In this document: positions 1 through 64,000 of the stretch, one piece after another
Layout: each line of letters starts with the position of its first letter
How positions within the stretch are numbered: the first letter of the stretch is position 1
Assembly (NCBI GenBank): GCA_035610835.1
Contig: CM069446.1
Span: 821,001-885,000 of the forward strand
Direction of reading: 5' to 3'
DNA from: Ophiura sarsii
Lineage: Eukaryota > Echinodermata > Ophiuroidea > Amphilepidida > Ophiuridae
DNA length: 64,000 nucleotides
Program-made: the position numbers and the translations under genes
Notes under the pieces: generated by a model
Database searches by the model: none
Told to the model about the DNA's origin: nothing
The model's input: only the letters and a program-made list of their open reading frames with translations

Positions 1-690
1 AAAATCAAAGTGCGCGCGCTGATGTTGAATTGTTGATGTGTGAATAATGGCACGAACCAACAGGTGGAGTGCTATTGTGAGCTTATAAACATTTGCGCAA
101 GTGCATTGATTTTTCTGATTTATCGAGCAACAAAGCATACGCATGTATTGACCTAATTCATACACGACACTATACAAATCAAAATTTACAATTTAAGCAT
201 AATTTTGATCTATGTAAAAACGAATAAAAACATGTTAACAAGTTTGCTAACACCCGCAGTGAAAATCGGCGAACCCGCGATTCCTGAACAACGAATCAAT
301 ACAAAGAGCGCGGTGCGTACATTGAACGGTGCACACGCGGTATGCAATAGACACTTCAATGCCCTCCGCGTATTTAAGTTTCTGGCTTTCTGATTGGTTC
401 GACACTACTTCGACTGTATGAATTATGATTACATCACTTAACTGTTACCATATACAATAATGTGTTTTTTCTTGCAAAAAGGGGGAAATTTATAATGAAA
501 ATTAACATAGCAGCAGGTCGCAGTTCTGACCTAAAAGTAAAACTATGACACGTGGCCTGATTACGTATAAAGATGACCTTTGTAACTGAATTGGAGCCGT
601 TCCTCTTGAAAGCCCTAGTAGCTGCTTCATGTGGAAATAAATTCCAAAATCTTGGGTAAATTTTCAACGGTTGCTATTTGATCATGCACC
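1..690. other. Unassigned AT-rich intergenic DNA
   Basis: I see no gene, RNA or clear repeat here. The longest open frames are under 80 codons, carry no recognisable motif, and have the composition of their surroundings. A CpG-richer patch lies around 245-330 but is too short and featureless to call. Confidence 0.5.
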
Positions 691-1727
691 TACGGTAAAA
701 TGCAATTCGTATTATATTCATTGTTCTGTTTTCGATATGGTAGTTCAGTATTTTATATGGCAGTTGAAATCATATTATTACTAGATCCTCGGTAATAAGT
801 AGAGAACCCATCAAAGGAGTTTGAATTGTACTTATGTATTGAATTATGTTTGATTGGAAGTTCTAGCTGTATTTCTGATCACCTTGTCAATTACCAAATG
901 CAATTTACACTGACATTGGGCTTTTACATTAATATCAAAGTGTAAATGCGATAATTACTTAACAGTTGGATGTGATGGAGATTTTATTTTTGTATGAAAA
1001 TCGCAGTCTGAATTCGTGGTGCACACCCATGGTATGAATACACAAGAAATGTTATTCCATTTATGAAAATCAGTATACATACGGCAGAAGATTACGCGGC
1101 ATTCATAATCATGAGAAAAGCCTCCTCAGACCTCTCTAAAATTCATCTAGATAATCCTCCTGTAGCAACAGGTTTTCGGGGTTGGTGTTCACTGCTCGAA
1201 GAAACTTCATAATGCAAGCGTCTAATGGCAATAGATTGCGTGGTATGGTACGTGTCGAAATGCATTATCGCGTAGCGTTTACAAGCCGTGGAAGAATCAC
1301 TCGAAATGAAAACGATGAGATTGTCAACGACATATTAAAGCTGTGTGATATCATGATATATCACGCAGGTAAGACTAATAATTGTGCAGCAATTTCCTCA
1401 AATGATTCAATTCCTCTTTGGTTGGTCTTCGTGTTTAACAACCCGGTTATGTTCGGGTGTACATGAAGTAGTGTCATTAAGCATGTTAAGGCTTCGATGA
1501 CGTTATTCAAATGCAACTTTAATTTTCACATGTCTTCCCTAAAAATCTTGCCATCATCCTCAACGTCATTCGAAATAACTGATTTTCGTAAACATCGTTA
1601 ATTTATTGATAACAACAGATGTTACAAACTTCGACGGCCTGTCTGGGAATATTCGTTTGCAAATTCAAAACATAAATCCTTCTCTTTACTAGTGATGAAT
1701 CGAAATTCAAACTATTTGTTCCTAAAC

Positions 1728-1887
1728 AAATAAATTCATCATGTGGATAAATAGATATGAGTAATATTTCGTCTTTTTAGGCTATATAATGTGTGGAGTA
1801 AAAACTACACACATTATATAGCCTAAATGATAGTCAGTGAAACATTTCTGTGACCATCCTTGATATTTTATCCACATAATAAATTTA
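1728..1887. mobile_element. Palindromic MITE-like element with perfect hairpin core
   Basis: The core is a perfect 19-bp inverted repeat, TTAGGCTATATAATGTGTG at 1777-1795 and its complement at 1808-1826, with a 12-base loop. Outside it a second, imperfect inverted pair (ATGTGGATAAA near 1741 and TTTATCCACAT near 1868) extends the symmetry to about 160 bp. This is the shape of a small foldback MITE. No target-site duplication could be fixed because no empty copy is present. Confidence 0.6.
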
Positions 1888-1986
1888 CTTATTTATGTTT
1901 ATATTATGATTATTGATTCTTGGTTTAGAAGCAGTTAGAGGATAGGATGAGCTGAAGGCCTATAGATTATATAGATCTTCCCATCT

Positions 1987-2058
1987 GACTCATTAGCTCA
2001 GATGGTAGAGCGCTGGTCTAGCGATCCAGAGGTCTCAGGTACAAATCCTGCATGGTCA
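1987..2058 (+). tRNA. tRNA-Ala(AGC)-like relic
   Basis: A 72-base tRNA-shaped sequence. The D-stem GCTC/GAGC is perfect around AGATGGTA. The anticodon stem CTGGT/TCCAG has one mismatch, and the loop CTAGCGA gives anticodon AGC (alanine). The T-arm is TCAGG-TACAAAT-CCTGC with one mismatch. The acceptor stem pairs only 4 of 7. The B box reads GGTACAAATCC instead of GGTTCGAATCC, and no T-run terminator follows. It is therefore probably a decayed tRNA gene or a tRNA-derived SINE head. No SINE body or tail was recognised downstream. Confidence 0.5.
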
Positions 2059-2588
2059 GCCGAATTGTTGAATGACTATCATGTATATGATTTTTCGTTA
2101 TTTTAAATATATGATTTGCGAGAGACATACTTGCATTAAAGTGTGTTTGTTTTCTGCATTATAATAGCTGAAGGCCATATTAGTTATTCGTCACGGGTAC
2201 CAATATTACCATAATACCAAATTTGATTTGTTTCATCAAACGATGCGGATTTGCTCATTTTCCTAATGTGTCTGTGTCACTGTCGATATCACTTTTAATA
2301 ATTAAACATGCCATCATATCATGATATACAACAAATCTGTGACATCCTCAAAGCATATTGCATTTTAGGGATCCCCACAATGTATGCAGACAAAATCATG
2401 TTCGAGCATGCTGATTATCAGAATTAGTGTAAGGAATTATGAAAGCATATCTAGTTGAGGGGATCAACCCTTTTGCAATTAATGATAAATGTTCGACATC
2501 TGATTGATTAACATGAAATCTGATCCATACGATATCATCCATATCGTCGATTTATCACGTTATAATTTCGTCGATTTATCACACTTAT

Positions 2589-2686
2589 AGACCAAAACGT
2601 GCCAAAAAGTGTGATCTTTTACCTACACAATAATGAAAATCACATTTTTGGTAAAAAATCACATTTGTTGGCACTTTTTGGTCTGT
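2589..2686. repeat. Imperfect inverted repeat (AGACCAAAA...TTTTTGGTCT)
   Basis: AGACCAAAACGTGCCAAAAA at 2589 faces its near-complement ending TTTTTGGTCT near 2684. The intervening 60 bases also contain a repeated TCACATTT. A related TTGGCACTTT(C/T)TGGTC stretch exists in P2 near 25,234, so this is part of the duplicated unit rather than a separate insertion. Confidence 0.4.
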
Positions 2687-2905
2687 TGTTCAAAAAATAA
2701 ATAAGATATTAAAAAAAAACCTTCCAAGGGTATGTTATCGGATTATAACAAAACTAGCATGACAAAATGTGACACAATATATTTTTCATGATCATGGTTG
2801 GATTCATTGAACCCTTTTCTGTAAACAAATGTATATTTTTATATAGATTAAATGAATAATGAAGATGTTATGACAGTTTTACGGAGGCAATACCTGAGGG
2901 TCCAC

Positions 2906-2950
2906 CCCCCCCCCCCCTTAAGCGGGCCCCTGGACCACACGCCGTTTTGA
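2906..2950. repeat. C-run with short GC-rich hairpin
   Basis: A run of about 15 C is followed by AAGCGGGCCCCTGGACC, which can pair with the preceding GGGTCCA. The matching position in P2 (about 25,480-25,495) lacks the run, so this is a copy-specific expansion or insertion. Confidence 0.4.
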
Positions 2951-3751
2951 CTAAGACTGACAATATCCTAATACAAATGTACAGCACCCCAATCAAAAAT
3001 ATACTTCCAACGGGCTTGTATTACATGTGACGGTTTGGTAAAATAAAATGTGCTAAAATAAACTGTGAACGACATAATAACTCAATATGAAAGGCAACTA
3101 AAGCTATCTGCAGACGTCCATGGCCAATATTGGTACAAAGAACAAGTAATGTCATATCTTATTCTAAGTCTGCCGGATTCTTTTTTCTTTTTTCACTTTT
3201 ATGCCCGTGAGGTCTTTATCTACAAGCTCTCAACATAAAAAGACAATATAATATACAACGTACATACACAAACAAAAAAAACGTCAATCGGTTTATTGTA
3301 ATGACAATTATTTTTTTTAATTCAGTAATAAGTAAAGAATTATTTTACAATTAAGTCTCCCATTTTTTAATATGGCCTCCCATCTTTCCTTAACTCATAG
3401 CAATTTGTTTTTTGCACTTGTATTCTTTCTATACAAGTTGTTCCAAAGTGAACTCATCAATGTTCTATATTTATGATGCAGATATCATACCACTGTATAT
3501 ATGTCGCTTACAGTGTCATCAACATGAGGCTCGCACTTCAGCTATTGACATATCGGAGGATAATGTGATAATCAATGTTCGCCAAAAATGTTTTTGTCGT
3601 CTAGACAGTGGTGCAGTTGGATTAAGAAGAAGGCAATTTGACGACAAGCAAAGTGGTATGGTAAAATGCGCACAGTGCCCAACTATTAACATTTTACTTA
3701 TGCTCTTTGGCTACATACATGTTGTAAAATGTTTGCTAGTCTAGTGTATTC

Positions 3752-4755
3752 CATTTGATTTGATTTGATTTGATTTGATTTGATTTGATTTGATTTTATT
3801 TTATTTGATTTCATTTCATTCATTTAATTCATTTCATTCATTTCATTCATTTCATTCATTTCATTCATTTCATTCATTTCATTCATTTCATTCATTTCAT
3901 TCATTTCATTCATTTCATTCATTTCATTCATTTCATTCATTTCATTCATTTCATTCATTTCATTCATTTCATTCATTTCATTCATTTCATTCATTTCATT
4001 CATTTCATTCATTTCATTCATTTCATTCATTTCATTCATTTCATTCATTTCATTCATTTCATTCATTTCATTCATTTCATTCATTTCATTCATTTCATTC
4101 ATTTCATTCATTTCATTCATTTCATTCATTTCATTCATTTCATTCATTTCATTCATTTCATTCATTTCATTCATTTCATTCATTTCATTCATTTCATTCA
4201 TTTCATTCATTTCATTCATTTCATTCATTTCATCCACTCCACACCACTCCACTCTACTCCACTCGATTTGATTTGATTTGATTTGATTTGATTTGATTTG
4301 ATTTGATTTGATTTCATTTCATTTCATTTCATTTCATTTCATTCATGTCATTCATTTCATTCATTACATTCATTTCATTCATTACATTCATTTCATTCAT
4401 TACATTCATTTCATTCATTACATTCATTTTATTCATTACATTCATTTCATTCATTACATTCATTTCATTCATTACATTCATTTCATTCATTACATTCATT
4501 TCATTCATTACATTCATTTCATTCATTACATTCATTTCATCCACTCCACTCCACACCACTCCACTCCACTCCACTCCACTCCACTCCACTCCACTCCACT
4601 CCACTCCACTCCACTCCACTCCACTCCACTCCACTCCACTCCACTCCACTCCACTCCACTCCACTCCACTCCACTCCACTCCACTCCACTCCACTCCACT
4701 CCACTCCACTCCACTCCACTCCACTCCACTCCACTCCACTCCACTCCACTCCACT
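3752..4755. repeat. 1-kb compound satellite: GATTT, TCATTCATT, 18-mer, CCACT
   Basis: There are five adjoining blocks. The first is a GATTT pentamer array (about 3752-3810). The second is a 9-bp TCATTCATT array (about 3819-4232). The third is a second GATTT array (about 4265-4310), followed by CATTT pentamers. The fourth is an 18-bp array alternating TTCATTCATT with ACATTC (about 4345-4540). The fifth is a CCACT pentamer array (about 4540-4755). Units are nearly uniform. Long open frames on both strands here (FHS, MNE, STPLH or EWSGV repeats) are translations of the repeat and are not genes. The blocks look like successive mutated expansions of related pentamers. Confidence 0.97.
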
Positions 4756-5109
4756 TTCAAATGTCACAAGTATGACAAATGAGCGAAAACGCCAATTTTA
4801 AACTTAATTTACCTCTGGCACTGTTTTAATTTCACGGCAATGGTTATGGTACTGGGCATAAATGTGCATTTTATCATTTCACCATTCTTCATATTCAATG
4901 TACGAAAGATAGAGTAGCATTGGTAAATAAAACGACTCGGTAATGGTGTAACGGGCATTAATGTTCCATGCTAATAATAATGGTGTTCGCTAATATTGTT
5001 CATAATAAACATCGCTTGAAGGAAATCAATCACCACTGTATATATTTGGGAAGTTACGTTACATTTCTCTACAGGGTTTTCTATTACTGATGTCAAAATG
5101 TTAATGGAA

Positions 5110-6890
5110 TTATTTTAACACCAACAGTGATGGTTGTGTAAATAACGGTCTCATTGCACACATATATATTGGGGACACGACTGAAAAGTGAAAGGACGAT
5201 ATTGAGCGTAAAAACCTTTACCATGTTCAATTTAGGTTTTCTACTGATTTTTGTTGTTGAACGCTATTCAACAACTCGTGTTCAGCGCGTCTACGCTGCA
5301 ACCTGACAACTCAAACCCATCACCGAATAAAGTGACACAAAAACGTAGAGAAAATAGGTTTTTTTCTTCTTAAGATACGATGCCTGCAAACTCGGTCTGT
5401 TAGGGAATAAAACCATAATATTGATGTATTAGTATGGCTTTTGGTTGTGTGAACTGAAAAAATTGACGCGTAAGCGTGTTATTCAAATGATATCACTATG
5501 GAATATACTTCGTTATATAATATGATAGAAATATCTGTAGTGCATGCGCTATAGACGATCTGAGGCACAATTTGTTTGCAGGAATCGTCCATGATATTTG
5601 TATTCTTTTCATTTTGGCCATAATGTTGTTACAGCAAAATATATTTTACAATTATTTCTTTTTAGATTTTGGATGCGAGAATATCGAATACAAGTTTTAA
5701 ACCATTTCAAGAAAATTGCAAGGCATTAAGTGCCTCAAATTGAGGCACAACGTATTTGTAAGAATCATCTGAAGTGTCGACCACGATATTGATTGGTTTT
5801 CCTCACTTTAGGCATAGTGATGTTACAGTGAAATGCTCTTTTAATAGGTTTTCTGCTTCGGTAAGTTCAAAATTCCAATAAAAGATGAGCTGATCAAAAT
5901 TTACTTTCCCTATCAAAATAGAGAATTTGGTATCAGATAAACTTATATTTTTGAAAGACAAATGTTTACTCCAGCCTGTTGATTTAATTCATTCTTCAAA
6001 ATAAAAATGTACAGCCAACGCGTCTTTATTCACAACGTGTGTCAAACCATCTGCGGTTTAGCGATTACCAGGTTACATTCCAGATAAAACGGTAAAGGTA
6101 TAACACGGTATAATGTTACTTGAAGCTAAACTTTCGATCACAACACAATGAGGTTGGTTGCCATTTTCTGGTTCTACCTCCATGTAAGGGTATCACAAAA
6201 CTAGTCAAGTGTGAAAACTTCATTCTGGGATTATAAGCTTTATTCAGTATAATCCCTCAATGAAGTCTTTACCCTAGACCTACTCTGCCTCCCTTATATG
6301 AAGGTAACACCCATTATCTTTCGAAAAAGGGTCACAAATACCGAGTGATGTTACCAACTGTTCATGACCTCTTTCATCTGACGTCTTTTACTTGACATCC
6401 TCTCAAACTTTCGTCATAAGAACTTAAGAAGTACTTGTTTTCGAATTGTTATTGAATGAGGTTGTTTCATTGCAAAGTATCACACGACCTTTTAAAATCA
6501 CAATCACTGCTTGCTAACCACATCAATGCTACGCACTACATTGTTTAAAGGCAAAGGTCCACGCTGGCTAGTTCGCCCAGGGTGAACTAGCTTACACTTG
6601 CTCATTTGGTGACAGATGAAATAGAGTTAAGATAGAGAAATCTCAACCCTGAATAATTCCCAAAGGATCCGGCTGGCAAGAGTGGACCAGAAGGTTTTAA
6701 GACATGTGAAAACATGAAAATCAGTTACGATTTAAATACTTTACTTTACTCTTGAAATGCCAAAGGCTGACAACATTCGTGGCTTCTCGTTAAATAAGGA
6801 CACTTAATCGAAATTCATGAATGCTTATCGGTTAAACATGAATTCTGTGTTTTATCGTGTCCTACGTTTACATGGTAATGCAAATACTGT
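5110..6890. other. Intergenic DNA, no gene seen
   Basis: No coding signal. Small structures: a hairpin GTTGTTGAA-CGCTA-TTCAACAAC at about 5252-5274; a diverged direct repeat beginning AGGCACAA at about 5562 and 5745; and a hairpin at about 6218-6270 where CTTCATTCTGGGATTATA faces TATAATCCCTCAATGAAG, itself inside a looser inverted pair (CTACCTCCATGTAAGGGT near 6175 and CCCTTATATGAAGGTA near 6292). The last could be a decayed foldback element. Confidence 0.45.
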
Positions 6891-7691
6891 TTAAGGAAGT
6901 GTTCACTGGTACGAATGAAGTTAATGGAGCAACAGATCGCACACCGTACATAGCAATTTGTTCTTATCAAATCATAGTATTCTCTTCCAAATAGTTGGTA
7001 ATTGGTAATTCCTCTTCAAACTAATCTAAGTGCTGATCATTAGCATGTTGTAACCACCAACTAGTAATTCATGCATGAAGTTATTTAGTGTTATCTTCCA
7101 CTTCCAGGTTTCTATACAGTTTACACTCTCTGTCGTCGGCTAGCAAAGCTTCATCTTGATACGTTTTCTTGACGTAGATAACTGAAAACTTGAGATGATA
7201 CCCAAAGACGTCATAATGGAAATGTGACAATATTTAGGACACAAAATATCAAAATCATTAACTCGTCCTGAGGCTGTTGGGCAAGGCTGAAATTCCATAG
7301 GTGTGGAAATATCATATTCCAAGCACGATAGTGTCATTCAAATTCAATATAGTTCTCGTAATTAACGGTCATATTTTATTCCCTTTAAATTTCAAATTGT
7401 TCAATTATTGTAGCTGATTGCCCAGTAGGCCTACTTCTAATAGCATAAAAAGGTATGACCTTAAAAGGTCATTATGCATTTTTATGCTATTGGAATGATC
7501 TTTCCCTTTCAGCATTATAACGTAGAAGGCACCGGAACGCCCGAGTCTCACCTAATGCGACGAATTTAAATGATATCGAGTCTCACCTAACGTCATTTAA
7601 ATTCAAATGACAGAGAGTAAGGTTTCAAATCGAAATAATATGAGAGAGCATTTTTGCATGGAGATCTGGGGAAATTGTACCGGAACTTGGA

Positions 7692-7770
7692 GATTGCACA
7701 CCGGTATATGATTGTACACCGGTATATGATTGTACACCGGTATATGATTGCACACCGGTATATGATTGTA
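7692..7770. repeat. 18-bp minisatellite, four units
   Basis: Four head-to-tail copies of an 18-base unit with core ACACCGGTATATGATTG, differing only at GC/GT before the core. ACCGGT and TATATG give each unit a short palindromic feel. The corresponding part of P4 (about 44,070) lacks the array, so it expanded only in P1. Confidence 0.85.
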
Positions 7771-7968
7771 GACCTTGCCGACGACAATCGGATGTTCTCT
7801 CTATTTTAAAATACCGTGGCCAATCATAATCATAAGTAACAGGAAAGATACTTACTGCGCCAAAATATTAAAGTTGGAATCTAATCCTGATTTTAGGACT
7901 ACTATTACCACAGTGCAAAAAGAGATCTTTACTGTCCATTTTGTAGGTTTTTGGTGATTTTGATTGTA

Positions 7969-8522
7969 CGAGGGGGTATCAAAAAGGTTTTGAAATCAAC
8001 CAGAAGTGAAGGAGCTATATCGATGACATTTTGTCAGTGTAATCACTGGTCCTATGGTCTCATAAGTCTGTTTACTTTTTATACATGTGGCGCTAGATGC
8101 CAAGGCCATGTAATCAATGACGTCTTCCAACGGTGGTTTATTACTGATTCTTGTGGGACGCCTTCCAGAAGAATATTAGGCCCGGTTTTTTTTAAAATTT
8201 TTGTTGTTGTCATTTGTCACTCGTAGGTCTCAATTTATATCTGTAAATGTCAAAATTTCTAAGCCTCATACTCCTCTGGAAGGCGTCCCACAAGATTCAG
8301 TTTTTGGACCATTATCGTTTACCATGTACACAGCACCGTTGGGAGACGTCATTGATTTACATGGCCTTGGCATCTAGCGCCACCTGTAAAGAAAGTAAAC
8401 ATACTTATGAGACCATTTTTGTACCATAATGTTTTTAATGACAAGTGATTACACTGACAAGATTTCACCGATATAGCTCCTTCACTTCTAGGTGATTTTA
8501 AAAACTTTTTGATACCCCCTCG
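7969..8522. mobile_element. Foldback Tc1/mariner-type MITE with TA target duplication
   Basis: The ends are CGAGGGGGTATCAAAAAG at 7969 and the complement CTTTTTGATACCCCCTCG ending at 8522, flanked by TA at 7967-7968 and 8523-8524. The inverted similarity continues inward for more than 200 bases on each side (for example GGCGCTAGATGCCAAGGCC at about 8090 faces its complement at about 8365, and GGGACGCCTTCCAGA at about 8155 faces its complement near 8285). Almost the whole 554 bp is therefore a giant palindrome. No transposase is present. Open frames on both strands are mirror images of each other and are not genes. Confidence 0.88.
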
Positions 8523-8943
8523 TATATGTTCTGTCAACATGATTGTGATGATCAATGAAAACGAAAATGTCAATTAATTACCGAAGCGTCTATTTGCGCC
8601 TAATTTCACTTCTCCGCGTGTGGTGTGTATCTTTATCACGTGTTTTTCGTAAGCCGCGCAAGAACCATACCATACCAATGGATGGAATACAATCAGATGG
8701 TCAACGGCAGATAACCTGAATGGTATCAATTAAAAAATCAGTTCAATATTTGCGCGTAAAAATGCGAAAGATTTAGAGAATCATGGCAATGTCTTGAAAT
8801 TCTTTGGTCATGTATACTATAGCAGAATTATTATTTGCGTGACCCCTCCCGATAGCCGACAAACAGAGATAATGTCTCCCTTATTCTCACTTCGCAAATT
8901 TCGAACAGGTCTTTTATTTAGCAATATCTATTACATGAAACTA

Positions 8944-10700
8944 CACGCTTAGAAATGAGTGTGTAGTTTTTTACCCAATATTGTGTAAACATCGACTTCG
9001 TAAAATAATGCAATAGTTTACTATTGAATACCGAGTTTTACACTCTGGAAGTGTAGAAAAGTGTCCGTAATTGGGTAAACATGATTTGACACCATGCAAG
9101 TGTAAGATTCATCGTACGCGTAGTCTCGTGTCCAGGCTCCATTTTACATGACAGAAAGCGGATGTGAAGGAAGCTACTGCGCGATGTACACTCTCAGTAG
9201 TAAAAAAAAACTGCACAATGTTGTGGCGACTATGTCCACTGTTGGTAGGACCATATACTATGATCAATAACTCGGTATTGTGTTGGTGCAGGGAAGTGTT
9301 TAATGTGTATACTTCGATGTGCACTCAAGCTGGTCTCGTAGCAACCAGTTTGATGGCCTGAGCTCAGCGAACCATATTCTGGTCCGGTAAAGCGAACACA
9401 ACACTGCTTGTTGTGTTCGTATTAAATGCGGCACCTTATCGGTTATGTTACTCTGCAGTATCCAGCCATGGCGGACGACGGCATATCGATCAGAAACTTC
9501 TAGTGCAGGTAAAGGACTTGAGGACCTTATCCGGCTTTTTGTAGGTAAAATGTGATATGATTTATACATTTATAGTCCTGTAGAATAAAACAATAGTGTC
9601 ATGGGAGTGAAGTAGTGACAGATCTGGTCTGAGATCTAGGCTATATTTCCTATACCTATTGCGTATATAATAATCTTATAAGCTTATTATATACGCAAGT
9701 AGTGCAGGACTATTACAGCTACTTCACTCCTAATAGAATATAAATTGTCTTAGAATAACTATAACATGTATAAACATATCACAATTTCCAAATCTGGAAT
9801 TAAGTCTTCAAGGCCTGCCTCCAGTAAGAAAGCTTTGACCGTTGTCACCCGCCATAGCTTAAATGTGCAAAGAATGTGCATAATGTAGTGTAAAGTGTTA
9901 CACAACAAAAGGGGTAAATAGCCTACACAGCATTATTGGGTAACGGAAATTTACCAAATTTATGTGTACCAAAATGACACAAGTGTTGGGTAAAGCCTCT
10001 ACCCAACCCCGGTTGTGTAAAGTTATAATTGGGTCAATATAGAGAACATGGTCGTTTTGAGGTAAACATTTACCCAACGATATTGTGTCAAAGTTTTAAA
10101 CTTTGTTGGGCAAAACACTTCCACATCATCAACTACTTCGTTAGCTCAGTCGACTACGGCGTTCGCAAGTGTTATAGCTCTAAACGGTCAAGTCTACGAA
10201 AATAAGATGAACAGATGAATTAGTTTGGCAACATTTCGCATGTTCTGTCATTCTCTGTTTAGAAAGCCGCGTTACCGATCGATGTAACTATTGTCCAGTC
10301 AAGGTAAAAAGAAGATTAAAAAAGAAGATTAAAATGCAAATATGACACCCAAAATGGCTTAAAATATGTACCTGTATTTTTTAAAATTAATTTATGTGTA
10401 CCAAAATGATTGGGTAAAACTCTACACAACTCCGGTTGTGTAAAGTGTTCCACATAATTGGGTCAAAATAGGGAACATGGTCGGTTTGGGGTAAACATTT
10501 ACCCAACGATATTGTGTCAAAGTTTTAAACTTTGTTGGGTTAAATTTAGCTGTTTGATGGGTAAAATTTTCACTATGTGTTGTGTAAGACTCTACACAAC
10601 TACTGTTGTGTACATTTTTACCCAACAAACAACCATGTTCCTTTTTACCATCGTGAAGTGTAGTATTTTACCCAACATTACTTAATTTCTTCTAAGAGTG
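8944..10700. mobile_element. TA-flanked element made of ACCCAAC / TTGTGTAA palindromes
   Basis: The ends are CACGCTTAGAA at 8944 and TTCTAAGAGTG ending at 10,700, with TA on both sides. P2 near 24,300 (GAAACTACGAAACATCG) resembles the unoccupied site. The interior has many short inverted pairs such as TTGGGTAAA/TTTACCCAA and the palindrome CAAAGTTTTAAACTTTG. A block of roughly 130 bases (TTATGTGTACCAAAATGA through TTTAAACTTTGTTGGG) is directly repeated at 9959 and 10,392. No transposase frame is seen. A 5'-truncated relative lies at about 34,065-34,366. The superfamily is uncertain; a TA target fits Tc1/mariner. Confidence 0.72.
9604..9730. repeat. Nested hairpin inside the 8.9-10.7 kb element
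   Basis: Outer arms GGAGTGAAGTAG (9604-9615) and its complement (9719-9730) enclose a perfect inner 15-bp inverted repeat, TTGCGTATATAATAA (9659-9673) and its complement (9684-9698). It looks like a small foldback element nested in the larger one. The target duplication is not clear. Confidence 0.6.
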
Positions 10701-11344
10701 TAGGGAACATTTACGGTAACAAACCCTTCTGAGGCAATACAATCCTTTTAATGCTACTGCTAGTAGCGCAGATTTCGAGCTCATTTTCTCCTCGTGTTCC
10801 GTCTCTAAATGCACAGCAATTATGGCCACAAGGCATATATTTGCGGTTTATCATTCCATCATTCGCCATATCCAATCATGTGCAGTCGATGAAGGACGTT
10901 TCGGTGATGTTTTAATTGTATTTAATAATTTATCAAATAAATACTTCGCTTACACAATTCAACATTAGGCAATCAATCACTTTATATTTAATGGGATTTC
11001 AACTTGCTAAACATTATATAATAAGGCTTTCCATTCTATAATGTCAAACAGTTAATGGATTTTCACGCAGTAAAATCATGCTACACACACACACAAATAA
11101 GACTGTAGAAAATGATGTACTAAAGTGCCATTTTGAAGAACTTGAGTTATAGATGATTTTAAGTCGTGTAGGGTCAGAAAATCTTTTGACATAGTTTTGG
11201 GTCGATTTACCCCACTCCAGCAGGGGTCACGTGGGGTCAACTTTTTTCAAACACCAATTTTCCGAATATTTCGTAATGTATTCATATTGTGTTTCCTCTC
11301 CATAACAAGCTGATGTGTTCCTCTTTCTAACGATACCTTAATTG

Positions 11345-11617
11345 CAGCAAGCACTTGTTTCAGTGCCCAACAACTTGCTTGATAACATGGGGAGTTCACA
11401 ATCTGAATGTGCCAAAATCATCACTATTTTGTGCTCAAAAGTCAATAGAGCATCATTCTACACTGTACATTGTATCTGTCAATGTAACACTTCAGTGATC
11501 AGACGACACAGATGTTCTTTTGAGCACGAAATAGTGGCAATTTTGGCACATTCAGATTGTAACCTCCCCATGCTCTCAAGCAAGTTGCTGGGAACTGAAA
11601 CAAGTGATTGCTACAAA
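11345..11617. mobile_element. Foldback MITE (AGCAAGCACTTGTTTCAGTG ends)
   Basis: About 273 bp of near-complete dyad symmetry. CACTTGTTTCAGTGCCCAAC at 11,352 faces the complement near 11,600; CAATCTGAATGTGCCAAAAT at 11,399 faces ATTTTGGCACATTCAGATTG at about 11,540; TTGTGCTCAAAAG faces CTTTTGAGCAC. A left-truncated copy sits at the equivalent place in P3 (about 35,027-35,257), so the insertion predates that duplication. The open frame spanning it is a by-product of the palindrome. Confidence 0.8.
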
Positions 11618-11776
11618 TGAGGTATGAGGTAATTCGAAACTAGTATTCTAGGATTTAAGTACATCTTCCACTACAGCCTTCCACTACAAGCTTTCAATTA
11701 GGACTTTTTAAGAGCGACGAAGACACATACACGCTGAAAGTTGATTGAGATCGCACGGGCTACGGGGATACAACTA

Positions 11777-11963
11777 TACTCTATTTGGCCATCTCGAGAC
11801 AGTGACGTAACCGCGTATTCTACTAATTGCATCACATAACGCGCGCGCATACTCCCGGCGCTGGCGTACAAACACGAGCGTTGAAAGGCGGAAGATACAC
11901 ACGCGTGCGTAAAAGCTGCGCCTGTTCAGTTACGTCACTGTCTCGAGATGGCCAAATAGAGTA
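11777..11963. mobile_element. MITE with about 35-bp TIRs, empty site present at 35.4 kb
   Basis: The ends read TACTCTATTTGGCCATCTCG and the complement, continuing through GAGACAGTGACGTAAC. TA lies at 11,775-11,776 and 11,964-11,965. P3 near 35,408 reads CAACTAGATGG, exactly the sequence expected without the insertion (CAAC-TA-GATGG). The interior is CpG-rich. A diverged copy in the same orientation lies at 14,823-15,009. No coding capacity. Confidence 0.9.
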
Positions 11964-12010
11964 TAGATGGTAAGTAAGCCTAAATGGTGAGAATATTAAT
12001 GTAAGATATA

Positions 12011-12405
12011 CCGTAAAATATCAGCATATGGCACATTATTATCTCTGATATACAGGACGCCATCTCGCGATCAAAACTTCTTTTAAAAGTTTATTCTTAA
12101 AGGCACTTCCGAATCTCAAATGTTTGCCCCGGGCAAAAGTCACATGAATCGCTACATACCCGAGATCCGCCTATACATCAAATAAACCCCGATGCAATGT
12201 TGATGCATGTAGCTCGCATTACCGAAAGATTGGCTACAAACAGCAAAATGTACGAACAAAATTCATGTCTAGAAATGTTTCGAAAAGTCATTCTATTCAT
12301 TTGAATAAAACCACAGTTATAATCTGAAACAACATTAAATCATTTATTGGGCGAGAACCCTATGTTAAATACATACAAAAATAGAAATATAAAGCATTTT
12401 TACCG
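12011..12405 (+). repeat. Left terminal inverted repeat of the tRNA-bearing element
   Basis: Pairs with 14,340-14,713. The outer about 165 bp match closely (for example GCTACATACCCGAGATCCGC at 12,151 against its complement at about 14,553). The inner part matches with gaps (GTCATTCTATTCATTT, then GCGAGAACC). Confidence 0.85.
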
Positions 12406-12414
12406 TTACTCAGT

Positions 12415-12486
12415 GCTCCGTAAACGCAATCGGTAGAGCATCAGATTTATAATCTGAAGACCGTGGGTTCGAATCCCACAGAGAAT
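12415..12486 (+). tRNA. tRNA-Ile(UAU)-like gene inside left TIR
   Basis: The anticodon stem TCAGA/TCTGA is perfect and the loop TTTATAA gives anticodon TAT. The T-arm GTGGG-TTCGAAT-CCCAC is perfect with a consensus B box GGTTCGAATCC. The D-loop CAATCGGTA is normal, but the D-stem pairs only 2 of 4 (ACGC against GAGC) and the acceptor 4 of 7. A run of T follows immediately at the 3' end, as for RNA polymerase III termination. It may be a decaying tRNA or a tRNA-like gene kept only for its promoter. It points inward from the left end of the element and lies about 400 bp from it. Confidence 0.6.
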
Positions 12487-13275
12487 TTTTTGTTTTTCCC
12501 GTTACTATTACATTTAGTAAATGTAGAGATTATTTTAATATCGTTCAATCATAATATTATTTTGATCCCAGATACTTTTCATTTTATTTAATAGAATGAT
12601 TTTCTTACAGATTCAATGAGGTTTTAATTTGAATGTACTAATGTACTATCACTTCATGGGTGTATAGGTTTAATACATGCTTAGCGTTGCGTTTATTGAA
12701 TTATTGCAATACCCCGCCCATTGTTACCCCATGATTATTCACGCAATAATCTATCAGGCCAATTGTTATTGAAAGAAGTCAGTCGTCGTTGAATCGATTC
12801 TTATTTCCCATCTGATCTGTTTGAACAGTCAGAAGTCAAGGCATGAAAATACCGTCTATTTTGTTCGCCCCGGCCCGCCAGAAAAGCGAGATTTCAAGAA
12901 AACAAATAGAAATTGGGTCATTTACAACTCGCGATTGTGACGAATTGCATCAATTGTGATCATCTTAGGCTCATTTTGAAGGGGAAGTCCTATTTATTTA
13001 GGACATTATTTCCGATTTAACAATGTTACTTTTTTGGAGTCGATAAAGATGCATTTTCAATGCAATCGTAAACATCGTAATTTTGATGATTTTTAGACGT
13101 CGTAGCAAAAACTTTGTGCACAAGAAATGTTCCTAACGTATTACACTTAATCAAAAATATGTTTATTTGTAATACATTTTTGGACAGGGGTCAGGGCCAC
13201 GACTTTTAATAATCTACAGTAAAAATATACGCCATTTTCCAACACACAGAGACTAAACCGTTTTTCTAACAAAAG

Positions 13276-13356
13276 GTATTCATCAGGATTCGAACCGAGG
13301 AGGGGAGAATCCATTAGATTACTAGTCCATAGTCTTAACTGCTCGGCCATAACTAC
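13276..13356 (-). tRNA. tRNA-Ser-type gene with AGT anticodon
   Basis: On the minus strand the sequence begins GTAGTTATGGCCGAGCAGTT, the standard start and A box of a serine (class II) tRNA. A long variable arm and a consensus B box GGTTCGAATCC follow. The anticodon loop CTAGTAA places AGT at positions 34-36, which would read threonine codons, while serine AGA tRNAs have CTAGAAA there. The acceptor pairs 6 of 7, but the T-stem (CTCGG against CCTGA) is poor. TTTT follows downstream. The tRNA identity is good; function as a charged tRNA is doubtful. Confidence 0.6.
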
Positions 13357-14203
13357 TCATTGACGTGATGAACTAGTGGTAAACTATTAAGTATTCGACG
13401 ACATTTTAGCCAAATTGAACCCAGTTTCTAAATTGTATCATTTAAATGTGAAAACGGTGTCGCTGCAAGCTAGGCTTGGATTCAATGTAAAGAGCAACAC
13501 ATCGATGATAATAAAAGGTTATTAATTTAAAGCTTTTAATGAGACAGGGGTTAGGGCCACGGAAAATAGACCTTATTTTGTTTAGTAACGACAAAAACAT
13601 GACTTAAACATATCAACATAATGGATTAATATTTTATTGCTCCCCTTAGTAAAAATCCCCCTAGTCACATGGCGTTGAACCACATTTAAATGCCTTGATG
13701 TTGGCATTGTATAAGGCTGACATTTTGGCATTATGAATTGCACAAGATCGACATCCTCTTTTCAAGGGAAAACAAAATTGCGTCGTATACAATAGACTCA
13801 CTCAACGTTGGCATCTGACTGGGTCTATTCAACGAAGCTACAAACATGACAAACAGATAATATGTTGGTACATGTACATGCACATGACCGTACAATCATG
13901 TAGGCCTAAACATGGGAAATCAGAATATCGATTCAATGACGAAAACGATTGACTCTTTTCATAATGGCACAATTGGCCTTTTCCAGATTATTTGGGTGAC
14001 AATGGCTATAGGGTCTCAATAATTCAATTTACGCAACGCTGACCATGAACAAGTAAAAGTTGAACTGCATTCAAATTATTGAATTTAGACAATCATTCAA
14101 ATTAAAAGTATCTTGTCCGTGGATTCACAAATATTATGGGCAACGATAAACAAACCCAACATAAAATTACTAAATTTAATATGATACTAACGAAGACTAA
14201 AAA

Positions 14204-14277
14204 GCATTCTGGGTGGGATTCGAACCACCGGCCTTTCGATCATTAACCCAATGCTCTACCGATTGAGCCAACAACGC
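14204..14277 (-). tRNA. tRNA-Ile(AAU)-like gene inside right TIR
   Basis: This is the best cloverleaf of the three. The acceptor GCGTTGT pairs 6 of 7 with AGAATGC, one pair being G-U. The D-stem GCTC/GAGC is perfect. The anticodon stem TTGGG/TCGAA has one mismatch, and the loop TTAATGA gives anticodon AAT (isoleucine). The T-stem GGTGG/CCACC is perfect if the T-loop has one extra base. The A box TGGCTCAATCGG and B box GGTTCGAATCC are near consensus, and TTTTT follows directly. It mirrors the left tRNA in position and direction but has a different anticodon. Confidence 0.72.
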
Positions 14278-14339
14278 ACTGTACTGTTGTTACAACATAA
14301 ATAGATTCAAATATCGTTTGTGAACACGATTACTATCCC

Positions 14340-14713
14340 ATAAATTGGAAGTTTATAATGCTTTTAAAATTTATAGTTTTGTATGTTTTTAACAAACGGT
14401 TCTCGCTTAAAAATTGAATTGATGCTGCTTCAGATTGTAACTCTGGTTTAATTGAAATGAATAGAATGACTGTTTCTAGACACGGATTTCGTTCACATTT
14501 GATGTTTGTAGCCACTCTTCAGTATTGCATCATGGGTTTTATGATACCTATACGCGGATCTCGGGTATGTAGCGAGTCATGTGACTTTTGCGCGGGGCAA
14601 ACATTTGAGATTCGGAAGTGACTTTAAGAATAAACTTTTAAAAGACGTTTTGATCGCGAGATGGCGCCCTGTATATCAGAGATAATAACGTGCCATATGC
14701 TGATATTTTACGG
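14340..14713 (-). repeat. Right terminal inverted repeat of the tRNA-bearing element
   Basis: Complement of 12,011-12,405. The outer about 165 bp (14,548-14,713) are closely matched; the inner part is gapped. It ends in ATTTTACGG and is flanked by TATA. Confidence 0.85.
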
Positions 14714-14822
14714 TATATGAAATAGGCCTAATTATTGTATTTACTCATAACTATATTTTTACTCATTTCATGAACTCACTCCCGCGGCTATACTTATTAA
14801 AACCAAATTATCTCCTGTCATT

Positions 14823-15009
14823 ATAGTCTATTTGGACGTCACGAGACAGTGACGTAACTGCGTATTTTGATTATTGAAGCACATAACGCTCGCGCCTAAT
14901 CGAGGCGCTGGTGTAACACACGAGCGTTGAAAGACAAGATACTTACCTGTGCATAAAAGCTGCGCCTGAGCAGTTACGTCACTGTCCAGAGGAAGCCAAA
15001 TACATTATA
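14823..15009. mobile_element. Second copy of the 11.8-kb MITE
   Basis: Related along its length to 11,777-11,963: GAGACAGTGACGTAACTGCG at the left, CAGTTACGTCACTGTC at the right, and the shared internal CACGAGCGTTGAAAG and AAAAGCTGCGCCTG. It is more diverged and its outer TIR bases are damaged on the right. It has the same orientation as the first copy, so the two sit as direct repeats about 50 and 110 bp outside the tRNA-bearing element. Confidence 0.82.
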
Positions 15010-16379
15010 GCGCCCTTTTGGGGTTTATACCAAAGCATTTCATTATCACCCTGCCTCAATCCCATGGTCTATTCTCATAAGAACCATGTTGCTTTATTAA
15101 CCCCTAAACCCGAACTTATGTATACATCATCGCTTCATTAACCACTAAGCCTACTCCTAGGCTTACTTCATGGGACCCTTTCGTGGCTTATACCACATTA
15201 ATTCATACCCACTATACCTCAAAACCACATTGCTTTATTAACCTTATCCCATGGCCTATACCTCAAATCAAACCATCTGACCATGGGACTTCTACACGGG
15301 ATCGAATTTACTAACTAGCCAGAGTCTGTTTGGGAACCCTGTAATTCATTTTGCCCGTCTATGTGCGTGCGTATATTGCCACATCAGCTCGCCCATTCGC
15401 AAACACGCACGCTATGCGTTACCACAGTTTTACGCGGTATTACGCGCAACGCACAACGCATAAAAAAGGTTGTTGAAGTGATTCGACTTTGATCCATGGA
15501 TTCAGGATTAATATGATGAGACATCATTTGCGTTGACTTTTTCAATGATGAAATAAGCTTACAAAAAAAGGTTCAAAAACTTATTCGTACGGTAGATCTG
15601 AGACGAAATATTCGTCCAGGGTATGAAGTCATATTTCATATAATATTATATCCGATCGGCAAAATTGATGTTCCCTGCTTCTGAATTCTTTACAGGATCG
15701 GGAATGAAGAAACTTCTGCTGTTTGTTTATTTATTTTTAGTAATTGTTTGCAAATCAAAAACTATGTTAATTTGTGGCTCCGAACATGGATAATAGTTGC
15801 AGAACTGTGATTGGTCTATCTCATAATCGTTCTTTATAAAAGCTTCTCCGCTATTGGTCAATCCGGAGAAAAAACAATGACGTAGTGGGGAACCCCCTAG
15901 ATTGCTTCGTTATTCAATGGGGTGGTGTGTATTTACTTCAGGAGGAAATTACACAAAAATACGAACTCCAAAGTCAAAATATAAACCTTTAGAATAACTT
16001 AATATTTACAATTTGGATGCTAATCAACATTAAGTGACAGATATGAATAAGATTGGTGACTTTGTACCGGGCGTGCCACCCCCTCGGGGCAATCCCTTGG
16101 TACCAAAACACAGTCAGCGATTTCAAACAAGAACCTTACAATAGTCCGTACGCAGTCACCAACCTTAAATTAATCACCTTCTGTATTATATGTAACATTG
16201 TATGACACTACCATGCATCTTGTTTCTGAGGAGTGAAGGTCTTTTCTCAGGTCTCCACGACACAGTACTGTAGAACATTATGTAAAATAATATCTTTAAT
16301 TTGTTTAATATAGCTCCCTTATGGTTGAGCACTCTTCCGTTGGATGGTTTTACCTTCGTCATGATTATATGCATACATA
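15010..16379. other. Intergenic DNA, mostly P1 tail, no gene seen
   Basis: The stretch 15,010-15,290 is a simple-looking run rich in CATTAACC and CATGG-type words and is shared with 35,560-35,870. The stretch 15,367-15,465 (ACACGCACGCTATGCGTTAC, then TTTTACGCGGTATTACGCGC) is shared with 25,640-25,705 and partly with 35,868-35,910. A short hairpin TCTCCG-CTATTGGTCAATC-CGGAGA lies at about 15,845. No coding signal. Confidence 0.5.
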
Positions 16380-19300
16380 GGTGTTAATGGTTAGATGTTC
16401 AATAAGTTTTTAGTTTATTTTCACCACAGATAGCTTAATTTAAGGACGATCTTCACTCTTTTGTAACTCTAATGTGATAACCCGCCAGTACACTGACAGT
16501 GCTCGTTGTTAAATAACTATATCATAACATAACAAATCAGTTTCATCCCAAACTATGACTTATTTTTCTCCTACGTCTTAGCATAGAGACACTGACAATT
16601 CGTCTATCACCCGCATCTGCAGTCTAGCAATTACTAGGTTACATCATAGGAGAAATGGTATTCATTAGTTGAAAGTATTTTTTGTATCGTATTTACCTTA
16701 GCAAGAACGAACACATATCTAACATAATGAGAATAACACAAATTCCCAATTGAAACGTACTGCACGTTTCAATTTGTTTGCGTTTTTGTTCTCGTTTTCG
16801 TGTTTGTTTTCATTCCCAAATATCAAATTGTTCGTACTCTTGTAAAGAGATGTCATCAGACTTACCAAATTATTAATAATATCCATCGAGACGAATACTT
16901 GCCTGGATAATGTTAATGGAAACAAGAGTGGAATTTTATTTGAAATCATCTTATTACGCTACAGTGATATATAAATGATATAAATACAATAATTCAATTG
17001 TTTCTTACCAACACTTATTCTATAAAGCTACTTCAATTTCATCTTCAACCTTTTAAGAAGCCTCCATATATTTAGTTTTATTTACCTTTTAGTTTGATGA
17101 CTCATCTGAGTTTTCCCCAAGAGTTATTTTATTGAAGTACGGAGAACCAATATACCACAGACAAATTGTGTAGATCCATAACAATTGCCTCGACCGTTAC
17201 AGATCTTTTAAAGTCTTTGATATTTAATTATTACTGTCTTCATCCGTTTCAATGTGCTCATCTGGTTCATCTTCCTGAAATAGTGCGTCGAAATTTGTCC
17301 GATGTTTTAATGACAACTCTTTTAACGGCAGTGGACATGTCTATTGCCTTTTATATCTTTTCCTCGATGTGTAATGAAAAATGTATGACAATACCTGTTT
17401 TCTGTTTTCTACAATCACTACTATCATGACAAGCACTACGGGCTACACTATTTACGACATGTCAAAGCCTGAACCACATTTACGCCTTCAACACTCAATA
17501 CCCGTATGTCGAGAGCTAACAACATTATTGATGTACACATACGCGGGGACTTCAGCAAATACATTACTAATCGAATTTCACGAACGCTTGTTGGTTCAAC
17601 ACCAACTCTGTGCTATGTTATGTACTGCATATGCATGCTTTGTGGCTACTGATATTGGGATACTACTTTCTTTTCTTATGTCCTGCCAGGCTAATAACAA
17701 ATTGCTCATAATTTACTGGGAGTGGCTCCTTTTATAATATTTTTTCATAGAGCCAAAAAAATCGATTTGATGATATATGCTCACATAAGTTCACTTGTAT
17801 GAAATGGTTAAAACAAAAGTTTTTAATCCTTAACGTTATCATTTTTGATGTTTTATTCTAACCAAAATCAGTTCAGTTCTAATATAATCTACTATTTTCC
17901 AAGTGGCTAAAACAGGCAATAGTCTACAATAGTACAATTCTCTTTTTTGCATCAAATTGTGAAGAACATTTTAATGCACATCTGTTCAATTTTCTACCCA
18001 CTTCGATTGGGACATCCGAAACCTTTCATGCTAAGTACCCGAATGGGAGTGAAATGCAAATACTATAAACATTCACAAACCTTTTAGAAAACACGTTACA
18101 CCGACAGCAAAGGATCGTGTTAACATTTTAAATAATTCATCCAGCCATCGTCTATGATAACTTGAAATGGCCTGTTATGTATGATTGAAACCCTCTTTGC
18201 AACCAAGGCAGCATTACAAATTTGATCCACTGTTAACTCACGAAAACTAAAGAAACATCTCACATGTAATAATATACAGATGAAGTGTATGAAAAATAAC
18301 ATTAACGAAATTGTAATAACGGAATAAAGAACATGAGTTAGGTGTCATTAAGGGCTCTTGCCCAAACACAAGTAGAGAAAAGCTCGAGGAAAGAGCGAGG
18401 AAATCACAGAAGGTACAAATTTAGGGAACTTTGAAACATAAAGAAAATCATAAGAAAAAAGAAGAAAAATATCTTCTGAATAATATTCTAAAAAGGCTAC
18501 ATTAAAAGAACTGGTAACTCATATTACACCCACTTTACGGAGTCTTCACTGGTTACCTGTTCACGAACGGATCAGATATAAAACTTTACTTCTGACATGG
18601 AAAGGTTTAGACAATATGGCAAGATTCTACTTTCAAGAATAGATCAAATCAATGGTCTGTAAATCTTCACATTTACAACATTGTGTGCTTATAATGTCAT
18701 GATTGATATCAAACAAATGTTCAAAAGTCTCAGCTTTATCTATAAATCACTTTTTGTGATGTGGTACTATCGGGCTTATCTAAATGATAATGGGTTCTGA
18801 AAGAGTGCCCTATTTACCAAAACAATCTCATAAATCTGATGTTTTATGTTTTGAATGCCTAACTGTAACAATTAGTCAATAAAAATGGACTTGTCATTCA
18901 ACTGTTTTTCCGTATCAAATCTTATCATATGATTTAGTTACTATGTGCAGGCAGACCATATACCAGCTAGAGGTAGATTTCCGATTCTTCTGATCAAAAG
19001 CTCCTTATTATATAATGCCAAATATTATAATATGATTTACTTACTTTGTGCAGACATCCTATATCCCAGCTAGGAGTTTATTTTGATCCTTCTGAGGCCT
19101 TCTTAATCGGACTCTAAACTAGGATTGAGTCCGTATCATAGTTGATAGTTTTTATCTTGTCGATACAAAATGTGTGATAACATTTCCGATAAGTCAACAG
19201 AATATCTTGATGCAAGTAGAAACCGAGTCTTAGATAAAAATCATCTTCCAGTACGTATAATAGATAAAGTTATATCCTGGACTGATGCTTTTATACTGTG

Positions 19301-20545
19301 GCGATGGGCTGCTAGACACCGCTAGAGGGCCAGCTATATTAGAAGCGATTATCCAATGCCAAAATAGGGGAGAGAGAGGCAGAGAGAGATAGAGAGGTGG
19401 TATTGTTTTCCCGTCAAGCTCAACTCAACAGTGGTTCGCTCAATCGACAGGAGTAGCATCGCAATTCAAATCACGTAATGCTATTACTACATGGATTCAG
19501 GCTGCTCTCCCGTCTACGCGATCTCCTCATGTGTCCAATATGTATAGCTCATACCGGGGATTACCCACAAGGCATGGCTATGTTTGCAGGAATATAACGC
19601 TAGAAAGTGATATAGGTGACAGACTGATAAAATCGTTTGACCGACATCGCTGAGGTGATGCAGAGAATAGTATGCTTGCATGGAAGATAAGTTGCCTAAC
19701 GGGGTGTGGTGGTGTCAGGTTATATTTGATGCGAGTCTGCTTGGTTTGAAGTGCGTTCAATTCAGCCTGAACAATTTTTCAGCAGGCACAGGATAGTATT
19801 AGAAGGAAGTGTGCCAATAATCCACATTTCATGTCAGAATGTAGGTCTAAATTCCTATATATGAAGAGTTTATTTGCAAAAGGTGCTAAGTCCACAAAAG
19901 GTTCTATGGACATTTTGGATTGGTTGATTTGGTTAATATTGCATATGGCTTAAAGGAGAACAGTGCTGTTCATTAAACCAAGCATTATATGGTAGGAAAA
20001 TAATTATCTTATGTATAAATATTGACCAGTTTAATCGAGCACAGAACTATAATAGTCAACAAAACGAATATAAGCTGCACACCCCAACCTGTGATTATTT
20101 GAAATTCGCGCCGGTAATATGTGTCGGAAGTAAAACTGGGATAGCCATACCCTACATTGTGACGCCATCGTTACTAAAACCGCCTCATCAGCAACAGGTC
20201 GCTACACATAATCACGCAGGAATTCAATGCATAAATCGAAAATATCAATACATGAAACAGAGATGTGGAAATCTCGTAATTGTTTCGTCATAGCTTCGAT
20301 CAATATGCCGATGTCCATACAGGTGATTTTTTCTTTCTAAAGCAGATTTTGTCTTAACACTTAAACCTAGGGATGTGGTCTGTATAATAATAATGCTACA
20401 TATCTGAACGCTAAAGTTCCATGGCAAGGATTACCTTTAAGGTATGCCCATAAGAAATTAAAATAACGAGTTTGTTTGAAATCCTGAACCTTTGTTATTT
20501 TGTTATAGTCTCTTTTGTTTCCAAAATACTATGAACTTTGCACGT
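16380..20545 (+). repeat. Copy Q1 of the duplicated unit (right half)
   Basis: Collinear with Q2 (27,008-33,975) and Q3 (36,755-42,300) from GGTTAGATGTTCAATA at 16,390 to ATACTATGAACTTTGCACG at about 20,527. Q1 is the copy with fewest insertions and serves as the reference 'empty' allele for elements in Q2 and Q3. Small open frames (for example around 17,166-17,737 and 19,578-19,760) are not kept in all copies, and I see no protein family in them. The segment 19,565-19,860 is especially well conserved among copies. Confidence 0.8.
18525..18625 (+). pseudogene. Short remnant of an L2-type LINE 3' end
   Basis: The plus strand translates as TLRSLHWLPVHERIRYK followed by TLLLTWKGLDNMA, the conserved C-terminal region of CR1/L2-type reverse transcriptase proteins. 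It then stops abruptly at AATATGGCA and joins AGATTCTACTTTCAAG. In Q3 the same LINE continues for about 1.7 kb before that junction sequence reappears at 41,128. The fragment here is therefore the product of a deletion in Q1. Confidence 0.8.
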
Positions 20546-21991
20546 TTTGCCACTAAATCTCATTTCCTTTTTTACGCCTTTTGGAATATTTTCGAAAATG
20601 TGACCTAAAATGGCAATTTTCCGTAAATGTTGGGATTTTCAGAAAGATTGACCGTCATTTGAATTTTCGCTTACGTAAGACTAAATGTACAACAATTACT
20701 GTAATTTGGTATTTCAAATGAAAGGTCAAAGTGTAATAAACCTTTAAAGAAAATCTGATTTTATTTTATTTCTCGTTTTTGGGCCATTTTAATACACAAA
20801 TTTTCCGGAAATTGCCGACAATATCCGAAAACTTCAAATTGCAATATCTCCACAACGGAATGAGATACGAACTTGAAATAAAAAGGTTAAGTTGTATTTA
20901 CAAGTGCAACACGTTTCTGCAAAAATCTCTCAATTATGATATCTGATGAACTTTTGCATAATAAGCTCTTCATATATTAGATGGTCTTGTCTCCCAACTA
21001 ATTTTTACTGCATATTATTATGATTACCTGTTATTTAATTGATTTCTAAGCGCTTTTAGCCTCCGGGAAATGGCACATCACAAATACCTGTTTTTTATAT
21101 TAGTATGTTTCTATGTATATGTTTATGTAGGATGTAGGGGGGTGTACTTGCACACCCGCCAATCCGAGGACATTTTTCTATACCAGCCGGAAATGTGAGG
21201 GTGTAGGGGTGTATGTAATTATGTTAATAAGTCACTGAATGGTGTTACATATATCTATCAAAACGTTCCAGATAAACACTTAACACTTACCACGCGGCAG
21301 GCAGCTGCAGACGACATTCCAAAATTTCACAAAATGTTTAAAAAATGTCAACATTATTGAATTTCTTTACCATATTTGGAAACACCATGAGAAATGCATT
21401 GAAACAAGTACAACCATGCCTAGTATTGGTTCAGTAATCCTTGAGATAGACTTTGAAAATTGGGAAAGGTTTCTGAAAAATCAGTAAAACTAATAGCCGC
21501 GTGGAGAGTGTTAAGATCATCCTAGGATCTTCTTCGTATTGAGTATCCTATGACAAGAGTCAAAACTGATGACAGGAGTTTTACTGTTTGTGCATCTAGA
21601 TTATGGAATGAATATAGATGAAGAAAATCCAACAGCTTTCTATGCGGGGATCAAATGATACCTTAACCGCTAGGACACGACGGCTCTACAGAAAGAACGG
21701 GTCATAATCCAGTGTATCTAGGCGAGATATCTTGTTTCAATGACTATCCAAATAATGGTGGTTCATAACATCTGCATATATGCGGCTATTATGATAATTT
21801 ATTATTCTTATGGTCTTTAGTATCTTTGTAAGCGTTCTGAGTCTCTGGGGAATGGTGCATACTTATAACCCGCAAATCCGAGGACAAAAGTATAGAAGTT
21901 ACAGTAAATCCGAGGACAAAAAAAATGTGAGGACCTTTTTTGAAGTCCTCTCTTTTTTCCTGCATAAAAACGTATAGAAGTTGGGTCCTTA

Positions 21992-22016
21992 CCCCCCCCC
22001 CCCCCCCCCCCCCCCC
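21992..22016. repeat. Poly-C run (25)
   Basis: An uninterrupted C-run inside a patch with repeated AATCCGAGGAC words. The run length may be unreliable in an assembly. Confidence 0.85.
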
Positions 22017-23154
22017 TAAGGGTGTATGGCCATGTCCTCTATTAGGCGTCAATACACATATCATACATATGTCCCTACATGTATGGTAAAAAAAAAAATG
22101 TCCTCAGATTGACTGTAACTTCTATACTTTTTTACACACGTTTTAATACGGGTCCTCACATGGGTTGGTACTCGACTATAGATGTATGTATGTATGTGTA
22201 TGCATGTATATATTATAACCATATTCTAACCAGGGGTAATGTTAGTGTACCTTGAAAACGTTCAAACAAACTTGTTTATTATTGGGGTAGCTTTTGTATT
22301 CAACAATTTTTTAACAACTTTTAAAATCAAACAAAAACGATAAATTGTGAAATATTAAAATGTGGATATGAATTCATTGCACGTTCGAAAGATTTTATAC
22401 AGTTTCAAACACATTTATGTAGACTTACACACAGTTTTTGTTGTTGTTGGTGTACGACATAAGATGTTAAGAATGTAAGAGGGTTTTGATAAAAATGTTT
22501 GCGGCTTATATTGAGATTGTCATTGAGGTCGTTGCAGGTAACGGTTAGCCTACATTGACTAAAGACCCCATCCGTGTGACAGATTTGTAAATTGATTTAC
22601 AAAATGCGCATGCAAATACGACTATGAAATATTTGATAAGTGAATTTAAAAAACATATTCTGGAACCAAATTATATAAATTTAACTACATAATGCATAAA
22701 ATGTTGTTAAAATTACAAATAACAGTATAAGATGTTCAGGAAAAGTGTATTTTAGGTACCAGCCATGAATCAAGTCTTTGAATTGACAGAATAAACAACA
22801 TCACATCTAAAAATATATTATTAAAGGTAAATAGGTTGTGTGACTTAATGATATGTAATACATTTCATATACATTTCACATACTGTATGTATATCAATGT
22901 ATTTTTAACATCTTTCACATTAATATGCCATGACAATCTGCATATTTACATTCGACACGAAGAAGTAATCGAACATTAGTTTACTTATCATGAAATATAT
23001 ATTTTTGCATACAATGTCACTGTATATGAAAGCATTTCAAACATTTTTCACAATATCACATGAATGTCTTTACATTTTGAAATATGACGTTGTACTCAAA
23101 CATTAGTTCACATCCTTCATACATGGAATACACATGTTCATTATTCATACACTC

Positions 23155-23690
23155 TTATGAGTTTCGAACACATTTCAAGTCAGCTTTGATTTGGTCAATA
23201 TCAGCCTTGCTGTATTGGTAGATATTCCTAGGTTTGGACTTGATCCTCCATGGTGAAGATGACATGTCTATCATGGGGATCCCATCATGATCTCCAATAC
23301 CTGGCACAGTTCTACATTTCAGGATTTGGGCAGGATTTGAAGTGAAGAACAGATCCAAGATATTGTTGAGTCTTGTTGGCTCCTTGACCACCTGCTCAAG
23401 TGAGAAATGTTTCACCAGCTCCAGTAGTCTGTTTGCTACTCTTGGATATTTGCATCCGGGTTTTAAGGATAGAGTGTCCCAGTCTATATATGGAAGATTA
23501 AAGTCCCCATCGAGGCAAATTGCAGTTTTCTTGTGAGCCTTTGCTTTGTTTAGTGATGAGATCAGCTCTTCCAGGTATTTGAGACTTTTCGTTGATAAAA
23601 AGCTCCTATGAGCATGTTCTTCCAGCCTTTGATCTGTATATTGACCCATATGGATTCATTGCCTGCGTTCAACTTAACTTGGTGAGTTCC
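23155..23690 (-). pseudogene. Non-LTR retrotransposon endonuclease fragment
   Basis: The minus strand encodes LDGDFNLPYIDWDTL and EPTRLNNILDLFFTSNP, then GIGDHDGIPMID. These are the GDFN, DLF and DH blocks of the apurinic-type endonuclease of CR1/Jockey-like LINEs. The best reading frame upstream (NAGNESIWVNIQIKGWKNM, from about 23,690) is in a different frame from the SLKYLEELISSLNK part, so a frameshift lies near 23,610. The fragment stops at 23,155 before any reverse transcriptase. It is a dead partial copy without a clear target duplication. Confidence 0.85.
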
Positions 23691-24200
23691 GAGGAGATTA
23701 TTATGTAGGGCTATTGATTGAGATGTACTTATTATATTTGATGGACATTCTTATTAGCTTCGTTTCTGTTCGCCTTGCCAATTAGCTTCAATTAAAGCCA
23801 GTGGGCTAATGTCGTAGGGTTCTGCATTTATGTCGACATTTAGTGTTGAGAGCGGTTAATGGAGCGATTCATAATCATAAGAATAAACATATCCAGAACC
23901 TCTCGAATTTAGTATTTACTGCTCAAAGAAAGTGTCAATCAACTACGCAAGCGTCTAATTGCGTCCAATTTCACTTCTCTGCGTGTGATAAGTAGCTTTA
24001 TCACGTGTTGTTCACAGGCCGCGCAAGAACAACACCAATGGATGGAATACGATCAGATTGTCAACGGCAGATAACCTGTATGGCATCAAGAACCAATGAA
24101 AGTTCAATCTTCGCGCGTAAAAATACGATATGTTTAGAGAATCATGTGAATGTCTTGACATTATTTGGGCATGTATGCTTGCACAATTATTATTTACGTG

Positions 24201-24217
24201 CCCCCCCCCCCCCCCCC
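24201..24217. repeat. Poly-C run (17) at a site that is short in P1
   Basis: P2 reads CGTG then 17 C then GATAGCCGAC. P1 at about 8,843 reads GACCCCTCCCGATAGCCGAC. The run has expanded, or the P1 run has been interrupted, since duplication. Confidence 0.8.
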
Positions 24218-25732
24218 GATAGCCGACAAACACAGATAATGTCTCTTTTTCTCACTTTGAAAATGTCAGTCATTTAGTTAGCAATATCTATTATATGAAA
24301 CTACGAAACATCGATTTCATTAATTGAGCTTATCGTAGCTATTCTTTCAAAACCTTGTATGTTTTTTCCAGCCCTTCAGCATGTATAAAGTAAAACTGCC
24401 AACGGTTATGCATAGGAAGAGATGCTTTATACATGTTCCGGGACAAAAGAACTTACAAGGTATTGATAGATGTGATTTTGACACTTAAAAATGTTTAGAG
24501 CAGACCGCCTAAAGGTCATACATAGGAAGTATTACTTTATACATGCTGAAGGGCTGGATGGAGATACAAGGTTTTGAAAGAATAACGACGTTATACTAGT
24601 TGTAGTTGATTGATATCGGTAACAAACCCTTCTGAGGCAATACAATCCTTTTAACCTACTGCTTTGACAAATAGGCTATAGCGCAGATTTGAGCTTATTT
24701 TCTCCTCGTGTTTCGTCTTAATGCAAACCAATGGCCACAGGGCATATATTCGCGTTTTATCATTCCATCATTCGCCATATCCAATCATGTGCAGTCGATG
24801 GCGATATTGTAAATGTAGTTAATAATTTATCAACTAAATACTTCGCTTTATATACAATTCAAAATTGACAATCAATCAATTTACATTTGATGGGATTTTA
24901 AATTGCTTAACATTCTATAAGGCTTTTCATTCTATAATGTCAAACAGGTTATGGTTTTCACGCAGTAAAATCTTTCTATTTCCACACACACACACACACA
25001 AAATGTAAGACTGTAGAAAATGATGTATACTTAAGTGACATTTTTACGAAATTAAGTTATGGGTGATTTTTAAGTCGTGTAGGGTCAGAGGATCTGTTGA
25101 CAAAGTTTTGGGTCGATTGACCCCTCTCCAGCAGGGGTCACGTGGGGGTCAACTGGGGGTCAACATTTGAGAATGCTTGGATTGACATTATATTATAAAC
25201 TCCTCAAAAAAAGTTCTTTTTTCAATCACCAATTTTGGCACTTTCTGGTCAATAATTCAAATATAATAATAAATCTAGTATGACAAAATTTTGAGTTATC
25301 TTTGCAGAACCTAAAATGGGTCAAAAAACATGTTTTTTTTATCATTTTCTCCAAAATGGTCAATTTCATGATCATGGTTGGATTCATTGAACCCTTTTCT
25401 GCCCAAAAATGTATACTTTTATATAGATTAAATGAATAATGAAGAAGTTAAGGCAGTTTTACGGAGACTATACCTGAAGGTGCACAGCGACCTTTTAAGA
25501 GCGACGAATCGCATAGGCCTATATGCTGAAAGTTGAATGAATCACGAAGCCTTATTTTCTAAACAAATGATAGGGTATGTCCATGAGATCGCACGGGCTA
25601 CGGGAATACAACTAGATGGTCAATTGCCACATAAGCTCGTCCTTGCGCAAACACGCACGCTATGCGTTACCACGGTTTTACGCGGTATTACGCGCAACGC
25701 ACACAAATCTTTGCAATTCTAGTAACATTTGT

Positions 25733-26250
25733 AGCCTGGTCTCCTTTTGCCATGTGTTGGTAAGTATAGAGCATATCCTTTTGCAGGCTCTTCTTCTGGC
25801 AGCCGGAGGATGAAACCAATGAATCTCAACTGTCGTAGCCTTACCAAATGAATAAGTGGCTCAGTGCTGGTCATGATATAAACGCTGGTGTTTGGGATGT
25901 GATCAATCCGCCTAATATTCAGCATAATTCTGTAGCAGGAGGTGGCAAAGGCATTGCTTTTATTTTCCATGTCTTGAGAGATCACCACTGACTCGCAGCC
26001 ATAGAACAGAATAGTAATGCAGGTGCTGTTAAACAACTTCACTTTAGTTGAGATGGGTATTTTGTGACTCTTCAACAGGCGTTCCAGCTTCCAAAAAGCA
26101 CACCAAGCCAGTGACTTTCTTCTTTTAAGGTCGCTTGAACCAGATGCCATCATAGAGCCAAGATATCTGAAATCTGACACATGGTTGATGGGAACATCAT
26201 AGACTTGAATTGTTGGATGGGGGTTGCAATTAATAGTCATGTACTCTGTC
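25733..26250 (-). pseudogene. 3' fragment of an RTE/Jockey-like reverse transcriptase
   Basis: The minus strand contains KTEYMTIN, SDFRYLGSMMASG, TKVKLFNSTCITILFYGCES and RQLRFIGFILRLPEEE. These are the post-catalytic 'thumb' region and C-terminal tail common in marine invertebrate non-LTR elements. The catalytic part is missing. It is back-to-back with the L2-type fragment on the opposite strand, which begins at about 26,255. The family differs from the intact RTE at 49.8 kb (compare its FKYLGAWIASSEQ). Confidence 0.82.
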
Positions 26251-26254
26251 TTAG

Positions 26255-26930
26255 GTGTGCTAATGAAATTCGCAAAGTGCTTGATGATGATACTGCTGCT
26301 ACACTTGTTCACGCCTTAGTCACATCGCGTCTTGACAATGGTAATTCATTATTATATGGGATCACTGAACGACAACTCAATAAACTTCAACGAGCTCAGA
26401 ATGCTGCTGCACGAATGCTCACAAGGACTAGAAAGTTTGATCACATTTCACCTGTTTTACAGCGTCTCCATTGGTTACCTATTCGGTACCGCATCCATTT
26501 CAAACTCCTTCTCCTCACCTGGAAAGCCCTACATGACATGGCACCTTCTTATATCAGCGATCTTCTCAATCCACATATTCCATCACGTCATCTCAGATCT
26601 TCGGATAAACAGTTTCTCTCAGTTCCTCGGACATATTCTTCATATGGCGACCGGGCTTTCTATGCTTGTGCACCTAAACTGTGGAACTCACTCCCTTCAG
26701 ATCTTCGACTCTGTGATTCACTTGATGGTTTCAAAAAGACTTTAAAAACTCATCTGTTTAAGATTGCTTATGATTTGACTGGTTGATTTCTATGTAACTG
26801 TTTTTATATTTTAACTGTTTGTTTTATTTGTTTTGATGTTTGCGCCTCGGAATAGGTTGTCTAGATAGATGGCGCATTATGAATGCATTATTATAATTAT
26901 TATTATTATTATTATTATTATTATAGGCCA
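26255..26930 (+). pseudogene. 5'-truncated L2-type LINE with complete 3' end
   Basis: The plus frame up to the stop at 26,784-26,786 carries VHALVTSRLDNGNSLLYG, QNAAARMLTRTRKFDHIS, RLHWLPIRYRIHFKLLLL, DRAFYACAPKLWNSLPSD and ends LKTHLFKIAYDLTG. This is the typical C-terminus of L2/CR1 elements. The 3' UTR contains TTTGCGCCTCGGAATAGG and GATGGCGCATTATGAATGCA and ends in an ATT microsatellite at about 26,897-26,924. The same tail motif (TTTGCGCC, GGCGCATTATAAATG) ends the element at 40.49 kb, so both belong to one family. Confidence 0.9.
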
Positions 26931-27599
26931 AGATCGGCTGCTGCCGCCGCTGTTCTGGCTAGCTGGGCATGTGCCCGCGGAATTGAAGATTCCAACAAAA
27001 CAAATGCATACATAGGGTTAATGGTTAGATGTTCAATAGGTGTTTAGTTTATTTTCACCACAGATAGCTTAATTTAAGGACGATCTTCACTCTTTTCTAA
27101 CTCTCTTGTGATAACCCGCGAGTACACTGACAGTGCTCGTTGTTAAATAACTATATCATAATATAACAAATCAGTTTCATCCCAAACTATGACTTATTTT
27201 TCTCCTCCGTCTTAGCATAGAGACACTGACAATTCGTCTATCACCCGCATCTGCAGTCTAGCAATTACTAGGTTCAAGGGCGTCCCCAGACCCTTTTCAT
27301 TGGGGGGGGGGGGTGTAAAGGTCACCAATTGCCGACAAAGCCATAGTTGTGCCGACACTAAGTTTTTTTGGCTCGCTTCGCTCGCCAGAATTCATACACG
27401 CATATTTTAGAATGGACTGTATGGTCAGAGGCGTCAATCCGTTTTCAGACGGGGGGCGGGGGCACAAGTTTGATAATGATCATTGAAATGTTAAAATAAA
27501 GCAGCGCATAGCGCTGATTGAATAGTTCTGGGGAAGCGCGCAAACATTGTGATTTTTAAAGGTACAGTATGACGTTTAAATGTCCTCCACATAACATTT

Positions 27600-28060
27600 A
27601 GAATATTTGTTGTGGTTTGAGGGCCATTTTAATGTTTAAACCTGCTGAAAATATGCGCGTTCAGCGCGCAAAATTTTTCAGTTTTTGAACTCAAATATTC
27701 ATGGAAAACTGTCCTGAAGCTTTCTTGTTAAGCTTAAATAATGAAACATTGAAACTAATACGCGCGAAGCGCGCAAAAATTGGCATTTCTAACACTTAAA
27801 TGGTCAAGTATGATATTGCATAGTTACATACATATCAAGTCCAAATCCAAATCGTATGGTTTGAGGGCCATTATAATGTTAAAGTCTGTAGAAAATTATG
27901 CGCGCAGAGCGCGCTCAATTTTTCAGTTTTTGAACTAAAATGGTCATTGAAAACTAGTTGAAGTTGTCTAATACTATAAATTAAGCTTAAATAATGAAAC
28001 ATTGAAACTAATACGCGCAAAGCGCGCAAAATTTTGCATTTGTAACACTTAAAGGGTCCA
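27600..28060. repeat. Two 255-bp tandem units with GCGC palindromes in the hAT
   Basis: Each unit holds GAGGGCCATT(T/A)TAATGTT, a palindrome of the type GCGCGTTCAGCGCGC or GCGCGCAGAGCGCGC, TTTTTCAGTTTTTGAACT, AAGCTTAAATAATGAAAC and a second palindrome CGCGCGAAGCGCGC or CGCGCAAAGCGCGC. CpG-rich palindromes stand out in otherwise AT-rich DNA. They could be transposase or host-factor subterminal sites, but that is inference. Confidence 0.8.
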
Positions 28061-28510
28061 GTAGCCTATAACGTTTTTAACGTCCCACATAATATTTGCA
28101 GTTGGCCTACATCATAAGTATAGGCGAATTATTTAGTATCTCGTAACCTATGTGCCAACATGATTGGCCTTTGGCGACATTATTGACTTGGGTTTGCATT
28201 GACAACGACAATGATATAGGCCTAGTTAGTATATAAAATTAAAGAGCAATACAGGTCCCACACATTGCCCGTTAGACCTAGCCTATACTATTCCGACACA
28301 ATTTTTTGCTAGGTGTCTTGACAATAAGCAAAACACTACTTTGGCCTATAGGCTGTTCATGTGCGCCGACATAAAATCTCATAAATGGGCTCGTTCACAC
28401 AGTGCCTACAAATTTATATGCCTACATTGCCTTTGTTCATTTTTGATTTGTGTTAACATAACATATGCCGACACAACATTATCATTTGCGCATACGATAT
28501 CTGTTATAGG

Positions 28511-28704
28511 GTTTTCTCCCCTTTTTTCCCCTTTTCCTTTCTTTCTTTCCTCTTTCCCTTTTCCTTTCTTCTTTCTTTCCTCTTTCCTTTCTTCTTTCTT
28601 TCCTCTTTCCTTCTTTCTTTCTCCCCTTCTTTCTTTTTTCTTTCCCTTTTCCTTTCTCTTCCCTTTCTTTCTTTCTCCCTTTTCTTCCTCCTTCCTTTTT
28701 TTTT
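28511..28704. repeat. Polypyrimidine tract, about 190 bp
   Basis: Nearly pure C/T on the plus strand (CCCCTTTTCC, TTTCTTTCCTC and similar), lying inside the hAT element and followed by a long G-run. The Lys/Glu/Arg-rich open frames on the minus strand are translations of this tract. Long homopurine-homopyrimidine DNA can form triplexes; no function is implied here. Confidence 0.92.
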
Positions 28705-30315
28705 GCCCACAGCCCCATTATTTTGCCGACAGATTTGATGAATGGGGGGGGGGGGGGGGGGGGGGGGGTGTGACACCCCCCACACCCCCCCTCTGGGGAC
28801 GCCCTTGACTAGGTTACATCATAGGAGAAATGGTATTCATTAGCTGAAAGTAATTTTTGTATCGGTTTTACCTTAGCAAGAACGAACACATTTCTAACAT
28901 AATGAGAATAACAAAAATTATAAATTGAAACCTACTGCACGTTTCAATTTGTTTGCGTTTTTGCTCTCGTTTTCGTGTTTGTTTTCATTCCCAAATATCA
29001 AATTGTTCGTACTCTTGTAAAGAGATGTCATTAGACTTACCAAATTATTAATAATATCCATCGAGACGAATACTTGCCTGGATAATGTTAATGGAAACAA
29101 GAGTGGAATTTTATTTGAAATCATCATATGACGCTACAGTGATATTTAAATGATATAAAGACAATAATTCAATTGTTTCTTATCAACACTTATTCTATAA
29201 AGCTACTTTGTAATGACTTCAATTTCTTCTTCAACCTTTTAAAAAGCCTCCATATATTTAGTTTGATTTATCTTTAATCATCTGGGTTTTCCCCAAGAGT
29301 TATTTTATTGTAGTACGGAGAACCAATACCACAGACAAATTGTGTAGATCCATAACAACTGCCTCGACCGTGATAGTGCGTCAAAATTTGTCCGATGTTT
29401 TAATGACATCTCTGTTAACGGCAGTGGACACGTCTATTGCTATTTATATCTTTTCCTCGATGTTTAATGAAAAAATGTATGACAATACCTGTCTTCTGTT
29501 TTCTACAATCACCACTATCATGACTAGCACTACGGGCTACACTATTTACGACATGTCAAAGCCTGAACCACAGTTGCCTTTCAACACTCAATACCCGTGA
29601 TATGTCGAGAGCTATTACTACATTATTGATGTACGCGGGGCTTCAGCAAAGACATTTATAATCGAATTTCATGAACGCTTGTTGGTTCAACACCAACTCT
29701 GTGTTATACTATGTATGCTTTGTGGCTACTGATATTGGGATACTGCTTTCTTTTCTTATGTCCTGCCAGGCTAATAACAAACTTGCTCATAATTTGCTGG
29801 GAGTGGCTCCTTTTACAATATTTTTTCATAGAGCCAAGAAATCGATTTGATGATATATGCTCACATAAGTTCACTTGTATGAAATGGTTAAAAAAAACTC
29901 TTACTTAACTCTTAACGTCATCATTTGGATTATGTTTGCTTTTAACCAAAATCAGTTCAGTTCTAATATAATCTACTATTTTCCAAGGGACTAAAGCAGG
30001 CAATAGTCTACAATATTACAATTCTCTTCTTTTTGAATGAAATTGTGAAGAACATTTTAATGCACATCTGTCCAATTTATACCCACTTCGATCGGGACAT
30101 CCGAAACCTTTCTATAATAAGTACCCAAATGGGAGTGAAATGCAAATACTATAAACATTCACAAACCTTTTCAGAAAACACGCTACACCGACAGCGAAGG
30201 AGCGCGTTAACAATTTAAATAATTCGTCCAGCCATCGTCTATGATAACTTGATATGGCCTGTTGTGTATAATTGAAACTCTCTTTGCTACCAATGCAGCA
30301 TTACAAATTTGATGC

Positions 30316-30625
30316 ATTGGTGCCCCCACCCCTTGGAATAACCCCGTCGGTAAACCTGAGCCTCTGTCGGTAGATTTGCAATTTTGACCATGCGATTTTT
30401 TTTCTGCCGGTTTTGTGGACAACCTCACCTCTATCCCCCTCCCCCCCCCCCCCCCACACTTATCAAGATTTCGGCTGCTGACGGGGGGAAATAGTGCAAT
30501 TTGTACGATTTGGAGTCTGCAAAAAATGTTGTCGGTATATCATGCCTTACAACTATGGTCGTGCTCCCCCCCCCCCCCCCCCCCCCCCCACTCCCCAGTT
30601 TCCAAAAGCTGGGTAAGCCACTGAA
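30316..30625. mobile_element. hAT-like non-autonomous remnant with C-runs, present only in Q2
   Basis: Q1 (18,215-18,255) and Q3 (38,640-38,680) read straight through, whereas Q2 has about 310 extra bases. The right end CTGGGTAAGCCACTG is, in complement, CAGTGGCTTACCCAG, a hAT-like terminus. The left end does not match, so the element is probably truncated or rearranged. The interior shares TGCGATTTTTTTT and GACCTCACC/CAACCTCACC followed by C-runs with the hAT at 34.5 kb, suggesting one family. Confidence 0.6.
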
Positions 30626-31810
30626 TTCTCACATGTAATAATATACAGATGTAGTGCATGAAAAATAACATTAACGGAATTGAAATTACATTAAAAGACA
30701 ATGAAACTGAATAAAGAACATGAGTTAGGTGTCATTAAGGGCTCTTGTCCAAACACAAGTAGAGGAAAGCGCGAGGAAAGAGTGGGGAAAACGCGAAGGA
30801 TCGATGATTAACACCACACTGAATGTGTACGTAAGTAATCACAGCAGGTACACATGTAGGGAACTTTGAAAAAGTAAAGAAAATCATAAGAAAATTCACA
30901 AATGATCCTAAATGTCCTCAAATGGGTAGAATTAAGACTTAGCTTTGCTGTGGTCTCATTATAACAATTGTATATAGTTGATTTGGTATATTAGATGGCT
31001 TTTTTCTGTAGTGGTGTGGTATCCGAGTTTAGCTACCTTAAAATGGAATGGGTAGGTATAGAGGTATTGTAACCGATACAAGGCCTACGGTATTCGATGC
31101 GTTTCAAATTTTAGTAGGATTATCATGATCGAGTCTTGGAGCGCTTACTTCTTAACAATGGAAAACTAATACCCCTCTTCCCCGTTGGGGTGTGGGGAAG
31201 GGGAAATTGTTTTTTTAAGATGTCCTCTTCAGCTCTTAACAAATATTACGTCATTTGTTTTTTTCCAATATCGTAGTGAAGATTTATCAACTCCATGTCT
31301 AAATTAATTTTACTTTTCGATATTCGACTACTTGTTATCTCTACTGAATAATATTCTTAAAATGCTACATTAAAGGAATTGGTAACTGATGAAACGACAC
31401 CGGTAAAATTGATAGAAAAACTATTCATAAGTTCTAACAACATTGTAGGACGAAATATCAATTTACGTGAGTAAAACCTTCTTTTTTTGACACAAACTTT
31501 CATTTAATTTTCATTCAAACTGCTAGCTAAGAGTTGTTATAAAATATACGTGATTCTATTCTAACGGGTCACGATTAAGATTTCTCCCTGATATGATGGG
31601 TCTCTTAATCATATTAATTGGATCAAATATAAATGTCATGGTGATGGAAAAAACCCACATATTTCAAAATGTAACAAAAAAAGCATCGGTGTTTGCTATG
31701 GTCTATGGTCTGAAGCATAATATGGTAGAGTAATTTCAGATTCCGGAAAATGAACTGCTGGTATCACTACTTTTAATTAAAAATGATGTCATGATTGATA
31801 TCAAACAAAT

Positions 31811-31887
31811 CGTCGCTGTTCTGACATACCGGCACATCACAACAGAATTTAAGTAAAGTGATGTGCCGGTATGTCAGAACAGCGACG
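31811..31887. mobile_element. 77-bp perfect-hairpin mini-element with AAAT TSD
   Basis: Arms of about 30 bp, beginning CGTCGCTGTTCTGACATACC, are perfectly complementary around a 17-base loop. AAAT flanks both sides. Q1 at about 18,710 has the unoccupied site CAAACAAATGTTCAAAAG, so the insertion happened after Q1 and Q2 separated. The perfect arms also indicate youth. It is too short to code. Confidence 0.93.
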
Positions 31888-32096
31888 AAATGTTCAAAAG
31901 TCTCAGCTTTATCTATAAATCACTTTTTGTGATGTGGTACTATCGGGCTTATCTAAATGATAATGGGTTCTGAAAGAGTGCCCTATTTACCAAAACAATC
32001 CCATAAATCTAATGTTTTATGTTTTGAATGCCTAACTGTAACAATTAGTCAATAACAATGGGCTTGTCATTCAACTGTTTTTCCTTATCAAATCTT

Positions 32097-32315
32097 CACA
32101 CAGAAAACACTATGTAAAAAATTATGTAAATATAGAACTCCATAATTATTATGTAAGAGTTTACATAAAACATGCAATATATACCCAAGCTTGTGTAAAT
32201 TCCTATGCAAAAGCTTTACACAACTGATTAAATAGTATTATGGAGTTCTATTTTTACACAGATTGTGTAATTTTTACATAATTTGTGTATTTTTTTACAT
32301 AGTGTTTTCTGTGTT
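32097..32315. mobile_element. 219-bp MITE (CACAGAAAACACTATGTAAA ends), Q2 only
   Basis: The termini CACAGAAAACACTATGTAAA and the complement are near-perfect for over 20 bp. Inside are many ATGTAA/TTACAT words. Q1 reads AAATCTTATCATATG where Q2 has AAATCTT, the element, then TTATCATATG. The target duplication is at most 2-3 T-rich bases and cannot be fixed. It is similar in flavour to the TTGTGTAA-rich element at 8.9-10.7 kb but not clearly the same. Confidence 0.85.
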
Positions 32316-34064
32316 TTATCATATGATTTACTTACTATGTGCAGGCAGACCATATACCAGCTAGAGGTAGATTTCCGATTCTTCTGATCAAAAGCTCCTT
32401 ATTATATAATGCCAAATATTATAATATGATTTACTTACTTTGTGCAGACATCCTATATCCCAGCTAGGAGTAGATTTTGATCCTTCTGAGACCTTCTTAA
32501 TCGGACTCTAAAATAGGATTGAGTACGTATCATAGTTGATAGTTTTTATCTTGGCGATACAAAATTTGTGATAACATTTCCGATAAGTCAACAGAATATA
32601 TTGATACAAGTAGAAACCGAGTCTTAGATAAAAATCATCTTCCAGTACGTATAATAGATAAAGTTATATCCTGGACTGATGCTTTTATACTGTGGCGATG
32701 GGCTGCTAGACACCGCTAGAGGGCCAGCTATATTAGAAGCGATCATCCAATGCCAAAATAGGGGAGAGAGAGACAGAGAAAGATAGAGAGGTGGTATTGT
32801 TTTCCCGTCAAGCTCAACTCAACAGTGGTTCGCTCAATCGACAGGAGTAGCATCGCAATTCAAATCACGTAATGCTATCACTACTTGGATTCAGGCTGCT
32901 CTCTCGTCTACGCGATCTCCGCATGTGTCCAATATTTATAGCTCATACGGGAATTACCCACAAGGCATGGCTATGTTTGCAGGAATATAACGCTAGAAAG
33001 TGATATAGGTGACAGACTGATAAAATCGTTTGACCGACATCGCTGAGGTGATGCAGAGAATAGTATGCTTGCATGGAAGATAAGTTGCCTAACGGGGTGT
33101 GGTGGTGTCAGGTTATATTTGATGCGAGTCTGCTTGGTTTGAAGTGCGTTCAATTCAGCCTGAACAATTTTTCAGCAGGCACAGGATAGTATTAGAAGGA
33201 AGTGTGCCAATAATCCACATTTCATGTCAGAATGTAGGTCTAAATTCCTATATATGAAGAGTTTATTTGCAAAAGGTGCTACAAAAGGTCCACAAAAGGT
33301 TCTATGGACATTTTGGATTGGATGATTTGGTTAATATTGCATATGGCTTAAAGGACAACAGTGCTATTTATGAAACCAAGCATTATATGGTAGGAAAATA
33401 ATTATCTTATGTATAAATATTGACCAGTTTAATTGAGCACAGAACTATTATAGTCAACAAAACGAATATAAACTGCACATCCCCAACCTGTGATTATTTG
33501 AAATTCGCGCCCGGTAATATGTTTCGGAAGTAAAACTGGGATAGCCATACCCTATATTGTGACGCCATCGTTACTAAAACCGCCTCATCAGCAACAGGTC
33601 GCTACACATAATCACGCAGGAATTCAATGCATAAATCGAAAATATCAATACATGAAACAGAGATGTGGAAATCTCGTAATTGTTTCGTCATAGCTTCGAT
33701 CAATATTGCGATGTCCATACAGGTGATTTTTTTCTTTCTAAAGCAGATTTTGTCTTAACGCGGCACTTCTAAAAACTTAAACCTACGGATGTGGTCTGTA
33801 CAATAATAATGCTACATATCTGAACGCTAAAGTTCCATGGCAAGGATTTCCTTTAAGGTATGCCCATAAGAAACTAAAATAACGAGTTTGTTTGAAATCC
33901 TGAACCTTTGTTATTTTGTTATAGTCTCTTTTGTTTCCAAAATACTATGGACTTAGCACGTTTTGCCACTAAACAGATTGATCCCCTTTCTAGAAACACC
34001 CTTTGTAACCACTATGGCTCTAAGTTCAGCATTCCATTTTAAAAGGTTTGTCAATTGACACAGA

Positions 34065-34366
34065 AATCAAGCGTTGGGTAAAACCTCTACACAACTCCGG
34101 TTGTGTAACGTGTTACACATAATTGGGTCAAATTAGGGAACATGGTCGTTTTGGGGTAAACATTTACCCGACGATATTGTGTCAAAGTTTTAAACTTTGT
34201 CGGGTAAAATTTAGCTGTTTGATGGGTAAAATGTTCACTATGTGTTGTGTTAGACTCTACAGAACCACTGCTGTGTACATTTTTACCCAACAAACAACCA
34301 TGTTCCTTTTTTACCATTGTGAAGTGTAGTATTTTACCCAACATTGCTTAATTTTTTCTAAGAGTA
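34065..34366. mobile_element. 5'-truncated copy of the ACCCAAC-palindrome element
   Basis: Very similar to 10,405-10,705, including CAAAGTTTTAAACTTTGT(C/T)GGGT and the right end TTCTAAGAGTATAGGGAACA. The left end is missing, and the edge of the duplicated block falls here. Confidence 0.8.
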
Positions 34367-34476
34367 TAGGGAACATCGATTTCATTAATTCAGCTTGTAG
34401 TGATGTAGTTGACAAACCCTTCTGAGGCAATACAATCCTTTTAATGCTTCTGCTTTGACAAATAGGCTGTAGCGCA

Positions 34477-34794
34477 CAGTAGCGTAGCCAGTGGGGGGGC
34501 CGGTGGGGCGAGCTGCCCCCCCGGACACCTAAAATGGGGACGGCGAAGCGGAAAAATGGGGACGAGAAGAAGGGGAGAAAAGAGAGAAAGAAGGGGGAAG
34601 AAGAGGGAGAAAGAGAAAAGAAAGGGGGAGGAGAGGGAGAAAGAGAAGGGAAAGGGGAAGGAGAGGGAGAAAGAGAAGGGAAAGGGGAAGGAGAGGGGAA
34701 AGAGAAGAGAAATGGGGACGAGAAATTGTGAATGTAGTACATTTACTGTGCGATTTTTTTTGACTGTGCGAAATTTTTTGAGACCTCACCAACC

Positions 34795-34837
<43 letters not shown>

Positions 34838-34976
34838 ACTTACGTGAAATTCACGAGGTAAGTGACTAGATTTTTTTGGGGGGGCAACCTTTTACGAAAA
34901 TTTTAGGGACATAAAAAAAAATAGGGACGCTATTGATGTTTGCCCCACCGGAATGACAATGCTGGCTACGCGCCTG
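34477..34976. mobile_element. Non-autonomous 500-bp hAT transposon, 8-bp TSD
   Basis: Termini CAGTAGCGTAGCCAG and, in complement, CAGGCGCGTAGCCAG are classic hAT ends. GTAGCGCA is duplicated at 34,469-34,476 and 34,977-34,984. P1 (about 10,768) and P2 (about 24,678) contain the single unoccupied TAGCGCAGATTT. The interior is a polypurine tract (34,555-34,715) and a 42-base C-run (34,796-34,837). Glu/Lys-rich, proline-rich and serine-rich frames here are low-complexity artefacts. Confidence 0.95.
34796..34837. repeat. 42-base poly-C run
   Basis: The longest homopolymer in the window, inside the 500-bp hAT. Its length may be limited by sequencing or assembly. Confidence 0.9.
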
Positions 34977-36129
34977 GTAGCGCAGATTTCGAGCTCATTT
35001 TCTCCTCGTGTTCCGTCTTTAAATTGCTTGAGAACATGGGCATGTCACAATCTGAATGTGCCAAAATCATCACTACTTTGTGCTCAAAAGTCAATAGAGC
35101 ATGACTCTACACTGTATTTGTCAATGTAACACTTCAGTGATCAGACGACACAGATGTTCTTTTGAGCACGATATAGTGGCAATTTTGGCACATTCAGATT
35201 GTGTTCTCCCCATGCTCTCAATCAAGTTACTGGGCACTGAAACAAGTGATTGCTATAAAGGAGGTATGAGGTAATTCGAAACTAGTATTCTGGGATACAT
35301 CTACCACTACAGTCTTCCACTACAAGCTTTCAATTAGGACTTTTTAAGAGCGACGAAGTCACATACATGCTGAAAGTTGATTGAGATCGCACGGGCTACG
35401 GGGATACAACTAGATGGTCAGTAAGCCTAAATGGTCAGAATATTAATGATATATTATATAAAATAGGTCTAAACATTGTATTTACTCATAAATATATTCT
35501 TACAAATTGCATGAAATCATTCCCGCGGCTATACTTATTAGAAACCCTTTAGTATACACCACATAAGACCTACTTCGCCTCACTACCCAATAAGAAACCA
35601 CATTACTTCATTACCCCGGTTGATACTACATTACATATCCCTAATGTGGTTTATACCATAGCATTTCATTATCACACTACCCCAATCCCATGGTATATTC
35701 TCATAAGAACCATGTTGCCTTATTAACCCCTAACCCGACCTTATACAACATCGCTTCATTAACCACTAAGCCTACTTACTCCATGGCACCCTTTCGTGGC
35801 TAATACCACATTAATTCATTAACCCACTATACCCCAAAACCACATTGTTTTATTAACCCCATCACGGTTACCACGGTTTTACCCGGTATTACGCGCAACG
35901 CACAATATCTTACTTGTCGGGTACCATCGGTTTCAGGAGTTATTTTCAATGAGTACATGGGTACATGACGTTATAGTATGGGTAAATGACGTTATAGTAT
36001 GGGTTAGTGCCATTCAATTAATAGAATCATGATGACTGATGATGGGATTTACCGAGATAAATCAATAATTGATTGCACATTTAACTTGACAAACTTGAGA
36101 ACTTGACAACTCTAGAATTGTTTAACATA

Positions 36130-36750
36130 CAGGGTGTCCCAAAAGTTTCGATACCTTTTTTATCTTTCTTAAAATATTTCGAAGTACGAAAATTAAAACA
36201 TATGTAAATAGAGAAACCGTGTACAATTATTTGTATACCGAATTTGACCCCTTTTCTGAAGCCCCTTAATAATTATAAACAAACGCTGACAGGTTTGGTC
36301 ACATAACTCACAATACCGTACACATCTTCAACTTGCAGGATGTACGTAGCTTTAATCACATGCTGCATGTTCTTCACATTCCATTCATGTAGATTGTTTC
36401 AAAAAGGCTTTCACTTATAACATTCTATGCACGACATTAATTATGTTCATATAAATGATTATTTCAATCTGTAATCAAAATGAACCTTCGTGGACAACCT
36501 TTTAAACTTCACTATCACTTTTCCTCATTCGCTACCTTTACTGTAGTAGGCTCATTATTATACGCGTTTATATAAATGTGCAGTTTTGCAGTTCGGACAA
36601 TGTTCATCTATACTTTGGCAACACTGATAGCTGTTATTTTGGTATTACAATAATTCTACAAGTCTTCTTTATCCAAGCCAAATATGAAAAAACTGCGAAT
36701 TATTTTACCGGATCTATAAAGATTTAAAAAGTAACTTTTGGGACATCCTG
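36130..36750. mobile_element. Tc1/mariner-type non-autonomous element
   Basis: The ends are CAGGGTGTCCCAAAAGT and, in complement, CAGGATGTCCCAAAAGT, flanked by TA (36,128-36,129 and 36,751-36,752). It is 621 bp with no open frame above 60 codons, so it is an internally deleted or MITE-type derivative. Its right end abuts the start of Q3. Confidence 0.9.
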
Positions 36751-37426
36751 TATGTTGTATCCATTAGCACACTTGATAAGATCCATCGACACGAATAGTT
36801 GCCTGGATAATGTTATAATGGAAACAAGAGTAGTATTTTATTTGATATTATCTTATGACGCTACAGTGATAATTCAATTGTATCTTATCAACACTTATTC
36901 TATAAAGCTACATTGTAATGACTGTAATTTCTTCAAATTTTAAAAAGCCTCCATATATTTAGTTTTATTTACCTTTTGGATTGATGACTGAAGTACGGAT
37001 GACCAATATACCAAAGACAAATTGTGTAGATCCATAACAGTTGCCTCGACCGTTACACAAAATATTTTAATTTCTTTGATATTTAATCATTACTCTCTTC
37101 ATCCGTTTCAATGTTCTCATCTGGTTCATCTTCCTGAAATAGTGCGTCAAAATGTGTCCGATGTTTAATGACAACTCTTTTAATGGCAGTGGACACGTGT
37201 ATTATCTTTTATATCTTTTCCTCGATGTGTAATGAAAAATGTATGACAATACCTGTTTTCTGTTTTCTACAATCACTATTATCATGACTAGCACTACGGG
37301 CTACACTATTTACGACATGTCAAAGCCTGAACCACAGTTGCCTTTCAACACTCAATACCCGTGATATGTCGAGAGCAAACAACATTATTGATGTACGCGG
37401 GGGCTTCAGCAAAGACATTAGTACGA

Positions 37427-37972
37427 ATGGAACATTTTATTTGTACGCCTACCCATGTAATAGTCCCACTGTGTCAAACTTAATTAATGAGGGCTCACCA
37501 AGTTGTTATGATTTCAAGACCAACAGACTGGACTGGTACACTCCATAAAAACAGGCTGGTATTAAGTTACAGACCAACCATTGTGTCCTTAAATAAATAC
37601 ACACTTAACTGGAAAATGTCATATTTAACCCTTCTTTCAGTTGGTCCATAGTTGAACCTTGACAAGAAATCATTATTGACTACTTATTTCTTAAGTGTGT
37701 ATATTTACAGGATTTTTGGCCAGACATATCCATCTGTCATCACTGCATTGCCCTTGTTTGGGTTGATCTGGCTAAGTTTGTAATTACTCTATCGCTTAAT
37801 TTCTTTGGTATAAATTGTATGTGGATTTTTTGTTTTTGAGTAGGGTATCTAACATGTTTAAGTAGTGTCTGTTTGACATCAACTATGGGGTACATGAGTT
37901 GAATATGTCCACTTTTTCCACTGTAAACAAGGTGTCTCTAGAGCTGAAATCATAACCTTGAGCGTACAAATA
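37427..37972. mobile_element. Unidentified 545-bp insertion in Q3
   Basis: Q1 and Q2 run GACATT(A/T)...TAATCGAATTTCA without a break, whereas Q3 has about 545 extra bases. Near the ends TTTGTACGC (about 37,439) faces GCGTACAAA (37,964-37,972), a short inverted repeat. A further weak inverted pair is TTATGATTTCAAGAC / GAAATCATAACC. No protein or known family is recognised; a short-TIR DNA transposon is likely. Confidence 0.6.
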
Positions 37973-38984
37973 ATCGAATTTCACGAACGCTTGTTGGTTA
38001 ACGCTTGTTGGTTAAACACCAACTCTGTGTTATACTATGTACTGCCTATGCATGCTTTGTGGCTACTGATATTGGGATACTACTTTCTTTTCTTATGTCC
38101 TGCCTGGCTAATAACAAAATGGCTCATAATTTGCTGGGAATGGCTCCTTTTACAATATTTTTCATAGAGCCAAGAAATCGATTTGATGATATATGCTCAC
38201 ATAAGTTCACTTGTATGAAATGGTTAAAAACTCTTACTTAACTCTTAACGTTATCATTTTGATTATGTTTGATTCTAACCAAAATCAGTTCAGTTCTAAT
38301 ATAATCTACTACTTTCAAAGTGACTAAAGCAGGCAATAGTCTACAATAGTACAATTCTCTTCTTTTTGCATGAAATTGTGAAGAACATTTTAATGCACAT
38401 CTGTCCAATTTTCTACCCACTTCGATCGGGACATCCGAAACCTTTCATGCTAAGTACCCAAATGGGAGTGAAATGCAAATACTATAAACATTTACAAACC
38501 TTTTTAGAAAACACGTTACACCGACAGCGAAGGAGCGTGTTAACATTTTGAATAATTCATCCAGCCATCGTATAATATGATAACTTGAAATAGCCTGTTG
38601 TGTATGATTGAACGCCTCTTTGCAACTAATGCAGCATTACAAATTTGATCCACTGTTAACTCACGAAAACTAAAGAAACATCTCACATGTAATAATATAC
38701 AGATGTAGTGTATGAAAATAACATTAACGGAATTGTAATAACATTAAAAGACGTTGAAACTGAATAAAGAACATGAGTTAGGTGTCATTAAGGGCAAACA
38801 CAAGTATAGAAAAGTTCGAGGAAAGAGCGAGGAAAGCGCGAAGGATCGGTGATTACTGAATGTATACGTAAGTACCCATTCAGTGAGGTGTTAATCACAG
38901 AAGGTACAAATTTAGGGAACTTTGAAAAATAAAGAAAATCAAAAGAAAAAAAGAAAAATATCTTCTGAATAATACACCTACTTT

Positions 38985-39528
38985 ACGGAGTCTTCATTGG
39001 TTACCTGTTCATGAACGGATCAAATATAACATGAAAAGGTTTAGACAATATGGCACCTTCTTATATAACCGACCTTCTCTCTCCATATACTCTTGATCCT
39101 ACTCGCAGCCTGAGGTCGTCAGAAAAGTGCTTACTGTTAGTTCCGCGAACAACATCCTCTTTCGGAGATCGTGCTTTTCTACCGTTGCTCCTAAACTTTG
39201 TACCTCTTTACCCATCGATGTTCGTCAGTCAGATTCTCTCCATCGGTTTAAATCAGGACTCAAAACATTCTTATTCAATGCTGCTTATGACGGCTAATTT
39301 CAAATGTTTTGAGTTTTACATTTTGTTTGCCATGCTATTTGTTATTGTTTTTCATATTCAATTTGTAATATTGTTTTTGGTCATATTTTTAGCACATAAC
39401 AATTTTTTGGTTGGTTTTTGTTCAACGCAAGATTGTTACAGATCATGTTTTTTCTGTGATTTCTACTTTACTGTATTGTTTTTCTTGTTTGTTCATTGCG
39501 CCTTTGATTTTGTTAGGCCTTTTAATTT
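38985..39528 (+). pseudogene. Older L2-type LINE 3' end, interrupted by a younger one
   Basis: Translates in broken frames as LRSLHWLPVHERIKY, then MAPSYITDLLSP, RSLRSSEKCLLLVPRTTSSF and GDRAF, and so on. This is the same C-terminal region as at 18.5 kb and in the same position of the unit. Frameshifts and deletions are visible at about 39,030 and 39,175. Its 3' UTR runs to about 39,528 and resumes near 40,600, ending TAGATAAATGGCGCATTTTAAATG at 40,673-40,696 with TTATT repeats. Confidence 0.85.
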
Positions 39529-40490
39529 AAATGATCCTAATGATGAAATGTTGGCCCGTCAACGCGCAGAAGCTTGTATTAGAAATTAAGTCGTGGATGT
39601 CTGTAAACAAGCTGAAATTGAATGATGATAAGACAGAGTTTTTAATTATGACCTCCAGATTCAATCAACGTAAAATATGTGATCATCATATCAATATTGA
39701 CATTTCTTCTGTTCTTGCTTCAAAATCTGCTCGGAACTTAGGAATTGTGTTTGATAATAATCTATGTATGGATGTTCAAGTTCGACGGATATGCCAATCA
39801 GTGTATTATCATATACGGATTGTCAATAGTATAAGGAAAATGTTAACATTTGAAACCGCAGCTACTATTGTCCATGCTCTTATAACTTCTAGTATTGACA
39901 ATGGCAATTCTCTTCTTGTTGGCATCACGGATCACTTACTTCACAATACAACTTGCTCAAAATGCAGCTGCTCGCATTCTCACAAAGACAAGGAAATTTG
40001 ATCATATCACTCCAATATTGAAAGATCTCCACTGGCTTCCTGTTCGCGAAAGGATTCATTTTAAACTTCTTCTTTTAACTTGGACAGCTTTGCATGGCAC
40101 TTCACCAACATATATTGCTAATCTTCTTGTTCCATATCATCCAAAACGCACTCTCCGGTCATCTGATAAACTTTTACTTGTTGTTCCATGGACTACTTCT
40201 TCATTTGGAGATCGCGCATTTTCGGTTGCTGCACCGACACTCTGGAACTCACTACCTTATAATTTAAGATGCTGTGATTCACTTGACTCTTTTAAGAACT
40301 TGTTAAAAACAAGATTATTTGACTCAGTTTATAATTGATTTCTTTGTATCACATGTATATGCAAATCATCCTTGTTTATGTATTTTTCATGTTTATTTGT
40401 ATTTTTGTTTTATATGTTTGCGCCTAGGAATAGTTTTACCTAGATTGACGGCGCATTATAAATGCCATTATTATTTTTTTTATTTATTAC
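39529..40490 (+). pseudogene. Younger L2-type LINE nested in the older copy
   Basis: A 5'-truncated element. It carries LEIKSWMSVNKLKLNDDKTEF, NLGIVFDNNLCMDVQVRRIC and IVHALITSSIDNGNSLL. A frameshift at about 39,935 follows, then QNAAARILTKTRKFDHITP, LHWLPVRERIHFKLLLLTW and ends LLKTRLFDSVYN at 40,335. The 3' tail ATATGTTTGCGCCTAGGAAT and GGCGCATTATAAATGCC matches the element at 26.9 kb. It starts just after the catalytic palm, so reverse transcriptase activity is absent. Confidence 0.88.
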
Positions 40491-40599
40491 CCAGTATTAT
40501 GCCGACATCGGAATTCAATGTTACCAGGCTATTCATGTGCGTGGGGTTATTTTTCAATTACTTCCAGTTTATAAGGCAACGTGGATAAATATGCTCTGT

Positions 40600-40735
40600 C
40601 CATCGTGCAATATATAAATTAAGACATGTTCAAACAAGTTCAATGAAACTTAAAATGGAAAAACTTGTTTCTAGATAAATGGCGCATTTTAAATGCTTAT
40701 TTATTATTAGTGTTATTTATTATGAAACGAAACCA
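40600..40735 (+). pseudogene. Resumed 3' tail of the older L2-type LINE
   Basis: TCTAGATAAATGGCGCATTT followed by TTATTTATTATTA is the family 3' terminus, displaced by the nested insertion. Immediately after it the Q unit resumes (GAAACGAAACCAGTAAAATT, matching 31,391). Confidence 0.7.
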
Positions 40736-42299
40736 GTAAAATTAATAGAAAAACTGTTCATAAATTCTAACGACATTGAAGGACGAAATATCAATATGTG
40801 AGTAAAACCTGGTTTTGACACAAACTTCCATTTCATTTTCATTCAATCTGCTAGCTAAGAGTAGTTATATATTATATACGTTATTATATTCTAACGATTA
40901 AGATTTCACACTGATATGATGGGTCCTTAATCATATGAATTGGATCCAATATAAATGGCATGGTGATGAACAAAATCCACATATTTCAAAATGTAACCAT
41001 AAAGAGCACCGGTTTTTTCTACCGGCTGAAACATAAAGTGGTACAGTAATTTCAGATTCCGGAAAATTAGCTGCTGGTATCACTTATTTTAATTAAAAAA
41101 CGAAAACATTGCATCTTTGTGAGTGAAAGATTCTACTTTCAAGAATAGATAAAATTAATGGTCTGTAAATCTTCACATTTACAACATTGTGTGCTTCAAC
41201 AAATGTTCAAAAGACTCAGGGTTATCTATACATCGCTTTTTGTGATGTGCGACTATCGGGCTTATCTATGAGAATGGGTTCTGAAAGGGTGTCTTAAAGA
41301 GTGCCCTTTTTACCAAAACAATCCCATAAATCTGATGTTTTATGTTTTGAATGCCTAACTGTAACAATTAGTCAATAACAATGGACTTGTCATTCAACTG
41401 TTTTTCCTTATCAAATCTTATCATATGATTTACTTACTATGTGCAGGCAGACCATATAACAGCTAGAGGTAGATTTCCGATTCTTCTGACTAAAAGCTCC
41501 TTATAATATATAATATAAATGAACGTGCCACATTTTTTAATATGAGTTACTTACTTTATGCAGACATCCTATAAACTATATCCCATCTCGAATTTCTGGT
41601 CCTCCTTAATCGGACTCAAAACTGGGATTGAGTCCGTCGATACAAAATGTGTGATAAAATTCCCGATAAGCCAACAGAATATCTTGATACAAGTAAAAAC
41701 CGAGTATTAGATTAAAATAAATCATCTTCCAGTACGTATAACAGAGTAAGTTATATCATGGACTGATGCTTATATACCGTGGCGATGGGATATGGTGTCA
41801 TAACTGATAGACACCGCTAGAGGGCCAGCTACCATAGAAGCGATCATCCGTAAAGCTCAACAGTGGTTCACTCAATCGACAGGGAATAGCATCGCAATTC
41901 AAATCACGTAATACTATCACTACATAGATTCAGGCTGCTCTCCCATCTACGTGATCTCCTCCTGTGTCCAAAATGTATAGCTTATACCGGGGATTACCCA
42001 CAAGGCATGGCTATGTTTGCAGGAATATAACGCTACAAAGTGATATAGGTGACAGACTGATAAATTCGTTACACCTTTGACCGACATCGTTGAGGTGAAG
42101 CAGAAAATTGTGTGCTTGCATGGAAGATAAGTTGCTTAAAGGGTGGTGGTGTCGGTTTATATTATTTGTTGCGAGTCTGCTTGGTGGAGTGCGTTCAATT
42201 TAGCCTGAACAATTTATCCGTAGAAACAGGATAGTATTAAAATAAACTGTGCCAATAATCCACATTTCATGTCAGAATGTAGGTTTAAATTCCTATATT

Positions 42300-45200
42300 A
42301 TATTAAACGGTTTTGTCTCCCAACCAATTTTTGCTGCATATTTTTTATGATAGCATGTTTTTATTTGTTTAAGATATTTAATTAATTTCTAAGCGCCGGC
42401 GAATGGAATATCACAAATACGTGTTTTATTTATTAGTATAGATGTTTGAATGTTTCTATGTATGTAGATCTTGACCATATTATACCTTGAAAACGTTAAA
42501 ACAAACTTGTTTATTATTGGGGGTAGCTTTTGCATCCAAAAGATTACTTTACGGCAATTTTTTCACAACTTTTAAAGTCAAACAAAAACCGATACATGGT
42601 GACAATATTAAAATTTGAATATAATTTTATGTGTCGTTTTAAAGCTTTCATACAGTTTAAAATACATTCATGTAGACTTAAACACAGCTTTTTTGGTGTA
42701 CGATATAAAATGTTTTAACATCTTACATCTTATTTGTAAAAGAATGTAAGAGGGTTTTGATAAAAATGTTTGTGGCTTATATATATATTACGAGTGTCAT
42801 TCAGGTCGTTGCAGGTAACGGTTAGCGTACATTGACTAAAGACTCCATTCATGTGACATATTTGTAAATTGGTTTAAAAATAAAGCTTGCAAATACGCCT
42901 ATGTAATAGCTAATAAGTGAATTAAAAAACACACCATAATCTTGAACCAAATTATTCAACTGCATAATGCAAACAATTTTGTCCAAATTATAAATAACAG
43001 TATAACATGTTCCAGAAAAGTGTATTTTATTATTTTTGAATTAACAGAAACAACAGCATCATATTAAAAAAAAATAGGTTTCATTTATCAATTACTTAAT
43101 GACATAAGAAATCAATTTTATATACATCAATTCGTTTTCAACATATTTCACATTATGAAATGATAATCTGCATATTTAAATTTGACACAAATGAGACACA
43201 AAAGTGTGTATAATCATCAAGTTGATCACAAAAGTTACATTTGACTGATTCAATTTCCATTGATATATATTTGTGTTTCATAAAAGTTGTTTGTTCTCTC
43301 CTCTGGATTTAAGTTGTTTCCTTTCATAGAAATCTGTTGTAAGGATGTCGCTTTACGTGTATTTTTAGAAAATATCTACATGTGCTTTTTTGGTTTTTGT
43401 TAACACTGCACATGTTTGATTCGGATTGTTATATCTGTAGCGTCAGCTCGCACACCGAACATAGTAATTCGTTCTAAAGCAATGCCCAGAAATCCTAGTA
43501 TCCTCTCCCGAATAGTTGGTAACAGGAATGTACTGAAGCAATTGGTAATGTCTCTTCCAACTAATTATGCTAAGTGTTGATCATATATATTATAAACCCC
43601 AACTAGTAATGCACAAACTATTTTAGTGACACTCCCCAGGTTTCTGTTCAATTAACACTCTCTATCGTCGGCAGGAAAAGCTCCATTCTTGTAGCGACGT
43701 AGATAACTGCAAACATGAGATGATACCCAACAAGGCAAGGACACCATGATGGAAATGTGATAATAAAAGGACGATACATAATATTGAAATTACTTGACTT
43801 ATTCTTTGGCTGTTTTGCAAGGCTGAAACTCAATAGGTGTGGAAATATGAGTATTGATTCATATTCGATAGAGTTATTAAATATATTTAACGCTCGTATT
43901 TCATCCCCGTTAAAGGTAAATTGTTGAATTATTGTAACTGATTGCCCAGTACTAGGCACTTAAGAAAATTACTTTCTATGCTATTAGAATGGAAATGCAT
44001 CGGGACACCTGAGTCTCGCCCATGCAAGATCAGGTTCCAAATCGAAATGTGAGAATGAATTTATGGATGGAAATCTGGAGAAATTGTGGCGGACCTTGAA
44101 GCAATTCTTGTGAGTAAAGGTATATTATGTGATCTTTTCCAGGGACGCCCTCAATCCTCGAAACAAAATTGGAAGCATATTTTCGTGCAGATTTACTTTT
44201 CTGATCATAAATCATATATATATTCCAAGTTACAGAGCGATACGATTCCTAATAACCTCAAAATCAGAGTGAATTTAGATTAAAATTGAAAACATAGATT
44301 GTACCGCTCGGTACAATCTATTTTCAAACCATGATTTTGAAGTAATTAGGAATCGTATCGATATGTAACTTGGAAGATCTTTATGATTTATGATCAAAAA
44401 TGCAAATCTGCAAGAAAATCTGCTTTCATAGTAAAAGTCAATGATAGAGGGCGCTACTTGGAAAAGATCACATAATATGCCTTTAATCGTCGAGGAGACG
44501 AATCCAATGTGTTGCCCCATGATATTTATCTTTTTAACACTTGGGGTAATTCTCAACGGTTGCCATGTTGCTATCTCTTATTTTATTTTACTAGGCTATT
44601 CTGCGCCTTCGTCGAAATGCATTTGCGATTACCTAATTTCTTTAGTATTTTATATGGTAGCTGAATATTTGCCTTTATTAATAAAGCCTTTATTAAACTA
44701 GATCCTCGGTATTACTATTAGGCAGATAGCCGTTGAATTCCATTGAGATTTAACTGATTACATTTGATTGGAAATGTCTATTAGATTCATTTTTGTTCGC
44801 CCTGTCAATTACGGAAAGTGGGCTAATGTGCCGTATCGTTCTGCATTAATGTCGAAATTTAAATAGGATATTTACTCAACAGATTTGTGTGTTGCAGATT
44901 TTTATTCTTGTATGAAAATCACACTCTGAATGGAATTTGTAGTACAAACCTATACTCTGAATTCAAATTTTATGTTATTTCAGTTTTTTAAAGAGTGATT
45001 TAAAAATCGGTATATACGTACGTCAGAAAATTGCGAGCATTAACATAAGAATAAACTTATCCAGAACGCATCAAATGTAGTGTTTACTGCAGGTTAATTA
45101 TGCAATACATTCCTCAAAATAAGTAACTGACCAGGTAATAAATATGCTCTCAACTCCAACACTATAGCTCCTACCTAAAGGTATTATAATTATAAAGTTG

Positions 45201-45385
45201 TAAGGAAATTTCTATCCTTTAATTTGAGATATTACACGTGAAGATTGAATGAATAGTAACTCAGTTATTTGCATAAAACCAAAACAAAGTCCGTTTTTCA
45301 TTTTAACATTTTCTTCGCCTACACGCAGCCTCGGACTAGCAACAGGCAGATGATTGATTAACTGGTAGCGACAACTCACGGGTCG
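42300..45385 (+). repeat. Copy P4 of the duplicated unit, first part
   Basis: The stretch 42,308-43,100 matches 20,985-22,900. The stretch 43,438-43,680 matches P1 6,930-7,140 and an isolated copy at 62,018. The stretch 44,640-45,060 matches P0 750-1,110. The interior is AT-rich without a protein-coding signal. A foldback element is inserted at 44,117. Confidence 0.7.
44117..44483. mobile_element. 367-bp foldback element with perfect central palindrome
   Basis: The ends AAGGTATATTATGTGATCTT and the complement AAGATCACATAATATGCCTT are flanked by TA. Inverted similarity is nearly continuous (TTCCAAGTTACA(G/T)A, CGATACGATTCCTAAT) down to a perfect centre ATAGATTGTACCG-CT-CGGTACAATCTAT at about 44,296-44,323. 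No coding content. Tc1/mariner-type by target. Confidence 0.85.
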
Positions 45386-47090
45386 ATAGTAAGATGAGGA
45401 TCGGGAATGCTTCGATTGATGAATGCAGCCCATACACATACCAGTCACGCTGTCCTGCGTGTTCAAAACCTAAGTGTGAAAATGTAAACTGCACTTTCAG
45501 TTTGTTCAATCCTTTTCAATGTTGCGTTCTTAATTATTAACCGATCTTCGTGAACAATATCTCAAATTATAGAGAAGTATTTTCTTTACAACTTCATCAT
45601 TTAATAATTTTACGTTGGAGCTATAGTGTTGGAGTTAACAGTATATTTATTACCTGGTCAGTTACTTATTTTGAGGACTGTATGGCGTAATGTATACTCA
45701 CGTGTTATTCACAGGCCGCACAAGAACCACACCAATGGATGGAATACGATCAGTTTGTCACCGGCAGATAACTTGTGTGGTATCAAGGACCAATGGATGG
45801 AATACGATCAGATTGTCAACGGTAGATAACCTGTGCGGTATCAAAAACCAATGAAAGTTCAGCAAGTTTCTCCAATGTTTAAGAAATAACTTTGCAATCT
45901 TCCTTGGTTGGTATTCGTGTGTTTCTGCACCCGGTTATATTCAGTTGTATAGAAAGTAGCGGTATTTATCATTTGGAAACAACTAAACCTCTGAGATGAC
46001 TCTCTAAATATTTCCTACATCGTCTAGTATATAGTACGTGCATCTGCGGATTACTATGATGATACAGATTCTACACAAAGCAGAATATTCATGTGACAAA
46101 TTAGAATATTAATGCTTTTACTAATCAGAGTCTAGATGATTGACTTAAGCTGTACATGTAGTATTGATGTTTTGTGGAGACAATTTCGTTACAGGTAGAA
46201 TAATATTATAAACCAAACTTGATTTGCCTTATCAAACGCTGCGGGTTTGTTCATTTTCCTAATATTTCTGTACCACTGTCGAATTCATTATTAATCATTA
46301 CTGGCCTGTCATGCATGCTATTAAATCAGGATATGTATTGGCATATATCTACAATATGAACTGGAACATTTCTTATCACAAAGGCGAAAACGAGTCTGAA
46401 CTGTATTGGCATATTAGGATTGAAAAATCATTTTTAATATCTATTTATTCTTACAGACAACACAGTTTGACAGGATGCGACAATTTATTTTCACTCAATG
46501 TTGTAGACTTCTAAGCTATATGCATGTAATATATGTGACGCCTTGCTTTGTTTAAATAGTTTTGACATACAAACTCTCATCTTACATACTTGTACATCTA
46601 ACCTATATGTGTGCATTGATTGGGACGGTCTGTTTGTTAAAATAAAGTTGAATGACATACGAGCTTGTAGTGACGTAAAAAACTAACTTGAATGTAAATA
46701 TCAATGGCCAATATAGCATTGACATAGGATCTTGGAATGTAAAAAGGTACGGTGAATATGTATGCCTTTCTATACAAGATATTCCATCATTGTAGAGAGC
46801 ATTCAGCATAAGATAAGAGAACACTAGATGAAATTTGAGTGAGTTACAAGATATAAGTGCTATTTCTTCCCATTACGAAGTGCAACAGAAAGTATCTCTT
46901 ATATCTGAAGTAAAGAATTATTAGCTTAGCCAACATATCTTACATAAAGGTAAAGTGCTGTATGGTGAAGATACGTCATATAGTTGCTGATAGTTGAGGG
47001 CTTTAAAGTTTCCACAAAAGTGTTCCAACAATTTTGATAGCGTGGACGTCTTCTTTATATGATGGCGTTGTTTGATTATCAAGTTTTGCG
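45386..47090 (+). repeat. Tandem duplication, first 1.7-kb copy
   Basis: Starts GATAGTAAGATGAGGATCGG and is repeated head-to-tail from 47,091 with few differences. Its content is P-unit sequence (the GGATGGAATACGATCAG stretch, and ACCAAACTTGATTTGCC, which matches P0). It contains an extra internal repeat of about 60 bp, CCAATGGATGGAATACGATC, at 45,732 and 45,791. Short open frames on both strands are not preserved between the two copies. Confidence 0.93.
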
Positions 47091-48782
47091 ATAGTAAGAT
47101 GAGGATTGGGAATGCTTCGATTGATGAATGCAGCCCATGCACATACCAGTCACACTGTCCTGCGTGTTCAAAGCCTAAGTGTGAAAATATAAACTGCACT
47201 TTCAGTTTGTTCAATCCTTTTCAATGTTGCGTTCTTAATTATTAACCGATCTTCGTGAAAAATATCTCAACTTATGGAGAAGTAATTTCTTTACAACTTC
47301 ATCATTTAATAAGTTAACGTTGGAGCTATAGTGTTGGAGTTGAGAGTATATTTATTACCTGGTCAGTTACTTATTTTGAGGACTGTATGGCGTAATGTAT
47401 AATCACGTGTTGTTCACAGGCCGCGCGAGAACCACACCAATGGATGGAATACGATCAGATTGTCACCGGCAGATAACCTGTGTGGTATCAGATTGTCAAC
47501 GGTAGAAAACCTGTGCGGTATCAAGAACCAATGAAAGTTCAGCAAGTTTATCCAGTGTTTAAGAAATACCTTTTCAATCTTCCTTGCATGGTATTCGGGT
47601 GTCTACACCCGGTTATATTTAGTTGTATAGAAAGTAGCAGTATTTATCATTTGGAAACAACCAAACGTCTGAGATGACTCTCTAAATATTTCCTATATCG
47701 TCTAGTATCTGAGCATGTAATACGTGCATTTGCGGATTACCATGATGATACAGATACTACACAAAGCAGAATATTCATGTGAAAAATTATAATATTAATG
47801 CTTTTACTAATCAGAGTCTAGATGATTGAATTAAGCTGTACATGTATTATTGATGTTTTGTGGAGACAATTTCGGTACAGGTAGAATAATATTATAAACC
47901 AAACTTGATTTGCCTTATCAAACGCTGCGGGTTTGTTCATTTTCCTAATATTTCTGTATCACTGTCGAATTCATCATTAATCATTACGGGCCTGTCATGC
48001 ATGCTATTAAATCATGATATGTATTGGCATATATCTACAATATGAACTGGAACATTTCTTATCACAAAGGCGAAAACGAGGCTGAACTGTATTGGCATAT
48101 TAGGATTGAAAAATCATTTTTAATATCTATTTATTCTTACAGACAACACAGTTTGACAGGATGCGACAATTTATTTTCACTCAATGTTGTAGACTTCTAA
48201 GCTATATGCATGCAATATATGTGACGCCTTGCTTTGTTTAAATATTTTTGACATACCAACTCTCATCTTACATACTTGTACATCTAACCTATATGTGTGC
48301 ATTGATTGGGACGGTCTGTTTGTTAAAATAAAATTGAATGACATACGAGCTCGTAGTGACGTAAAAAACTAACTTGAATGTAAATGTCAATGGCCAATAT
48401 AGCATTTGACATAGGATCTTGGAATGTAAAAAGGTACGGTGAATATGTATGCCTTTCTATACAAGATATTCCATCATTGTAGAGAGCATTCAGCATAAGA
48501 TAAGAGAACACTAGATGACATTTGAGTGGGTTACAAGATATAAGTGCTATTTATTCCCATTACGAAGTGCAACAGAAAGTATCTCTTATATCTGAAGTAA
48601 AGAATTATTAGCTTAGCCAACATATCTTACATAAAGGTAATGTGCTGTATGGTGAAGATACGTCATATAGTTGCTGATAGTTGAGGGCTTTAAAGTTTCC
48701 ACAAAAGTGTTCCAACAATTTTGATAGCGTGGACGTCTTCTTTATATGATCAATGATGGCGTTGTTTGATTATCAAGTTTTG
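47091..48782 (+). repeat. Tandem duplication, second 1.7-kb copy
   Basis: Begins GATAGTAAGATGAGGATTGG and ends TGATTATCAAGTTTTGCG at 48,782, the same sequence that closes copy one at 47,090. Differences include loss of one GGATGGAATACGATCAG unit and an extra ATCA before ATGATGGCG (about 48,752). Probably a recent unequal exchange within P4. Confidence 0.93.
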
Positions 48783-49837
48783 CGTGAAATGCGTGGGGGT
48801 TAGGGTGTGTCTTAAACATTTGTAGTCACGCGTGCTTACAAAATAATTATTTGAGTGCCCGCTTTCAGACAAACACTTAGGTCTCCCCCAATTTTTAAAA
48901 TGCAAAATCATCCCATTAGAGGCCCTCTGAGCCCTAATCCATGGCAATCCAACCTCCCAATTCTACATCGTTCTTCTCACTTCGAGAGTTCCAATCAGGT
49001 TTCAATAGGTTGTTTCATTTAGTAATATCAGACATTCTATTACATTAAACTTCGGAACATCAATTCATTCATTGAGTTTATACTAATTGTATTTTATTGA
49101 TTACGGGAACAAACTAGACATTTGCAAAACAATTTCTTAATGCTACTGATATGTCAAATAGGCTATAGCACAGATTTTTAACTTATTTTTTCTCTCATTC
49201 CGTCTTAATGCAAGGCAATGGCCACAAGGCATACATTCAAATTGTATCATTTCGCCATCCGCCATATTCAATCATGTGAAGTCGATGTCTTAGGTTCGGT
49301 AATTTTTGTAATGTATTTAATAATTTATCGGGTAAATTCAAAATAGACATCGCTTGAAGGAAATTAATCACTTTGTATTAAATGGAATTTAAAGTTACTT
49401 AACATTTCATAAGAGTTTCCATTATCCATTAACTATAATGTCACACAGTTATTGGATGCTTAGTTTTAATATTTTTTACCAAAAAAGGTAAAGAATTGAA
49501 TTTTTGAGGTTATAAAAATCTATTTTCTGGAACCTTTTGGGCAAAAATTTAAAAAAAAGTAAATACGTATGAAAAATATTTTACAAAACCATCCTAGAGA
49601 AGTGTTTTTAGATGATTTTGGTGCAATTTTGGCATTGTTACCGAAAACTGATTTTGTTACGTTGATGTTGTGGTCAATATTATTTTGTTAAAGCAGCATT
49701 TTTAGTGACATTTGATACCAAAAATGGATTTTCTGACTCATTTACTTTCCAAAAATGTATACTTTTATGTTTATCACTAATAAGACACTTAATCAAATTC
49801 CATGAGGGCTTGTTGGTGCAACACCAATACTGTGTCA
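48783..49837 (+). repeat. Copy P4, last part
   Basis: The stretch 48,965-49,110 (TTCTTCTCACTTCGAGAG, then TAATATCAGACATTCTATTA) corresponds to P1 8,880-8,945 and P2 24,250-24,330. The stretch 49,130-49,445 corresponds to 10,735-11,060. The stretch 49,790-49,845 is the beginning of Q4 (GCTTGTTGGTGCAACACCAA). No gene. Confidence 0.65.
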
Positions 49838-49845
49838 TACTGTGT

Positions 49846-52800
49846 TGCTTGCTTACTTACTTGCTTGCTTAAGGCGTCCCGAAGGGACGGACTTCTGTGA
49901 TGGCCTTCCATACTGGTCTTTCAAGCATGCAGTTTTTCATGTCCTGCCTAGTTAGTCCTGTATCCTCTGATAAAAGCTTGATGTAATTCTTTCGTGGTGG
50001 TCCTCTAGCCTTGTGTCCATGCCTGGGTTGCCACAGGAGAACTTTGGAGACTGCTTCCTCTTCCCTTCTGGCACAGTGGCCGGCAAATTTTAATCTCCTC
50101 CGTCTTAGCCTCTCTGATATTGGTAGCAGGTTCCCATATAGATCTTTGTTGGTGGTGTGAGATTGCCATGATACATTAAGTGCTTTTCTTAAGAGGCGAG
50201 TGTAGCAACCATCCAGCGCTTTTCTCATTTTAGCTGTTAGTGTCCAAGTCTCGGCTCCATAGGTCAAAACAGATTCAACAGTTGTGGTAAACAGCTTTAT
50301 TTTCAGGTTTCTTGGGAGTTTACTGTTCCATATTTTTGTCATGCTGTTACAGGCTTTCCAAGCTTGAGCCTTTCTTATGTTGAAATCTTGTTCACTACTA
50401 GCAATCCAGGCACCAAGGTATTTGAAGTCTTGGACAATTTCAAGATCATTACCATCCAGTGTTTTAATTGGTGTTGGAGCTTCTTTGTACAGCATTGCCT
50501 TTGTTTTTTTGGCGTTCATCCCAAGACCAACTGTAAGCGCAGCTGCTTCCACCAGATGTAGTAGTTCCTCTGCATCCCGTAGATTGTCAGCAAGGAGAGC
50601 AATGTCGTCTGCGAAGTCGAGGTCTGTAATTGTCTGCGGCCCTATTCTTCTACTTTGCCTGGGAACAAGTGTGAAGCCTAGTTGCTCTTCTTTTCCTGCC
50701 AATGCCTTCCTCAGTACATAGTCTAGGATGATTATGAACAAAAACGGTGCTAGTGTATCACCCTGAAGAACCCCTGCTTGTATTTCGAAGTCCTTAGTGA
50801 TGCCATCTGGAGAAGTAACATGTGCTTTGGTTTGTTGGTATGTAAGTCCAATGGCAGCCACTAGCCTCTCTGGTACACCATAGGCTCGTAATATATCCAA
50901 CATCTTACCACGATGGACGGTATCAAATGCTTTTTTGAAGTCTATGAAGACCAATGCTGCAATGAGGTTGTTGTTCTTAATTTCCTCTACTATCCTTCTT
51001 AATGCCAGAATTTGAGACACTGTTGATCTACCTGGGCGAAAACCATTTTGATTGATTCGTAGAAGCGGGTCTAGGTGAGGTCGAATTCTGTTAAGGAGCA
51101 GCCTGTTGTAAGTTTTTGCTACAATGGACGATAAGCAGATTCCCCTATAGTTCTTTCCTTCTCGTAAATCTCCACTCTTTGGAATTGGGATGAGATTTAG
51201 TATGGACCACTGGTCTGGTTTTCTCCCATTTATAAGCGCATCATTGCAGAAGTTAAGAATTATATCATCCAGGTCACATCTTTTGAGAACTTCCAGTGGG
51301 ATCTCGTCTTCACCGGGGCTTTTGCCTTCAGTAATATTCTTCTTGGCAGCGTTGTATTCTTTCTGATCAAAAGCGTCTGTTCGTATGTTAAATTCCTGAA
51401 ACAATTGACTTATTTCTTCATCCTCATTTGTTATGACAGGGGGATTTCCGAGTAGTTTCTGGAAGTGGGTATGCCAGGCTTCCAATCTTTCTGTCTGTGT
51501 TTCACCTTTGATCTGTCCCTTTTTAGCTGTTTTACGCCCACTGATCTCGTTGATAAGGTCCCAAGATGCTTTATGCTGACAGTTTATGTTGGAGTTTTCT
51601 ACTTGCTTGATCTTCCTTCCTAGGATCTCTTCATTTACCATCTGGTATGTGCTGCTTAGGCGGTTCTTCTCAGTTTGCAGCTCCGATCTTGATATACATG
51701 ATCCCTCCTGGATGTCAATGAGCTGAGCCTTTTGCAGTTTTTTCCTGGCTTCCTCAATCCTAGGGTCATTCCAAATGGCTTCTTTGGGACGCTTGGGGGC
51801 TTTTGGGATCAGTTTCTCTGATGCTTCCCTGTTTGATTGTATGAAACATTCATAGGCCGATGTGGAATTCTCATCACAGCTCTTGTGTAAGACACTAAAT
51901 CTGTTGCGTACCTCTACAGTGTAACGATCTTGTAGCTCAGCATCCTGTACAAGTTGTTTCCAATCATATTTTACTTTCCTTGGTGGTGTTTTCCCATTTG
52001 CTCTGAGACTCAGTCGTACCTTTGCTGTTACAATGCGATGATCTGATCCCACACTAGCAAATGAGTTGAATGCACAAGAGTCGGTTACGCTATTCCTCCA
52101 TTTCCTTCTTACTAGTATGTAGTCCAGTTGAGCTTTAAAACCAGACGGCAAGTTACATGTCCAGAGCCTGGCAGCTTTCTTTCTGAAACAGACATTTGTT
52201 ATAGTGAGATCGTTTTCCATTGCCAAATTGTGAAGCATTTCTCCATTTCTGTTGGTTCTTTCATGGTAAGAGAACTTGTAGTTGTCCTTGCCAACCCGGG
52301 CATTGAAATCTCCCATTACGATCATAAAATTGTGCGCTGGTACTTGCTTAACTGCTTTGTCTAAGAGTTTGTAGTGCTCTTCTGCTACCTTCTCCTCAGA
52401 CGTGTTTGTAGGACAGTAGGTGATGATCACGGTAGTTTTGGGATTTCCTCCAAATGTTGAACATATGACTCTAGGCGATACAGAGACACAAGATAGAAGT
52501 GTTTTCTTGGCTTTGGCGCTCAACAAGATTCCAACACCACCATTAGATACTCCTGCATTATTTCTCCAGGTTGAGGATGAGACTAGCTGGTAGCCATCAA
52601 AGAGATCTTGATATCTGATTTCCTCATCTTGGTGCACTATTCTATGTTCCTGGATTCCTATGATGTCCTGTTTATACAATTTGGCAAGACCACACAGTTC
52701 CTCTTGTAAGTGAATACTTCTTATTGTCCTTGTATTTAGAGTGGAAATTAAAACACTCTTCTTACATCTTAATAGTTTTGTCTCCCTCGTTCCTCTTCTC

Positions 52801-52979
52801 TTAATGATCACCCTTCCTTTCGGCTTTGAGGTGACCACGTCATATGTATCAGCATGTGATAAAGATTCAGAACCAGGCAGTATTTTAGTAGGGGCTTTAA
52901 CCCTAGTGCTTTTAGTTGTAGCCATCATTATAAGTCTTTCAGTTGCTAAATACTGTTGATGATCGCAGGTTCTATCAAC
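49846..52979 (-). mobile_element. Full-length RTE-type non-LTR retrotransposon
   Basis: A single long open frame occupies nearly all of it. The 5' leader is only about 50 bases, and the stop codon is followed directly by GCAAGCAAGTAAGTAAGCAA-type repeats, the short tandem tail typical of RTE elements. TACTGTGT is duplicated exactly at 49,838-49,845 and 52,980-52,987. In Q3 (about 38,035) the uninterrupted target reads ATACTATGTACTGCC. The intact frame and clean target duplication suggest recent retrotransposition, possibly of a still competent element. It splits Q4 into two pieces. Confidence 0.93.
49869..52928 (-). CDS. RTE-type endonuclease-reverse transcriptase, 1019 aa
   Basis: Encodes the single protein needed for target-primed reverse transcription: an apurinic-type endonuclease nicks chromosomal DNA and the reverse transcriptase copies the element RNA at the nick. 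The endonuclease spans about residues 58-300, with LNTRT (N65), the catalytic-type QEHR (E94), GDFNA (206-210), LDYILV (268-273) and SDH (295-297). The reverse transcriptase lies at about 560-830: NYRGICLSS, FIDFKKAFDTV (D663), GVLQGDTLAPFLF and the active-site box FADD (772-775). A thumb/C-terminal region contains FKYLGAW and YGAETWTL. There is no separate ORF1 and no zinc knuckle is obvious. Two adjacent Met codons open the frame; the second could equally start it. All catalytic motifs I can see are intact. Confidence 0.95.
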   Translation of the reverse strand: MMATTKSTRVKAPTKILPGSESLSHADTYDVVTSKPKGRVIIKRRGTRETKLLRCKKSVLISTLNTRTIRSIHLQEELCGLAKLYKQDIIGIQEHRIVHQDEEIRYQDLFDGYQLVSSSTWRNNAGVSNGGVGILLSAKAKKTLLSCVSVSPRVICSTFGGNPKTTVIITYCPTNTSEEKVAEEHYKLLDKAVKQVPAHNFMIVMGDFNARVGKDNYKFSYHERTNRNGEMLHNLAMENDLTITNVCFRKKAARLWTCNLPSGFKAQLDYILVRRKWRNSVTDSCAFNSFASVGSDHRIVTAKVRLSLRANGKTPPRKVKYDWKQLVQDAELQDRYTVEVRNRFSVLHKSCDENSTSAYECFIQSNREASEKLIPKAPKRPKEAIWNDPRIEEARKKLQKAQLIDIQEGSCISRSELQTEKNRLSSTYQMVNEEILGRKIKQVENSNINCQHKASWDLINEISGRKTAKKGQIKGETQTERLEAWHTHFQKLLGNPPVITNEDEEISQLFQEFNIRTDAFDQKEYNAAKKNITEGKSPGEDEIPLEVLKRCDLDDIILNFCNDALINGRKPDQWSILNLIPIPKSGDLREGKNYRGICLSSIVAKTYNRLLLNRIRPHLDPLLRINQNGFRPGRSTVSQILALRRIVEEIKNNNLIAALVFIDFKKAFDTVHRGKMLDILRAYGVPERLVAAIGLTYQQTKAHVTSPDGITKDFEIQAGVLQGDTLAPFLFIIILDYVLRKALAGKEEQLGFTLVPRQSRRIGPQTITDLDFADDIALLADNLRDAEELLHLVEAAALTVGLGMNAKKTKAMLYKEAPTPIKTLDGNDLEIVQDFKYLGAWIASSEQDFNIRKAQAWKACNSMTKIWNSKLPRNLKIKLFTTTVESVLTYGAETWTLTAKMRKALDGCYTRLLRKALNVSWQSHTTNKDLYGNLLPISERLRRRRLKFAGHCARREEEAVSKVLLWQPRHGHKARGPPRKNYIKLLSEDTGLTRQDMKNCMLERPVWKAITEVRPFGTP

Positions 52980-52987
52980 TACTGTGT

Positions 52988-54140
52988 ACTACAAGCCAAT
53001 ATAGCAACAACTGAGACAAATTATACTTTCTTTTCTTAGTCCTGCAAAGCGGACCGCAAAAATGGTTATAACATTTGCTGGGAGTGGTCCCTTCTTCAAT
53101 ATTTTTCATATAACCAACAAATCAATTTGCTGATGCACACAATACTTCACTTGAAATGGTTAAATATTAAAAAAAACACTTAAAGTTATCAATTTTGATT
53201 CCGTTTTATTCAACAAATTAAATTCAGTTTGGTCAAATCTACAAAAAATGACGTACCATGTGACGTACCCAAGTAAAGTGACTAACATTGACGCACCCAT
53301 TCGTCAATATTGTAACGGACCAAATGCTGCCCATGACGTACCCTGCTTCAAGAATGTGGTGGTAAATGACGCACTCGTGACGCACCTCTCCCGGGGTCGT
53401 CATGGTGCGTCAACAAAATAAGAAAACAACAAAAAAGACTTACGTGATTTAACCAAACGCAAATACATGTGCGCTAGATGCCGGATAGTATTGCAGGAGT
53501 ATTGGCCGTGATGTTTGCATTGAGCATAATTTATTCGTCAGTTAGAAATGGATGGCTCTATATGCCACTTTTCAATGTTGGATTCCGATTAATTCTAACC
53601 AAATTCAATTCAGTTCCATCTATTCTACTATGTTCCTGGCTGAAACAGGGAATAGTATGCTAATATAGTGCAATCCTTTTCTTTTTGCATCAAATTGTGG
53701 AGAACATTTTAGCACTCGCCTATCCAATTTGTACCCACTTCGATTGGAACAACCGAAGGATTTCTTAAGTGCACGAATGGGAAGTGACATTCAAATAAAC
53801 ATTCTCGAAACATTTCAGAAAAATACGTTACACCGACAGAGATGGAGTGCGTTAATATAATTCATCCAGCCATCGTCTATGATAACTTCATACGGTATGT
53901 TTTGAATGATTGAATTTTCTTTGCTACCAGTGAATTACATTAGCAGGCATTAAGATTTGATCCATACTAATGCTAAAACACGTAAGCTCAGGCATTAAGC
54001 AACATCTAACATGTAATAGACCCGATTAAAGAAGTTCTCCCACCCCGCTTAAACCAAGGGAATGCGAATAACATTAACGTAAGTGGTTCAAACTGAAATA
54101 AGAACATAGGTCTACCAGTCGTTTAATAAGTGTCAATTAC
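52988..54140 (+). repeat. Copy Q4 of the duplicated unit, second part
   Basis: Resumes after the RTE with TTTCTTTTCTTAGTCCTGC (53,028; Q1 about 17,668). It continues through GCTGGGAGTGGTCCCTTC, GAAATGGTTAAA and, after an insertion of about 350 bp, ACCAAATTCAATTCAGTTCC (53,599; Q1 about 17,861) and CATCCAGCCATCGTCTATGA (53,862; Q1 about 18,137). It is the most diverged Q copy. Confidence 0.75.
53248..53413. repeat. Cluster of TGACG(T/C)A motifs in a Q4-only insertion
   Basis: About 165 bases contain at least seven TGACGTAC or TGACGCAC words, the last on the opposite strand (ATGGTGCGTCA). Q1-Q3 lack this segment. The motif resembles a CRE/ATF half-site, but a degenerate tandem repeat or transposon sub-terminal array is equally likely. 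Confidence 0.6.
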
Positions 54141-55651
54141 TACACGTTCATAACAACTTTTTTAGTAATTGAGCAGTTCAAATTGCTTGTTCTGAACACA
54201 ACAACTGAACAGTAATTTCAATATATCAAAGAGGCTTTTTTCACCATTTTACATTTGAAATACAGTAAGATAGGTATTGATTCGTACCTGCTAATCGGTC
54301 AATAAATGTAACTAACCCTAACCAAATTGCCACGCAAAATAGTATTTGCGCGAGATTTGTACATCTTAGGATTTCCGGATATCAGTGCAGGAGCATTGGC
54401 CGTGAAGTCAATATCGGGCAGACTTTATTCGGATTGCTGTACAAGTATGTTAATGTGTATTACTATACTATACTATATTACACTTTTTGCGGTTTCTCTG
54501 TATTTCTGGACGTAGTACATGAACTCTTTAAGTGTGTGTCTCCAATCAGCACACTATTTAAACAAGTTAGGATTTAAATAATGTGATTAATGCCACTGTA
54601 TGACTGCAATCGTATCTAATTATTTATCCTCCCTCTAATATTCCGATATTGAGAGGGGATTGAACGTAATCAGGCTTTATCATAAGGAGGGTATGAGCGT
54701 AAAAGAAGAATTCTCATTCATTAAGAATTAAAAGAACTGATCTGGAAAATAGATCCTGCTTCTTAAAGAATCAATTTGAAAATAAAAGACTATAATAATA
54801 GTCTTATAATTATAATTTAGTCTTTCCCTAGAGCATTGTAGAGTGGTCTATTATATGGCAGCGCTTAGCTTTCAAAACTCTAGTGATTTGTCAATTAAAG
54901 GTTCAAGGTCTGTGTTTGCACACACCGCGGGGTGTGTGTGTATCCAGTAGTAGTAACTGGTGTATCACTATCACGTCAGACTGCATGACCTACAATCATA
55001 GGGTCAAAGTCAATGCCTAGATGCCATCGATGGATCATCAAACCTGTTTACAATCATCTCTGGTAATTTGTAGGTAGGTATTTAAGCAAGACAGTGGTGG
55101 TGAATGGTGATGCAGTGTGCAGTACAAGGAGTATCATTTTCTCTTACCAACATGATCAAGTATCATGATAATGAATTAATGATCACTGAATGTCATACTA
55201 AAGTTTATTTCATGTCTATTATTAAAGCACATCGTATATTTTAGGATTTACGGTGCATGCGTAGCTATGCAGTGCATGCAGTCATTAATTACTTTATGGA
55301 TCACAATCGGAGAGTCCCATCATATTTTAGATAAGTTTTGATCTGTTGAAATAACCAACCTAAACATCCCGGGAGGGATTCTTACATTGAGATGGTATAC
55401 GTATGTATGTGCCTGCCTTTTGGGGTGCTTTTTCGCAAACATTGGTAAAGCAATGGGGTGATTTCATCACAGACCAAAGCGCCCAATTGGCATCAATTGG
55501 TATATTGATGGGTGGGAATTTGACCCGAAAATAGGTATAGAGAAAGTCAAATTTTCGAAGTCCGGCAAGCACGATCCATGTACGATTTTGGCGAATATTA
55601 CCCTTCCACAGTCAAAACCTTGACCACAACACTGAAGTTTAAATGCCATTA
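54140..55651. other. Intergenic DNA, no gene seen
   Basis: AT-rich and unremarkable. The stretch 54,370-54,435 (GGATATCAGTGCAGGAGCAT, then GGCCGTGA) is a diverged repeat of 53,480-53,545. Small hairpins occur at about 54,788 (AAGACTATAATAATAGTCTT) and 54,917 (CACACACCGCGGGGTGTGTGTG). No coding or RNA signal. Confidence 0.5.
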
Positions 55652-57812
55652 CCGGGTGTCCCTAAACAAATTGTGCACATGTTTGCGCAACTTGTTGACT
55701 ATGAAGTCATAAAGTTTGGTGTAATATATTTGTACACGCGGAAAGGAAAAACACTCAGCTTTTAGATGCCGTTTATTTTATCTGATTTGGATTTGTCAAT
55801 TCTGAGATATACTCAGTTTATCAAAGCTACCAAAAATCGACGTTGTGCCACTTTATAGTTTCAAAGGTTTACTAGGACTAAGATACAACTTCCACTTATA
55901 CGATTGCCTTCACCAGTGTTATGCGAAATAATCTTTTTGTATTGAGAATGAATAGGTTTAAATAATAGAATGAGTGCCTGTGTATCCAAGCAGAACTGAA
56001 TATAAAGATGTTTGTTACATGATTCGAACCAGTCCTTTTGAAAAGGTTTCACAAAATGTTTATTGGGCCTACATTTTCAAAACAAGTCAGACGTCCATAT
56101 GGCTTGGTGAGGCCTCGATTTTCATTAGAAGAAGGTGTCCATGTCTTAAAATATCATGAAACAAGAGAAGTCCAGCAGAAGTCACCAGAGAGTTCGCCAT
56201 TCATTTCCCAAACACTCACGTACCATCTAGGAATACACCTATATAATGCTTGGTAGCGGTACAAGCACCAATATGAATAAAGAACATTCTGGAAGACTAA
56301 GATATGAAAAGTAGTGGCAGGACACAGCAACACGAGAGTTTCCGTAACCTGACTCAATTAATCTGACCTGACTCAATTTTATCTGACACAGTTTTTTTTC
56401 GTAATGTAAGATTTCCTGATATCGGAAAAAGTAATTAAAACGCACATGTGGCTCCAAATATTCCGTGTGAATGAAATCAAGTGATCATTAGGTTCCATCG
56501 TCCAGTATAGTTTGAGCCAAGTTTCAAATATTGTCTGACCATGGTCTGACAGGGGCTGACATATTGAATTGGCTATCACGCTAGTATCTGTGTGTGAACA
56601 TGGTGTGAACATGGTGTGAATGGGGTGATACACCCTGGACCGACAGTCTAGAAGATCCGAAAAGGCACTGCTGTAATCACGCTGCAACACTCCTGCTATT
56701 GACATATCTTCAGCCCCATTGGGCTACATTTTAAACTGAAATCTGCTATATAATTGTTTTTTGTTTTTTAATTTGAACTTAATATTTGACCAAATCTGAA
56801 ATTACATTATTTTTTAAACAAATTAAAATTCAAACATTGATTTTCTTAACGCAAGAACATTGAAAAGTCCCGTGTTGGGTTAACAAAAGTCCACCCAAGA
56901 AAAACCCACTAAAAAGTTAATTCAACACATTTACCACACGCTGGGAATACCCAGAGGCTGTATGTCTACAATCTAGCTACACAAATTGACACACACGGTG
57001 ATTTTCAGCCGAATTGGGCTAAGTTCTAAAACTAATATCTGATCCAGGGATAATATATTGTGACTTTTTTCAAATTTTGAACTTTTGACTTTAACCAAAT
57101 TTAACCAAATTCGAAATATTACTAATTGCAATAACAAATTGAAGTTAAAGTGTGAATACCTAATTTAATCGCGCGAAAGATATGAAGAGCCAGAATGATT
57201 TAATTTGAAAAGGCGAGATAAATTATCGGTTTAACATCAGTTGGGGCTGCGAAAACCACTTTTATGATACCATATATTTTAAAACAAATTTTGTCACCTT
57301 ATAATCATAAAAAAAATTGTGTCAGATGAAACTATGTCAGATAAAATTGAGTCAGGTCAGATTAATTGAGTCAGGTTACGGAAAAACCCCAGTAACACAT
57401 TGATAACGTGCGGCGTGCAGCTTTAGAGGAATCCCAGAATAACTGCTCGTAGAAATCCCTTACCACATATTCCAAGGACATCATTTTTTGTATCTCAGCC
57501 TCTTTTAAACAATTCTGGTCAAATCCCCAGCCCAATGTTTCAAGACGATTGATGCCCATGGATAGACCAATGTTAGTATTGTTTTGACGCTCATAATAAT
57601 TCTTTCTGTAAAAGTGGCACAACGTCGATTTTGGGTAGCTTTGATAAACTAGGTATATCTCAGGATTGACAAATCCAAATTAGATAAAATAAACGGCATC
57701 TGAAAGCTGAGTGCTTTTCCTTTCCGTGTGTATAAATATATTACACCAAATTGTAGACCTTCATGGTCAACAAGTTGCGCAAACATGTGCACAATTTTTT
57801 TAGGGACCCTGA
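55652..57812. mobile_element. 2.2-kb TIR element with 200-bp inverted ends and TA target
   Basis: The left end CCGGGTGTCCCTAAACAAAT and, in complement from the right, TCAGGGTCCCTAAAAAAATT continue as a long inverted repeat to about 55,857 and 57,608 (GTGCACATGTTTGCGCAACT, ATAAACGGCATCTGAAAGCT, GGCACAACGTCGATTTT). TA flanks both ends. There is no transposase; the short frames inside are unrelated. A second TIR element is nested at 56,339-57,384. The ends are Tc1/mariner-like. Confidence 0.87.
56339..57384. mobile_element. Nested TIR element with TGACTCA subrepeats
   Basis: The ends are TTTCCGTAACCTGACTCAAT and the complement, with about 50 bp of almost perfect inverted repeat. Each end holds two CTGACTCAATT subrepeats separated by AATCTGAC or TTATCTGAC. 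The interior has a diverged direct repeat (TTCAGCC(C/G)(A/)ATTGGGCTA near 56,711 and 57,007) and AT-rich filler, with no protein. The target duplication is not resolvable. It lies wholly inside the 55.7-57.8 kb element and so is the younger of the two. Confidence 0.82.
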
Positions 57813-58085
57813 TAGTCGGAAACTACTATCATTTATCCGTAAAACCTGCCGTGGAATCAGCCACATCTTCGCTATTTGAGATCCATGGGGAGTCTATTTT
57901 ATTAAAAAAAACAGCATTGTGTGCGATTTTTTTGCAAAATGGGATCCATGTTTAGGGATTTTCTATCACAAAATCTAACTGATGTTTGTTATTTCATTTT
58001 AATTTGCAGCATTAGAATGAGACACATTCCCCGAATATCTTATGTGAATACCTCATACATGTAATGCGTATACCCTATAATATAT

Positions 58086-58163
58086 GGGAGTACCCCATGT
58101 GTGGGAGTACCCCATATTGGGAGTACCCCATGTGTGGGAGTACCCCATATTGGGAGTACCCCA
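58086..58163 (+). promoter_or_regulatory. Five phased GGGAGTACCCCA repeats upstream of the BTB gene
   Basis: GGGAGTACCCCA occurs at 58,086, 58,103, 58,119, 58,136 and 58,152, alternating 17- and 16-base spacing with linkers TGTGT and TATT. This makes a 33-bp higher-order unit; a degenerate sixth (GGAGTTCCC) follows. The array ends about 140 bases before the start codon. It may lie in the promoter, a 5' leader or an intron. Regular spacing near 1.5 helical turns is suggestive but unproven. Confidence 0.7.
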
Positions 58164-58300
58164 TATATAGGAGTTCCCATGGGAGTCTCAATCCCTTTAT
58201 TTGGAGCTCCTTTTCGTTACAACTTTCTCATGTTTCTTACCTACAGATTTATAGAAGAAAGAAACAGGCAATAGGTGTTTGAATACGTGGACTGACAGAC

Positions 58301-59665
58301 ATGGCACAATCTAGCGAAATATCGATCAGCCGTGAACCTGAAGTACTCAGCAATATAGATTTCAACAGCCCAGACATGAGTGATGTCACTTTGACAGTAG
58401 GGGAGCAGTCTTATCATGTCCATAGATTTGTCTTGTCAGCACAGAGCAGTGTCTTCGATACCATGCTGACAAGTGGCCAATGGAAGGAGTCAACCGATCG
58501 GGTAATTAAGCTTGAAGAGTCCCCAGAATGTGAACCTGTGTTTGGAGATTTCCTGAAGTTCTTCTATACCGGTAAACTGACTCTGAATGAAGACAATGTG
58601 TGCTTATTTCTTACTATTGCTGACAAGTATGATGTATCTGTGTTGAAACAAGATGCTGTTACTTTCATGAAGGAAGTTCTTACGGGTGTGGGGAGGGAGT
58701 CTTATCCTAGCTCTTTAAGCTGGCTTCTGTATATCGAGCAGTTTATCCCTGAACTCTTGCCAATCTGCTATGAATCATTACAGACCAACTTTCTTGAGTA
58801 TGCATACTGTAACATCGAGCCCAGGACTTGCCAAGCACTTGAGGTTCGTCACCTTAAACAAATTTTGACCAGAATAAGTAGTAATGTGGTAGTACATAAG
58901 GAGATAGATACTTTTACATTTATTACAAAGTGGGCCAAATTGAAGTACGATAACTTGTCTGGAAAGGCAGCCAAGAAGAATTTGAAAGAAATCTTGCAAT
59001 TGATTCGCTTTCACAATATGAACGTGGATGATTTAATGCAACTTGAAGAATCGAAGCTTTCAAAAGCAATCGGCAAGACTTTTATTACAGACTACATTAG
59101 TCCAGCATACAAAGTGCATGCCCAAATGGCGACTATACTACGCAAAGATGTCAGTGCTTTTCCATGGGACTCACATGCTAATTGCCCTCACATGAATCCG
59201 CAATTTTATATAGCGAGACCATATGGGGTGGGATATTACAGCAGCAAGCGTGCCCAAATTATTGTGAAACCTCTTGATCTAGGAGATTTGAAAAGGTATG
59301 CCAAAATGCATACACTTGGTGAGGACACCATAGAAAACCGAGATTGGGAGATTCAGTGGAAGGGTCTCTATGGATCCACTGATGAGGACCATGAAGCTTT
59401 TACTATCACACCTACAGCAAGAGATATTGGTCGCAAGTTTACCCTAATCATCTGTGTGATGGGCCCTCTAGTAAACAATAGTTATAGGTATACAATCAAG
59501 CATACAGACACCGTTAAACCACCACAAACGTGGGCAAGTAGAGCGCCAGAACAAATTGTGTATCATTCGCCAAACCGTAGCAAAGGATCATGGGACTTAA
59601 ATGAAGGTACCTTTTGGCTTGGAACGGCAATTCATTTACACAAGGCGGCAGTAAATGTGGAATAG
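58301..59665 (+). CDS. Intronless BTB-BACK domain protein, 454 aa
   Basis: Residues about 24-125 are a BTB/POZ domain: SDVTLTVGEQSYHVHRFVLS, then SSVFDTMLTSGQWKES and FLKFFYTGKLTLNEDNV. Residues about 140-260 are a BACK domain (LPICYESLQTNFLEY, then EIDTFTFITKWAK). A C-terminal domain of about 180 residues contains WEIQWKGLYGSTDEDHEAF. This order resembles BTBD17-like proteins. BTB proteins typically dimerise and many serve as Cullin-3 adaptors, but partner and substrate cannot be read here. No signal peptide is visible. The start ATGG has a reasonable Kozak context, and a splice-acceptor-like TTTCTTACCTACAG ends at about 58,245, so an upstream non-coding exon is possible. It is the only convincing host gene in the window. 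Confidence 0.92.
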   Translation: MAQSSEISISREPEVLSNIDFNSPDMSDVTLTVGEQSYHVHRFVLSAQSSVFDTMLTSGQWKESTDRVIKLEESPECEPVFGDFLKFFYTGKLTLNEDNVCLFLTIADKYDVSVLKQDAVTFMKEVLTGVGRESYPSSLSWLLYIEQFIPELLPICYESLQTNFLEYAYCNIEPRTCQALEVRHLKQILTRISSNVVVHKEIDTFTFITKWAKLKYDNLSGKAAKKNLKEILQLIRFHNMNVDDLMQLEESKLSKAIGKTFITDYISPAYKVHAQMATILRKDVSAFPWDSHANCPHMNPQFYIARPYGVGYYSSKRAQIIVKPLDLGDLKRYAKMHTLGEDTIENRDWEIQWKGLYGSTDEDHEAFTITPTARDIGRKFTLIICVMGPLVNNSYRYTIKHTDTVKPPQTWASRAPEQIVYHSPNRSKGSWDLNEGTFWLGTAIHLHKAAVNVE

Positions 59666-60325
59666 AATCATCTCATCAGGCAGTAACTGCATGGTTAATA
59701 GGATTGATTTAGTGAGTGTGAGTAAGACTGAAAACTGACCATATCCTGCTTCATAAACTGCTCCGAGCTCCCAAGTAGTGACTTGATGTATGCAGATGAA
59801 CCATGCCAATAATAATGGGAATGGCCCTACGATTCATGGTGCAAAATAAGGGTCTTTGATTACGCTTTTGTAGTCCTTAAAAGTTACTGTATATTGGACG
59901 TTTGGTCATGTACGATGTACATGTAATGTAATATTATGTGATACCGGCTTTAAAATCTGAGCAATACAGGGAGCATATTTCTTCCCTGATCTGACAACTT
60001 GTTCATAAAATTAAAAATGAGTGGATAGTGTTTTAATCAACCAGACCTAATAAAAAAAGAAGTTGCAGCAAATCCAATTTTCTTTGAGATGTCACTGATT
60101 GTATTGTATTGAAAGCAGTCAAGCATGTATGGATTGAAAAGAGAACTACACTGTACTAATGATTAGCTGTGATTCATACATTGTCACATTTTCAAAATGT
60201 CCGATTTATATTTCATTTTCAGTCCATATTTGGCATGTTTACCCAATTTTACGCTGTTTCCCTCTTTTTTATTTGTGGCCTCTTACACCCCAGACCTGTT
60301 ATTGTATATCCCAGATATTTCGTGC
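59666..60325 (+). other. Probable 3' UTR of the BTB gene and downstream DNA
   Basis: A candidate poly(A) signal AATAAA occurs at about 60,049, some 385 bases after the stop codon. Nothing else is recognised up to the Penelope-like insertion. Confidence 0.4.
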
Positions 60326-60512
60326 AGTACCAATTATTTATGAAAGGTTCATTGTACTGATCCAATAACATGTACTCACGTGTACGTTTCGGATACGTCT
60401 GTATCCTTTGTCAACACTTGTGGTAGTGACGATCTTGACGACTCTTGGAGGAGTTGCCAGTTGATTTATCATCAGGGGATTTTTTCCCGATGATAAAAGA
60501 TCATCGAATACA

Positions 60513-60647
60513 AGATACAAGAGATGGATACGCGAGGCAATAGAGATCAGAAAGAGAGGGGCCTCAACAATGAATCGAGACGAGGGGCAGTACTTTCTCA
60601 CGCACGTATTCGATGATCTTTTATCATCGGGAAAAAAAATCCCCTGA
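60513..60647 (+). pseudogene. C-terminal 44 codons of a Penelope-like protein
   Basis: Reads RYKRWIREAIEIRKRG, then STMNRDEGQYFLTHVFDDLL and a TGA at 60,645. The 'WIREAIEIRKRG...MNRDEG' pattern is the conserved tail of the GIY-YIG endonuclease region of Penelope-like polyproteins. The last codons lie in the right inverted arm. Everything upstream is missing. Confidence 0.85.
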
Positions 60648-60703
60648 TGATAAATCAACTGGCAACTCCTCCAAGAGTCGTCAAGATCGTCACTACCACA
60701 AGT

Positions 60704-60742
60704 GTTGACAAAGGATACAGACGTATCCGAAACGTACACGTG
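60704..60742 (+). ncRNA. Degenerate hammerhead-ribozyme-like motif in the Penelope arm
   Basis: TTGACAA is followed by a perfect stem-loop GGATAC-AGAC-GTATCC, then GAAA and a 3-bp stem ACG-TACA-CGT. This is the layout CUGANGA / stem II / GAAA / stem III of the short hammerheads known in Penelope-like elements. Relative to the consensus core, C3 and G8 are changed and the base at the cleavage position is G, so activity is unlikely. The same motif is present on the minus strand in the left arm (about 60,377-60,415). Confidence 0.5.
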
Positions 60743-61019
60743 AGTACATGTTATTGGATCAGTGCAATGAACCTTTCATAAATATTCTACTCAACGATCC
60801 TTATGAACCTATTTGGTAATAGTACCAATTATTGATTTTGAATTAGCTAGCATCCCTGTTACAAACTTTTTAGGTAGGCCTATATACTGTAGTGTGTGTG
60901 ACATAACAGGGAAAGTATTGCTACAATGTAAATATTTGTAAATATTGAGATGCGTGTAACTTACCAAAGTTAGCCCCCTAACAATGTTTGTGATTGGTTA
61001 ATAACAAGATATTATTATA

Positions 61020-61530
61020 CCTACGGCACATATTCTCCTGGCCACAGTTCGGCATACGCGGGCGCACTTCGATCAGCTGCGCGCGCATGTTTGAAAACTC
61101 ACAAAATGCCGCGAACCAATCAGAGCCGTGAGGTCGAGCTTACGTATTGCGCACCACGGATGTCCGTTACACCGCTTTTTGGGGCGAGGTTGATCTAGAC
61201 TGGGTACCCGCGTCCCTCTATATGCCGCCATCTTTAAAAATGGCGGACCAAAAAGAAGGGCTGGGAAAATAGTGCGTCCAAAAAGTGAGCGGTTTACTCG
61301 TGGAATTCCAGGAGTATTTAGCATATATGAATATGCATACGAATACCAAGCATGCGTATTTGTGCACAGCAATAACAGAAATACCATCCGATTGGTTCAA
61401 TTCAAAGGCAGTGTATCGAACGATCGTCACGCTGCGCCACGGGGAGGCAAATCGTGCGCCCTATCGCGTCACGCCGTGTACAACGCCGCATGAAACTACA
61501 GGCGCACTGTGGCGTGATAGTGCGTGAATA
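61020..61530. promoter_or_regulatory. CpG-rich patch with YY1-like palindrome
   Basis: The GC- and CpG-richest part of the right side. It contains CTGCGCGCGCATG, GAACCAATCAGAGC (inverted CCAAT box), CCGCCATCTTTAAAAATGGCGG at about 61,224-61,245 (two YY1-type AAGATGGCGG-like sites back to back) and GCACCACGGATGTCC. This is the look of a CpG-island promoter. A short frame starting at the ATG at 61,240 stops after ten codons, so any exon would have to be spliced or lie outside the window. It could also be a CpG-rich repeat. Confidence 0.4.
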
Positions 61531-61944
61531 AGCTCATGTATATTCACGAGTTTATCAGCGCATACTTTTGGAACTGTATTTTGTCCAGCCTTCACATTTG
61601 AGCACCCTCTCAGGGACCGTGTGTAAAATAGGGAAGACAGGAAGATCGAGTCTAAGGTATATCTCGCGTACTTTACGCGGGGTCAACCTCATGTGACGTG
61701 CGTCCATTAAAATACAACTCCTAATGGTGTGTCATCATTCCAAATTCATCAGGAACAAAATTATTCTAACTTTGTTTCTGATTTGTGCAGGAAATGATGT
61801 ATCCATCATTCTGAGATCAATTGGGTGGTAGGTCGCAGGGAGTTAACTTAAGTTATCCCCTAGTTCGGGGATTTTTCTGATATCAAAATATCTTGATGTA
61901 AAAAAAAAAATAACAGCCCCCCAAAAAATTGATCGGAACATATA

Positions 61945-62110
61945 CCTTTAAGAAAATATCTGCATGCGGATTTTGTTGTTGTTTTGACACTGAACTCATT
62001 TCATACGGATTGTGGTCTCTGTAGCGTCAGCTCGCACACCGTACATAGTAATTCGTTCTAAAGCAATGCCCAGAAATCCTAGTATCCTCTCCCGAATAGT
62101 TGGTAATAGT
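61945..62110 (+). repeat. Isolated near-identical copy of a P-unit segment
   Basis: GTAGCGTCAGCTCGCACACC through TCTCCCGAATAGTTGGTAA differs from 43,438-43,525 at one base in about 86, and is weaker in the 70 bases before. It lies 8 kb outside the duplicated block. It may be a dispersed repeat or a transposon end shared by both places. Confidence 0.8.
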
Positions 62111-62239
62111 CCATCAGCTACGGGACTTTTAATGGACCGAGTGAGGTCAAGCATCTGATGGAGTCAGTCTTATCTGAAATTTTGTGCCGGAGCTGAATAT
62201 TGACACCTTACAAGCCGCAATCGCGGTCTCGGCTGTGAA

Positions 62240-64000
62240 AAATCGATTTTTGTACCAAAAATTACGTTTTTTTACCAGAAATACCCCAATATCGTATTTT
62301 CATCATAAATATGCTAATGAACAAGCTATATACAATATTTTGATACCTAAATAAAGGTAGCATAATGGTCTACTTGAAAAAGAAAGAAAACAACTACATT
62401 GGTTGTTACAAGAGATTAAAACAACTTGATTTTGCATAATCTTTCATAAATATTGCAATTATTGGTGTTTTTTGTTACAATAGATCAACATTTGACCTTT
62501 TGACCTCAAAGGGGTCACAAATTTGAAAAACTCATTTTTTTCGGAAATTTGTGCATAATTTGAATATTAATGTTTTAGAAGCCAGAATTATATTATTAGT
62601 TGTCAAAATTGATTTTTGTACAAAAATACCACTTTTTTAACCGGAAATACCCCAATATCGTATTTTCATCATAAATATGCTAATGTACAAGCTATACACA
62701 CTATTCTGATACCTAATTAAAGGTTACATAATGGTCTACTTGGAAAAGAACAAAAACAACTAAATTGGTTGTTAAAAGGGATTTAAACAACTTGATTTTG
62801 TATAATTGTTCATAAATATTGAAATTATTGGTGTTTTTTTGTTATAATAGATCATCATTTGACCTTTTGACCTCAAAGGGGTCAACAAGGTGAGAAACTC
62901 ATTTTGTTTGGAATGTTGTGCTAAATACGAATATTAATGTATTAGAATCCAGGATTATATCATTAGTTGCAAAAATGGATTTTTGTACAAAAATACCACC
63001 GGAAATAGCCTAATATCGTATCTTCATCATAAATATGGTAATGTACAAGCTATAGACACCATGCTGGTACCAAATCACAGGTTACATATTTTCCTAAGCT
63101 AATGTACAAGCTATTAACACTATTTTGGTACCTAATTAAAGAATATATGATGGTTTTCCTGAAAAAAGATTGAAAACAACTAAATTGGTTGTTAAAAGGG
63201 ATTTAAACAACTTGATTTTGTATAATTGTTCATAAATATTGAAATTATTGGTGTTTTTTGTTATAATAGATCATCATTTGACCTTTTGACCTCAAAGGGG
63301 TCAACAAGGTGAGAAACTCATTTTGTTTGGAATTTTGTGCTTAATTCGAATATTAATGCTTAGAATCCAGGATTATATCATTAGTTCCAAAAATGGATTT
63401 TTATACAAAAATACCACTTTTTAACCGGAAATAGCCCAATATCGTATCTTCATCATAAATATGGTAATGTACAAGCTATAGACACCATGCTGGTACCAAA
63501 TCACAGGTTACATATTTTCCTAAGCTAATGTACAAGCTATTAACACTATTTTGGTACCTAATTAAAGAATATATGATGGTTTTCCTGAAAAAAGATTGAA
63601 AACAACTAAATTGGTTGTTAAAAGGGATTTAAACAACTTGATTTTGTATAATTGTTCATAAATATTGAAATTATTGGTGTTTTTTTGTTATAATAGATCA
63701 TCATTTGACCTTTTGACCTCAAAGGGCTCAACAAGGTGAGAAACTCATTCTGTTTGGAATTGTGTGCTTAATTCGAATATTAATGCTTAGAATCCAGGAT
63801 TATATCATTAGTTCCAAAAATGGATTTTTATACAAAAATACCACTTTTTAACCGGAAATAGCCAAATATCGTATCTTCATCATAAATATGGTAATGTACA
63901 AGCTATAGACACCATGCTGGTACCAAATCACAGGTTACATATTTGCCTACCCAAAAACGAACAAAAAAACAACTAAATTGATTGTTTAAACTTAGTTAAA
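62240..64000 (+). repeat. Satellite of about 366- and 420-bp units running off the window
   Basis: The landmark GATTTTTGTAC or GATTTTTATAC recurs at about 62,245, 62,611, 62,978, 63,396 and 63,823, giving periods of 366, 367, 418 and 427. The longer units contain an extra about 65 bp that partly repeats CTAATGTACAAGCTAT. Each unit carries CCCAATATCGTATTTTCATC or a variant, TTGACCTTTTGACCTCAAAG then GGGTCA, and AATTATTGGTGTTTTTTG. The last two units are the most alike. The array continues past the right edge. No coding content. Confidence 0.95.

Follow-up and report, generated by a model that had tools for sequence, protein, structure and literature searches.

A family of TA-flanked, non-coding DNA transposons with long inverted repeats carrying tRNA-like genes in the brittle star Ophiura sarsii

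How do tRNA-like genes come to lie inside a DNA transposon, and do they serve it? These questions are raised by a 2703-bp element (12011..14713, not assigned to a strand) in the genome of Ophiura sarsii. It lies in the window, the whole stretch of 64,000 nucleotides analyzed here (positions 821,001-885,000 of contig CM069446.1), which has a GC content of 36.45%. A first-pass annotation, made from the letters alone, described it as a transposon-like element with long terminal inverted repeats (TIRs) and firm boundaries, carrying three tRNA-shaped genes and encoding no protein. The explanation that we consider probable is that it belongs to a family of non-autonomous, TA-targeting, long-TIR DNA transposons that are moved in trans and carry three tRNA-derived genes as passenger cargo.

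The structure of the window copy agrees with this description. Identity between its TIRs falls from 96% in the first 100 bp to 93% over 180 bp and 81% over 390 aligned columns, and the TIR alignment, the empty site and matches elsewhere in the genome together mark the element as complete. The left inverted arm (12011..12815, +) extends as far as its homology with the right arm, to about 12815; the right arm (13905..14713, -) has an approximate inner limit. Reading of the flanks gives TA on both sides, at 12009..12010 on the left and 14714..14715 on the right (neither assigned to a strand). Because TA is found both at these flanks and at the displayed ends of the family, the target site is TA. 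A TA target site duplication is also a feature of Tc1/mariner (IS630) elements. The empty relative reported near 35.44 kb was recovered as a paralogous empty site (35411..35546, +): the flanks of the element match 35411-35448 and 35455 onward, with 35449-35454 unmatched between them and the element absent, and the exact duplication at this junction is blurred by AT-rich drift. The surrounding duplicated block thus has an element-free second copy at 35.4 kb, implying that the insertion postdates the duplication or that the element was lost from that second copy. The longest stop-to-stop frame contained within 12011-14713 has 71 amino acids, in agreement with the absence of an encoded protein. 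TIRs without coding capacity are features of a MITE. MITEs are usually shorter than about 0.8 kb, and the length of these elements is at odds with that class (2703 bp in the window, 2879-2881 bp in the young burst described below and 4.2 kb in copy L024; only L038, at 546 bp, is that short).

Two of the three tRNA-like genes, t1 (12415..12487, +; anticodon TAT) and its mirror paralogue t2 (14204..14277, -; anticodon AAT), point inward. The third, t3 (13275..13356, -; anticodon AGT), is a class II, serine-like gene. With the Rfam tRNA model, t1 scores 41.6 bits and t2 scores 29.9 bits over 14212-14270 (-), barely over the gathering score of 29. A 5-kb search does not list t3 at E<=1, and a search with t3 by itself gives it 17.1 bits (E 0.4), so the Infernal-type check proposed earlier placed the outer genes above the cut-off of 29 and t3 under it; t3 was delimited from that separate search, from the genome copies and from ARAGORN calls in them. 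Exact motif search located the B box GGTTCGAATCC at 12466..12476 (+) in t1, 13286..13296 (-) in t3 and 14216..14226 (-) in t2. These are its only three exact occurrences in the 64 kb, against 0.01 expected from shuffled sequences, and a run of at least four T residues directly follows each gene; both the consensus B boxes and the T-runs had been correctly reported. The B-box count and the presence of the genes in other copies rule out chance tRNA shapes, and the three genes are real components of the element. The outer genes do have different anticodons (TAT versus AAT), but both are isoleucine anticodons that differ at the wobble base only. A direct repeat, GACAGGGGTYAGGGCCACG, is found at 13183-13201 and 13543-13561, 360 bp apart, bracketing t3.

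The window copy is a decayed member of its family, a reading based on the result that ARAGORN at default settings calls none of the three genes in it (0/3). At a relaxed setting the ARAGORN frame drawn for t1 in this copy lies two bases upstream. When folded alone as RNA, the three units give z values of -2.0, -0.4 and -0.5, two of which are unexceptional. In the majority sequences of the copies, the acceptor stem pairs at 4/7 positions in t1, 4/7 in t2 (the better of two frames) and 6/7 in t3, and judged by this pairing the intact cloverleaf of a functional cytosolic tRNA gene is lacking. The Pol III promoter typical of tRNA-derived SINEs is present, in that the B boxes are exact; the A boxes were recognized by eye only.

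The genome searched comprises 1.574 Gb in 748 contigs. Of 3982 first-look candidates from a search with the whole element, 40 were scored, with 171 matches. The family has two terminal types, CCGTAAAATATCAGCATATGGCAC and CCGTATATAACCAGCATTTGGCAC, each directly behind TA, which gave 842 and 849 first-look candidates with 40 scored for each; all of these are counts of candidates, not of copies. The 39 copies read consist of the window copy, 20 copies from the whole-element search (L009-L028), seven copies with an inverted core from the same search (L029-L035), nine of the 40 terminus A matches, chosen from places not yet sampled (L036-L044), and two places with both B termini listed (L045-L046). 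Among the displayed ends of L009-L028, TA flanks 9/9 left and 17/19 right ends, the other two right ends being broken, and it flanks 4/4 ends of L045 and L046. In L029-L035, 13/14 ends match the end pattern, a figure that is partly by construction because the pattern itself required TA.

The tRNA-like genes are largely kept across these copies, 35 of the 39 having at least one exact B box. Three boxes are found in 20 copies, one or two in 15 and none in four; for the 38 genome copies the corresponding numbers are 19, 15 and four (L020, L021, L038 and L044). These counts are lower bounds, since several copies are truncated or seen in part. Copies with the same TIRs but no tRNAs, which the first-pass annotation had named as evidence that would speak against its reading, therefore form a minority (4/39 by exact B box), which includes L038, a 546-bp copy without any tRNA. 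t1 is absent from the 5 kb examined of L044 and is apparently split by about 1 kb in L040. Similarity search detected t1 in 16/20 copies of L009-L028, the sequence examined of L011, L012, L020 and L022 having no matched left-arm stretch around it. At the Rfam gathering score it was found in 15/20 of the same set (40.7-54.5 bits) and in 6/9 of the terminus A-only copies. ARAGORN at default settings called t1 in 26 of 38 copies, a set from which L035 was left out (window copy 0/1; L009-L028 13/20; six young inverted-core copies 6/6; L036-L044 5/9; L045-L046 2/2). As to whether the anticodon varies among copies, that of t1 is mostly TAT (23/26), with GAT, CAT and TTT once each. t3 was called as Thr(agt) in 8/20 copies of L009-L028 and 2/9 of L036-L044, in 0/6 young copies, where its variable arm is longer, and in 0/2 of L045 and L046.

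Several subfamilies are apparent. In the B-type copies L015 and L022-L025 the core is longer by 0.8-2.5 kb. In another subfamily the core (element positions ~816-1815; 12826-13821 in the window equivalent) is inverted relative to the arms, as seen directly in L027 and L028. Nine complete loci of this kind (L027-L035) and one truncated locus were counted by eye among the whole-element matches listed. CAGTCAGA is found at both edges of the core in opposite orientations, at 12826..12833 (+) and 13814..13821 (-), as read off the window sequence and the genome copies. Six inverted-core copies, each with three exact B boxes, have different 15-bp flanks and are 99.58-99.90% identical over 2879-2881 bp. 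L035, whose right end is without a pattern match, was left out of this comparison; it too has three exact B boxes, and Rfam finds its t1 and t2. Because copies this similar occupy different sites with all three genes kept, the family has jumped recently together with its tRNA cargo. The earlier proposal that such an element could spread tRNA-like genes is thus supported by its many genomic places and by this six-copy burst. In the Amphiura filiformis genome report, a burst of DNA transposons is placed 10-15 Ma ago, at 2% divergence (PMC11310086); the young inverted-core subfamily is closer than this.

The origin of the outer genes is probably tied to that of the arms. The arms are collinear beyond the tRNAs to ~810 bp from each element end, and their part behind the tRNAs aligns with a score of 69, whereas the best of 300 first-order resampled sequences scores 31 and the best of 300 random stretches of the window 32. 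The majority sequences of t1 and t2 have 58/74 positions in common, and of three acceptor mispairs they share the C-A and the G-G, which are neighbors (better t2 frame). When the two arms of the window copy are compared, 11/11 B-box positions are identical, in surroundings that are 67-70% identical. Given the arm homology past the genes and the common mispairs, t1 and t2 are most likely mirror copies of one ancestral gene that was doubled with the arm, and independent capture of the two is disfavored. Their inward-pointing mirror positions, noted at first pass and borne out here, follow from the homology of the arms, so that a function is not needed to explain them. A single ancestral gene is harder to reconcile with the likeness of t2 to a host asparagine tRNA (E 2e-7; t1 against the same tRNA, E 0.065). 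t1 resembles human lysine or methionine tRNAs, and t3, an 82-nt class II unit, agrees at 63/82 positions with a human serine AGA tRNA. The AGT anticodon of t3 is present in 15/18 aligned rows, with an insertion in the anticodon loop in L009, L010 and L025. The ancestral element would have had two tRNA genes, one within the future inverted arms, from which t1 and t2 derive, and one of serine type in the core, from which t3 derives. It would then have spread in several subfamilies, including the one with the inverted core. A viral or phage source was rejected, as exact searches of viral contigs with a 24-base terminus and with a 28-base stretch of t1 were both negative; a distant phage search returned 19 records matching t1 over 44-62 bases, of which 17 are annotated tRNA genes and 2 are unannotated. 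A good host-type tRNA-Asn(gtt) (L016:5691-5766, -; Rfam 57.7 bits) is located ~356 bp beyond the end of one copy.

Mobilization in trans by a separate transposase is suggested because neither a transposase of the family's own nor an autonomous partner with the same ends was found among the copies read (for each terminal type 40 candidates were scored, out of 842 and 849). The search with the same ends, proposed earlier as a way to recover a partner, yielded more copies (L036-L046), none with a transposase. Stop-to-stop frames of at least 100 amino acids were listed in the 38 genome copies, and ten of them, plus five shorter frames, were scanned with Pfam. The extra core DNA of the long B-type copies was considered as a candidate transposase, and the frames tested there match no Pfam family above the cut-off. 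In L017, a Sleeping Beauty-type HTH scores 54.2 bits (cut-off 43) and a Tc3-type HTH scores weakly (22.2, cut-off 31.5). These frames sit in a TA-flanked insertion with ends CAGTTAAGCCC, which is also present in L014 and which in L017 is itself nested in a second insertion whose ends are CACCTAGCAC; the nested TA-flanked insertions span L014:5247-6945 and L017:1205-3519, with the HTH remnant in L017. Its different ends rule out the L017 HTH element as the partner. The nested element shows that the genome contains Tc1-type remnants and is no proof that they move the tRNA family. A reverse transcriptase fragment in L017 is, by its position, part of another inserted stretch.

The strongest alternative to passenger cargo is that the Pol III units serve the element. 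Their promoters and terminators would keep the chromatin open or shield it from silencing, giving the transposase access, and the tRNA shape would matter only for its A and B boxes. We regard this as unlikely and yet as a live rival. The first-pass annotation had likewise suggested roles as insulators or as open chromatin, and the present results do not so far support them. The six youngest copies have three exact B boxes despite the imperfect acceptor stems of t1 and t2 in the majority sequences, and the retention of exact B boxes and terminators throughout the young burst could go beyond simple inheritance. The mirror placement of the inward-pointing outer genes would also suit such a function, but homologous arms produce it in any case. 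Variability among copies differs between the genes. t3 varies less than its flanks (1.3% versus 2.7% outside; 18 sequences; 0/105 windows as low), which could reflect constraint, whereas t1 varies more (3.8% versus 1.3%; 17 sequences, up to 14 covering t1; 271/271 outside windows as low or lower) and t2 is at 2.1% versus 1.5% (19 sequences; 71% of 240 windows as low). The same pattern is obtained for all three genes when CpG sites are left out, so that CpG decay is rejected as the cause of the higher t1 variability. The roughly threefold higher variability of t1 relative to its flanks, seen outside CpG sites too, could be due to transcription-associated mutation or to a small-sample effect.

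Older copies (8, 18 and 14 sequences for t1, t2 and t3) were also compared with one young copy, L031. Identity is 98.6% for t1, 97.3% for t2 and 93.9% for t3, the last with 8 gap columns in addition, and 36%, 34% and 26% of the other windows of the same arm or core, respectively, are at least as conserved; in this comparison the tRNAs are unexceptional. The existence of the tRNA-less copy L038 also speaks against a service to the element. Purifying selection on the cargo was not shown by the variability among copies, by the CpG-free rerun or by the comparison of older copies with L031, and most of the conservation pattern can be explained by inheritance. Because these tests were negative or mixed, the genes are held to be passengers; passenger cargo is the most likely reading, and the cargo would then be neutral. 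A more specific version of the Pol III proposal, in which the element retains the three units since binding of TFIIIC and Pol III holds its DNA open and insulated for a trans-acting transposase, so that they would act as accessibility or boundary devices, seems more doubtful still. Near-identical copies with and without each unit offer a natural test of the effect of Pol III on mobility and silencing.

It is improbable that the tRNA-like parts are SINE heads, left by tRNA-derived SINEs that landed in a TIR element and have since moved with it. SINE heads are a common source of A and B boxes, but here a T-run immediately follows each of the three units on the 3' side, and t3 has a class II variable arm and its serine tRNA likeness, as a tRNA gene would. 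That the element supplies the host with working tRNA genes and so alters its tRNA pool, for example by adding Ile(UAU) and a serine-type tRNA that would read the threonine codon ACU, is very improbable: the ARAGORN calls, 23 as Ile(tat) among the 26 of t1 and ten as Thr(agt) for t3, would favor it, but the acceptor stems of t1 and t2, the drift of the t1 anticodon (gat, cat, ttt) and the low Rfam scores of t2 and t3 argue against it. The family would nevertheless inflate automatic tRNA counts of this genome for Ile-TAT and Thr-AGT.

Cargo of this kind has partial precedents. It is already known that DNA transposons can carry parts of Pol III repeats, as reported for MER6, a TA-target Tc1/mariner MITE of 865 bp with 24-bp TIRs and a V-SINE fragment that consists of body and tail without the tRNA-related head (PMC6887750). 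MER6 and the present family are both non-coding, with TA target sites, TIRs and Pol III repeat-derived cargo that DNA transposition has spread; in contrast to the short TIRs and SINE body and tail of MER6, this family has three tRNA-like genes, a length of 2.7-4.2 kb and homologous arms of ~810 bp. Pack-TYPE transposons are described as non-autonomous elements of plants with captured coding DNA (PMC8903248); they resemble this family as non-autonomous DNA transposons with captured host DNA, and differ in that the DNA captured here is tRNA genes, in an animal. Among the titles and opening abstract lines listed from open-access literature, no TIR transposon with whole tRNA-like genes was recognized, MER6 being the nearest.

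Among broader classes, Tc1/mariner-type and other TA-target non-autonomous elements are alike in target, TIRs and lack of coding capacity, whereas the present family has termini TACCGTA, with no transposase found in the copies read that bears the same ends. Foldback-type elements likewise have long inverted arms that make up much of the element; in this family no tandem subrepeats were seen in the arms, and the core is ~1.1 kb and more. tRNA-derived SINEs share the Pol III boxes and dispersed copies, but this family transposes as DNA and has TIRs, TA sites and three units each directly followed by a T-run. By its TIRs and TA target the element as a whole departs from a SINE, which has no TIRs, a LINE-like or poly(A) tail and a variable-length target duplication. 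In this family tRNA-like genes spread by DNA transposition and not by retroposition, and have done so recently enough to leave copies 99.6-99.9% identical.

The surroundings of the element are also rich in repeats. Two copies of a short hairpin-like MITE (81% identical; 11775-11966 and 14822-15010) bracket it and are unmatched at the paralogous 35.4-kb site. Large blocks of the window (16369-20557, 27004-33973 and 36773-42467) are duplicated two or three times with their order kept, most of the copies being 80-98% identical. Another candidate long-TIR element, with 197-bp arms that are 92% identical and with inner inverted repeats, is located at 55658-57807, and an inverted repeat with arms of ~180 bp, ~98% identical, at 60335-60784. 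A tRNA-Ala(agc) at 1986-2061 (Rfam 46.8 bits), with no immediate T-run, is possibly a SINE head. An open frame of 1039 codons at 49869-52988 (-) looks, from its sequence, like a LINE endonuclease/reverse transcriptase. A single open frame at 58283-59665 (+) is a BTB protein gene, with relatives that have BTB and in some cases BACK domains; of 12 such relatives, the closest four are 40-47% identical and three from Amphiura filiformis are 34-38% identical.
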